Source: Struthio camelus
Lineage: Eukaryota; Chordata; Aves; Struthioniformes; Struthionidae
Direction of reading: 5' to 3'
Assembly (NCBI RefSeq): GCF_040807025.1
Contig: NC_090954.1
Span: 22,559,535 to 22,623,534, forward strand
Length of the DNA: 64,000 bases
Shown one piece after another: positions 1 through 64,000 of this stretch. Below the pieces are notes generated by a model. It did not search any database and was not told the origin of the DNA. It worked only from the letters and a program-made list of their open reading frames with translations. Each line of letters opens with the position of its first letter. The stretch's first letter is position 1. The position numbers were made by a program, and so were the translations under genes.

Positions 1-163
1 GGGATCCTGCCCAACCCCCAGGCTCCAGAAGTCAGACTACGTCTCGAAGCGCACGCAGCACCTCGGACGTCTGAGAGCAGCGGCCAGCGAAGGCAGGCAC
101 CAAGGAGAGCGCTGTCAACAGCCAGAGAGCAAAGACCTGACGAGTACCGGCCACCCGCAGGCG

Positions 164-186
164 CCGAGGCCCGAGGCCCGAGGCCG
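164..186. repeat. GAGGCCC heptamer minisatellite, 3 copies
   Basis: Three tandem seven-base repeats about 100 bases past the copy 1 splice donor. The count sets the frame of any unspliced read-through transcript. Confidence 0.8.
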
Positions 187-284
187 GCTGCGAGAGGCGC
201 TGCCGAAAGGCACAGGCAAGAAGGGAGAAAGAGGTGTCGGGAGACCCGGAGGGGAGAAGGGGTAGAAAAGGAAGTGCCACTGAC

Positions 285-2744
285 CGTGTCCAGGAGGGCG
301 GGCGGATCCGGCGGCGTCTCCTTCGGCGCGGGGCCGGCGGGCGGCGGCAAGTTGGGGCTGAAAACCATGAGGTCGCTCTTGCCCGCGCCGTCCGCCACGC
401 ACAGGCTCCGGCTCTGGCGCTGCGAGTACGACCAGCTGCCCACTTCGCTGGCGCACACCAGCGTCGCCGGCCCGGGCCCCGACAGCACGGCCGCCCGCGG
501 CGCCCACCGCGACGCCCCGTACAGCACCACCGCCAGCAGGAACAGGCTCGACACCGCGCAGATGGCCACCACCAGCCACACGTTCGTCGTCGCCGCCACC
601 GCCACCGCCGCTTCCGCGCCGCCCTCGCCGCCCGCCGCCCGCCGCGGCCCCGGCACCGACGAGCCCGCGCCCACCGCCCCCGCCCCCGCCCCTGCCGCAC
701 CCTCGCCCAGCGACACGCTCAGCGTGGCCGTGGTCGAGCGCGCCGGCTCGCCGTGGTCGCGCACCACGATGACCAGCGTCTGCCGCGCGCCGTCCGCCTC
801 CTCCAGCGCCCGCGCCGTGCTCACCTCGCCGCTGTACAGCCCCACGCGGAACGGGCCCTTGCCCCGCGGCTCGCGCAGCTCGTAGCGCAGCCACGCGTTG
901 TAGCCCGAGTCCGCGTCCACCGCACGGATCTTCGCCACCACCTGCCCCGCCGGCGCCCCCCACGCCGCCCACGCCCACAGCGACGCCGGCGACGCCGGCC
1001 CCGGCCGCGACCCCGCCGCGCCGCCAGCCCACGGCCCCGCGCCGCCGCCCGCAGGCGGCAGCAGCGCCGGCGCGTTGTCGTTCTCGTCCACCACGAAGAG
1101 CTGCACCGTGGCGTTGCCGCACAGCGCCGGCTCCCCCGCGTCCACCGCCCGCACCTCGAACTGCAGCACCTGCACCTCCTCGTAGTCGAAGGGCTGCAGC
1201 GCCCACAGCCGCCCGCTCTCCGCCTCCACCGACACGTACCGCGACGCCGAGCGCCACGACGCGCCCCCCGCGCCCTCCGCCACCGAGTACCTCACGCGCC
1301 CGTTGCCCGCCTCGTCCGGGTCCCGCGCCCACAGCCGCGCCAGCTCCGCGCCCGCCGCGTTGTTCTCCCGCGCCAGCACCGTGTACACGGCCTGCGCGAA
1401 CGCCGGCGCGTTGTCGTTCACGTCCGACACCGGCACCCGCAGCCCGCGGCTGCCGCGCAGCGCCGGCGCCCCGCCGTCCTCCGCCCGCACCTCCACCTCG
1501 TACTCCGCCACCCGCTCCCGGTCCAGCGCCTCCCGCAGCACCAGCGAGTACGAGCCCTCGAACGTCGCCACCAGCCCGAACGGCGCCGCCGGCCACACCG
1601 CGCACCGCACCCGCCCGTTCGCCCCCGAGTCCCGGTCCGACACGCTCAGCAGCGCCACCACCGTCCCCACCGCCGCGTCCTCCGGCACCGGCACCGACAG
1701 CGACGTCACCCACACCTCCGGCGCGTTGTCGTTCACGTCCACCACCTCCAACAACACGCTGCAGTGCCCCGATAACGGAGGCGTACCCCTGTCTTTCGCT
1801 TCGATCTCCAGGTCATACGAGTCAACGTCCTCAAAGTCTACCTTCCCTACGGTAGTCAGTTCCCCTGATTTCGCGTCTATCCGAAACAAATCCTTCACTT
1901 TGGCAGAAGTGGTGTCGCTAAAGGCGTAAGATATTTCCTGATTAGTTCCTTCGTCCTTGTCTGTCGCCGTTAGCTGCAGAATCACCGTTGCCGGGGGCGA
2001 ATTCTCGGGCAACTGCACTTTATACACCGACTGGTTGAACTCGGGCGCGTTGTCGTTCACATCCAGCACCGAGATCACCAGCTCCATCGTCCCCGACAGC
2101 GACGGTCTGCCCCCGTCACTCGCCGTCACCAGCAAGCGGTGCACAGCCATCGACTCCCGGTCCAGCGCTTTCTTTAAAACGAGCGCTACGGATGTTTTCT
2201 TTTCGTCTTTGGATTTCACTTCTAAAGTGAAATGCTCGCTGGGGCTGAGGGTGTAGGAGAGCTGCGCGTTGGCGCCGACATCGGCATCCGACGCGCCCTC
2301 CAGCGGAAAGCGGGACCCGAGAGGGGAACTCTCCCATATGCTGAGGTTTTTGCGGGCGGCGGGGAAGAGCGGGGCGTTGTCGTTGATGTCGGTGACCTCC
2401 AGCTCCACGTGAAAGACGCGCAGCGGCCGCTCCACCAGCACCTCCAGGCGCAGGGCGCACGGCGCGCTCTTCCCGCACAGCTCCTCCCGGTCCAGCCGCG
2501 AGCTCACCACCAGCGCCCCGCTCGCCCCGCTCACCTCCACGCTCGCCCGCCGGCCCTTCGCCACCAGCCGCAGCCGGCGCGCCTCCAGCTCGCCCGCCTC
2601 CAGGCCCAGGTCCTGCGCCAGCCGACCCACCACCGTGCCGCCCTTCGCCTCCTCCGGCACCGAGTAGCGCACCGGACCGCCGCCCAGCGCCCAGGCCGCC
2701 TGCAGCACCAGCAGCCGCAGCACCGCCCGCACCCACACGCCCAT
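285..2744 (-). CDS. PCDHA: Protocadherin alpha variable exon, copy 1
   Basis: Encodes 820 residues from the ATG at 2744, which lies in a strong context (G at -3, G at +4). Upstream in-frame GTG codons were not used as starts. Signal peptide about residues 1-22. Six cadherin repeats follow, with DxNDNAP calcium motifs ending EC1 to EC5 at 119, 228, 336, 441 and 553. EC1 holds the family C-x5-C pair (C90, C96). Membrane span about 721-743, then the alpha-type cytoplasmic motifs [10 protein letters not shown] and [12 protein letters not shown]. The coding part ends at a GTCAGT donor (284-279, minus strand), phase 0 by this reading. Sequons lie at N133, N237 and N544. Role from family knowledge: calcium-dependent homophilic neuronal adhesion and self-recognition, completed by splicing to constant exons outside the window. 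EC2 carries AARKNLSIWESSPLGS. EC3 is of the type shared with copies 4 and 5. Past the donor the frame stays open to the window edge. Confidence 0.93.
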
Positions 2745-2783
2745 GGCCAGCGCCGGCACCCGCACGCGCCCCGCACGCCTCCC

Positions 2784-2820
<37 letters not shown>

Positions 2821-3515
2821 CCGCCGCTCCCCCCGCGCTCACAGCCGGGCTTTCCGCCGCACCGGGGCGGAGCCGCCGCCGCCGCCGCCGCCGCCGTTCC
2901 TGAGCCTGCAGCGACACCGTGTGCCCGCCGCCTACTACAAACAACGCCTCGCTTACGCCGTAGCCAAGTCTAGACCTGTCGCTGCACAAGACCAGCCTAA
3001 GGCACGGCCAGTGTGCACAGACTCCCAAGAGAGCACACAGCTCCAGGGACTCGCTGTTTCGGAAGCCCCACGGAACACAGCCCAGCAAGCGACAGCTCAG
3101 AGAAGGGTGACGTAAAATAGGGGAGGCACAGCTCTGCAGCGCTCTTTCTCCCCGCCGCTCCCCGCGCCGCCGCCTGCGCCAGCCCTGCCCGCCGCACCCG
3201 GGCTCCGCCGTCTCCCGGCCGCTGACGGGCAGCCGTGGCAGCCGCTCGGGGAGGAGCTGCCTCCTTCCTCCCCGATCACGCCGCCTTCGCGGGCGACAGC
3301 GGCACCGTGTGTCCCACAGCGGCTCCTTCTCCTGCAAGCGCGCTCCTCTCCTCCCGCCGGCCTCCCGCGCCCCCGCTGCCGAGCCCCGCCGCGGGAAGGA
3401 AGGATGGCGCGGGGCCGGGCCCGCGCGGGCGACGAAGCTCCGCCGCCGCCGCCCTGCGGAACATTTCTCTCTGCCGAACACGACTCGGCACGCTCCAGGT
3501 CTTTTTCTAACTCGG
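2745..3515 (-). promoter_or_regulatory. 5' leader and candidate promoter of exon copy 1
   Basis: GC-rich DNA directly upstream of the copy 1 ATG. It has two (GCC)8 tracts (2791-2814, 2872-2895), GGC on the coding strand, and a promoter-like segment at 2931-3117. A CRE-like TGACGTAA lies at 3108-3115, about 365 bases before the ATG, and a GCGCT at 3139-3143. Mammalian variable exons each have their own promoter with a CGCT-core element bound with CTCF; GCGCT here is only a candidate, since no full CTCF match was seen. The transcription start cannot be fixed from sequence. Confidence 0.45.
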
Positions 3516-3798
3516 CTCCTCCTCTCTTCCCTTCCCTTCCCTTCTCTTCCCTTCTCTTCTCTTCTCTTCCCTTCTCTTCTCTTCTCTTCTCTTCTCTTCT
3601 CTTCTCTTCTCTTCTCTTCGCTTCGCTTCGCTTCGCTTCGCTTCGCTTCGCTTCCCGTCGCTTCCCGTCGCTTCCCGTCGCTTCCCGTCGCTTCCCGTCG
3701 CTTCCCGTCGCTTCGCTTCGCTTCGCTTCTTTTCCCTCCTCTTCCCTCCCCTTTCCTCCCCTCCCCTCCCCTTCTCTATTCCCCTCTCCTCTCCCCCC
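3516..3798. repeat. Upstream polypyrimidine tract, unit 1
   Basis: CTCTT repeats, then CGCTT repeats, then five to six CCGTCGCTT nonamers (3653-3713), then CCCCT-rich DNA. Purine strand is the coding strand; about 770 bases upstream of the ATG. Confidence 0.9.
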
Positions 3799-5416
3799 AC
3801 CCCCGCCCCGCTCTTCTCCATGTGCCTGGGGACTCAGAGCTACCGCACCAGGGATCACACCTGAGGAGGCCTTCAGCAGAAAAAAACTGCTCTACCTCTC
3901 CTCCCCTTGACTTTGTCTTCACTACACGTTGCTCAGGAGGGGTGAGAAGGCCTTGTATTTCTTTCATTCCTCCTGCAATAGCTCCTGGACCGGCTATCGC
4001 TGCACCGCCGCTTCCTTTATGGCAGAAGAACTTACCCTTGGGCCTCCATCCATGGCAAGACCGAGGCTTCCAGAAGAAGTATATGCACATGGAAATGATT
4101 CCTGGCGTGTCCCTCACTGTTGGCAACAGGCAGAATGTGTCCGTTTCTGCGTGACTGGGTTTACAGCGCTCATGCACCTGAGCCCTGCCCTGCAAGGAAC
4201 TGCTGCAGGAACTCACTTTGCTGCAAGGAACTCACTTTGCAAAAACATCTCTGTCTGACCGAAACAGAATGGCCCAGCCTTTGAATTGCGGGCCTAACCC
4301 TACATACCATTAGGGCACAGAGACTCCAGGGAGTCCAAACTCCTCCAGCGAGTCTTTACTTTGGGATGTCAAACTGAACACGGACAAGTATGCAAACGCT
4401 CCAAGAATGGTGAAGTAACAGAGCCGAACCACAGCTCTCTAGTAATCCTCATATACCTTACGCAAGAGCTTTCTCTTCCTCCCCAGTTTCCATTTGGAGA
4501 TGCACAATTAGTGTCAAGTTCCTCATTATCTAATCGAACATGCATGGTCACATTGTACAACAGAGCAAGAGCCCTATCTCCAGCCGAAGCTGGTCACCAC
4601 AGAATGCCTCGGATACGTTACAATGACCCACGTGTCACATAACCACACAAAAGCCATGCAGCTTACGCTACTGCACGGGCAAGGAACAGTTTGTCTGAGA
4701 ACACCGCTCAGAGTCCCACCACCTGTACAGTCACAAACGCATTAAGGCCCCTCCACTACTCAGTGCAGAAGGCCACCTAATGCCACTTCACTGATACCAG
4801 GGAGCAACACGAAGGGGGCAGTTGCACAGAATAGCGCCATCCTGCTCCAAGCACGGAACCAGCAGCCGTATAACATGCGGTCAGTCTAAAACTATCCTAT
4901 CGAGAATAAATGGAAATCATGTAGGTACCAGAAATATGTCTGTCTCTCTGTCAGAGATGTCAACTTTACCTACAGCGCTACCCACTTTGCAATCTTACAA
5001 GTGGTCTTGGTTTGCTTCTTTAGGAGGGGGCAGGGGGCAGACAGAAAAAAAAAAAAAAAGCGTTCTTCACATTTCTTCACATCTGAAGGGGTTTTAAGGG
5101 CCATCTTCCATGATAGGTCTTCATTAGACGCCGGGAACTGGGCTGGAAAAAGGAAGCCGGTTTTGTCAAAGCTCTTACTTCGTTGCCTTATTGCTACAGC
5201 TCTTACATCCACCTCTGCAAGGAGGGAAGCAGGAGGCCTGTAAACGGGAAACACATGAACTGCACGGCATTGTGCAAAGGTGAACCTCACCTCCAGAGAC
5301 TGGAGGAACCACAGTGACCCACAACGACAGCAAAAGGCTCAAACTCTGAAATCATCCACCCAATAATACTCGGCAGTCTGCCTCTTGCTCACAATTACGG
5401 ACCCATTTCCTGGCAA

Positions 5417-5675
5417 AGGCAAGCTAAACCATGCTGATTACAGGGGAAGGGAGACTTGCAGGTGTTGGGTCTGTTGCTAGCCAGATGCTCACTGTAACGC
5501 ACAAGGAAATGATCCATCGCCAACTTATTTTAAAATTCTCTCAGAAAATGAAACAACCAAGGCCTACGATTGCAGGGCATATGGCACCGCTACAGTCAGG
5601 AACCACTACCGATGTGCTCCTGCTAGCGCAGTCAGGCACCAAAGCCGAGTCCTCTAGCAACGCCTAGACACAAAC
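5417..5675. repeat. Module alpha, unit 1
   Basis: 259 bases found only in units 1 and 2, between CATTTCCTGGCAAA on the left and ACGTCCACAACTAAGGG on the right. No match to a known element was recognised. Confidence 0.75.
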
Positions 5676-7947
5676 ACGTCCACAACTAAGGGAAGGCAAG
5701 AACACCCAACACCCTAATGGCACCCGCCTCCCCATGCCTTCCTGGAAATCATACCTGATGAGGAGAAAGGCACCAAGACCACCAAAGGCAGCTCAAGCTG
5801 AAACAAAGCTCCCCGCACCACAAAAGGCAAGAAGAGTTGATAGGCTACCTCCCACAACACCGCACTCCCGAGTACGGCCCCTACTCGGCCGCAACAGCAG
5901 AACGTTCCACCCTTTCCAGTACAAGGCCAGCCTGAGACACGGCCAGTGTGCTCAGCCTCCAAAGAGACCTAACAACGCCAGACACTCCTCACTTCAGGAA
6001 GGCAGCATGGACCTAGCTCCTCCTCATCTTTCCCGCCAGGCATGCGCTCACAGAACAACACAGCCACCACTTCGCTACCCGCCGGATTTACTCCCCACAC
6101 ACTGCCTCACGCTCATCAACATCATCCACCTGTCACAAGAACAAACAGAAGCCATGAAGGTGGCCCGACCGCGTTTTCACTGAGGACATCCCCAATCACT
6201 CCCAACACAGCCACAGAGGCAAACACAGGAGAGACCTTCCCACACTCACACACACGTGCTTGCTCTCACGCTGTGCCAGGAAGCAACGTGCAAAGCCAGC
6301 GAGCGATCCCTCGGAAGTCCTGCCGCCTGGGCCAAGCCTGCACGCAACGTTAGATCCACCCAAATTACTGTCTCGTGACTACACGGCAACACAGAGACAT
6401 CTGCCTGTCACACGCACCCTCTTCTGGTGGAGTCTGAGGCACCGGGAAGTTCGGCCAGTGGCTGCTTCTGCAGAAAAACAATGTAGATCGTTCCTTCTAG
6501 AAGGGCCTCCAAGGGAAGTCGCCAGTGAGCAACGCGAAGGATTCCCATGGAAGAGGGGTTTGAAACAGCTACGCAAGCCTTGTCAGACCTCTGAAATCGC
6601 TCCATTCCTGACAGTGCTCCTACAGGCGCTGCTGTGAAACGGGAAGCAGAAGGGCAAGCTGAAAGCTGATGACATTCTCCCAACGTCCAATGCCCCTCAG
6701 CACAGCAGGAAACAACTGCCCACACTCATGGCAAGCGGCCCCAGCTCGGGAAACCTCTCACACAGCAAACTCCACCTTGCCCTCGATTCCTGACGTGTCT
6801 CCTGAGTCAGGCTGGCGACAGGGAGACAGGCTGCTGTTGCTGGTGGCGCAGAATGGTGCCCCGGCTCGTACCCACATGCTCACCATCACGCCCCACGACA
6901 TTACCACAACACGTTTATCCACACTCGCAGAAAACAAGCAAGGCCTACCACCGCGGGACACGTGCAAGGGGCACAGTCAGGAACCGTGAGTGACGAGCTT
7001 CCACCACCGTTCCCGGGGCCTGAGTGCACCTCCTCCACCAGCACACCCTGGCTAAGGCAGCGACATGCTTCCCCGTGTCTTACAGCGACCGCGCGATTTC
7101 CTCTTCTGCCTGTGCCCTTTAAGCTGCTGAGAATGCTAACAACGTACGTGGATCGAGGCTTTCCTCACGACAAGCTTCACCTCCCAAGACGCAGGTCACG
7201 CTCTCGCTCCTTCCGTAGGCCCAGGAGTGGCTTCTCGCGCCCGCACAGTCGAAGTAAGGCAGCATGTAGCAGCACGAAACTGCTTTTTCTCTGCCTTGTG
7301 CCCAGACAGAGGCATTCGAAAACAGCACACGCCGACACACTGTGCAAGCCTCCTGCAACACTGAACCACAGCTGAATACGACCGCCACCTCCAGGAGACC
7401 TACACTTCCGAACGCAGCTCAGCACCAGTATTGTTACACAGCAACACGGAACCGCCGAGGGCGAAACGGACACTTGTTTTGTGCAGTCGCACAAACGGCG
7501 CGCAGGGAAACGCACGCAAGGACTCAGATCTTCCGGAGAGCAACCAAGGATGCAGAGTGAACGGCAACGATGTCTGGTGGACAAAGAGACTACGCAGGCA
7601 ACGACGGAGCTCCTCTCCGCTTCTCGCGGGCGCGGACGAGGAAGTGAGGAACACAAATGCAGAAGCAATAGCGAGCAAAGGCAAAGAGGAAAGCAAACCC
7701 GGGCGAGAGCAGTCGCCCGCCTCCTTCCCTCTGCCGGGAACTCTCGGATCGGCCGCTGCGACCATCAAAGGCGGAGCCATCAGCGCTAATGACAGGGCAC
7801 CCGCTCCCTGCCATTGTCCATTCACACCTCATGAAGGGTAAGCTCCTTAGGCACTAACTGCATTCAGCGTATAGAGGTGATGTCGGTTAATGAGGGCAAT
7901 TTCTTTCTTTTCTTTTCCACCGTGCCTTGCCTTGCCTTGCTTTGCGT

Positions 7948-8195
7948 TCCCTCCCCTCCCCTCCCCTCCCCTCCCCTCCCCTCCCCTTCCCTTCCCTTCC
8001 CTTCCCTTCCCTTCCCTTCCCTTCCCTTCCCTTCCCTTCCCTTCCCTTCCCTTCCCTTCCCTTCCCTTCCCTTCCCTTCCCTTCCCTTCCCTTCCCTTCC
8101 CTTCCCTTCCCTTCCCTTCCCTTCCCTTCCCTTCCCTTCCCTTCCCTTCCCTTCCCTTCCCTTCCCTTCCCTTCCCTTCCCTTCCCTTCCCTTCC
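7948..8195. repeat. Distal CCCTT tract, unit 1
   Basis: Five CCCCT repeats followed by more than 40 CCCTT repeats, the longest pure run of this type in the window. Confidence 0.92.
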
Positions 8196-8558
8196 TCGCT
8201 TTAGACAAAACTTCCCGTCCCATTCCGTGCCCTTCACCAGTCCTCTTCTCTTTTCCTCCTCTTTTGTTCCCTCCTTTTCCAAAGTGCTTTCCACATGTCC
8301 ACTCCACTCTCGCAGGACCTACGGGCAGCACTTTAGGCAAGAGCTCTCACGCCTCTTCCTCCTCGAGTGCCATCGAGCCTTAGGAAAGACCGAGGCTTCC
8401 ACTACCCATAGGTCGGCATGGGAAGCTCATGCTTCACCGACAGCAACAGGCGCAGACTGTTCCCTTTTGCAGCGCTCCGTTACGCACGCTGATGTAGCTC
8501 AGCGGTTTCAGGCACTCTCCCTGGCTACCAGAGAACGTATGATAGAGCAAGGAAACCG

Positions 8559-8740
8559 TATTACAAACAACACCTCGGCTACGCCATAACACAGTCGAAG
8601 CCTGCCGATGTACAAGACCAGCCTAAGTATGCCGTCAGTGTGGACAGACTCCCAAGAGACCGGACAACTCCAGGGACTCTCTGTTTTGGAAGCCCCACTG
8701 AACGTAGCCCAGCAAGCGAATGCTCAGAGAAGGGTCAACC
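8559..8740 (-). repeat. Orphan promoter-like segment, unit 1
   Basis: Diverged paralogue of the promoter-like segment at 2931-3117: both share ACAAGACCAGCCTAAG, ACTCCCAAGAGA and CAGAGAAGGGT in the same order. It lies about 600 bases beyond the 3' end of exon 2, facing the same way, with no exon directly after it. The CRE octamer is lost (GGGTCAACC in place of GGGTGACGT). Equivalents are at 17504, 24644, 34062, 44096 and 63614. Confidence 0.65.
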
Positions 8741-9220
8741 ACAAGCGCCGCTCACCACCCGCGCCGCTCTTTTTCAGTCCGTGAGACGACAGCCCGACTC
8801 GGGAAGAGCAAACCACAGCTCCCAGGCAGCACGTTTGGCCTGGTGCTTTGCTCCCTCCTCCTCAGGGCTCTCTGGAAATCATGTCTGAGAAGGGTAAGGC
8901 TCCAGCAGCACAACCCCAACAGCTGCAGAACCGCCTGCAAGCTCCCACTGCCACACGTGACGAGAAGACCCTCCCGCAACTCCGCTCCCAGAAACGGAAG
9001 GCGACACGCTCCCGAGAAAGCGTTCCGGGGAGATCGCTAGGGAAGACCTTCACACAAGGGATCCTGCCCAACCCCCAGGCTCCAGAAGTCAGACTACGTC
9101 TCGAAGCGCACGCAGCACCTCGGACGTCTGAGAGCAGCGGCCAGCGAAGGCGGGCACCAAGGAGAGCGCTGTCAACAGCCAGAGAGCAAAGACCTGACGA
9201 GTACCGGCCACCCGCAGGCG

Positions 9221-9250
9221 CCGAGGCCCGAGGCCCGAGGCCCGAGGCCG
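9221..9250. repeat. GAGGCCC heptamer minisatellite, 4 copies
   Basis: Four repeats. Copy 2 is the only exon with this count and the only one whose read-through frame ends at its SLLSGC stop. Confidence 0.8.
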
Positions 9251-9348
9251 GCTCCGAGAGGCGCTGCCGAAAGGCACAGGCAAGAAGGGAGAAAGAGGTG
9301 TCGGGAGACCCGGAGGGGAGAAGGGGTAGAAAAGGAAGTGCCACTGAC

Positions 9349-11808
9349 CGTGTCCAGGAGGGCGGGCGGATCCGGCGGCGTCTCCTTCGGCGCGGGGCCG
9401 GCGGGCGGCGGCAAGTTGGGGCTGAAAACCATGAGGTCGCTCTTGCCCGCGCCGTCCGCCACGCACAGGCTCCGGCTCTGGCGCTGCGAGTACGACCAGC
9501 TGCCCACTTCGCTGGCGCACACCAGCGTCGCCGGCCCGGGCCCCGACAGCACGGCCGCCCGCGGCGCCCACCGCGACGCCCCGTACAGCACCACCGCCAG
9601 CAGGAACAGGCTCGACACCGCGCAGATGGCCACCACCAGCCACACGTTCGTCGTCGCCGCCACCGCCACCGCCGCTTCCGCGCCGCCCTCGCCGCCCGCC
9701 GCCCGCCGCGGCCCCGGCACCGACGAGCCCGCGCCCACCGCCCCCGCCCCCGCCCCCGCCGCGCCCTCGCCCAGCGACACGCTCAGCGTGGCCGTGGTCG
9801 AGCGCGCCGGCTCGCCGTGGTCGCGCACCACGATGACCAGCGTCTGCCGCGCGCCGTCCGCCTCCTCCAGCGCCCGCGCCGTGCTCACCTCGCCGCTGTA
9901 CAGACCCACGCGGAACGGGCCCTTGCCCCGCGGCTCGCGCAGCTCGTAGCGCAGCCACGCGTTGTAGCCCGAGTCCGCGTCCACCGCACGGATCTTCGCC
10001 ACCACCTGCCCCGCCGGCGCCCCCCACGCCGCCCACGCCCACAGCGACGCCGGCGACGCCGGCCCCGGCCGCGACCCCGCCGCGCCGCCAGCCCACGGCC
10101 CCGCGCCGCCGCCCGCAGGCGGCAGCAGCGCCGGCGCGTTGTCGTTCTCGTCCACCACGAAGAGCTGCACCGTGGCGTTGCCGCACAGCGCCGGCTCCCC
10201 CGCGTCCACCGCCCGCACCTCGAACTGCAGCACCTGCACCTCCTCGTAGTCGAAGGGCTGCAGCGCCCACAGCCGCCCGCTCTCCGCCTCCACCGACACG
10301 TACCGCGACGCCGAGCGCCACGACGCGCCCCCCGCGCCCTCCGCCACCGAGTACCTCACGCGCCCGTTGCCCGCCTCGTCCGGGTCCCGCGCCCACAGCC
10401 GCGCCAGCTCCGCGCCCGCCGCGTTGTTCTCCCGCGCCAGCACCGTGTACACGGCCTGCGCGAACGCCGGCGCGTTGTCGTTCACGTCCGACACCGGCAC
10501 CCGCAGCCCGCGGCTGCCGCGCAGCGCCGGCGCCCCGCCGTCCTCCGCCCGCACCTCCACCTCGTACTCCGCCACCCGCTCCCGGTCCAGCGCCTCCCGC
10601 AGCACCAGCGAGTACGAGCCCTCGAACGTCGCCACCAGCCCGAACGGCGCCGCCGGCCACACCGCGCACCGCACCCGCCCGTTCGCCCCCGAGTCCCGGT
10701 CCGACACGCTCAGCAGCGCCACCACCGTCCCCACCGCCGCGTCCTCCGGCACCGGCACCGACAGCGACGTCACCCACACCTCCGGCGCGTTGTCGTTCAC
10801 GTCCACCACCTCCAACAACACGCTGCAGTGCCCCGATAACGGAGGCGTACCCCTGTCTTTCGCCTCAATGCGAAAGTCAAATGCGCTGACTTCTTCAAAG
10901 TCCAGGGGGGCTGTTAGCCTGATCTCCCCCGTGCTCGGATTCACGCTTATCAGGTCTTTTCCGAGGAGTGGAAGGAAGTGCGTGGCTGTGTACACCACTT
11001 CCCCGTTAATTCCCTCGTCCCGATCCGTGGCGCTCACGCGCACCACCAGCGTCCCCTCTGCAGCGCTCTCCGACAGCTGCACTTTATACACCGACTGGTT
11101 GAACTCGGGCGCGTTGTCGTTCGCATCCAGCACCGAGATCACCAGCTCCATCGTCCCCGACAGCGACGGTCTGCCCCCGTCACTCGCCGTCACCAGCAAG
11201 CGGTGCACAGCCATCGACTCCCGGTCCAGCGCTTTCGTCAACACGAGTTCCGGTAACGTATTCTGGTCATTCACTTTTTGTAAATCCAACCTGAAATGCT
11301 CGCTGGGGCTGAGGGTGTAGGAGAGCTGCGCGTTGGCGCCGACATCGGCATCCGACGCGCCCTCCAGCGGAAAGCGGGAGCCCGGCAGCGCTGATTCCGC
11401 GACGCTGAGGTTTTTGCGGTCGGCGGGGAAGAGCGGGGCGTTGTCGTTGATGTCGGTGACCTCCAGCTCCACGTGAAAGACGCGCAGCGGCCGCTCCACC
11501 AGCACCTCCAGGCGCAGGGCGCACGGCGCGCTCTTCCCGCACAGCTCCTCCCGGTCCAGCCGCGAGCTCACCACCAGCGCCCCGCTCGCCCCGCTCACCT
11601 CCACGCTCGCCCGCCGGCCCTTCGCCACCAGCCGCAGCCGGCGCGCCTCCAGCTCGCCCGCCTCCAGGCCCAGGTCCTGCGCCAGCCGACCCACCACCGT
11701 GCCGCCCTTCGCCTCCTCCGGCACCGAGTAGCGCACCGGACCGCCGCCCAGCGCCCAGGCCGCCTGCAGCACCAGCAGCCGCAGCACCGCCCGCACCCAC
11801 ACGCCCAT
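9349..11808 (-). CDS. PCDHA: Protocadherin alpha variable exon, copy 2
   Basis: An intact 820-codon exon with the same domain order as copy 1 and donor GTCAGT at 9348-9343. EC1, EC4-EC6, membrane span and tail are practically the same as in the other copies. Its identity lies in EC2 and EC3. EC2 reads [16 protein letters not shown] and then RLDLQKVNDQNTLPELVLTK, unlike any other copy. EC3 begins [20 protein letters not shown], then GINGEVVYTATHFLPLLGKD, then NPSTGEIRLTAPLDFEE. The first and last EC3 blocks are shared with copy 3 while the middle is private, so this exon looks mosaic. If the donor were not used, the frame would stop at 9172, giving a short intron-encoded tail; whether such an isoform exists is unknown. 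Confidence 0.93.
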
Positions 11809-11847
11809 GGCCAGCGCCGGCACCCGCACGCGCCCCGCACGCCTCCC

Positions 11848-11884
<37 letters not shown>

Positions 11885-12579
11885 CCGCCGCTCCCCCCGC
11901 GCTCACAGCCGGGCTTTCCGCCGCACCGGGGCGGAGCCGCCGCCGCCGCCGCCGCCGCCGTTCCTGAGCCTGCAGCGACACCGTGTGCCCGCCGCCTACT
12001 ACAAACAACGCCTCGCTTACGCCGTAGCCAAGTCTAGACCTGTCGCTGCACAAGACCAGCCTAAGGCACGGCCAGTGTGCACAGACTCCCAAGAGAGCAC
12101 ACAGCTCCAGGGACTCGCTGTTTCGGAAGCCCCACGGAACACAGCCCAGCAAGCGACAGCTCAGAGAAGGGTGACGTAAAATAGGGGAGGCACAGCTCTG
12201 CAGCGCTCTTTCTCCCCGCCGCTCCCCGCGCCGCCGCCTGCGCCAGCCCTGCCCGCCGCACCCGGGCTCCGCCGTCTCCCGGCCGCTGACGGGCAGCCGT
12301 GGCAGCCGCTCGGGGAGGAGCTGCCTCCTTCCTCCCCGATCACGCCGCCTTCGCGGGCGACAGCGGCACCGTGTGTCCCACAGCGGCTCCTTCTCCTGCA
12401 AGCGCGCTCCTCTCCTCCCGCCGGCCTCCCGCGCCCCCGCTGCCGAGCCCCGCCGCGGGAAGGAAGGATGGCGCGGGGCCGGGCCCGCGCGGGCGACGAA
12501 GCTCCGCCGCCGCCGCCCTGCGGAACATTTCTCTCTGCCGAACACGACTCGGCACGCTCCAGGTCTTTTTCTAACTCGG
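11809..12579 (-). promoter_or_regulatory. 5' leader and candidate promoter of exon copy 2
   Basis: Same arrangement as upstream of copy 1, with no length change: promoter-like segment 11995-12181 and CRE-like octamer at 12172-12179. Both GCC tracts have eight repeats. Confidence 0.45.
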
Positions 12580-12848
12580 CTCCTCCTCTCTTCCCTTCCC
12601 TTCCCTTCTCTTCCCTTCTCTTCTCTTCTCTTCCCTTCTCTTCTCTTCTCTTCTCTTCTCTTCTCTTCTCTTCTCTTCTCTTCTCTTCTCTTCGCTTCGC
12701 TTCGCTTCGCTTCGCTTCGCTTCGCTTCGCTTCCCGTCGCTTCCCGTCGCTTCCCGTCGCTTCGCTTCGCTTCGCTTCTTTTCCCTCCTCTTCCCTCCCC
12801 TTTCCTCCCCTCCCCTCCCCTTCTCTATTCCCCTCTCCTCTCCCCCCA
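12580..12848. repeat. Upstream polypyrimidine tract, unit 2
   Basis: As in unit 1 but with more CTCTT and CGCTT and only three CCGTCGCTT nonamers. Confidence 0.9.
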
Positions 12849-14481
12849 CCCCCGCCCCGCTCTTCTCCATGTGCCTGGGGACTCAGAGCTACCGCACCAG
12901 GGATCACACCTGAGGAGGCCTTCAGCAGAAAAAAACTGCTCTACCTCTCCTCCCCTTGACTTTGTCTTCACTACACGTTGCTCAGGAGGGGTGAGAAGGC
13001 CTTGTATTTCTTTCATTCCTCCTGCAATAGCTCCTGGACCGGCTATCGCTGCACCGCCGCTTCCTTTATGGCAGAAGAACTTACCCTTGGGCCTCCATCC
13101 ATGGCAAGACCGAGGCTTCCAGAAGAAGTATATGCACATGGAAATGATTCCTGGCGTGTCCCTCACTGTTGGCAACAGGCAGAATGTGTCCGTTTCTGCG
13201 TGACTGGGTTTACAGCGCTCATGCACCTGAGCCCTGCCCTGCAAGGAACTGCTGCAGGAACTCACTTTGCTGCAAGGAACTCACTTTGCTGCAAGGAACT
13301 CACTTTGCAAAAACATCTCTGTCTGACCGAAACAGAATGGCCCAGCCTTTGAATTGCGGGCCTAACCCTACATACCATTAGGGCACAGAGACTCCAGAGA
13401 GTCCAAACTCCTCCAGCGAGTCTTTACTTTGGGATGTCAAACTGAACACGGACAAGTATGCAAACGCTCCAAGAATGGTGAAGTAACAGAGCCGAACCAC
13501 AGCTCTCTAGTAATCGTCATATACCTTACGCAAGAGCTTTCTCTTCCTCCCCAGTTTCCATTTGGAGATGCACAATTAGTGTCAAGTTCCTCATTATCTA
13601 ATCGAACATGCATGGTCACATTGTACAACAGAGCAAGAGCCCTATCTCCAGCCGAAGCTGGTCACCACAGAATGCCTCGGATACGTTACAATGACCCACG
13701 TGTCACATAACCACACAAAAGCCATGCAGCTTACGCTACTGCACGGGCAAGGAACAGTTTGTCTGAGAACACCGCTCAGAGTCCCACCACCTGTACAGTC
13801 ACAAACGCATTAAGGCCCCTCCACTACTCAGTGCAGAAGGCCACCTAATGCCACTTCACTGATACCAGGGAGCAACACGAAGGGGGCAGTTGCACAGAAT
13901 AGCGCCATCCTGCTCCAAGCACGGAACCAGCAGCCGTATAACATGCGGTCAGTCTAAAACTATCCTATCGAGAATAAATGGAAATCATGTAGGTACCACA
14001 AATATGTCTGTCTCTCTGTCAGAGATGTCGACTTTACCTACAGCGCTACCCACTTTGCAATCTTACAAGTGGTCTTGGTTTGCTTCTTTAGGAGGGGGCA
14101 GGGGGCAGACAGAAAAAAAAAAAAGCGTTCTTCACATTTCTTCACATCTGAAGGGGTTTTAAGGGCCATCTTCCATGATAGGTCTTCATTAGACGCCGGG
14201 AACTGGGCTGGAAAAAGGAAGCCGGTTTTGTCAAAGCTCTTACTTCGTTGCCTTATTGCTACAGCTCTTACATCCACCTCTGCAAGGAGGGAAGCAGGAG
14301 GCCTGTAAACGGGAAACACATGAACTGCATGGCATTGTGCAAAGGTGAACCTCACCTCCAGAGACTGGAGGAACCACAGTGACCCACAACGACAGCAAAA
14401 GGCTCAAACTCTGAAATCATCCACCCAATAATACTCGGCAGTCTGCCTCTTGCTCACAATTACGGACCCATTTCCTGGCAA

Positions 14482-14740
14482 AGGCAAGCTAAACCATGCT
14501 GATTACAGGGGAAGGGAGACTTGCAGGTGTTGGGTCTGTTGCTAGCCAGATGCTCACTGTAACGCACAAGGAAATGATCCATCGCCAACTTATTTTAAAA
14601 TTCTCTCAGAAAATGAAACAACCAAGGCCTACGATTGCAGGGCATATGGCACCGCTACAGTCAGGAACCACTACCGATGTGCTCCTGCTAGCGCAGTCAG
14701 GCACCAAAGCCGAGTCCTCTAGCAACGCCTAGACACAAAC
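14482..14740. repeat. Module alpha, unit 2
   Basis: Same length and edges as the unit 1 copy. Confidence 0.75.
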
Positions 14741-17011
14741 ACGTCCACAACTAAGGGAAGGCAAGAACACCCAACACCCTAATGGCACCCGCCTCCCCAT
14801 GCCTTCCTGGAAATCATACCTGATGAGGAGAAAGGCACCAAGACCACCAAAGGCAGCTCAAGCTGAAACAAAGCTCCCCGCACCACAAAAGGCAAGAAGA
14901 GTTGATAGGCTACCTCCCACAACACCGCACTCCCGAGTACGGCCCCTACTCGGCCGCAACAGCAGAACGTTCCACCCTTTCCAGTACAAGGCCAGCCTGA
15001 GACACGGCCAGTGTGCTCAGCCTCCAAAGAGACCTAACAACGCCAGACACTCCTCACTTCAGGAAGGCAGCATGGACCTAGCTCCTCCTCATCTTTCCCG
15101 CCAGGCATGCGCTCACAGAACAACACAGCCACCACTTCGCTACCCGCCGGATTTACTCCCCACACACTGCCTCACGCTCATCAACATCATCCACCTGTCA
15201 CAAGAACAAACAGAAGCCATGAAGGTGGCCCGACCGCGTTTTCACTGAGGACATCCCCAATCACTCCCAACACAGCCACAGAGGCAAACACAGGAGAGAC
15301 CTTCCCACACTCACACACACGTGCTTGCTCTCACGCTGTGCCAGGAAGCAACGTGCAAAGCCAGCGAGCGATCCCTCGGAAGTCCTGCCGCCTGGGCCAA
15401 GCCTGCACGCAACGTTAGATCCACCCAAATTACTGTCTCGTGACTACACGGCAACACAGAGACATCTGCCTGTCACACGCACCCTCTTCTGGTGGAGTCT
15501 GAGGCACCGGGAAGTTCGGCCAGTGGCTGCTTCTGCAGAAAAACAATGTAGATCGTTCCTTCTAGAAGGGCCTCCAAGGGAAGTCGCCAGTGAGCAACGC
15601 GAAGGATTCCCATGGAAGAGGGGTTTGAAACAGCTACGCAAGCCTTGTCAGACCTCTGAAATCGCTCCATTCCTGACAGTGCTCCTACAGGCGCTGCTGT
15701 GAAACGGGAAGCAGAAGGGCAAGCTGAAAGCTGATGACATTCTCCCAACGTCCAATGCCCCTCAGCACAGCAGGAAACAACTGCCCACACTCATGGCAAG
15801 CGGCCCCAGCTCGGGAAACCTCTCACACAGCAAACTCCACCTTGCCCTCGATTCCTGACGTGTCTCCTGAGTCAGGCTGGCGACAGGGAGACAGGCTGCT
15901 GTTGCTGGTGGCGCAGAATGGTGCCCCGGCTCGTACCCACATGCTCACCATCACGCCCCACGACATTACCACAACACGTTTATCCACACTCGCAGAAAAC
16001 AAGCAAGGCCTACCACCGCGGGACACGTGCAAGGGGCACAGTCAGGAACCGTGAGTGACGAGCTTCCACCACCGTTCCCGGGGCCTGAGTGCACCTCCTC
16101 CACCAGCACACCCTGGCTAAGGCAGCGACATGCTTCCCCGTGTCTTACAGCGACCGCGCGATTTCCTCTTCTGCCTGTGCCCTTTAAGCTGCTGAGAATG
16201 CTAACAACGTACGTGGATCGAGGCTTTCCTCACGACAAGCTTCACCTCCCAAGACGCAGGTCACGCTCTCGCTCCTTCCGTAGGCCCAGGAGTGGCTTCT
16301 CGCGCCCGCACAGTCGAAGTAAGGCAGCATGTAGCAGCACGAAACTGCTTTTTCTCTGCCTTGTGCCCAGACAGAGGCATTCGAAAACAGCACACGCCGA
16401 CACACTGTGCAAGCCTCCTGCAACACTGAACCACAGCTGAACACGACCGCCACCTCCAGGAGACCTACACTTCCGAACGCAGCTCAGCACCAGTATTGTT
16501 ACACAGCAACACGGAACCGCCGAGGGCGAAACGGACACTTGTTTTGTGCAGTCGCACAAACGGCGCGCAGGGAAACGCACGCAAGGACTCAGATCTTCCG
16601 GAGAGCAACCAAGGATGCAGAGTGAACGGCAACGATGTCTGGTGGACAAAGAGACTACGCAGGCAACGACGGAGCTCCTCTCCGCTTCTCGCGGGCGCGG
16701 ACGAGGAAGTGGGGAACACAAATGCAGAAGCAATAGCGAGCAAAGGCAAAGAGGAAAGCAAACCCGGGCGAGAGCAGTCGCCCGCCTCCTTCCCTCTGCC
16801 GGGAACTCTCGGATCGGCCGCTGCGACCATCAAAGGCGGAGCCATCAGCGCTAATGACAGGGCACCCGCTCCCTGCCATTGTCCATTCACACCTCATGAA
16901 GGGTAAGCTCCTTAGGCACTAACTGCATTCAGCGTATAGAGGTGATGTCGGTTAATGAGGGCAATTTCTTTCTTTTTTTTTCCACCGTGCCTTGCCTTGC
17001 CTTGCTCTGCG

Positions 17012-17140
17012 TTCCCTCCCCTCCCCTCCCCTCCCTTCCCCTCCCCTTCCCTTCCCTTCCCTTCCCTTCCCTTCCCTTCCCTTCCCTTCCCTTCCCTTCC
17101 CTTCCCTTCCCTTCCCTTCCCTTCCCTTCCCTTCCCTTCC
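17012..17140. repeat. Distal CCCTT tract, unit 2
   Basis: Same position and type, 129 bases. Confidence 0.92.
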
Positions 17141-18164
17141 TCGCTTTAGACAAAACTTCCCGTCCCATTCCGAGCCCTCCACCAGTCCTCTTCTCTTTTC
17201 CTCCTCTTTTGTTCCCTCCTTTTCCAAAGTGCTTTCCACATGTCCACTCCACTCTCGCAGGACCTACGGGCAGCACTTTAGGCAAGAGCTCTCACGCCTC
17301 TTCCTCCTCGAGTGCCATCGAGCCTTAGGAAAGACCGAGGCTTCCACTACCCATAGGTCGGCATGGGAAGCTCATGCTTCACCGACAGCCACAGGCGCAG
17401 ACTGTTCCCTTTTGCAGCGCTCCGTTACGCACGCTGATGTAGCTCAGCGGTTTCAGGCACTCTCCCTGGCTACCAGAGAACGTATGATAGAGCAAGGAAA
17501 CCGTATTACAAACAACACCTCGGCTACGCCATAACACAGTCGAAGCCTGCCGATGTACAAGACCAGCCTAAGTATGCCGTCAGTGTGGACAGACTCCCAA
17601 GAGACGGGACAACTCCAGGGACTCTCTGTTTTGGAAGCCCCACTCAACGTAGCCCAGCAAGCGAATGCTCAGAGAAGGGTCAACCACAAGCGCCGCTCAC
17701 CACCCGCGCCGCTCTTTTTCAGTCCGTGAGACGACAGCCCGACTCGGGAAGAGCAAACCACAGCTCCCAGGCAGCACGTTTGGCCTGGTGCTTTGCTCCC
17801 TCCTCCTCAGGGCTCTCTGGAAATCATGTCTGAGAAGGGTAAGGCTCCAGCAGCACAACCCCAACAGCTGCAGAACCGCCTGCAAGCTCCCACTGCCACA
17901 CGTGACGAGAAGACCCTCCCGCAACTCCGCTCCCAGAAACGGAAGGCGACACGCTCCCGAGAAAGCGTTCCGGGGAGATCGCTAGGGAAGACCTTCACAC
18001 AAGGGATCCTGCCCAACCCCCAGGCTCCAGAAGTCAGACTACGTCTCGAAGCGCACGCAGCACCTCGGACGTCTGAGAGCAGCGGCCAGCGAAGGCGGGC
18101 ACCAAGGAGAGCGCTGTCAACAGCCAGAGAGCAAAGACCTGACGAGTACCGGCCACCCGCAGGC

Positions 18165-18203
18165 GCCGAGGCCCGAGGCCCGACGCCCGAGGCCCGAGGC
18201 CGG
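18165..18203. repeat. GAGGCCC heptamer minisatellite, 5 copies
   Basis: Five repeats, one degenerate (GACGCCC in place of GAGGCCC). Confidence 0.8.
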
Positions 18204-18300
18204 CTGCGAGAGGCGCTGCCGAAAGGCACAGGCAAGAAGGGAGAAAGAGGTGTCGGGAGACCCGGAGGGGAGAAGGGGTAGAAAAGGAAGTGCCACTGAC

Positions 18301-20760
18301 CGTGTCCAGGAGGGCGGGCGGATCCGGCGGCGTCTCCTTCGGCGCGGGGCCGGCGGGCGGCGGCAAGTTGGGGCTGAAAACCATGAGGTCGCTCTTGCCC
18401 GCGCCGTCCGCCACGCACAGGCTCCGGCTCTGGCGCTGCGAGTACGACCAGCTGCCCACTTCGCTGGCGCACACCAGCGTCGCCGGCCCGGGCCCCGACA
18501 GCACGGCCGCCCGCGGCGCCCACCGCGACGCCCCGTACAGCACCACCGCCAGCAGGAACAGGCTCGACACCGCGCAGATGGCCACCACCAGCCACACGTT
18601 CGTCGTCGCCGCCACCGCCACCGCCGCTTCCGCGCCGCCCTCGCCGCCCGCCGCCCGCCGCGGCCCCGGCACCGACGAGCCCGCGCCCACCGCCCCCGCC
18701 CCCGCCCCCGCCGCGCCCTCGCCCAGCGACACGCTCAGCGTGGCCGTGGTCGAGCGCGCCGGCTCGCCGTGGTCGCGCACCACGATGACCAGCGTCTGCC
18801 GCGCGCCGTCCGCCTCCTCCAGCGCCCGCGCCGTGCTCACCTCGCCGCTGTACAGCCCCACGCGGAACGGGCCCTTGCCCCGCGGCTCGCGCAGCTCGTA
18901 GCGCAGCCACGCGTTGTAGCCCGAGTCCGCGTCCACCGCACGGATCTTCGCCACCACCTGCCCCGCCGGCGCCCCCCACGCCGCCCACGCCCACAGCGAC
19001 GCCGGCGACGCCGGCCCCGGCCGCGACCCCGCCGCGCCGCCAGCCCACGGCCCCGCGCCGCCGCCCGCAGGCGGCAGCAGCGCCGGCGCGTTGTCGTTCT
19101 CGTCCACCACGAAGAGCTGCACCGTGGCGTTGCCGCACAGCGCCGGCTCCCCCGCGTCCACCGCCCGCACCTCGAACTGCAGCACCTGCACCTCCTCGTA
19201 GTCGAAGGGCTGCAGCGCCCACAGCCGCCCGCTCTCCGCCTCCACCGACACGTACCGCGACGCCGAGCGCCACGACGCGCCCCCCGCGCCCTCCGCCACC
19301 GAGTACCTCACGCGCCCGTTGCCCGCCTCGTCCGGGTCCCGCGCCCACAGCCGCGCCAGCTCCGCGCCCGCCGCGTTGTTCTCCCGCGCCAGCACCGTGT
19401 ACACGGCCTGCGCGAACGCCGGCGCGTTGTCGTTCACGTCCGACACCGGCACCCGCAGCCCGCGGCTGCCGCGCAGCGCCGGCGCCCCGCCGTCCTCCGC
19501 CCGCACCTCCACCTCGTACTCCGCCACCCGCTCCCGGTCCAGCGCCTCCCGCAGCACCAGCGAGTACGAGCCCTCGAACGTCGCCACCAGCCCGAACGGC
19601 GCCGCCGGCCACACCGCGCACCGCACCCGCCCGTTCGCCCCCGAGTCCCGGTCCGACACGCTCAGCAGCGCCACCACCGTCCCCACCGCCGCGTCCTCCG
19701 GCACCGGCACCGACAGCGACGTCACCCACACCTCCGGCGCGTTGTCGTTCACGTCCACCACCTCCAACAACACGCTGCAATGCCCCGATAACGGAGGTGT
19801 ACCCCTGTCTTTCGCTTCCACTTGTATCTCGTATAGGCGAACGTCTTCATAGTCCAGGGGGGCTGTTAGCCTGATCTCCCCCGTGCTCGGATTCACGGTA
19901 AATACGTCTTTGACAGTAGAAGGAACCAAACTGACGATGTCGTAGCAAACCTCCTCATTGGGTCCCTCGTCCCGATCCGTGGCGCTCACGCGCACCACCA
20001 GCGTCCCCTCTGCAGCGCTCTCCGACAGCTGCACTTTATACACCGACTGGTTGAACTCGGGCGCGTTGTCGTTCGCATCCAGCACCGAGATCACCAGCTC
20101 CATCGTCCCCGACAGCGACGGTCTGCCCCCGTCTCTCGCCGTCACCAGCAAGCGGTGCACAGCCATCGACTCCCGGTCCAGCGCTTTCGACAGCACCAGG
20201 AATAACGACTTCCTGTTTTCATTCGCGGATTTAACGTCGAGAGCGAAATGCTCGCTGGGGCTGAGGGTGTAGGAGAGCTGCGCGTTGGCGCCAACATCGG
20301 CATCCGACGCGCCCTCCAGCGGAAAGCGGGAGCCCGGCAGCGCTGATTCCGCGACGCTGAGGTTTTTGCGGTCGGCGGGGAAGAGCGGGGCGTTGTCGTT
20401 GATGTCGGTGACCTCCAGCTCCACGTGAAAGACGCGCAGCGGCCGCTCCACCAGCACCTCCAGGCGCAGGGCGCACGGCGCGCTCTTCCCGCACAGCTCC
20501 TCCCGGTCCAGCCGCGAGCTCACCACCAGCGCCCCGCTCGCCCCGCTCACCTCCACGCTCGCCCGCCGGCCCTTCGCCACCAGCCGCAGCCGGCGCGCCT
20601 CCAGCTCGCCCGCCTCCAGGCCCAGGTCCTGCGCCAGCCGACCCACCACCGTGCCGCCCTTCGCCTCCTCCGGCACCGAGTAGCGCACCGGACCGCCGCC
20701 CAGCGCCCAGGCCGCCTGCAGCACCAGCAGCCGCAGCACCGCCCGCACCCACACGCCCAT
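18301..20760 (-). CDS. PCDHA: Protocadherin alpha variable exon, copy 3
   Basis: An intact 820-codon exon ending at a GTCAGT donor (18300-18295). The frame is also open for 85 codons upstream, but that stretch has no ATG, is alanine-rich because of GCC repeats, and lies in the 5' leader, so the start is placed at the ATG matching the other copies. EC2 private patch: [20 protein letters not shown], with TARD in place of TASD near residue 208. EC3 shares its first block and NPSTGEIRLTAPLD with copy 2 but has GPNEEVCYDIVSLVPSTVKD in the middle. It is the only copy with a different upstream region (20953-22002), so it may be regulated differently. The unspliced frame would end at 18034. Confidence 0.93.
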
Positions 20761-20799
20761 GGCCAGCGCCGGCACCCGCACGCGCCCCGCACGCCTCCC

Positions 20800-20836
<37 letters not shown>

Positions 20837-20887
20837 CCGCCGCTCCCCCCGCGCTCACAGCCGGGCTTTCCGCCGCACCGGGGCGGA

Positions 20888-20919
<32 letters not shown>

Positions 20920-22002
20920 TCCTGAGCCTGCAGCGACACCGTGTGCCCGCCGTCTCACACACGCCGCCCACTCCGCTCCGGCCAAGCCGCCTTTCGCCCG
21001 CGGTAGGGCCAGCACCCGCCGCGCCTCACCCCGACGCCCACGGCCTCGCCTGCTGCCCCGCTGCCAGCTCCCTGTCGCAGCGTCGCCCGCATGGCCTCAG
21101 CTCAGATGCGGCGGCTTTCCCTGCCCGACGCTTCACACGGCTTCCCAGGCACCAAAATACCACCACCCCGCCATGACCTCTTCGCGGGCTAAGCCACCCT
21201 CCCGCGGAACAAGGCTTTTTTCACCCCCAGCTTCACCTCCCGTGACGCAGTCCAGCCGGCTGCTACTTCCGTAGACAGAGCCGCGCCTTGTTACACCCAC
21301 ACCGTCGATCCATGGCTAGCAGCATATAATTAATGTTGTATCGCCTGGAGCCCAGGCAGAAGCTTATGACATGGGCAGCCACAAGCTCCCCACTTTTGGC
21401 ACCATAGCTAAGCATTCGTATATGGATCTGCTGGAACCGGAAGAACGTTCTGCTCTTGAACAATACGACACACTGTGCAGGGAACGGATGAGCTGCCCCC
21501 GCTTCCTTTGGTGAGGAGGGGGCATAAGCCGAAAACCAGAAGGGCTAAAGGAGGAAAAGAGAGCACGCGAGAAATCGCACCCTTCGGTCTCGCCTTCCCG
21601 CCTCGGGGATCTCTCGGGTCGCCTCCACCTCGGCGGCTGGGACCAGCAGAGACAGCGCCATCAGCTCTCTGGGGCCGTACCCCCACACCTAAGGAAGGGT
21701 AAGCTCGCATTCAGCAGAGAGAAAGAACATGTTTGTTGGTGGTGGTGACTTCTTTTCATTTTTCCTTCCCTTGTCCTGCCTCTCCCTCTCTTTCCTACTC
21801 CACCCCCTCGAACCTCTTCCAATCGCTTCCCACCCCGTCCCTTCTCTGCTTCTATTTCGCTTCTAATTTCTTTCTTCCTTTCCCCAAAGCATTCTCTAAA
21901 TGTTCACGCCACTCTGGACATTGAGGACGGGCACGACTTTAGGGAAAACCTCCCCTGTCTCTTCCTTCCTCTTTTCCACCATGCTTTTCACAAAGTCCCA
22001 GA
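20761..22002 (-). promoter_or_regulatory. Divergent 5' region of exon copy 3
   Basis: The first 192 bases match the other leaders, with the distal GCC tract expanded to ten repeats (20888-20917). From 20953 the sequence switches to 1050 bases found upstream of no other exon here. This part lacks the CRE octamer and has only a short, imperfect pyrimidine-rich stretch near 21750-21880 in place of the long tract. It is recognisably a diverged copy of the spacer DNA at about 7170-8370 (shared runs such as AGCTTCACCTCCC and GAAGGGTAAGCTC). A promoter for copy 3 is expected within it but cannot be pinpointed. Confidence 0.4.
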
Positions 22003-24088
22003 GCACTCCCGAGTACGGCCCCTACTCGGCCGCAACAGCAGAACGTTCCACCCTTTCCAGTACAAGGCCAGCCTGAGACACGGCCAGTGTGCTCAGCCTC
22101 CAAAGAGACCTAACAACGCCAGACACTCCTCACTTCAGGAAGGCAGCATGGACCTAGCTCCTCCTCATCTTTCCCGCCAGGCATGCGCTCACAGAACAAC
22201 ACAGCCACCACTTCGCTACCCGCCGGATTTACTCCCCACACACTGCCTCACGCTCATCAACATCATCCACCTGTCACAAGAACAAACAGAAGCCATGAAG
22301 GTGGCCCGACCGCGTTTTCACTGAGGACATCCCCAATCACTCCCAACACAGCCACAGAGGCAAACACAGGAGAGACCTTCCCACACTCACACACACGTGC
22401 TTGCTCTCACGCTGTGCCAGGAAGCAACGTGCAAAGCCAGCGAGCGATCCCTCGGAAGTCCTGCCGCCTGGGCCAAGCCTGCACGCAACGTTAGATCCAC
22501 CCAAATTACTGTCTCGTGACTACACGGCAACACAGAGACATCTGCCTGTCACACGCACCCTCTTCTGGTGGAGTCTGAGGCACCGGGAAGTTCGGCCAGT
22601 GGCTGCTTCTGCAGAAAAACAATGTAGATCGTTCCTTCTAGAAGGGCCTCCAAGGGAAGTCGCCAGTGAGCAACGCGAAGGATTCCCATGGAAGAGGGGT
22701 TTGAAACAGCTACGCAAGCCTTGGCAGACCTCTGAAATCGCTCCATTCCTGACAGTGCTCCTACAGGCGCTGCTGTGAAACGGGAAGCAGAAGGGCAAGC
22801 TGAAAGCTGATGACATTCTCCCAACGTCCAATGCCCCTCAGCACAGCAGGAAACAACTGCCCACACTCATGGCAAGCGGCCCCAGCTCGGGAAACCTCTC
22901 ACACAGCAAACTCCACCTTGCCCTCGATTCCTGACGTGTCTCCTGAGTCAGGCTGGCGACAGGGAGACAGGCTGCTGTTGCTGGTGGCGCAGAATGGTGC
23001 CCCGGCTCGCACCCACATGCTCACCATCACGCCCCACGACATTACCACAACACGTTTATCCGCACTCGCAGAAAACAAGCAAGGCCTACCACCGCGGGAC
23101 ACGTGCAAGGGGCACAGTCAGGAACCGTGAGTGACGAGCTTCCACCACCGTTCCCGGGGCCTGAGTGCACCTCCTCCACCAGCACACCCTGGCTAAGGCA
23201 GCGACATGCTTCCCCGTGTCTTACAGCGACCGCGCGATTTCCTCTTCTGCCTGTGCCCTTTAAGCTGCTGAGAATGCTAACAACGTACGTGGATCGAGGC
23301 TTTCCTCACGACAAGCTTCACCTCCCAAGACGCAGGTCACGCTCTCGCTCCTTCCGTAGGCCCAGGAGTGGCTTCTCGCGCCCGCACAGTCGAAGTAAGG
23401 CAGCATGTAGCAGCACGAAACTGCTTTTTCTCTGCCTTGTGCCCAGACAGAGGCATTCGAAAACAGCACACGCCGACACACTGTGCAAGCCTCCTGCAAC
23501 ACTGAACCACAGCTGAATACGACCGCCACCTCCAGGAGACCTACACTTCCGAACGCAGCTCAGCACCAGTATTGTTACACAGCAACACGGAACCGCCGAG
23601 GGCGAAACGGACACTTGTTTTGTGCAGTCGCACAAACGGCGCGCAGGGAAACGCACGCAAGGACTCAGATCTTCCGGAGAGCAACCAAGGATGCAGAGTG
23701 AACGGCAACGATGTCTGGTGGACAAAGAGACTACGCAGGCAACGACGGAGCTCCTCTCCGCTTCTCGCGGGCGCGGACGAGGAAGTGGGGAACACAAATG
23801 CAGAAGCAATAGCGAGCAAAGGCAAAGAGGAAAGCAAACCCGGGCGAGAGCAGTCGCCCGCCTCCTTCCCTCTGCCGGGAACTTTCGGATCGGCCGCTGC
23901 GACCATCAAAGGCGGAGCCATCAGCGCTAATGACAGGGCACCCGCTCCCTGCCATTGTCCATTCACACCTCATGAAGGGTAAGCTCCTTAGGCACTAACT
24001 GCATTCAGCGTATAGAGGTGATGTCGGTTAATGAGGGCAATTTCTTTCTTTTCTTTTCCACCGTGCCTTGCCTTGCCTTGCTTTGCGT

Positions 24089-24280
24089 TCCCTCCCCTCC
24101 CCTCCCCTCCCTCCCCTCCCCTCCCCTTCCCTTCCCTTCCCTTCCCTTCCTTTCCCTCCCCTCCCCTTCCCTTCGCTCCCCTCCCCTCCCCTTCCCTTCC
24201 CTTCCCTTCCCTTCCCTTCCCTTCCCTTCCCTTCCCTTCCCTTCCCTTCCCTTCCCTTCCCTTCCCTTCCCTTCCCTTCC
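24089..24280. repeat. Distal CCCTT tract, unit 3
   Basis: 192 bases with an interrupted first half (a TTCGCTCCCC interruption near 24173). Confidence 0.92.
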
Positions 24281-25308
24281 TCGCTTTAGACAAAACTTCC
24301 CGTCCCATTCCGAGCCCTTCACCAGTCCTCTTCTCTTTTCCTCCTCTTTTGTTCCCTCCTTTTCCAAAGTGCTTTCCACATGTCCACTCCACTCTCGCAG
24401 GACCTACGGGCAGCACTTTAGGCAAGAGCTCTCACGCCTCTTCCTCCTCGAGTGCCACCGAGCCTTAGGAAAGACCGAGGCTTCCACTACCCATAGGTCG
24501 GCATGGGAAGCTCATGCTTCACCGACAGCAACAGGCGCAGACTGTTCCCTTTTGCAGCGCTCCGTTACGCACGCTGATGTAGCTCAGCGGTTTCAGGCAC
24601 TCTCCCTGGCTACCAGAGAACGTATGATAGAGCAAGGAAACCGTATTACAAACAACACCTCGGCTACGCCATAACACAGTCGAAGCCTGCCGATGTACAA
24701 GACCAGCCTAAGTATGCCGTCAGTGTGGACAGACTCCCAAGAGACCGGACAACTCCAGGGACTCTCTGTTTTGGAAGCCCCACTCAACGTAGCCCAGCAA
24801 GCGAATGCTCAGAGAAGGGTCAACCACAAGCGCCGCTCACCACCCGCGCCGCTCTTTTTCAGTCCGTGAGACGACAGCCCGACTCGGGAAGAGCAAACCA
24901 CAGCTCCCAGGCAGCACGTTTGGCCTGGTGCTTAGGCGCACCCTCCTCCTCAGGGCTCTCTGGAAATCATGTCTGAGAAGGGTAAGGCTCCAGCAGCACA
25001 ACCCCAACAGCTGCAGAACCGCCTGCAAGCTCCCACTGCCACACGTGACGAGAAGACCCTCCCGCAACTCCGCTCCCAGAAACGGAAGGCGACACGCTCC
25101 CGAGAAAGCGTTCCGGGGAGATCGCTAGGGAAGACCTTCACACAAGGGATCCTGCCCAACCCCCAGGCTCCAGAAGTCAGACTACGTCTCGAAGCGCACG
25201 CAGCACCTCGGACGTCTGAGAGCAGCGGCCAGCGAAGGCGGCCACCAAGGAGAGCGCTGTCAACAGCCAGAGAGCAAAGACCTGACGAGTACCGGCCACC
25301 CGCAGGTG

Positions 25309-25331
25309 CCGAGGCCCGAGGCCCGAGGCCG
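25309..25331. repeat. GAGGCCC heptamer minisatellite, 3 copies
   Basis: Three repeats; flanking base change GGTGCC instead of GGCGCC on the left. Confidence 0.8.
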
Positions 25332-25429
25332 GCTGCGAGAGGCGCTGCCGAAAGGCAGAGGCAAGAAGGGAGAAAGAGGTGTCGGGAGACCCGGAGGGGA
25401 GAAGGGGTAGAAAAGGAAGTGCCACTGAC

Positions 25430-27892
25430 CGTGTCCAGGAGGGCGGGCGGATCCGGCGGCGTCTCCTTCGGCGCGGGGCCGGCGGGCGGCGGCAAGTTGG
25501 GGCTGAAAACCATGAGGTCGCTCTTGCCCGCGCCGTCCGCCACGCACAGGCTCCGGCTCTGGCGCTGCGAGTACGACCAGCTGCCCACTTCGCTGGCGCA
25601 CACCAGCGTCGCCGGCCCGGGCCCCGACAGCACGGCCGCCCGCGGCGCCCACCGCGACGCCCCGTACAGCACCACCGCCAGCAGGAACAGGCTCGACACC
25701 GCGCAGATGGCCACCACCAGCCACACGTTCGTCGTCGCCGCCACCGCCACCGCCGCTTCCGCGCCGCCCTCGCCGCCCGCCGCCCGCCGCGGCCCCGGCA
25801 CCGACGAGCCCGCGCCCACCGCCCCCGCCGCCGCCCCCGCCGCGCCCTCGCCCAGCGACACGCTCAGCGTGGCCGTGGTCGAGCGCGCCGGCTCGCCGTG
25901 GTCGCGCACCACGATGACCAGCGTCTGCCGCGCGCCGTCCGCCTCCTCCAGCGCCCGCGCCGTGCTCACCTCGCCGCTGTACAGCCCCACGCGGAACGGG
26001 CCCTTGCCCCGCGGCTCGCGCAGCTCGTAGCGCAGCCACGCGTTGTAGCCCGAGTCCGCGTCCACCGCACGGATCTTCGCCACCACCTGCCCCGCCGGCG
26101 CCCCCCACGCCGCCCACGCCCACAGCGACGCCGGCGACGCCGGCCCCGGCCGCGACCCCGCCGCGCCGCCAGCCCACGGCCCCGCGCCGCCGCCCGCAGG
26201 CGGCAGCAGCGCCGGCGCGTTGTCGTTCTCGTCCACCACGAAGAGCTGCACCGTGGCGTTGCCGCACAGCGCCGGCTCCCCCGCGTCCACCGCCCGCACC
26301 TCGAACTGCAGCACCTGCACCTCCTCGTAGTCGAAGGGCTGCAGCGCCCACAGCCGCCCGCTCTCCGCCTCCACCGACACGTACCGCGACGCCGAGCGCC
26401 ACGACGCGCCCCCCGCGCCCTCCGCCACCGAGTACCTCACGCGCCCGTTGCCCGCCTCGTCCGGGTCCCGCGCCCACAGCCGCGCCAGCTCCGCGCCCGC
26501 CGCGTTGTTCTCCCGCGCCAGCACCGTGTACACGGCCTGCGCGAACGCCGGCGCGTTGTCGTTCACGTCCGACACCGGCACCCGCAGCCCGCGGCTGCCG
26601 CGCAGCGCCGGCGCCCCGCCGTCCTCCGCCCGCACCTCCACCTCGTACTCCGCCACCCGCTCCCGGTCCAGCGCCTCCCGCAGCACCAGCGAGTACGAGC
26701 CCTCGAACGTCGCCACCAGCCCGAACGGCGCCGCCGGCCACACCGCGCACCGCACCCGCCCGTTCGCCCCCGAGTCCCGGTCCGACACGCTCAGCAGCGC
26801 CACCACCGTCCCCACCGCCGCGTCCTCCGGCACCGGCACCGACAGCGACGTCACCCACACCTCCGGCGCGTTGTCGTTCACGTCCACCACCTCCAACAAC
26901 ACGCTGCAGTGCCCCGATAACGGAGGCGTACCCCTGTCTTTCGCTTCGATCTCCAGGTCATACGAGTCAACGTCCTCAAAGTCTACCTTCCCTACGGTAG
27001 TCAGTTCCCCTGATTTCGCGTCTATCCGAAACAAATCCTTCACTTTGGCAGAAGTGGTGTCGCTAAAGGCGTAAGATATTTCCTGATTAGTTCCTTCGTC
27101 CTTGTCTGTCGCCGTTAGCTGCAGAATCACCGTTGCCGGGGGCGAATTCTCGGGCAACTGCACTTTATACACCGACTGGTTGAACTCGGGCGCGTTGTCG
27201 TTCACATCCAGCACCGAGATCACCAGCTCCATCGTCCCCGACAGCGACGGTCTGCCCCCGTCACTCGCCGTCACCAGCAAGCGGTGCACAGCCATCGACT
27301 CCCGGTCCAGCGCTTTCTTTAAAACGAGCGCTACGGATGTTTTCTTTTCGTCTTTGGATTTCACTTCTAAGGTGAAATGCTCGCTCGGGCTGAGGGTGTA
27401 GGAGAGCTGCGCGTTGGCGCCGACATCGGCATCCGACGCGCCCTCCAGCGGAAAGCGGGAGCCCGGCAGCGTTAAGGACTCCGCGACGCTGAGGTTTTTG
27501 CGGTCGGCGGGGAAGAGCGGGGCGTTGTCGTTGATGTCGGTGACCTCCAGCTCCACGTGAAAGACGCGCAGCGGCCGCTCCACCAGCACCTCCAGGCGCA
27601 GGGCGCACGGCGCGCTCTTCCCGCACAGCTCCTCCCGGTCCAGCCGCGAGCTCACCACCAGCGCCCCGCTCGCCCCGCTCACCTCCACGCTCGCCCGCCG
27701 GCCCTTCGCCACCAGCCGCAGCCGGCGCGCCTCCAGCTCGCCCGCCTCCAGGCCCAGGTCCTGCGCCAGCCGACCCACCACCGTGCCGCCCTTCGCCTCC
27801 TCCGGCACCGAGTAGCGCACCGGACCGCCGCCCAGCGCCCAGGCCGCCTGCAGCACCAGCAGCCGCAGCACCGCCCGCACCCACACGCCCAT
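25430..27892 (-). CDS. PCDHA: Protocadherin alpha variable exon, copy 4
   Basis: Encodes 821 residues, one more than copies 1, 2, 3 and 5, because the EC1-EC2 junction reads [10 protein letters not shown] (shared with copy 6). The rest of EC2 (TLEVKSKDEKKTSVALVLKK) and all of EC3 (PENSPPATVILQLTATDKDE through GKVDFEDVDSYDLEIEAKD) match copies 1 and 5, so its recognition surface should be nearly theirs. The region between EC6 and the membrane has one Gly-to-Ala change (GAAAGAV against GAGAGAV). Donor GTCAGT lies at 25429-25424. The unspliced frame runs on to a stop at 24950, a tail of about 160 codons. Confidence 0.93.
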
Positions 27893-27931
27893 GGCCAGCG
27901 CCGGCACCCGCACGCGCCCCGCACGCCTCCC

Positions 27932-27968
<37 letters not shown>

Positions 27969-28663
27969 CCGCCGCTCCCCCCGCGCTCACAGCCGGGCTT
28001 TCCGCCGCACCGGGGCGGAGCCGCCGCCGCCGCCGCCGCCGCCGTTCCTGAGCCTGCAGCGACACCGTGTGCCCGCCGCCTACTACAAACAACGCCTCGC
28101 TTACGCCGTAGCCAAGTCTAGACCTGTCGCTGCACAAGACCAGCCTAAGGCACGGCCAGTGTGCACAGACTCCCAAGAGAGCACACAGCTCCAGGGACTC
28201 GCTGTTTCGGAAGCCCCACGGAACACAGCCCAGCAAGCGACAGCTCAGAGAAGGGTGACGTAAAATAGGGGAGGCACAGCTCTGCAGCGCTCTTTCTCCC
28301 CGCCGCTCCCCGCGCCGCCGCCTGCGCCAGCCCTGCCCGCCGCACCCGGGCTCCGCCGTCTCCCGGCCGCTGACGGGCAGCCGTGGCAGCCGCTCGGGGA
28401 GGAGCTGCCTCCTTCCTCCCCGATCACGCCACCTTCGCGGGCGACAGCGGCACCGTGTGTCCCACAGCGGCTCCTTCTCCTGCAAGCGCGCTCCTCTCCT
28501 CCCGCCGGCCTCCCGCGCCCCCGCTGCCGAGCCCCGCCGCGGGAAGGAAGGATGGCGCGGGGCCGGGCCCGCGCGGGCGACGAAGCTCCGCCGCCGCCGC
28601 CCTGCGGAACATTTCTCTCTGCCGAACACGACTCGGCACGCTCCAGGTCTTTTTCTAACTCGG
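27893..28663 (-). promoter_or_regulatory. 5' leader and candidate promoter of exon copy 4
   Basis: Promoter-like segment at 28079-28265 with the CRE-like octamer at 28256-28263 and (GCC)8 tracts. One base differs from other copies at about 28431 (GCCACC instead of GCCGCC). Confidence 0.45.
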
Positions 28664-28892
28664 CTCCTCCTCTCTTCCCTTCCCTTCCCTTCTCTTCCCT
28701 TCTCTTCTCTTCTCTTCTCTTCTCTTCTCTTCTCTTCGCTTCGCTTCGCTTCGCTTCGCTTCGCTTCGCTTCGCTTCCCGTCGCTTCCCGTCGCTTCCCG
28801 TCGCTTCGCTTCGCTTCGCTTCTTTTCCCTCCTCTTCCCTCCCCTTTCCTCCCCTCCCCTCCCCTTCTCTATTCCCCTCTCCTCTCCCCCCA
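28664..28892. repeat. Upstream polypyrimidine tract, unit 4
   Basis: A shorter tract: fewer CTCTT repeats, a CGCTT run and three CCGTCGCTT nonamers. Confidence 0.9.
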
Positions 28893-30552
28893 CCCCCGCC
28901 CCGCTCTTCTCCATGTGCCTGGGGACTCAGAGCTACCGCACCAGGGATCACACCTGAGGAGGCCTTCAGCAGAAAAAAACTGCTCTACTTCGCCTCCCCT
29001 TGACTTTGTCTTCACTACACGTTGCTCAGGAGGGGTGAGAAGGCCTTGTATTTCTTTCATTCCTCCTGCAACAGCTCCTGGACCGGCTATCGCTGCACCG
29101 CCGCTTCCTTTATGGCAGAAGAACTTACCCTTGGGCCTCCATCCATGGCAAGACCGAGGCTTCCAGAAGAAGTATATGCACATGGAAATGATTCCTGGCG
29201 TGTCCCTCACTGTTGGCAACAGGCAGAATGTGTCCGTTTCTGCGTGACTGGGTTTACAGCGCTCATGCACCTGAGCCCTGCCCTGCAAGGAACTGCTGCA
29301 GGAACTCACTTTGCTGCAAGGAACTCACTTTGCAAAAACATCTCTCTCTGACCGAAACAGAATGGCCCAGCCTTTGAAATGCGGGCCTAACCTTACATAC
29401 CAAAACAGAATGGCCCAGCCTTTGAATTGCGGGCCTAACCCTACATACCATTAGGGCACAGAGACTCCAGAGAGTCCAAACTCCTCCAGCGAGTCTTTAC
29501 TTTGGGATGTCAAACTGAACACGGACAAGTATGCAAACGCTCCAAGAATGGTGAAGTAACAGAGCCGAACCACAGCTCTCTAGTAATCGTCATATACCTT
29601 ACGCAAGAGCTTTCTCTTCCTCCCCAGTTTCCATTTGGAGATGCACAATTAGTGTCAAGTTCCTCATTATCTAATCGAACATGCATGGTCACATTGTACA
29701 ACAGAGCAAGAGCCCTATCTCCAGCCGAAGCTGGTCACCACAGAATGCCTCGGATACGTTACAATGACCCACGTGTCACATAACCACACAAAAGCCATGC
29801 AGCTTACGCTACTGCACGGGCAAGGAACAGTTTGTCTGAGAACACCGCTCAGAGTCCCACCACCTGTACAGTCACAAACGCATTAAGGCCCCTCCACTAC
29901 TCAGTGCAGAAGGCCACCTAATGCCACTTCACTGATACCAGGGAGCAACACGAAGGGGGCAGTTGCACAGAATAGCGCCATCCTGCTCCAAGCACGGAAC
30001 CAGCAGCCGTATAACATGCGGTCAGTCTAAAACTATCCTATCGAGAATAAATGGAAATCATGTAGGTACCACAAATATGTCTGTCTCTCTGTCAGAGATG
30101 TCGACTTTACCTACAGCGCTACCCACTTTGCAATCTTACAAGTGGTCTTGGTTTGCTTCTTTAGGAGGGGGCAGGGGGCAGACAGAAAAAAAAAAAGCGT
30201 TCTTCACATTTCTTCACATCTGAAGGGGTTTTAAGGGCCATCTTCCATGATAGGTCTTCATTAGACGCCGGGAACTGGGCTGGAAAAAGGAAGCCGGTTT
30301 TGTCAAAGCTCTTACTTCGTTGCCTTATTGCTACAGCTCTTACATCCACCTCTGCAAGGAGGGAAGCAGGAGGCCTGTAAACGGGAAACACATGAACTGC
30401 ACGGCATTGTGCAAAGGTGAACCTCACCTCCAGAGACTGGAGGAACCACAGTGACCCACAACGACAGCAAAAGGCTCAAACTCTGAAATCATCCACCCAA
30501 TAATACTCGGCAGTCTGCCTCTTGCTCACAAGTACGGACCCATTTCCTGGCA

Positions 30553-31213
30553 AATACATCAATCCATTCCAGTCTTCCTGCTCCACACGCTGTGGATGCC
30601 AGAAGTTTTGTACATGGGGTCAAACACATTCAGATACGGGATGCCCAGCAAAGTGGACAGTTTCCTCTTCTTGTGATGTGAAACACTCTGTGTTCTTCTC
30701 ACCACCATCGCAATCTCAGACAAGTCTGTTCACGCCACAAAGCTCATCCACGCAACGGGAGAGGGCCCTCTGTGGCCCTCCTATGGCACGGTCATCGCCA
30801 CAGTAGTAGGAAGCCCCTTTACCCCAACAACACGCTACGGCATTCAACGCCATGTTCACGCTCACACAGGTCTTGGCAGATCTGAATGACAGCGTATGCA
30901 CCAAGCATCTGGCAGGCTCTCTGCACCACACCACTCATATTTTGCAATGCTTGAGAAAGACCGCATCAACATGCTACAGAGCTGCACAGTAGGGTTCACA
31001 AAGGTGGTGCCGTGACAGCTCTAATCACAACGCCCTCCACCATTCACCTTACCAAAGCATAGAAATATATCCCACAACCAAGAGCAACCGTTCTCACAGA
31101 CGATCTCTCCTGAACAGCATTAGCCCACTCCTCGCTAAAAAAAAAGAGCCACGGTGCTCCTCTGAAAACGCCATACATCACAACGGGACGCACCACTACA
31201 GCCCTCGGAAAAG
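30553..31213. repeat. Module beta, unit 4
   Basis: About 661 bases in the place where units 1 and 2 have module alpha, with the same flanks. No transposon end, target duplication or coding signature was recognised. Confidence 0.75.
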
Positions 31214-33486
31214 CACGTCCACAACTAAGGGAAGGCAAGAACACCCAACACCCTAATGGCACCCGCCTCCCCATGCCTTCCTGGAAATCATACCTGATGA
31301 GGAGAAAGGCACCAAGACCACCAAAGGCAGCTCAAGCTGAAACAAAGCTCCCCGCACCACAAAAGGCAAGAAGAGTTGATAGGCTACCTCCCACAACACC
31401 GCACTCCCGAGTACGGCTCCTACTCGGCCGCAACAGCAGAACGTTCCACCCTTTCCAGTACAAGGCCAGCCTGAGACACGGCCAGTGTGCTCAGCCTCCA
31501 AAGAGACCTAACAACGCCAGACACTCCTCACTTCAGGAAGGCAGCATGGACCTAGCTCCTCCTCATCTTTCCCGCCAGGCATGCGCTCACAGAACAACAC
31601 AGCCACCACTTCGCTACCCGCCGGATTTACTCCCCACACACTGCCTCACGCTCATCAACATCATCCACCTGTCACAAGAACAAACAGAAGCCATGAAGGT
31701 GGCCCGACCGCGTTTTCACTGAGGACATCCCCAATCACTCCCAACACAGCCACAGAGGCAAACACAGGAGAGACCTTCCCACACTCACACACACGTGCTT
31801 GCTCTCACGCTGTGCCAGGAAGCAACGTGCAAAGCCAGCGAGCGATCCCTCGGAAGTCCTGCCGCCTGGGCCAAGCCTGCACGCAACGTTAGATCCACCC
31901 AAATTACTGTCTCGTGACTACACGGCAACACAGAGACATCTGCCTGTCACACGCACCCTCTTCTGGTGGAGTCTGAGGCACCGGGAAGTTCGGCCAGTGG
32001 CTGCTTCTGCAGAAAAACAATGTAGATCGTTCCTTCTAGAAGGGCCTCCAAGGGAAGTCGCCAGTGAGCAACGCGAAGGATTCCCATGGAAGAGGGGTTT
32101 GAAACAGCTACGCAAGCCTTGTCAGACCTCTGAAATCGCTCCATTCCTGACAGTGCTCCTACAGGCGCTGCTGTGAAACGGGAAGCAGAAGGGCAAGCTG
32201 AAAGCTGATGACATTCTCCCAACGTCCAATGCCCCTCAGCACAGCAGGAAACAACTGCCCACACTCATGGCAAGCGGCCCCAGCTCGGGAAACCTCTCAC
32301 ACAGCAAACTCCACCTTGCCCTCGATTCCTGACGTGTCTCCTGAGTCAGGCTGGCGACAGGGAGACAGGCTGCTGTTGCTGGTGGCGCAGAATGGTGCCC
32401 CGGCTCGTACCCACATGCTCACCATCACGCCCCACGACATTACCACAACACGTTTATCCGCACTCGCAGAAAACAAGCAAGGCCTACCACCGCGGGACAC
32501 GTGCAAGGGGCACAGTCAGGAACCGTGAGTGACGAGCTTCCACCACCGTTCCCGGGGCCTGAGTGCACCTCCTCCACCAGCACACCCTGGCTAAGGCAGC
32601 GACATGCTTCCCCGTGTCTTACAGCGACCGCGCGATTTCCTCTTCTGCCTGTGCCCTTTAAGCTGCTGAGAATGCTAACAACGTACGTGGATCGAGGCTT
32701 TCCTCACGACAAGCTTCACCTCCCAAGACGCAGGTCACGCTCTCGCTCCTTCCGTAGGCCCAGGAGTGGCTTCTCGCGCCCGCACAGTCGAAGTAAGGCA
32801 GCATGTAGCAGCACGAAACTGCTTTTTCTCTGCCTTGTGCCCAGACAGAGGCATTCGAAAACAGCACACGCCGACACACTGTGCAAGCCTCCTGCAACAC
32901 TGAACCACAGCTGAATACGACCGCCACCTCCAGGAGACCTACACTTCCGAACGCAGCTCAGCACCAGTATTGTTACACAGCAACACGGAACCGCCGAGGG
33001 CGAAACGGACACTTGTTTTGTGCAGTCGCACAAACGGCGCGCAGGGAAACGCACGCAAGGACTCAGATCTTCCGGAGAGCAACCAAGGATGCAGAGTGAA
33101 CGGCAACGATGTCTGGTGGACAAAGAGACTACGCAGGCAACGACGGAGCTCCTCTCCGCTTCTCGCGGGCGCGGACGAGGAAGTGGGGAACACAAATGCA
33201 GAAGCAATAGCGAGCAAAGGCAAAGAGGAAAGCAAACCCGGGCGAGAGCAGTCGCCCGCCTCCTTCCCTCTGCCGGGAACTTTCGGATCGGCCGCTGCGA
33301 CCATCAAAGGCGGAGCCATCAGCGCTAATGACAGGGCACCCGCTCCCTGCCATTGTCCATTCACACCTCATGAAGGGTAAGCTCCTTAGGCACTAACTGC
33401 ATTCAGCGTATAGAGGTGATGTCGGTTAATGAGGGCAATTTCTTTCTTTTCTTTTCCACCGTGCCTTGCCTTGCCTTGCTTTGCGT

Positions 33487-33698
33487 TCCCTCCCCTCCCC
33501 TCCCCTCCCTCCCCTCCCCTCCCCTTCCCTTCCCTTCCCTTCCCTTCCTTTCCCTCCCCTCCCCTTCCCTTCGCTCCCCTCCCCTCCCCTTCCCTTCCCT
33601 TCCCTTCCCTTCCCTTCCCTTCCCTTCCCTTCCCTTCCCTTCCCTTCCCTTCCCTTCCCTTCCCTTCCCTTCCCTTCCCTTCCCTTCCCTTCCCTTCC
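33487..33698. repeat. Distal CCCTT tract, unit 4
   Basis: 212 bases with the same interruption pattern as unit 3 and a longer pure run after it. Confidence 0.92.
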
Positions 33699-34726
33699 TC
33701 GCTTTAGACAAAACTTCCCGTCCCATTCCGAGCCCTCCACCAGTCCTCTTCTCTTTTCCTCCTCTTTTGTTCCCTCCTTTTCCAAAGTGCTTTCCACATG
33801 TCCACTCCACTCTCGCAGGACCTACGGGCAGCACTTTAGGCAAGAGCTCTCACGCCTCTTCCTCCTCGAGTGCCATCGAGCCTTAGGAAAGACCGAGGCT
33901 TCCACTACCCATAGGTCGGCATGGGAAGCTCGTGCTTCACCGACAGCCACAGGCGCAGACTGTTCCCTTTTGCAACGCTCCGTTACGCACGCTGATGTAG
34001 CTCAGCGGTTTCAGGCACTCTCCCTGGCTACCAGAGAACGTATGATAGAGCAAGGAAACCGTATTACAAACAACACCTCGGCTACGCCATAACACAGTCG
34101 AAGCCTGCCGATGTACAAGACCAGCCTAAGTATGCCGTCAGTGTGGACAGACTCCCAAGAGACGGGACAACTCCAGGGACTCTCTGTTTTGGAAGCCCCA
34201 CTGAACGTAGCCCAGCAAGCGAATGCTCAGAGAAGGGTCAACCACAAGCGCCGCTCACCACCCGCGCCGCTCTTTTTCAGTCCGTGAGACGACAGCCCGA
34301 CTCGGGAAGAGCAAACCACAGCTCCCAGGCAGCACGTTTGGCCTGGTGCTTAGGCGCACCCTCCTCCTCAGGGCTCTCTGGAAATCATGTCTGAGAAGGG
34401 TAAGGCTCCAGCAGCACAACCCCAACAGCTGCAGAACCGCCTGCAAGCTCCCACTGCCACACGTGACGAGAAGACCCTCCCGCAACTCCGCTCCCAGAAA
34501 CGGAAGGCGACACGCTCCCGAGAAAGCGTTCCGGGGAGATCGCTAGGGAAGACCTTCACACAAGGGATCCTGCCCAACCCCCAGGCTCCAGAAGTCAGAC
34601 TACGTCTCGAAGCGCACGCAGCACCTCGGACGTCTGAGAGCAGCGGCCAGCGAAGGCGGCCACCAAGGAGAGCGCTGTCAACAGCCAGAGAGCAAAGACC
34701 TGACGAGTACCGGCCACCCGCAGGCG

Positions 34727-34763
34727 CCGAGGCCCGAGGCCCGAGGCCCGAGGCCCGAGGCCG
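34727..34763. repeat. GAGGCCC heptamer minisatellite, 5 copies
   Basis: Five perfect repeats, the same count and read-through frame as copy 3. Confidence 0.8.
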
Positions 34764-34861
34764 GCTGCGAGAGGCGCTGCCGAAAGGCACAGGCAAGAAG
34801 GGAGAAAGAGGTGTCGGGAGACCCGGAGGGGAGAAGGGGTAGAAAAGGAAGTGCCACTGAC

Positions 34862-37321
34862 CGTGTCCAGGAGGGCGGGCGGATCCGGCGGCGTCTCCTT
34901 CGGCGCGGGGCCGGCGGGCGGCGGCAAGTTGGGGCTGAAAACCATGAGGTCGCTCTTGCCCGCGCCGTCCGCCACGCACAGGCTCCGGCTCTGGCGCTGC
35001 GAGTACGACCAGCTGCCCACTTCGCTGGCGCACACCAGCGTCGCCGGCCCGGGCCCCGACAGCACGGCCGCCCGCGGCGCCCACCGCGACGCCCCGTACA
35101 GCACCACCGCCAGCAGGAACAGGCTCGACACCGCGCAGATGGCCACCACCAGCCACACGTTCGTCGTCGCCGCCACCGCCACCGCCGCTTCCGCGCCGCC
35201 CTCGCCGCCCGCCGCCCGCCGCGGCCCCGGCACCGACGAGCCCGCGCCCACCGCCCCCGCCCCCGCCCCCGCCGCGCCCTCGCCCAGCGACACGCTCAGC
35301 GTGGCCGTGGTCGAGCGCGCCGGCTCGCCGTGGTCGCGCACCACGATGACCAGCGTCTGCCGCGCGCCGTCCGCCTCCTCCAGCGCCCGCGCCGTGCTCA
35401 CCTCGCCGCTGTACAGCCCCACGCGGAACGGGCCCTTGCCCCGCGGCTCGCGCAGCTCGTAGCGCAGCCACGCGTTGTAGCCCGAGTCCGCGTCCACCGC
35501 ACGGATCTTCGCCACCACCTGCCCCGCCGGCGCCCCCCACGCCGCCCACGCCCACAGCGACGCCGGCGACGCCGGCCCCGGCCGCGACCCCGCCGCGCCG
35601 CCAGCCCACGGCCCCGCGCCGCCGCCCGCAGGCGGCAGCAGCGCCGGCGCGTTGTCGTTCTCGTCCACCACGAAGAGCTGCACCGTGGCGTTGCCGCACA
35701 GCGCCGGCTCCCCCGCGTCCACCGCCCGCACCTCGAACTGCAGCACCTGCACCTCCTCGTAGTCGAAGGGCTGCAGCGCCCACAGCCGCCCGCTCTCCGC
35801 CTCCACCGACACGTACCGCGACGCCGAGCGCCACGACGCGCCCCCCGCGCCCTCCGCCACCGAGTACCTCACGCGCCCGTTGCCCGCCTCGTCCGGGTCC
35901 CGCGCCCACAGCCGCGCCAGCTCCGCGCCCGCCGCGTTGTTCTCCCGCGCCAGCACCGTGTACACGGCCTGCGCGAACGCCGGCGCGTTGTCGTTCACGT
36001 CCGACACCGGCACCCGCAGCCCGCGGCTGCCGCGCAGCGCCGGCGCCCCGCCGTCCTCCGCCCGCACCTCCACCTCGTACTCCGCCACCCGCTCCCGGTC
36101 CAGCGCCTCCCGCAGCACCAGCGAGTACGAGCCCTCGAACGTCGCCACCAGCCCGAACGGCGCCGCCGGCCACACCGCGCACCGCACCCGCCCGTTCGCC
36201 CCCGAGTCCCGGTCCGACACGCTCAGCAGCGCCACCACCGTCCCCACCGCCGCGTCCTCCGGCACCGGCACCGACAGCGACGTCACCCACACCTCCGGCG
36301 CGTTGTCGTTCACGTCCACCACCTCCAACAACACGCTGCAGTGCCCCGATAACGGAGGCGTACCCCTGTCTTTCGCTTCGATCTCCAGGTCATACGAGTC
36401 AACGTCCTCAAAGTCTACCTTCCCTACGGTAGTCAGTTCCCCTGATTTCGCGTCTATCCGAAACAAATCCTTCACTTTGGCAGAAGTGGTGTCGCTAAAG
36501 GCGTAAGATATTTCCTGATTAGTTCCTTCGTCCTTGTCTGTCGCCGTTAGCTGCAGAATCACCGTTGCCGGGGGCGAATTCTCGGGCAACTGCACTTTAT
36601 ACACCGACTGGTTGAACTCGGGCGCGTTGTCGTTCACATCCAGCACCGAGATCACCAGCTCCATCGTCCCCGACAGCGACGGTCTGCCCCCGTCACTCGC
36701 CGTCACCAGCAAGCGGTGCACAGCCATCGACTCCCGGTCCAGCGCTTTCTTTAAAACGAGCGCTACGGATGTTTTCTTTTCGTCTTTGGATTTCACTTCT
36801 AAGGTGAAATGCTCGCTCGGGCTGAGGGTGTAGGAGAGCTGCGCGTTGGCGCCGACATCGGCATCCGACGCGCCCTCCAGCGGAAAGCGGGACCCGAGAG
36901 GGGAACTCTCCCATATGCTGAGGTTTTTGCGGTCGGCGGGGAAGAGCGGGGCGTTGTCGTTGATGTCGGTGACCTCCAGCTCCACGTGAAAGACGCGCAG
37001 CGGCCGCTCCACCAGCACCTCCAGGCGCAGGGCGCACGGCGCGCTCTTCCCGCACAGCTCCTCCCGGTCCAGCCGCGAGCTCACCACCAGCGCCCCGCTC
37101 GCCCCGCTCACCTCCACGCTCGCCCGCCGGCCCTTCGCCACCAGCCGCAGCCGGCGCGCCTCCAGCTCGCCCGCCTCCAGGCCCAGGTCCTGCGCCAGCC
37201 GACCCACCACCGTGCCGCCCTTCGCCTCCTCCGGCACCGAGTAGCGCACCGGACCGCCGCCCAGCGCCCAGGCCGCCTGCAGCACCAGCAGCCGCAGCAC
37301 CGCCCGCACCCACACGCCCAT
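34862..37321 (-). CDS. PCDHA: Protocadherin alpha variable exon, copy 5
   Basis: An intact 820-codon exon with donor GTCAGT at 34861-34856. It aligns with copy 1 at a constant offset of 34577 bases across the exon, with no insertions or deletions. The only amino-acid difference I found in the ectodomain is Asp instead of Ala at residue 130 (ADRKNLS against AARKNLS). EC2 junction IWESSPLGS and EC3 type are those of copy 1; EC3 is also that of copy 4. By known protocadherin rules such near-identical ectodomains would be expected to bind each other as the same isoform. The unspliced frame ends at 34595. Confidence 0.93.
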
Positions 37322-37360
37322 GGCCAGCGCCGGCACCCGCACGCGCCCCGCACGCCTCCC

Positions 37361-37397
<37 letters not shown>

Positions 37398-37448
37398 CCG
37401 CCGCTCCCCCCGCGCTCACAGCCGGGCTTTCCGCCGCACCGGGGCGGA

Positions 37449-37480
<32 letters not shown>

Positions 37481-38098
37481 TCCTGAGCCTGCAGCGACAC
37501 CGTGTGCCCGCCGCCTACTACAAACAACGCCTCGCTTACGCCGTAGCCAAGTCTAGACCTGTCGCTGCACAAGACCAGCCTAAGGCACGGCCAGTGTGCA
37601 CAGACTCCCAAGAGAGCACACAGCTCCAGGGACTCGCTGTTTCGGAAGCCCCACGGAACACAGCCCAGCAAGCGACAGCTCAGAGAAGGGTGACGTAAAA
37701 TAGGGGAGGCACAGCTCTGCAGCGCTCTTTCTCCCCGCCGCTCCCCGCGCCGCCGCCTGCGCCAGCCCTGCCCGCCGCACCCGGGCTCCGCCGTCTCCCG
37801 GCCGCTGACGGGCAGCCGTGGCAGCCGCTCGGGGAGGAGCTGCCTCCTTCCTCCCCGATCACGCCGCCTTCGCGGGCGACAGCGGCACCGTGTGTCCCAC
37901 AGCGGCTCCTTCTCCTGCAAGCGCGCTCCTCTCCTCCCGCCGGCCTCCCGCGCCCCCGCTGCCGAGCCCCGCCGCGGGAAGGAAGGATGGCGCGGGGCCG
38001 GGCCCGCGCGGGCGACGAAGCTCCGCCGCCGCCGCCCTGCGGAACATTTCTCTCTGCCGAACACGACTCGGCACGCTCCAGGTCTTTTTCTAACTCGG
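37322..38098 (-). promoter_or_regulatory. 5' leader and candidate promoter of exon copy 5
   Basis: Promoter-like segment at 37514-37700 with the CRE-like octamer at 37691-37698. The distal GCC tract has ten repeats, as in copy 3, instead of eight, making the leader six bases longer. Confidence 0.45.
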
Positions 38099-38691
38099 CT
38101 CCTCCTCTCTTCCCTTCCCTTCCCTTCTCTTCCCTTCTCTTCTCTTCTCTTCTCTCTCTTCCCTTCCCTTCTCTTCTCTTCTCTTCTCTTCTCTTCTCTT
38201 CTCTTCTCTTCTCTTCTCTTCCCTTCCCTTCCCTTCCCTTCCCTTCCCTTCCCTTCCCTTCCCTTCCCTTCCCTTCCCTTCCCTTCCTTCTCTTCTCTTC
38301 TCTTCTCTTCTCTTCTCTTCTCTTCTCTTCTCTTCTCTTCTCTTCTCTTCTCTTCTCTTCTCTTCTCTTCTCTTCTCTTCCCTTCCCTTCCCTTCCCTTC
38401 CCTTCCCTTCCCTTCCCTTCCCTTCCTTTCTCTTCCCTTCCCTTCCCTTCCCTTCCCTTCTCTTCCCTTCCCTTCTCCTCTCCTCTCCTCTCCTCTCCTC
38501 TCCTCTCCTCTCCTCTCCTCTCCTCTCCTCTCCTCCCTTCCCCTCTCCTCCTCTCCCTCTCCTCCCTCCCCTCCCCTCCCCCTCCCTCCCTCTCCCTCTC
38601 CTCTCCTCTCCTCTCCTCTCCTCTCCTCTCCTCTCCTCTCCTCTCCTCTCCTCTCCTCTCCTCTCCTCTCCTCTCCTCTCCTCTCCTCTCC
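38099..38691. repeat. Expanded polypyrimidine tract, unit 5
   Basis: 593 bases of alternating CTCTT, CCCTT and CTCCT blocks with no CGCTT block. The alternation (CTCTT, CCCTT, CTCTT, CCCTT, CTCCT) suggests repeated exchange between the two tract types of the unit. Confidence 0.9.
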
Positions 38692-38916
38692 GTTTTCTAC
38701 TTTCTTTCTCATAAACAAAGCATACTCTATTCACGCTTACCAAATATTTCGTGAATGTCTGCAATACCCCTTACATGAAGCACAGCCGTGACATAACACA
38801 ATACCTCTCATGCCCCTTTGCTCCTGTGTTCCACCCAGACTTGGGTAAAGCCTTCATTTCTCCTTGAAGCACTATGACGACCTGCTTTTCCAGGGAACTC
38901 GCTCTCTCCCCCCTCT
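38692..38916. repeat. 225-base block of unknown origin, unit 5
   Basis: Non-repetitive DNA beginning GTTTTCTACTTTC, sandwiched between pyrimidine tracts. Absent from units 1-4. This copy has CACTATGACG where the three others have CACTCCGACG. Confidence 0.7.
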
Positions 38917-39018
38917 CCCCCCACCCCTGCCCCGCTCTTCTCCATGTGCCTGGGGACTCAGAGCTACCGCACCAGGGATCACACCTGAGGAGGCCTTCAG
39001 CAGAAAAAAACTGCTCTA

Positions 39019-39208
39019 CTTCGCCTCCCCTTCTCTTCTCTTCTCTTCTCTTCTCTTCTCTTCTCTTCGCTTCGCTTCGCTTCGCTTCGCTTCGCTTCGC
39101 TTCCCGTCGCTTCCCGTCGCTTCGCTTCGCTTCGCTTCTTTTCCCTCCTCTTCCCTACCCTTTCCTCCCCTCCCCTCCCCTTCTCTATTCCCCTCTCCTC
39201 TCCCCCCA
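39019..39208. repeat. Second upstream polypyrimidine tract, unit 5
   Basis: The CTCTT / CGCTT / CCGTCGCTT (two nonamers) form found in units 1, 2 and 4, here displaced beyond the expanded tract and the 225-base block. Confidence 0.88.
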
Positions 39209-40841
39209 CCCCCGCCCCGCTCTTCTCCATGTGCCTGGGGACTCAGAGCTACCGCACCAGGGATCACACCTGAGGAGGCCTTCAGCAGAAAAAAACTGCT
39301 CTACTTCGCCTCCCCTTGACTTTGTCTTCACTACACGTTGCTCAGGAGGGGTGAGAAGGCCTTGTATTTCTTTCATTCCTCCTGCAACAGCTCCTGGACC
39401 GGCTATCGCTGCACCGCCGCTTCCTTTATGGCAGAAGAACTTACCCTTGGGCCTCCATCCATGGCAAGACCGAGGCTTCCAGAAGAAGTATATGCACATG
39501 GAAATGATTCCTGGCGTGTCCCTCACTGTTGGCAACAGGCAGAATGTGTCCGTTTCTGCGTGACTGGGTTTACAGCGCTCATGCACCTGAGCCCTGCCCT
39601 GCAAGGAACTGCTGCAGGAACTCACTTTGCTGCAAGGAACTCACTTTGCTGCAGGAACTCACTTTGCAAAAACATCTCTGTCTGACCGAAACAGAATGGC
39701 CCAGCCTTTGAATTGCAGGCCTAACCTTACATACCATTAGGGCACAGAGACTCCAGAGAGTCCAAACTCCTCCAGCGAGTCTTTACTTTGGGATGTCAAA
39801 CTGAACATGGACAAGTATGCAAACGCTCCAAGAATGGTGAAGTAACAGAGCCGAACCACAGCTCTCTAGTAATCGTCATATACCTTACGCAAGAGCTTTC
39901 TCTTCCTCCCCAGTTTCCATTTGGAGATGCACAATTAGTGTCAAGTTCCTCATTATCTAATCGAACATGCATGGTCACATTGTACAACAGAGCAAGAGCC
40001 CTATCTCCAGCCGAAGCTGGTCACCACAGAATGCCTCGGATACGTTACAATGACCCACGTGTCACATAACCACACAAAAGCCATGCAGCTTATGCTACTG
40101 CACGGGCAAGGAACAGTTTGTCTGAGAACACCGCTCAGAGTCCCACCACCTGTACAGTCACAAACGCATTAAGGCCCCTCCACTACTCAGTGCAGAAGGC
40201 CACCTAATGCCACTTCACTGATACCAGGGAGCAACACGAAGGGGGCAGTTGCACAGAATAGCGCCATCCTGCTCCAAGCACGGAACCAGCAGCCGTATAA
40301 CATGCGGTCAGTCTAAAACTATCCTATCGAGAATAAATGGAAATCATGTAGGTACCAGAAATATGTCTGTCTCTCTGTCAGAGATGTCGACTTTACCTAC
40401 AGCGCTACCCACTTTGCAATCTTACAAGTGGTCTTGGTTTGCTTCTTTAGGAGGGGGCAGGGGGCAGACAGAAAAAAAAAAAAAAGCGTTCTTCACATTT
40501 CTTCACATCTGAAGGGGTTTTAAGGGCCATCTTCCATGATAGGTCTTCATTAGACGCCGGGAACTGGGCTGGAAAAAGGAAGCCGGTTTTGTCAAAGCTC
40601 TTACTTCGTTGCCTTATTGCTACAGCTCTTACATCCACCTCTGCAAGGAGGGAAGCAGGAGGCCTGTAAACGGGAAACACATGAACTGCACGGCATTGTG
40701 CAAAGGTGAACCTCACCTCCAGAGACTGGAGGAACCACAGTGACCCACAACGACAGCAAAAGCCTCAAACTCTGAAATCATCCACCCAATAATACTCGGC
40801 AGTCTGCCTCTTGCTCACAAGTACGGACCCATTTCCTGGCA

Positions 40842-41502
40842 AATACATCAATCCATTCCAGTCTTCCTGCTCCACACGCTGTGGATGCCAGAAGTTTTGT
40901 ACATGGGGTCAAACACATTCAGATACGGGATGCCCAGCAAAGTGGACAGTTTCCTCTTCTTGTGATGTGAAACACTCTGTGTTCTTCTCACCACCATCGC
41001 AATCTCAGACAAGTCTGTTCACGCCACAAAGCTCATCCACGCAACGGGAGAGGGCCCTCCGTGGCCCTCCTATGGCACGGTCATCGCCACAGTAGTAGGA
41101 AGCCCCTTTACCCCAACAACACGCTACGGCATTCAACGCCATGTTCACACTCACACAGGTCTTGGCAGATCTGAATGACAGCGTATGCACCAAGCATCTG
41201 GCAGGCTCTCTGCACCACACCACTCATATTTTGCAATGCTTGAGAAAGACCGCATCAACATGCTACAGAGCTGCACAGTAGGGTTCACAAAGGTGGTGCC
41301 GTGACAGCTCTAATCACAACGCCCTCCACCATTCACCTTACCAAAGCATAGAAATATATCCCACAACCAAGAGCAACCGTTCTCACAGACGATCTCTCCT
41401 GAACAGCATTAGCCCACTCCTCGCTAAAAAAAAAGAGCCACGGTGCTCCTCTGAAAACGCCATACATCACAACGGGACGCACCACTACAGCCCTCGGAAA
41501 AG
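40842..41502. repeat. Module beta, unit 5
   Basis: Collinear with the unit 4 copy; a few base changes (for example CCTCCGTGGCC for CCTCTGTGGCC). Confidence 0.75.
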
Positions 41503-43563
41503 CACGTCCACAACTAAGGGAAGGCAAGAACACCCAACACCCTAATGGCACCCGCCTCCCCATGCCTTCCTGGAAATCATACCTGATGAGGAGAAAGGCA
41601 CCAAGACCACCAAAGGCAGCTCAAGCTGAAACAAAGCTCCCCGCACCACAAAAGGCAAGAAGAGTTGATAGGCTACCTCCCACAACACCGCACTCCCGAG
41701 TACGGCTCCTACTCGGCCGCAACAGCAGAACGTTCCACCCTTTCCAGTACAAGGCCAGCCTGAGACACGGCCAGTGTGCTCAGCCTCCAAAGAGACCTAA
41801 CAACGCCAGACACTCCTCACTTCAGGAAGGCAGCATGGACCTAGCTCCTCCTCATCTTTCCCGCCAGGCATGCGCTCACAGAACAACACAGCCACCACTT
41901 CGCTACCCGCCGGATTTACTCCCCACACACTGCCTCACGCTCATCAACATCATCCACCTGTCACAAGAACAAACAGAAGCCATGAAGGTGGCCCGACCGC
42001 GTTTTCACTGAGGACATCCCCAATCACTCCCAACACAGCCACAGAGGCAAACACAGGAGAGACCTTCCCACACTCACACACACGTGCTTGCTCTCACGCT
42101 GTGCCAGGAAGCAACGTGCAAAGCCAGCGAGCGAGTCGCCAGTGAGCAACGCGAAGGATTCCCACGGAAGAGGGGTTTGAAACAGCTACGCAAGCCTTGT
42201 CAGACCTCTGAAATCGCTCCATTCCTGACAGTGCTCCTAGAGGCGCTGCTGTGAAACGGGAAGCAGAAGGGCAAGCTGAAAGCTGATGACATTCTCCCAA
42301 CGTCCAATGCCCCTCAGCACAGCAGGAAACAATCGCCCACACTCATGGCAAGCGGCCCCAGCTCGGGAAACCTCTCACACAGCAAACTCCACCTTGCCCT
42401 CGATTCCTGACGTGTCTCCTGAGTCAGGCTGGCGACAGGGAGACAGGCTGCTGTTGCTGGTGGCGCAGAATGGTGCCCCGGCTCGTACCCACATGCTCAC
42501 CATCACGCCCCACGACATTACCACAACACGTTTATCCGCACTCGCAGAAAACAAGCAAGGCCTACCACCGCGGGACACGTGCAAGGGGCACAGTCAGGAA
42601 CCGTGAGTGACGAGCTTCCACCACCGTTCCCGGGGCCTGAGTGCACCTCCTCCACCAGCACACCCTGGCTAAGGCAGCGACATGCTTCCCCGTGTCTTAC
42701 AGCGACCGCGCGATTTCCTCTTCTGCCTGTGCCCTTTAAGCTGCTGAGAATGCTAACAACGTACGTGGATCGAGGCTTTCCTCACGACAAGCTTCACCTC
42801 CCAAGACGCAGGTCACGCTCTCGCTCCTTCCGTAGGCCCAGGAGTGGCTTCTCGCGCCCGCACAGTCGAAGTAAGGCAGCATGTAGCAGCACGAAACTGC
42901 TTTTTCTCTGCCTTGTGCCCAGACAGAGGCATTCGAAAACAGCACACGCCGACACACTGTGCAAGCCTCCTGCAACACTGAACCACAGCTGAATACGACC
43001 GCCACCTCCAGGAGACCTACACTTCCGAACGCAGCTCAGCACCAGTATTGTTACACAGCAACACGGAACCGCCGAGGGCGAAACGGACACTTGTTTTGTG
43101 CAGTCGCACAAACGGCGCGCAGGGAAACGCACGCAAGGACTCAGATCTTCCGGAGAGCAACCAAGGATGCAGAGTGAACGGCAACGATGTCTGGTGGACA
43201 AAGAGACTACGCAGGCAACGACGGAGCTCCTCTCCGCTTCTCGCGGGCGCGGACGAGGAAGTGGGGAACATAAATGCAGAAGCAATAGCGAGCAAAGGCA
43301 AAGAGGAAAGCAAACCCGGGCGAGAGCAGTCGCCCGCCTCCTTCCCTCTGCCGGGAACTCTCGGATCGGCCGCTGCGACCATCAAAGGCGGAGCCATCAG
43401 CGCTAATGACAGGGCACCCGCTCCCTGCCATTGTCCATTCACACCTCATGAAGGGTAAGCTCCTTAGGCACTAACTGCATTCAGCGTATAGAGGTGATGT
43501 CGGTTAATGAGGGTAATTTCTTTCTTTTCTTTTCCACCGTGCCTTGCCTTGCCTTGCTTTGCG

Positions 43564-43732
43564 TTCCCTCCCCTCCCCTCCCCTCCCCTCCCCTCCCCTC
43601 CCCTCCCCTCCCCTCCCCTTCCCTTCCCTTCCCTTCCCTTCCCTTCCCTTCCCTTCCCTTCCCTTCCCTTCCCTTCCCTTCCCTTCCCTTCCCTTCCCTT
43701 CCCTTCCCTTCCCTTCCCTTCCCTTCCCTTCC
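43564..43732. repeat. Distal CCCTT tract, unit 5
   Basis: 169 bases: about ten CCCCT repeats, then pure CCCTT. Confidence 0.92.
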
Positions 43733-44760
43733 TCGCTTTAGACAAAACTTCCCGTCCCATTCCGAGCCCTCCACCAGTCCTCTTCTCTTTTCCTCCTCTT
43801 TTGTTCCCTCCTTTTCCAAAGTGCTTTCCACATGTCCACTCCACTCTCGCAGGACCTACGGGCAGCGCTTTAGGCAAGAGCTCTCACGCCTCTTCCTCCT
43901 CGAGTGCCATCGAGCCTTAGGAAAGACCGAGGCTTCCACTACCCATAGGTCGGCATGGGAAGCTCATGCTTCACCGACAGCCACAGGCGCAGACTGTTCC
44001 CTTTTGCAGCGCTCCGTTACGCACGCTGATGTAGCTCAGCGGTTTCAGGCACTCTCCCTGGCTACCAGAGAACGTATGATAGAGCAAGGAAACCGTATTA
44101 CAAACAACACCTCGGCTACGCCATAACACAGTCGAAGCCTGCCGATGTACAAGACCAGCCTAAGTATGCCGTCAGTGTGGACAGACTCCCAAGAGACCGG
44201 ACAACTCCAGGGACTCTCTGTTTTGGAAGCCCCACTGAACGTAGCCCAGCAAGCGAATGCTCAGAGAAGGGTCAACCACAAGCGCCGCTCACCACCCGCG
44301 CCGCTCTTTTTCAGTCCGTGAGACGACAGCCCGACTCGGGAAGAGCAAACCACAGCTCCCAGGCAGCACGTTTGGCCTGGTGCTTAGGCGCACCCTCCTC
44401 CTCAGGGCTCTCTGGAAATCATGTCTGAGAAGGGTAAGGCTCCAGCAGCACAACCCCAACAGCTGCAGAACCGCCTGCAAGCTCCCACTGCCACACGTGA
44501 CGAGAAGACCCTCCCGCAACTCCGCTCCCAGAAACGGAAGGCGACACGCTCCCGAGAAAGCGTTCCGGGGAGATCGCTAGGGAAGACCTTCACACAAGGG
44601 ATCCTGCCCAACCCCCAGGCTCCAGAAGTCAGACTACGTCTCGAAGCGCACGCAGCACCTCGGACGTCTGAGAGCAGCGGCCAGCGAAGGCGGCCACCAA
44701 GGAGAGCGCTGTCAACAGCCAGAGAGCAAAGACCTGACGAGTACCGGCCACCCGCAGGCG

Positions 44761-44784
44761 CCGAGGCCCGAGGCCCGAGGCCGG
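44761..44784. repeat. GAGGCCC heptamer minisatellite, 3 copies
   Basis: Three repeats, the same read-through frame as copies 1 and 4. Confidence 0.8.
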
Positions 44785-44881
44785 CTGCGAGAGGCGCTGC
44801 CGAAAGGCACAGGCAAGAAGGGAGAAAGAGGTGTCGGGAGACCCGGAGGGGAGAAGGGGTAGAAAAGGAAGTGCCACTGAC

Positions 44882-47344
44882 CGTGTCCAGGAGGGCGGGC
44901 GGATCCGGCGGCGTCTCCTTCGGCGCGGGGCCGGCGGGCGGCGGCAAGTTGGGGCTGAAAACCATGAGGTCGCTCTTGCCCGCGCCGTCCGCCACGCACA
45001 GGCTCCGGCTCTGGCGCTGCGAGTACGACCAGCTGCCCACTTCGCTGGCGCACACCAGCGTCGCCGGCCCGGGCCCCGACAGCACGGCCGCCCGCGGCGC
45101 CCACCGCGACGCCCCGTACAGCACCACCGCCAGCAGGAACAGGCTCGACACCGCGCAGATGGCCACCACCAGCCACACGTTCGTCGTCGCCGCCACCGCC
45201 ACCGCCGCTTCCGCGCCGCCCTCGCCGCCCGCCGCCCGCCGCGGCCCCGGCACCGACGAGCCCGCGCCCACCGCCCCCGCCCCCGCCCCTGCCGCACCCT
45301 CGCCCAGCGACACGCTCAGCGTGGCCGTGGTCGAGCGCGCCGGCTCGCCGTGGTCGCGCACCACGATGACCAGCGTCTGCCGCGCGCCGTCCGCCTCCTC
45401 CAGCGCCCGCGCCGTGCTCACCTCGCCGCTGTACAGCCCCACGCGGAACGGGCCCTTGCCCCGCGGCTCGCGCAGCTCGTAGCGCAGCCACGCGTTGTAG
45501 CCCGAGTCCGCGTCCACCGCACGGATCTTCGCCACCACCTGCCCCGCCGGCGCCCCCCACGCCGCCCACGCCCACAGCGACGCCGGCGACGCCGGCCCCG
45601 GCCGCGACCCCGCCGCGCCGCCAGCCCACGGCCCCGCGCCGCCGCCCGCAGGCGGCAGCAGCGCCGGCGCGTTGTCGTTCTCGTCCACCACGAAGAGCTG
45701 CACCGTGGCGTTGCCGCACAGCGCCGGCTCCCCCGCGTCCACCGCCCGCACCTCGAACTGCAGCACCTGCACCTCCTCGTAGTCGAAGGGCTGCAGCGCC
45801 CACAGCCGCCCGCTCTCCGCCTCCACCGACACGTACCGCGACGCCGAGCGCCACGACGCGCCCCCCGCGCCCTCCGCCACCGAGTACCTCACGCGCCCGT
45901 TGCCCGCCTCGTCCGGGTCCCGCGCCCACAGCCGCGCCAGCTCCGCGCCCGCCGCGTTGTTCTCCCGCGCCAGCACCGTGTACACGGCCTGCGCGAACGC
46001 CGGCGCGTTGTCGTTCACGTCCGACACCGGCACCCGCAGCCCGCGGCTGCCGCGCAGCGCCGGCGCCCCGCCGTCCTCCGCCCGCACCTCCACCTCGTAC
46101 TCCGCCACCCGCTCCCGGTCCAGCGCCTCCCGCAGCACCAGCGAGTACGAGCCCTCGAACGTCGCCACCAGCCCGAACGGCGCCGCCGGCCACACCGCGC
46201 ACCGCACCCGCCCGTTCGCCCCCGAGTCCCGGTCCGACACGCTCAGCAGCGCCACCACCGTCCCCACCGCCGCGTCCTCCGGCACCGGCACCGACAGCGA
46301 CGTCACCCACACCTCCGGCGCGTTGTCGTTCACGTCCACCACCTCCAACAACACGCTGCAGTGCCCGCTCAGCGGGGGGTTGCCCTTGTCCTCCGCATCC
46401 ACTTGCAAACGATACAGGCGAACGCCCTCAAAGTCCAGCTGACCTCGCAAAATGATCTCCCCACTGTTCCTCTCGATTCTGAATACGTCTCTTCCATCCG
46501 CAGGATGAATAGTTCCGAGGACATACGAAATGTCCCTGTTCGTTCCCTCGTCCCGATCCGTGGCGCTCACCCTCATCACTAAAGCTCCCCTTTCCGTATC
46601 TTCCGACAGCTGCACTTTATACATCGACTGGTTGAACTCGGGCGCGTTGTCGTTCACATCCAGCACCGAGATCACCAGCTCCATCGTCCCCGACAGCGAC
46701 GGTCTGCCCCCGTCACTCGCCGTCACCAGCAAGCGGTGCACAGCCATCGACTCCCGGTCCAGCGCTTTCGACAGCACCAGGAATAACGATTCCCCGTCCC
46801 CTTCGGTTTTCTGCGACTCCAGAGAGAAATGCTCGCTCGGGCTGAGGGTGTAGGAGAGCTGCGCGTTGGCGCCGACATCGGCATCCGACGCGCCCTCCAG
46901 CGGAAAGCGGGAGCCCGGCAGCGTTAAGGACTCCGCGACGCTGAGGTTTTTGCGGGCGGCGGGGAAGAGCGGGGCGTTGTCGTTGATGTCGGTGACCTCC
47001 AGCTCCACGTGAAAGACGCGCAGCGGCCGCTCCACCAGCACCTCCAGGCGCAGGGCGCACGGCGCGCTCTTCCCGCACAGCTCCTCCCGGTCCAGCCGCG
47101 AGCTCACCACCAGCGCCCCGCTCGCCCCGCTCACCTCCACGCTCGCCCGCCGGCCCTTCGCCACCAGCCGCAGCCGGCGCGCCTCCAGCTCGCCCGCCTC
47201 CAGGCCCAGGTCCTGCGCCAGCCGACCCACCACCGTGCCGCCCTTCGCCTCCTCCGGCACCGAGTAGCGCACCGGACCGCCGCCCAGCGCCCAGGCCGCC
47301 TGCAGCACCAGCAGCCGCAGCACCGCCCGCACCCACACGCCCAT
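44882..47344 (-). CDS. PCDHA: Protocadherin alpha variable exon, copy 6
   Basis: Encodes 821 residues, ends at a GTCAGT donor (44881-44876) and carries the [10 protein letters not shown] junction of copy 4 together with the AARKNLS of copy 1. It is the most distinct in EC2-EC3: [20 protein letters not shown] in EC2; [40 protein letters not shown] and [20 protein letters not shown] in EC3. It also departs from the common sequence at the end of EC3 ([12 protein letters not shown] against EAKDRGTPPLSG) and has NQSMYK instead of NQSVYK. This is the last exon before a 16-kb exon-less stretch at higher coordinates. The unspliced frame ends at 44402. Confidence 0.93.
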
Positions 47345-47383
47345 GGCCAGCGCCGGCACCCGCACGCGCCCCGCACGCCTCCC

Positions 47384-47420
<37 letters not shown>

Positions 47421-48115
47421 CCGCCGCTCCCCCCGCGCTCACAGCCGGGCTTTCCGCCGCACCGGGGCGGAGCCGCCGCCGCCGCCGCCGCCGCCGTTCC
47501 TGAGCCTGCAGCGACACCGTGTGCCCGCCGCCTACTACAAACAACGCCTCGCTTACGCCGTAGCCAAGTCTAGACCTGTCGCTGCACAAGACCAGCCTAA
47601 GGCACGGCCAGTGTGCACAGACTCCCAAGAGAGCACACAGCTCCAGGGACTCGCTGTTTCGGAAGCCCCACGGAACACAGCCCAGCAAGCGACAGCTCAG
47701 AGAAGGGTGACGTAAAATAGGGGAGGCACAGCTCTGCAGCGCTCTTTCTCCCCGCCGCTCCCCGCGCCGCCGCCTGCGCCAGCCCTGCCCGCCGCACCCG
47801 GGCTCCGCCGTCTCCCGGCCGCTGACGGGCAGCCGTGGCAGCCGCTCGGGGAGGAGCTGCCTCCTTCCTCCCCGATCACGCCGCCTTCGCGGGCGACAGC
47901 GGCACCGTGTGTCCCACAGCGGCTCCTTCTCCTGCAAGCGCGCTCCTCTCCTCCCGCCGGCCTCCCGCGCCCCCGCTGCCGAGCCCCGCCGCGGGAAGGA
48001 AGGATGGCGCGGGGCCGGGCCCGCGCGGGCGACGAAGCTCCGCCGCCGCCGCCCTGCGGAACATTTCTCTCTGCCGAACACGACTCGGCACGCTCCAGGT
48101 CTTTTTCTAACTCGG
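47345..48115 (-). promoter_or_regulatory. 5' leader and candidate promoter of exon copy 6
   Basis: Promoter-like segment at 47531-47717 with the CRE-like octamer at 47708-47715; (GCC)8 tracts. It opens directly into the polypyrimidine tract that starts at 48116. Confidence 0.45.
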
Positions 48116-48402
48116 CTCCTCCTCTCTTCCCTTCTCTTCCCTTCTCTTCCCTTCCCTTCCCTTCTCTTCTCTTCTCTTCTCTTCTCTTCTCTTCTCTTCT
48201 CTTCTCTTCTCTTCTCTTCTCTTCTCTTCTCTTCTCTTCTCTTCTCTTCCTTTCTCTTCTCCTCTCTTCGCTTCGCTTCCCTTCCCTTCCCTTCTCTTCC
48301 CTTCCCTTCTCCTCTCCTCTCCTCTCCTCTCCTCTCCTCTCCTCTCCTCTCCTCTCCTCTCCTCTCCTCTCCTCTCCTCTCCTCTCCTCTCCTCTCCTCT
48401 CC
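48116..48402. repeat. Upstream polypyrimidine tract, unit 6
   Basis: CTCTT then a brief CGCTT pair, CCCTT, and a long CTCCT run that ends at the 225-base block. Confidence 0.9.
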
Positions 48403-48627
48403 GTTTTCTACTTTCTTTCTCATAAACAAAGCATACTCTATTCATGCTTACCAAATATTTCGTGAATGTCTGCAATACCCCTTACATGAAGCACAGCCGT
48501 GACATAACACAATACCTCTCATGCCCCTTTGCTCCTGTGTTCCACCCAGACTTGGGTAAAGCCTTCATTTCTCCTTGAAGCACTCCGACGACCTGCTTTT
48601 CCAGGGAACTCGCTCTCTCCCCCCTCT
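48403..48627. repeat. 225-base block, start of exon-less unit A
   Basis: Follows the exon 6 upstream tract. Has TTCATGCTTACC where unit 5 has TTCACGCTTACC. Confidence 0.7.
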
Positions 48628-50315
48628 CCCCCCACCCCCGCCCCGCTCTTCTCCATGTGCCTGGGGACTCAGAGCTACCGCACCAGGGATCACACCTGAG
48701 GAGGCCTTCAGCAGAAAAAAACTGCTCTACCTCTCCTCCCCTTGACTTTGTCTTCACTACATGTTGCTCAGGAGGGGTGAGAAGGCCTTGTATTTCTTTC
48801 ATTCCTCCTGCAATAGCTCCTGGACCGGCTATCGCTGCACCACCGCTTCCTTTATGGCAGAAGAACTTACCCTTGGGCCTCCATCCATGGCAAGACCGAG
48901 GCTTCCAGAAGAAGTATATGCACATGGAAATGATTCCGGGCGTGTCCCTCACTGTTGGCAACAGGCAGAATGTGTCCGTTTCTGCGTGACTGGGTTTACA
49001 GCGCTCATGCACCTGAGCCCTGCCCTGCAAGGAACTGCTGCAGGAACTCACTTTGCTGCAAGGAACTCACTTTGCTGCAAGGAACTCACTTTGCAAAAAC
49101 ATCTCTGTCTGACCGAAACAGAATGGCCCAGCCTTCGAAATGCGGGCCTAACCTTACATACCAAAACAGAATGGCCCAGCCTTTGAATTGCGGGCCTAAC
49201 CCTACATACCATTAGGGCACAGAGACTCCAGAGAGTCCAAACTCCTCCAGCGAGTCTTTACTTTGGGATGTCAAACTGAACGCGGACAAGTATGCAAACG
49301 CTCCAAGAATGGTGAAGTAACAGAGCCGAACCACAGCTCTCTAGTAATCGTCATATACCTTACGCAAGAGCTTTCTCTTCCTCCCCAGTTTCCATTTGGA
49401 GATGCACAATTAGTGTCAAGTTCCTCATTATCTAATCGAACATGCATGGTCACATTGTACAACAGAGCAAGAGCCCTATCTCCAGCCGAAGCTGGTCACC
49501 ACAGAATGCCTCGGATACATTACAATGACCCACGTGTCACATAACCACACAAAAGCCATGCAGCTTACGCTACTGCACGGGCAAGGAACAGTTTGTCTGA
49601 GAACACCGCTCAGAGTCCCACCACCTGTACAGTCACAAACGCATTAAGGCCCCTCCACTACTCAGTGCAGAAGGCCACCTAATGCCACTTCACTGATACC
49701 AGGGAGCAACACGAAGGGGGCAGTTGCACAGAATAGCGCCATCCTGCTCCAAGCACAGAACCAGCAGCCGTATAACATGCGGTCAGTCTAAAACTATCCT
49801 ATCGAGAATAAATGGAAATCATGTAGGTACCACAAATATGTCTGTCTCTCTGTCAGAGATGTCGACTTTACCTACAGCGCTACCCACTTTGCAATCTTAC
49901 AAGTGGTCTTGGTTTGCTTCTTTAGGAGGGGGCAGGGGGCAGACAGAAAAAAAAAAAAAGCGTTCTTCACATTTCTTCACATCTGAAGGGGTTTTAAGGG
50001 CCATCTTCCATGATAGGTCTTCATTAGACGCCGGGAACTGGGCTGGAAAAAGGAAGCCGGTTTTGTCAAAGCTCTTACTTCGTTGCCTTATTGCTACAGC
50101 TCTTACATCCACCTCTGCAAGGAGGGAAGCAGGAGGCCTGTAAACGGGAAACACATGAACTGCACGGCATTGTGCAAAGGTGAACCTCACCTCCAGAGAC
50201 TAGAGGAACCACAGTGACCCACAACGACAGCAAAAGCCTCAAACTCTGAAATCATCCACCCAATAATACTCGGCAGTCTGCCTCTTGCTCACAATTACGG
50301 ACCCATTTCCTGGCA

Positions 50316-50978
50316 AATACATCAATCCATTCCAGTCTTCCTGCGCCACACACTGTGGATGCCAGAAGTTTTGTACGTGGGGTCAAACACATTCAGATAC
50401 GGGAAGCCCAGCAAAGTGGACAGTTTCCTCTTCTTGTGATGTGAAACACTCTGTGTTCTTCTCACCACCATCGCAATCTCAGACAAGTCTGTTCACGCCA
50501 CAAAGCTCATCCACGCAACGGGAGAGGGCCCTCCGTGGCCCTCCTATGGCACGGTCATCGCCACAGTAGTAGGAAGCCCCTTTACCCCAACAACACGCTA
50601 CGGCATTCAACGCCATGTTCACGCTCACACAGGTCTTGGCAGATCTGAATGACAGCGTATGCACCAAGCGTCTGGCAGGCTCTCTGCACCACACCACTCA
50701 TATTTTGCAATGCTTGAGAAAGACCGCATCAACATGCTACAGAGCTGCACAGTAGGGTTCACAAAGGTGGTGCCGTGACAGCTCTAATCACAACGCCCTC
50801 CACCATTCACCTTACCAAAGCGTAGAAATATATCCCACAACCAAGAGCAACCGTTCTCACAGACGATCTCTCCTGAACAGCATTAGCCCACTCCTCGCTA
50901 AAAAAAAAGAGCCACGGTGCTCCTCTGAAAACGCCATACATCACAACGGGACGCACCACTACAGCCCTCGGGAAAGCA
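50316..50978. repeat. Module beta, exon-less unit A
   Basis: Carries its own changes (TGCGCCACACACTG, GGGAAGCCC) shared with the copy in unit B but not with units 4 and 5. Confidence 0.75.
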
Positions 50979-53230
50979 CGTCCACAACTAAGGGAAGGCA
51001 AGAACACCCAACACCCTAATGGCACCCGCCTCCCCATGCCTTCCTGGAAATCATACCTGATGAGGAGAAAGGCACCAAGACCACCAAAGGCAGCTCAAGC
51101 TGAAACAAAGCTCCCCGCACCACAAAAGGCAAGAAGAGTTGATAGGCTACCTCCCACAACACCGCACTCCCGAGTACGGCCCCTACTCGGCCGCAACAGC
51201 AGAACGTTCCACCCTTTCCAGTACAAGGCCAGCCTGAGACACGGCCAGTGTGCTCAGCCTCCAAAGAGACCTAACAACGCCAGACACTCCTCACTTCAGG
51301 AAGGCAGCATGGACCTAGCTCCTCCTCATCTTTCCCGCCAGGCATGCACTCACAGAACAACACAGCCACCACTTCGCTACACGCCGGATTTACTCCCCAC
51401 ACACTGCCTCACGCTCATCAACATCATCCACCTGTCACAAGAACAAACAGAAGCCATGAAGGTGGCCCGACCGCGTTTTCACTGAGGACATCCCCAATCA
51501 CTCCCAACACAGCCACAGAGGCAAACACAGGAGAGACCTTCCCACACTCACACACACGTGCTTGCTCTCACGCTGTGCCAGGAAGCAACGTGCAAAGCCA
51601 GCGAGCGATCCCTCGGAAGTCCTGCCGCCTGGGCCAAGCCTGCACGCAACGTTAGATCCACCCAAATTACTGTCTCGTGACTACACGGCAACACAGAGAC
51701 ATCTGCCTGTCACACGCACCCTCTTCTGGTGGAGTCTGAGGCACCGGGAAGTTCGGCCAGTGGCTGCTTCTGCAGAAAAACAATGTAGATCGCTCCTTCT
51801 AGAAGGGCCTCCAAGGGAAGTCGCCAGTGAGCAACACGAAGGATTCCCATGGAAGAGGGGTTTGAAACAGCTACGCAAGCCTTGGCAGACCTCTGAAATC
51901 GCTCCATTCCTGACAGTGCTCCTACAGGCGCTGCTGTGAAACGGGAAGCAGAAGGGCAAGCTGAAAGCTGATGACATTCTCCCAACGTCCAATGCCCCTC
52001 AGCACAGCAGGAAACAATCGCCCACACTCATGGCAAGCGGCCCCAGCTCGGGAAACCTCTCACACAGCAAACTCCACCTTGCCCACAATTCCTGACGTGT
52101 CTCCTGAGTCAGGCTGGCGACAGGGAGACAGGCTGCTGTTGCTGGTGGCGCAGAATGGTGCCCCGGCTCGCACCCACATGCTCACCATCACGCCCCACGA
52201 CATTACCACAACACGTTTATCCGCACTCGCAGAAAACAAGCAAGGCCTACCACCGCGGGACACGTGCAAGGGGCACAGTCAGGAACCGTGAGTGACGAGC
52301 TTCCACCACCGTTCCCGGGGCCTGAGTGCACCTCCTCCACCAGCACACCCTGGCTAAGGCAGCGACATGCTTCCCCGTGTCTTACAGCGACCGCGCGATT
52401 TCCTCTTCTGCCTGTGCCCTTTAAGCTGCTGAGAATGCTAACAACGTACGTGGATCGAGGCTTTCCTCACGACAAGCTTCACCTCCCAAGACGCAGGTCA
52501 CGCTCTCGCTCCTTCCGTAGGCCCAGGAGTGGCTTCTCGCGCCTGCACAGTCGAAGTAAGGCAGCATGTAGCAGCACGAAACTGCTTTTTCTCTGCCTTG
52601 TGCCCAGACAGAGGCATTCGAAAACAGCACACGCCGACACACTGTGCAAGCCTCCTGCAACACTGAACCACAGCTGAACACGACCGCCACCTCCAGGAGA
52701 CCTACACTTCCGAACGCAGCTCAGCACCAGTATTGTTACACAGCAACACGGAACCGCCGAGGGCGAAACGGACACTTGTTTTGTGCAGTCGCACAAACGG
52801 CGCGCAGGGAAACGCACGCAAGGACTCAGATCTTCCGGAGAGCAACCAAGGATGCAGAGTGAACGGCAACGATGTCTGGTGGACAAAGAGACTACGCAGG
52901 CAACGACGGAGCTTCTCTCCGCTTCTCGCGGGCGCGGACGAGGAAGTGGGGAACATAAATGCAGAAGCAATAGCGAGCAAAGGCAAAGAGGAAAGCAAAC
53001 CCGGGCGAGAGCAGTCGCCCGCCTCCTTCCCTCTGCCGGGAACTCTCGGATCGGCCGCTGCGACCATCAAAGGCGGAGCCATCAGCGCTAATGACAGGGC
53101 ACCCGCTCCCTGCCATTGTCCATTCACACCTCATGAAGGGTAAGCTCCTTAGGCACTAACTGCATTCAGCGTATAGAGGTGATGTCGGTTAATGAGGGCA
53201 ATTTCTTTCTTTTCTTTTCCACCGTGCCTT

Positions 53231-53521
53231 GCCTCCCCTTCCTTCCCCTTCCTTTCCCTCCCCTCCCCTTCCCTTCCCTCCCCTCCCCTCCCCTTCCCTT
53301 CCCTTCCCTTCCCTTCCCTTCCCTTCCCTTCCCTTCCCTTCCCTTCCCTTCCCTTCCCTTCCCTTCCCTTCCCTTCCCTTCTCTTCTCTTCTCTTCTCCT
53401 ATCTTCTCTTCTCTTCTCTTCTCTTCCTTTCTCTTCTCTTCTCTTCTCTTCTCTTCTCTTCTCTTCTCTTCTCTCCTCTCCTCTCCTCTCCTCTCCTCTC
53501 CTCTCCTCTCCTCTCCTCTCC
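53231..53521. repeat. Hybrid polypyrimidine tract at exon-loss junction A/B
   Basis: Starts like a distal tract (after the CCACCGTGCCTTGCC lead-in) and ends like the upstream tract of units 5 and 6 (CTCTT, then CTCCT, then the 225-base block). This is the junction across which exon and leader are missing. Confidence 0.92.
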
Positions 53522-53746
53522 GTTTTCTACTTTCTTTCTCATAAACAAAGCATACTCTATTCATGCTTACCAAATATTTCGTGAATGTCTGCAATACCCC
53601 TTACATGAAGCACAGCCGTGACATAACACAATACCTCTCATGCCCCTTTGCTCCTGTGTTCCACCCAGACTTGGGTAAAGCCTTCATTTCTCCTTGAAGC
53701 ACTCCGACGACCTGCTTTTCCAGGGAACTCGCTCTCTCCCCCCTCT
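53522..53746. repeat. 225-base block, start of exon-less unit B
   Basis: Same sequence form as at 48403, joined directly to a hybrid tract. Confidence 0.7.
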
Positions 53747-55367
53747 CCCCCCACCCCCGCCCCGCTCTTCTCCATGTGCCTGGGGACTCAGAGCTACCGC
53801 ACCAGGGATCACACCTGAGGAGGCCTTCAGCAGAAAAAAACTGCTCTACCTCTCCTCCCCTTGACTTTGTCTTCACTACACGTTGCTCAGGAGGGGTGAG
53901 AAGGCCTTGTATTTCTTTCATTCCTCCTGCAATAGCTCCTGGACCGGCTATCGCTGCACCACCGCTTCCTTTATGGCAGAAGAACTTACCCTTGGGCCTC
54001 CATCCATGGCAAGACCGAGGCTTCCAGAAGAAGTATATGCACATGGAAATGATTCCGGGCGTGTCCCTCACTGTTGGCAACAGGCAGAATGTGTCCGTTT
54101 CTGCGTGACTGGGTTTACAGCGCTCATGCACCTGAGCCCTGCCCTGCAAGGAACTGCTGCAGGAACTCACTTTGCTGCAAGGAACTCACTTTGCAAAAAC
54201 ATCTCTGTCTGACCGAAACAGAATGGCCCAGCCTTCGAAATGCGGGCCTAACCCTACATACCATTAGGGCACAGAGACTCCAGAGAGTCCAAACTCCTCC
54301 AGCGAGTCTTTACTTTGGGATGTCAAACTGAACACGGACAAGTATGCAAACGCTCCAAGAATGGTGAAGTAACAGAGCCGAACCACAGCTCTCTAGTAAT
54401 CGTCATATACCTTACGCAAGAGCTTTCTCTTCCTCCCCAGTTTCCATTTGGAGATGCACAATTAGTGTCAAGTTCCTCATTATCTAATCGAACATGCATG
54501 GTCACATTGTACAACAGAGCAAGAGCCCTATCTCCAGCCGAAGCTGGTCACCACAGAATGCCTCGGATACGTTACAATGACCCACGTGTCACATAACCAC
54601 ACAAAAGCCATGCAGCTTACGCTACTGCACGGGCAAGGAACAGTTTGTCTGAGAACACCGCTCAGAGTCCCACCACCTGTACAGTCACAAACGCATTAAG
54701 GCCCCTCCACTACTCAGTGCAGAAGGCCACCTAATGCCACTTCACTGATACCAGGGAGCAACACGAAGGGGGCAGTTGCACAGAATAGCGCCATCCTGCT
54801 CCAAGCACGGAACCAGCAGCCGTATAACATGCGGTCAGTCTAAAACTATCCTATCGAGAATAAATGGAAATCATGTAGGTACCACAAATATGTCTGTCTC
54901 TCTGTCAGAGATGTCGACTTTACCTACAGCGCTACCCACTTTGCAATCTTACAAGTGGTCTTGGTTTGCTTCTTTAGGAGGGGGCAGGGGGCAGACAGAA
55001 AAAAAAAAAAAGCGTTCTTCACATTTCTTCACATCTGAAGGGGTTTTAAGGGCCATCTTCCATGATAGGTCTTCATTAGACGCCGGGAACTGGGCTGGAA
55101 AAAGGAAGCCGGTTTTGTCAAAGCTCTTACTTCGTTGCCTTATTGCTACAGCTCTTACATCCACCTCTGCAAGGAGGGAAGCAGGAGGCCTGTAAACGGG
55201 AAACACATGAACTGCATGGCATTGTGCAAAGGTGAACCTCACCTCCAGAGACTGGAGGAACCACAGTGACCCACAACGACAGCAAAAGGCTCAAACTCTG
55301 AAATCATCCACCCAATAATACTCGGCAGTCTGCCTCTTGCTCACAATTACGGACCCATTTCCTGGCA

Positions 55368-56030
55368 AATACATCAATCCATTCCAGTCTTCCTGCGCCA
55401 CACACTGTGGATGCCAGAAGTTTTGTACGTGGGGTCAAACACATTCAGATACGGGAAGCCCAGCAAAGTGGACAGTTTCCTCTTCTTGTGATGTGAAACA
55501 CTCTGTGTTCTTCTCACCACCATCGCAATCTCAGACAAGTCTGTTCACGCCACAAAGCTCATCCACGCAACGGGAGAGGGCCCTCCGTGGCCCTCCTATG
55601 GCACGGTCATCGCCACAGTAGTAGGAAGCCCCTTTACCCCAACAACACGCTACGGCATTCAACGCCATGTTCACGCTCACACAGGTCTTGGCAGATCTGA
55701 ATGACAGCGTATGCACCAAGCGTCTGGCAGGCTCTCTGCACCACACCACTCATATTTTGCAATGCTTGAGAAAGACCGCATCAACATGCTACAGAGCTGC
55801 ACAGTAGGGTTCACAAAGGTGGTGCCGTGACAGCTCTAATCACAACGCCCTCCACCATTCACCTTACCAAAGCGTAGAAATATATCCCACAACCAAGAGC
55901 AACCGTTCTCACAGACGATCTCTCCTGAACAGCATTAGCCCACTCCTCGCTAAAAAAAAAGAGCCACGGTGCTCCTCTGAAAACGCCATACATCACAACG
56001 GGACGCACCACTACAGCCCTCGGGAAAGCA
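55368..56030. repeat. Module beta, exon-less unit B
   Basis: Shares TGCGCCACACACTG and GGGAAGCCC with the unit A copy. Confidence 0.75.
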
Positions 56031-58283
56031 CGTCCACAACTAAGGGAAGGCAAGAACACCCAACACCCTAATGGCACCCGCCTCCCCATGCCTTCCTGGA
56101 AATCATACCTGATGAGGAGAAAGGCACCAAGACCACCAAAGGCAGCTCAAGCTGAAACAAAGCTCCCCGCACCACAAAAGGCAAGAAGAGTTGATAGGCT
56201 ACCTCCCACAACACCGCACTCCCGAGTACAGCCCCTACTCGGCCGCAACAGCAGAACGTTCCACCCTTTCCAGTACAAGGCCAGCCTGAGACACGGCCAG
56301 TGTGCTCAGCCTCCAAAGAGACCTAACAACGCCAGACACTCCTCACTTCAGGAAGGCAGCATGGACCTAGCTCCTCCTCATCTTTCCCGCCAGGCATGCA
56401 CTCACAGAACAACACAGCCACCACTTCGCTACCTGCCGGATTTACTCCCCACACACTGCCTCACGCTCATCAACATCATCCACCTGTCACAAGAACAAAC
56501 AGAAGCCATGAAGGTGGCCCGACCGCGTTTTCACTGAGGACATCCCCAATCACTCCCAACACAGCCACAGAGGCAAACACAGGAGAGACCTTCCCACACT
56601 CACACACACGTGCTTGCTCTCACGCTGTGCCAGGAAGCAACGTGCAAAGCCAGCGAGCGATCCCTCGGAAGTCCTGCCGCCTGGGCCAAGCCTGCACGCA
56701 ACGTTAGATCCACCCAAATTACTGTCTCGTGACTACACGGCAACACAGAGACATCTGCCTGTCACACGCACCCTCTTCTGGTGGAGTCTGAGGCACCGGG
56801 AAGTTCGGCCAGTGGCTGCTTCTGCAGAAAAACAATGTAGATCGCTCCTTCTAGAAGGGCCTCCAAGGGAAGTCGCCAGTGAGCAACACGAAGGATTCCC
56901 ATGGAAGAGGGGTTTGAAACAGCTACGCAAGCCTTGTCAGACCTCTGAAATCGCTCCATTCCTGACAGTGCTCCTACAGGCGCTGCTGTGAAACGGGAAG
57001 CAGAAGGGCAAGCTGAAAGCTGATGACATTCTCCCAACGTCCAATGCCCCTCAGCACAGCAGGAAACAACTGCCCACACTCATGGCAAGCGGCCCCAGCT
57101 CGGGAAACCTCTCACACAGCAAACTCCACCTTGCCCACAATTCCTGACGTGTCTCCTGAGTCAGGCTGGCGACAGGGAGACAGGCTGCTGTTGCTGGTGG
57201 CGCAGAATGGTGCCCCGGCTCGCACCCACATGCTCACCATCACGCCCCACGACATTACCACAACACGTTTATCCGCACTCGCAGAAAACAAGCAAGGCCT
57301 ACCACCGCGGGACACGTGCAAGGGGCACAGTCAGGAACCGTGAGTGACGAGCTTCCACCACCGTTCCCGGGGCCTGAGTGCACCTCCTCCACCAGCACAC
57401 CCTGGCTAAGGCAGCGACATGCTTCCCCGTGTCTTACAGCGACCGCGCGATTTCCTCTTCTGCCTGTGCCCTTTAAGCTGCTGAGAATGCTAACAACGTA
57501 CGTGGATCGAGGCTTTCCTCACGACAAGCTTCACCTCCCAAGACGCAGGTCACGCTCTCGCTCCTTCCGTAGGCCCAGGAGTGGCTTCTCGCGCCCGCAC
57601 AGTCGAAGTAAGGCAGCATGTAGCAGCACGAAACTGCTTTTTCTCTGCCTTGTGCCCAGACAGAGGCATTCGAAAACAGCACACGCCGACACACTGTGCA
57701 AGCCTCCTGCAACACTGAACCACAGCTGAACACGACCGCCACCTCCAGGAGACCTACACTTCCGAACGCAGCTCAGCACCAGTATTGTTACACAGCAACA
57801 CGGAACCGCCGAGGGCGAAACGGACACTTGTTTTGTGCAGTCGCACAAACGGCGCGCAGGGAAACGCACGCAAGGACTCAGATCTTCCGGAGAGCAACCA
57901 AGGATGCAGAGTGAACGGCAACGATGTCTGGTGGACAAAGAGACTACGCAGGCAACGACGGAGCTTCTCTCCGCTTCTCGCGGGCGCGGACGAGGAAGTG
58001 GGGAACATAAATGCAGAAGCAATAGCGAGCAAAGGCAAAGAGGAAAGCAAACCCGGGCGAGAGCAGTCGCCCGCCTCCTTCCCTCTGCCGGGAACTCTCG
58101 GATCGGCCGCTGCGACCATCAAAGGCGGAGCCATCAGCGCTAATGACAGGGCACCCGCTCCCTGCCATTGTCCATTCACACCTCATGAAGGGTAAGCTCC
58201 TTAGGCACTAACTGCATTCAGCGTATAGAGGTGATGTCGGTTAATGAGGGCAATTTCTTTCTTTTCTTTTCCACCGTGCCTTG

Positions 58284-58568
58284 CCTCCCCTTCCTTCCCC
58301 TTCCTTTCCCTCCCCTCCCCTTCCCTTCCCTCCCCTCCCCTCCCCTCCCCTTCCCTTCCCTTCCCTTCCCTTCCCTTCCCTTCCCTTCCCTTCCCTTCCC
58401 TTCCCTTCCCTTCCCTTCCTTTCCCTTCTCTTCTCTTCTCTTCTCCTATCTTCTCTTCTCTTCTCTTCTCTTCCTTTCTCTTCTCTTCTCTTCTCTTCTC
58501 TTCTCTTCTCTTCTCTTCTCTCCTCTCCTCTCCTCTCCTCTCCTCTCCTCTCCTCTCCTCTCCTCTCC
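58284..58568. repeat. Hybrid polypyrimidine tract at exon-loss junction B/C
   Basis: Same build and interruptions as 53231-53521, with small changes in repeat number. Confidence 0.92.
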
Positions 58569-58793
58569 GTTTTCTACTTTCTTTCTCATAAACAAAGCAT
58601 ACTCTATTCATGCTTACCAAATATTTCGTGAATGTCTGCAATACCCCTTACATGAAGCACAGCCGTGACATAACACAATACCTCTCATGCCCCTTTGCTC
58701 CTGTGTTCCACCCAGACTTGGGTAAAGCCTTCATTTCTCCTTGAAGCACTCCGACGACCTGCTTTTCCAGGGAACTCGCTCTCTCCCCCCTCT
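58569..58793. repeat. 225-base block, start of stretch C
   Basis: Same sequence form as at 48403 and 53522. Confidence 0.7.
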
Positions 58794-60414
58794 CCCCCCA
58801 CCCCCGCCCCGCTCTTCTCCATGTGCCTGGGGACTCAGAGCTACCGCACAAGGGATCACACCTGAGGAGGCCTTCAGCAGAAAAAAACTGCTCTACCTCT
58901 CCTCCCCTTGACTTTGTCTTCACTACACGTTGCTCAGGAGGGGTGAGAAGGCCTTGTATTTCTTTCATTCCTCCTGCAATAGCTCCTGGACCGGCTATCG
59001 CTGCACCGCCGCTTCCTTTATGGCAGAAGAACTTACCCTTGGGCCTCCATCCATGGCAAGACCGAGGCTTCCAGAAGAAGTATATGCACATGGAAATGAT
59101 TCCGGGCGTGTCCCTCACTGTTGGCAACAGGCAGAATGTGTCCGTTTCTGCGTGACTGGGTTTACAGCGCTCATGCACCTGAGCCCTGCCCTGCAAGGAA
59201 CTGCTGCAGGAACTCACTTTGCTGCAAGGAACTCACTTTGCAAAAACATCTCTGTCTGACCGAAACAGAATGGCCCAGCCTTCGAAATGCGGGCCTAACC
59301 CTACATACCATTAGGGCACAGAGACTCCAGAGAGTCCAAACTCCTCCAGCGAGTCTTTACTTTGGGATGTCAAACTGAACACGGACAAGTATGCAAACGC
59401 TCCAAGAATGGTGAAGTAACAGAGCCGAACCACAGCTCTCTAGTAATCCTCATATACCTTACGCAAGAGCTTTCTCTTCCTCCCCAGTTTCCATTTGGAG
59501 ATGCACAATTAGTGTCAAGTTCCTCATTATCTAATCGAACATGCATGGTCACATTGTACAACAGAGCAAGAGCCCTATCTCCAGCCGAAGCTGGTCACCA
59601 CAGAATGCCTCGGATACGTTACAATGACCCACGTGTCACATAACCACACAAAAGCCATGCAGCTTACGCTACTGCACGGGCAAGGAACAGTTTGTCTGAG
59701 AACACCGCTCAGAGTCCCACCACCTGTACAGTCACAAACGCATTAAGGCCCCTCCACTACTCAGTGCAGAAGGCCACCTAATGCCACTTCACTGATACCA
59801 GGGAGCAACACGAAGGGGGCAGTTGCACAGAATAGCGCCATCCTGCTCCAAGCACGGAACCAGCAGCCGTATAACATGCGGTCAGTCTAAAACTATCCTA
59901 TCGAGAATAAATGGAAATCATGTAGGTACCACAAATATGTCTGTCTCTCTGTCAGAGATGTCGACTTTACCTACAGCGCTACCCACTTTGCAATCTTACA
60001 AGTGGTCTTGGTTTGCTTCTTTAGGAGGGGGCAGGGGGCAGACAGAAAAAAAAAAAAAGCGTTCTTCACATTTCTTCACATCTGAAGGGGTTTTAAGGGC
60101 CATCTTCCATGATAGGTCTTCATTAGACGCCGGGAACTGGGCTGGAAAAAGGAAGCCGGTTTTGTCAAAGCTCTTACTTCGTTGCCTTATTGCTACAGCT
60201 CTTACATCCACCTCTGCAAGGAGGGAAGCAGGAGGCCTGTAAACGGGAAACACATGAACTGCATGGCATTGTGCAAAGGTGAACCTCACCTCCAGAGACT
60301 GGAGGAACCACAGTGACCCACAACGACAGCAAAAGGCTCAAACTCTGAAATCATCCACCCAATAATACTCGGCAGTCTGCCTCTTGCTCACAATTACGGA
60401 CCCATTTCCTGGCA

Positions 60415-61077
60415 AATACATCAATCCATTCCAGTCTTCCTGCTCCACACGCTGTGGATGCCAGAAGTTTTGTACATGGGGTCAAACACATTCAGATACG
60501 GGATGCCCAGCAAAGTGGACAGTTTCCTCTTCTTGTGATGTGAAACACTCTGTGTTCTTCTCACCACCATCGCAATCTCAGACAAGTCTGTTCACGCCAC
60601 AAAGCTCATCCACGCAACGGGAGAGGGCCCTCCGTGGCCCTCCTATGGCACGGTCATCGCCACAGTAGTAGGAAGCCCCTTTACCCCAACAACACGCTAC
60701 GGCATTCAACGCCATGTTCACGCTCACACAGGTCTTGGCAGATCTGAATGACAGCGTATGCACCAAGCATCTGGCAGGCTCTCTGCACCACACCACTCAT
60801 ATTTTGCAATGCTTGAGAAAGACCGCATCAACATGCTACAGAGCTGCACAGTAGGGTTCACAAAGGTGGTGCCGTGACAGCTCTAATCACAACGCCCTCC
60901 ACCATTCACCTTACCAAAGCATAGAAATACATCCCACAACCAAGAGCAACCGTTCTCACAGACGATCTCTCCTGAACAGCATTAGCCCACTCCTCGCTAA
61001 AAAAAAAGAGCCACGGTGCTCCTCTGAAAACGCCATACATCACAACGGGACGCACCACTACAGCCCTCGGGAAAGCA
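60415..61077. repeat. Module beta, exon-less stretch C
   Basis: Reverts to the unit 4/5 form (TGCTCCACACGCTG, GGGATGCCC), so it was not simply copied from unit B. Confidence 0.75.
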
Positions 61078-63136
61078 CGTCCACAACTAAGGGAAGGCAA
61101 GAACACCCAACACCCTAATGGCACCCGCCTCCCCATGCCTTCCTGGAAATCATACCTGATGAGGAGAAAGGCACCAAGACCACCAAAGGCAGCTCAAGCT
61201 GAAACAAAGCTCCCCGCACCACAAAAGGCAAGAAGAGTTGATAGGCTACCTCCCACAACACCGCACTCCCGAGTACGGCCCCTACTCGGCCGCAACAGCA
61301 GAACGTTCCACCCTTTCCAGTACAAGGCCAGCCTGAGACACGGCCAGTGTGCTCAGCCTCCAAAGAGACCTAACAACGCCAGACACTCCTCACTTCAGGA
61401 AGGCAGCATGGACCTAGCTCCTCCTCATCTTTCCCGCCAGGCATGCGCTCACAGAACAACACAGCCACCACTTCGCTACCCGCCGGATTTACTCCCCACA
61501 CACTGCCTCACGCTCATCAACATCATCCACCTGTCACAAGAACAAACAGAAGCCATGAAGGTGGCCCGACCGCGTTTTCACTGAGGACATCCCCAATCAC
61601 TCCCAACACAGCCACAGAGGCAAACACAGGAGAGACCTTCCCACACTCACACACACGTGCTTGCTCTCATGCTGTGCCAGGAAGCAACGTGCAAAGCCAG
61701 CGAGCGAGTCGCCAGTGAGCAACGCGAAGGATTCCCATGGAAGAGGGGTTTGAAACAGCTACACAAGCCTTGTCAGACCTCTGAAATCGCTCCATTCCTG
61801 ACAGTGCTCCTACAGGCGCTGCTGTGAAACGGGAAGCAGAAGGGCAAGCTGAAAGCTGATGACATTCTCCCAACGTCCAATGCCCCTCAGCACAGCAGGA
61901 AACAATCGCCCACACTCATGGCAAGCGGCCCCAGCTCGGGAAACCTCTCACACAGCAAACTCCACCTTGCCCTCGATTCCTGACGTGTCTCCTGAGTCAG
62001 GCTGGCGACAGGGAGACAGGCTGCTGTTGCTGGTGGCGCAGAATGGTGCCCCGGCTCGTACCCACATGCTCACCATCACGCCCCACGACATTACCACAAC
62101 ACGTTTATCCGCACTCGCAGAAAACAAGCAAGGCCTACCACCGCGGGACACGTGCAAGGGGCACAGTCAGGAACCGTGAGTGACGAGCTTCCACCACCGT
62201 TCCCGGGGCCTGAGTGCACCTCCTCCACCAGCACACCCTGGCTAAGGCAGCGACATGCTTCCCCGTGTCTTACAGCGACCGCGCGATTTCCTCTTCTGCC
62301 TGTGCCCTTTAAGCTGCTGAGAATGCTAACAACGTACGTGGATCGAGGCTTTCCTCACGACAAGCTTCACCTCCCAAGACGCAGGTCACGCTCTCGCTCC
62401 TTCCGTAGGCCCAGGAGTGGCTTCTCGCGCCCGCACAGTCGAAGTAAGGCAGCATGTAGCAGCACGAAACTGCTTTTTCTCTGCCTTGTGCCCAGACAGA
62501 GGCATTCGAAAACAGCACACGCCGACACACTGTGCAAGCCTCCTGCAACACTGAACCACAGCTGAACACGACCGCCACCTCCAGGAGACCTACACTTCCG
62601 AACGCAGCTCAGCACCAGTATTGTTACACAGCAACACGGAACCGCCGAGGGCGAAACGGACACTTGTTTTGTGCAGTCGCACAAACGGCGCGCAGGGAAA
62701 CGCACGCAAGGACTCAGATCTTCCGGAGAGCAACCAAGGATGCAGAGTGAACGGCAACGATGTCTGGTGGACAAAGAGACTACGCAGGCAACGACGGAGC
62801 TTCTCTCCGCTTCTCGCGGGCGCGGACGAGGAAGTGGGGAACATAAATGCAGAAGCAATAGCGAGCAAAGGCAAAGAGGAAAGCAAACCCGGGCGAGAGC
62901 AGTCGCCCGCCTCCTTCCCTCTGCCGGGAACTCTCGGATCGGCCGCTGCGACCATCAAAGGCGGAGCCATCAGCGCTAATGACAGGGCACCCGCTCCCTG
63001 CCATTGTCCATTCACACCTCATGAAGGGTAAGCTCCTTAGGCACTAACTGCATTCAGCGTATAGAGGTGATGTCGGTTAATGAGGGCAATTTCTTTCTTT
63101 TCTTTTCCACCGTGCCTTGCCTTGCCTTGCTTTACG

Positions 63137-63250
63137 TTCCCTCCCCTCCCCTCCCCTCCCCTTCCTTTCCCTCCCCTCCCCTCCCCTCCCCTCCCCTCCC
63201 CTCCCCTCCCCTTCCCTTCCCTTCCCTTCCCTTCCCTTCCCTTCCCTTCC
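63137..63250. repeat. Distal CCCTT tract before the next exon flank
   Basis: 114 bases, mostly CCCCT, the shortest of its type, followed by the ordinary CTCGCTTTAGACAAAAC flank. Confidence 0.92.
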
Positions 63251-64000
63251 TCGCTTTAGACAAAACTTCCCGTCCCATTCCGTGCCCTCCACCAGTCCTC
63301 TTCTCTTTTCCTCCTCTTTTGTTCCCTCCTTTTCCAAAGTGCTTTCCACATGTCCACTCCACTCTCGCAGGACCTACGGGCAGCACTTTAGGCAAGAGCT
63401 CTCACGCCTCTTCCTCCTCGAGTGCCATCGAGCCTTAGGAAAGACCGAGGCTTCCACTACCCATAGGTCGGCATGGGAAGCTCATGCTTCACCGACAGCC
63501 ACAGGCGCAGACTGTTCCCTTTTGCAACGCTCCGTTACGCACGCTGATGTAGCTCAGCGGTTTCAGGCACTCTCCCTGGCTACCAGAGAACGTATGATAG
63601 AGCAAGGAAACCGTATTACAAACAACACCTCGGCTACGCCATAACACAGTCGAAGCCTGCCGATGTACAAGACCAGCCTAAGTATGCCGTCAGTGTGGAC
63701 AGACTCCCAAGAGACCGGACAACTCCAGGGACTCTCTGTTTTGGAAGCCCCACTGAACGTAGCCCAGCAAGCGAATGCTCAGAGAAGGGTCAACCACAAG
63801 CGCCGCTCACCACCCGCGCCGCTCTTTTTCAGTCCGTGAGACGACAGCCCGACTCGGGAAGAGCAAACCACAGCTCCCAGGCAGCACGTTTGGCCTGGTG
63901 CTTAGGCGCACCCTCCTCCTCAGGGCTCTCTGGAAATCATGTCTGAGAAGGGTAAGGCTCCAGCAGCACAACCCCAACAGCTGCAGAACCGCCTGCAAGC

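Follow-up and report, generated by a model that had tools for sequence, protein, structure and literature searches.

Clustered protocadherins are known for homophilic, isoform-specific binding and for stochastic exon choice. Regional homogenisation of the exons with divergent N-terminal repeats has been described in fugu in the excerpted text of that study (PMC1852091), and extracts of a second paper report that, in zebrafish, mammals and Xenopus, conversion has affected EC2 and EC3 less than the other repeats (PMC4978886; cited also in PMC1852091). Positive selection on EC2-EC3 in mammals is among the findings that the fugu extracts cite (PMC1852091), and, in the available part of a third study, the ratios of high to low dS between ectodomains are 79.5-1280 in zebrafish and 38.4 to >94.6 in fugu (PMC2764143). 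For the array of Struthio camelus analysed here, we consider it likely that selection has kept recognition blocks of EC2 and EC3 distinct within a homogenised Pcdh-alpha tandem array.

The window, that is, the whole stretch of 64,000 nucleotides analysed at positions 22559535-22623534 of contig C13, carries on its minus strand six Pcdh-alpha variable exons of 820-821 codons each, with an identical donor (GACACG/GTCAGT) across the six:

285..2744, minus strand: Pcdh-alpha variable exon copy 1 (a7), patch type Y, an 820-codon open frame with donor GTCAGT
9349..11808, minus strand: Pcdh-alpha variable exon copy 2 (a6), patch type W
18301..20760, minus strand: Pcdh-alpha variable exon copy 3 (a5), patch type X
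25430..27892, minus strand: Pcdh-alpha variable exon copy 4 (a4), patch type Y
34862..37321, minus strand: Pcdh-alpha variable exon copy 5 (a3), patch type Y
44882..47344, minus strand: Pcdh-alpha variable exon copy 6 (a2), patch type Z, included in the Pfam scan

With its neighbourhood included, the array comprises nine exons that are almost identical (a1-a9); a2-a7 are window copies 6 to 1, and the frames of 820-826 codons are open in all nine. One divergent exon flanks the nine upstream and two flank them downstream, and gamma-like arrays follow about 140-370 kb downstream of the alpha array, the labels 'C-type' and 'gamma' being assigned by position and divergence only. The tandem position fits the alpha cluster, with the array before the C-type exons and a gamma array nearby, and the linkage of the Pcdh cluster with single Pcdh-like genes presumably resembles that of chicken. 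The exons themselves fit clustered protocadherin alpha in being large single exons that encode six cadherin repeats, a membrane span and a short cytoplasmic part and end in a donor. Among the Pfam results, from a scan of copies 1 and 6, copy 1 has five stretches of Cadherin together with Cadherin_2 above the cut-off and Cadherin_C_2 below its cut-off, and the hydrophobic membrane span was read by eye in the exon products. In a search for the closest relative among PDB sequences only, the best match of the whole copy 1 product is mouse Pcdh alpha-7 (E 8.5e-189), and EC1-EC4 retrieve alpha-7 first and alpha-4 second, which supports the protocadherin alpha identity given in the initial annotation.

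Counted over the six window copies, with gap columns assigned to the preceding residue, there are 84 variable amino-acid columns, and 80 of them fall within residues 129-146, 172-192 and 246-325, so that the earlier claim of confinement to three patches is confirmed; the interval to which it was attached, 1770-2360, spans codons 129-325 of copy 1 (285-2744, minus strand). The four variable columns elsewhere are residues 209, 229, 240 and 687 in copy-1 numbering. Chance clustering of the variable columns is rejected (hypergeometric P about 2e-75), a value that says only that the clustering is non-random. Across all nine copies, no amino-acid column varies in EC1, EC4, EC5 or the cytoplasmic end, and a single one varies in the EC6 region, the sole further difference beyond the island being the signal-peptide start of a1, outside the window; the near-invariance that had been claimed for EC1, EC4-EC6, span and tail is therefore borne out. 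Four-fold sites compared between pairs differ at 0 of 3,196 in codons 3-128 and at 36 of 12,556 in codons 328-820. Since the copies are nearly identical at silent sites too, their likeness reflects homogenisation or very recent duplication, not protein constraint, and this near-zero synonymous divergence outside the island agrees with the strong homogenisation proposed at the outset. Copies 1, 4 and 5 have the same patch 2 and patch 3 protein sequence, so that only four patch 2/3 types occur among the six copies.

Within the island, the variation is divided into the following blocks, given here for copy 1:

2319..2357, minus strand: patch 1, codons 130-142, at the start of EC2, shuffled between copies
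2172..2228, minus strand: patch 2, codons 173-191, putative EC2 beta4-beta5 loop, placed by sequence
1956..2009, minus strand: patch 3a, codons 246-263, first EC3 strands, with three types over the nine copies
1782..1946, minus strand: patch 3b, codons 267-321, remaining EC3 variation
1896..1934, minus strand: block 271-283, putative EC3 Phe-X10-Phe loop region, placed in the same way, with the partition of patch 2
1800..1829, minus strand: block 306-315 of EC3, with the partition of patch 2

These blocks do not have one common history. Patch 1 and residue 130 are shuffled among the copies, one patch 1 type being found with three cores, and the 3a types do not track patch 2: a1 and a2 are identical in 3a, but differ at 21 nucleotides in patch 2 and at 72 in 3b. 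Similarly, codons 210-266 and 289-303 do not differ between X (a5) and W (a6), but codons 173-191, 267-288 and 304-315 do, which leaves 45 identical bases flanked by differing blocks. On the other hand, if alleles no more than 2 nucleotides apart are pooled, patch 2 (175-187), 271-283 and 306-315 all divide the nine copies in the same way. We read this as conversion that reaches in and out of the island, with mutually fitting blocks travelling together. The partition common to the three blocks may also be explained by descent of whole units, and a generalised four-gamete test found no conflict between 3a and either patch 2 or the EC3 blocks, the conflicts at residues 130, 209 and 229 being single sites that could have mutated twice; with shared descent possible and no such conflict found, we assign no probability to the co-travel of blocks. 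Over the nine copies, type Y occurs in four and type X in three, and the nine EC1-EC4 proteins all differ, a3 and a7 by one residue. As the islands have been homogenised as well, down to this single residue, recognition diversity is not strictly guarded.

The excerpted text of published work on alpha isoforms names the EC2 beta4-beta5 loop and the EC3 Phe-X10-Phe loop as specificity elements, which supports the annotation in treating EC2-EC3 as the alpha specificity region, and reports low isoform-specific conservation for the EC1/EC4 contact (PMC5001838). Patch 2 and the 271-283 block appear, from their place in the sequence, to coincide with these named elements, and EC1 and EC4, which form half of the trans interface, show no change at all here; patch 3 spans most of EC3, core included. 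Taking the differences between mouse alpha-4 and alpha-7 as a sequence proxy for the interface (3 of 96 positions in EC1, 26 of 108 in EC2, 30 of 108 in EC3 and 23 of 94 in EC4), the variable positions of EC2-EC3 are weakly enriched for them (odds ratio 1.9, P=0.025), with P=0.047 for EC2 and P=0.21, not significant, for EC3.

Patches 2 and 3 together, compared over the six pairs of types X, Y, Z and W, give dS 1.29, dN 0.45 and a ratio of 0.35 that is rough because several of the type pairs are dS-saturated; a codon bootstrap, with draws of saturated dS set to 0, places the ratio at 0.22-0.50, and 0 of 2000 draws exceed 1. The least saturated pair, X-W, has dS 0.48 and dN/dS 0.63. Pooled over all 36 pairs, dN/dS is 0.46 in patch 1, 0.24 in patch 2, 0.30 in 3a and 0.44 in 3b, and only the spacer between patches 2 and 3 comes near 1 (1.11, on very few changes). 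For the same 36 pairs, sequence beyond the island has a dS of 0.002-0.003, and the island's two internal spacers have 0.039 and 0.011; GC3 is 0.974-0.984 beyond the island and 0.55-0.80 across the patches (patch 2, 0.549; patch 3b, 0.579). This is the signature of regional gene conversion, with dS collapsed in one region and high in another and GC3 raised, and the same GC3 contrast served in the fugu study, in its excerpted text, to indicate that conversion had recurred (PMC1852091). That the patches arose by recent, selected mutation following duplication is rejected, because their dS exceeds the value outside the island by a factor of hundreds.

The patches are thus old sequence that escaped conversion. 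The expectation of the initial annotation that dN/dS would exceed 1 in them failed, and dN/dS in the patches gave no evidence for recent diversifying selection on new mutations. What stands of its selection reading is that diversity has been kept only in EC2-EC3; what falls, at a ratio of 0.35, is recent diversifying selection, and selection on which conversions survive is plausible. It had also named what would speak for old unconverted sequence without selection, namely high synonymous divergence in the patches and no interface bias: the former is what we find, at dS 1.29, and the latter does not appear to hold. The corresponding neutral account, that the divergence is an old relic in which mismatch now blocks conversion, so that the islands persist without present selection, needs no positive selection given the high patch dS and the low dN/dS, agrees with a low patch GC3 that fits long exclusion from conversion, and is helped by most of the shuffling touching homogenised spacer on at least one side. 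However, conversion edges lie inside the island (a1/a2 in 3a, the 45 bases of a5/a6, and patch 1 with three cores), and both alpha and two gamma groups have islands, of differing widths, over the trans-binding repeats, and we regard this account as unlikely.

The homogenisation extends well beyond the exons. The units, about 7-10 kb long as judged from exon spacing, are about 95-99% identical over stretches of more than 2 kb, non-coding DNA included; downstream of the exon, 8 of 11 windows differ by 0.07-0.91%, and the downstream 1.5 kb differs by 0.6-2.0% in each of the 36 pairs. Upstream, about 0.2 kb is common to the eight copies other than a1, and in the nearest kilobase beyond it a2, a3, a4, a6, a7 and a8 have one sequence and a5 and a9 a second, while a1 carries a third, which extends to its very start; because unrelated sequences are present, a nine-copy upstream alignment is meaningful only to about 0.2 kb. 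The X-type copies a1, a5 and a9 (a5 at window 18301-20760) therefore have upstream DNA unlike that of the other six, and their promoters may differ. The patches are old islands within a recent or recently homogenised array.

Such units, recent or recently homogenised in their non-coding parts too, must have either retained the old patches or imported them, and the second case, in which recent identical units would have acquired their EC2-EC3 blocks by conversion from divergent donors as a templated diversification, was followed by donor searches with the W-type EC3 DNA and the Y-type protein in the 1.45-Gb assembly, which has a gap in the array. The W-type DNA (180 bases) matches 8 sites in the assembly, all 8 in the array, and among the matches listed for the Y-type protein (150 of 593 candidates scored) none outside the array exceeds 48% identity, which makes such import improbable. 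An assembler that multiplied or merged copies would be a more trivial source of the pattern; a 200-N gap lies within the array, and unit identity of 98-99% over kilobases is hard to assemble, but the nine open frames, the nine differing EC1-EC4 proteins and the 0.6-2.0% separation of the downstream 1.5 kb render an artefact very improbable. The gap (C13:22623535-22623734) lies just past window position 64000. The sequence to its left stops where, in other units, the 3' end of the following exon is about 0.4 kb away, and the sequence to its right resumes at a point equivalent to about 1.3 kb upstream of a start codon; these positions bracket an exon, so that a tenth alpha exon is probably hidden in the gap.

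Two further observations concern the non-coding DNA of the window. The stretch 49160-61707, without a variable exon, repeats itself at a spacing of about 5.05 kb with 99.5% identity, so the array amplifies non-coding pieces too. Long pyrimidine tracts, mostly of CCTTC/CTTCC units, occur at 13 places (score 150 or more) and are of a sequence kind that might promote unequal exchange:

3526-3774, 7925-8195, 12583-12793, 17012-17140, 24066-24280, 28674-28867, 33464-33698: first seven pyrimidine tracts
38109-38691, 43542-43732, 48119-48401, 53227-53519, 58279-58566, 63137-63247: other six pyrimidine tracts

The gamma exons of the same genome were compared in 18 of the 22 exons from C13:22.17-22.30 Mb, in three groups of nine, seven and two, four other exons being excluded as too divergent and the gamma array extending for about 100 kb outside the compared region (C13:22.30-22.40 Mb). 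The variable part of the nine gamma-A-like exons and of the seven gamma-B-like ones, counted in codons of the mature protein, begins near 20, stops at 380-400 and covers EC1-EC4 (EC3 and EC4 being treated together in the gamma-B-like group, in which two linkers escaped the linker motif). Beyond it, starting with EC5, dS is 0.000-0.008 and a few columns vary; the two-exon group differs too little to tell island limits. Six of the nine gamma-A-like and five of the seven gamma-B-like exons are near-identical throughout (about 97-100%). The six gamma-A-like exons (C13:22205941-22299768) are about 99% identical over the 700 codons compared, and the number of distinct gamma specificities may therefore be well below the number of exons. 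Gamma specificity is distributed over EC1-EC4 according to the excerpted text of a published study (PMC5106212), and the island limits match the published alpha and gamma specificity maps, a match that is suggestive, with three groups only. We therefore advance as a tentative idea, held with well under even confidence, that alpha keeps a few co-inherited EC2-EC3 blocks that would touch across the dimer, that gamma keeps EC1-EC4, and that the map of escape from conversion could read out the specificity residues.

Based on these comparisons, we propose that gene conversion and unequal crossing-over homogenise the repeat units over their full length but leave distinct the short recognition blocks of EC2 and EC3, which are much older than their surroundings, and that selection against conversions making two isoforms alike in trans binding is what likely lets the blocks survive; EC1 and EC4, which in alpha isoforms contribute more to affinity than to specificity, would be free to homogenise. 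We infer both conversion as the process and selection as the cause, and by analogy with the family these copies would show isoform-specific homophilic binding and a stochastic choice of one or few exons per neuron. Selection is preferred over its rivals as the account of island survival, because conversion edges lie inside the island and the island limits differ in other exon groups. Near-identical copies that differ in few blocks are also a natural set of swap mutants, in which any differences in homophilic binding must come from the differing blocks. For comparison, mouse beta-6 and beta-8 share 92% identity, differ by five residues at the interface and fail to bind one another (PMC8901172). 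If the contrast between alpha and gamma holds in more species, conversion maps could serve to predict recognition residues.

Sugino reportedly described the chicken CNR/Pcdh-alpha cluster in 2004, which is probably the same locus in a related species, and that study may already describe this pattern; among open-licence papers, we found neither one devoted to a bird Pcdh cluster nor an account of conversion islands fitted to subfamily specificity. Regional conversion that spares EC2-EC3 is already published for other vertebrates, and the pattern of this array is real, strong and of a known kind. As far as the excerpts describe them, the fugu and zebrafish groups resemble it in having one part of the exon >99% identical, the other divergent and GC3 raised where converted, with dS contrasts comparable in strength; in fugu, however, the boundary lies in EC4 or EC5 and the sequence before it is divergent, whereas here EC1 is homogenised too and only EC2-EC3 blocks remain. 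The alpha groups of Xenopus tropicalis and green anole have their highest dS in EC2 or EC3, as here (PMC4978886, PMC2764143, both in part), but the ratio of high to low dS is given as 2.47 in Xenopus (PMC4978886) and 3.40 in anole (PMC2764143), with low conversion in both, in contrast to the zero values of EC1, EC4 and EC5 in this array. Mouse alpha-4 and alpha-7 (PDB 5dzw, 5dzv) are likewise almost identical in EC1 and differ in EC2 and EC3, but they differ at 23 of 94 positions in EC4, which in this array is invariant.
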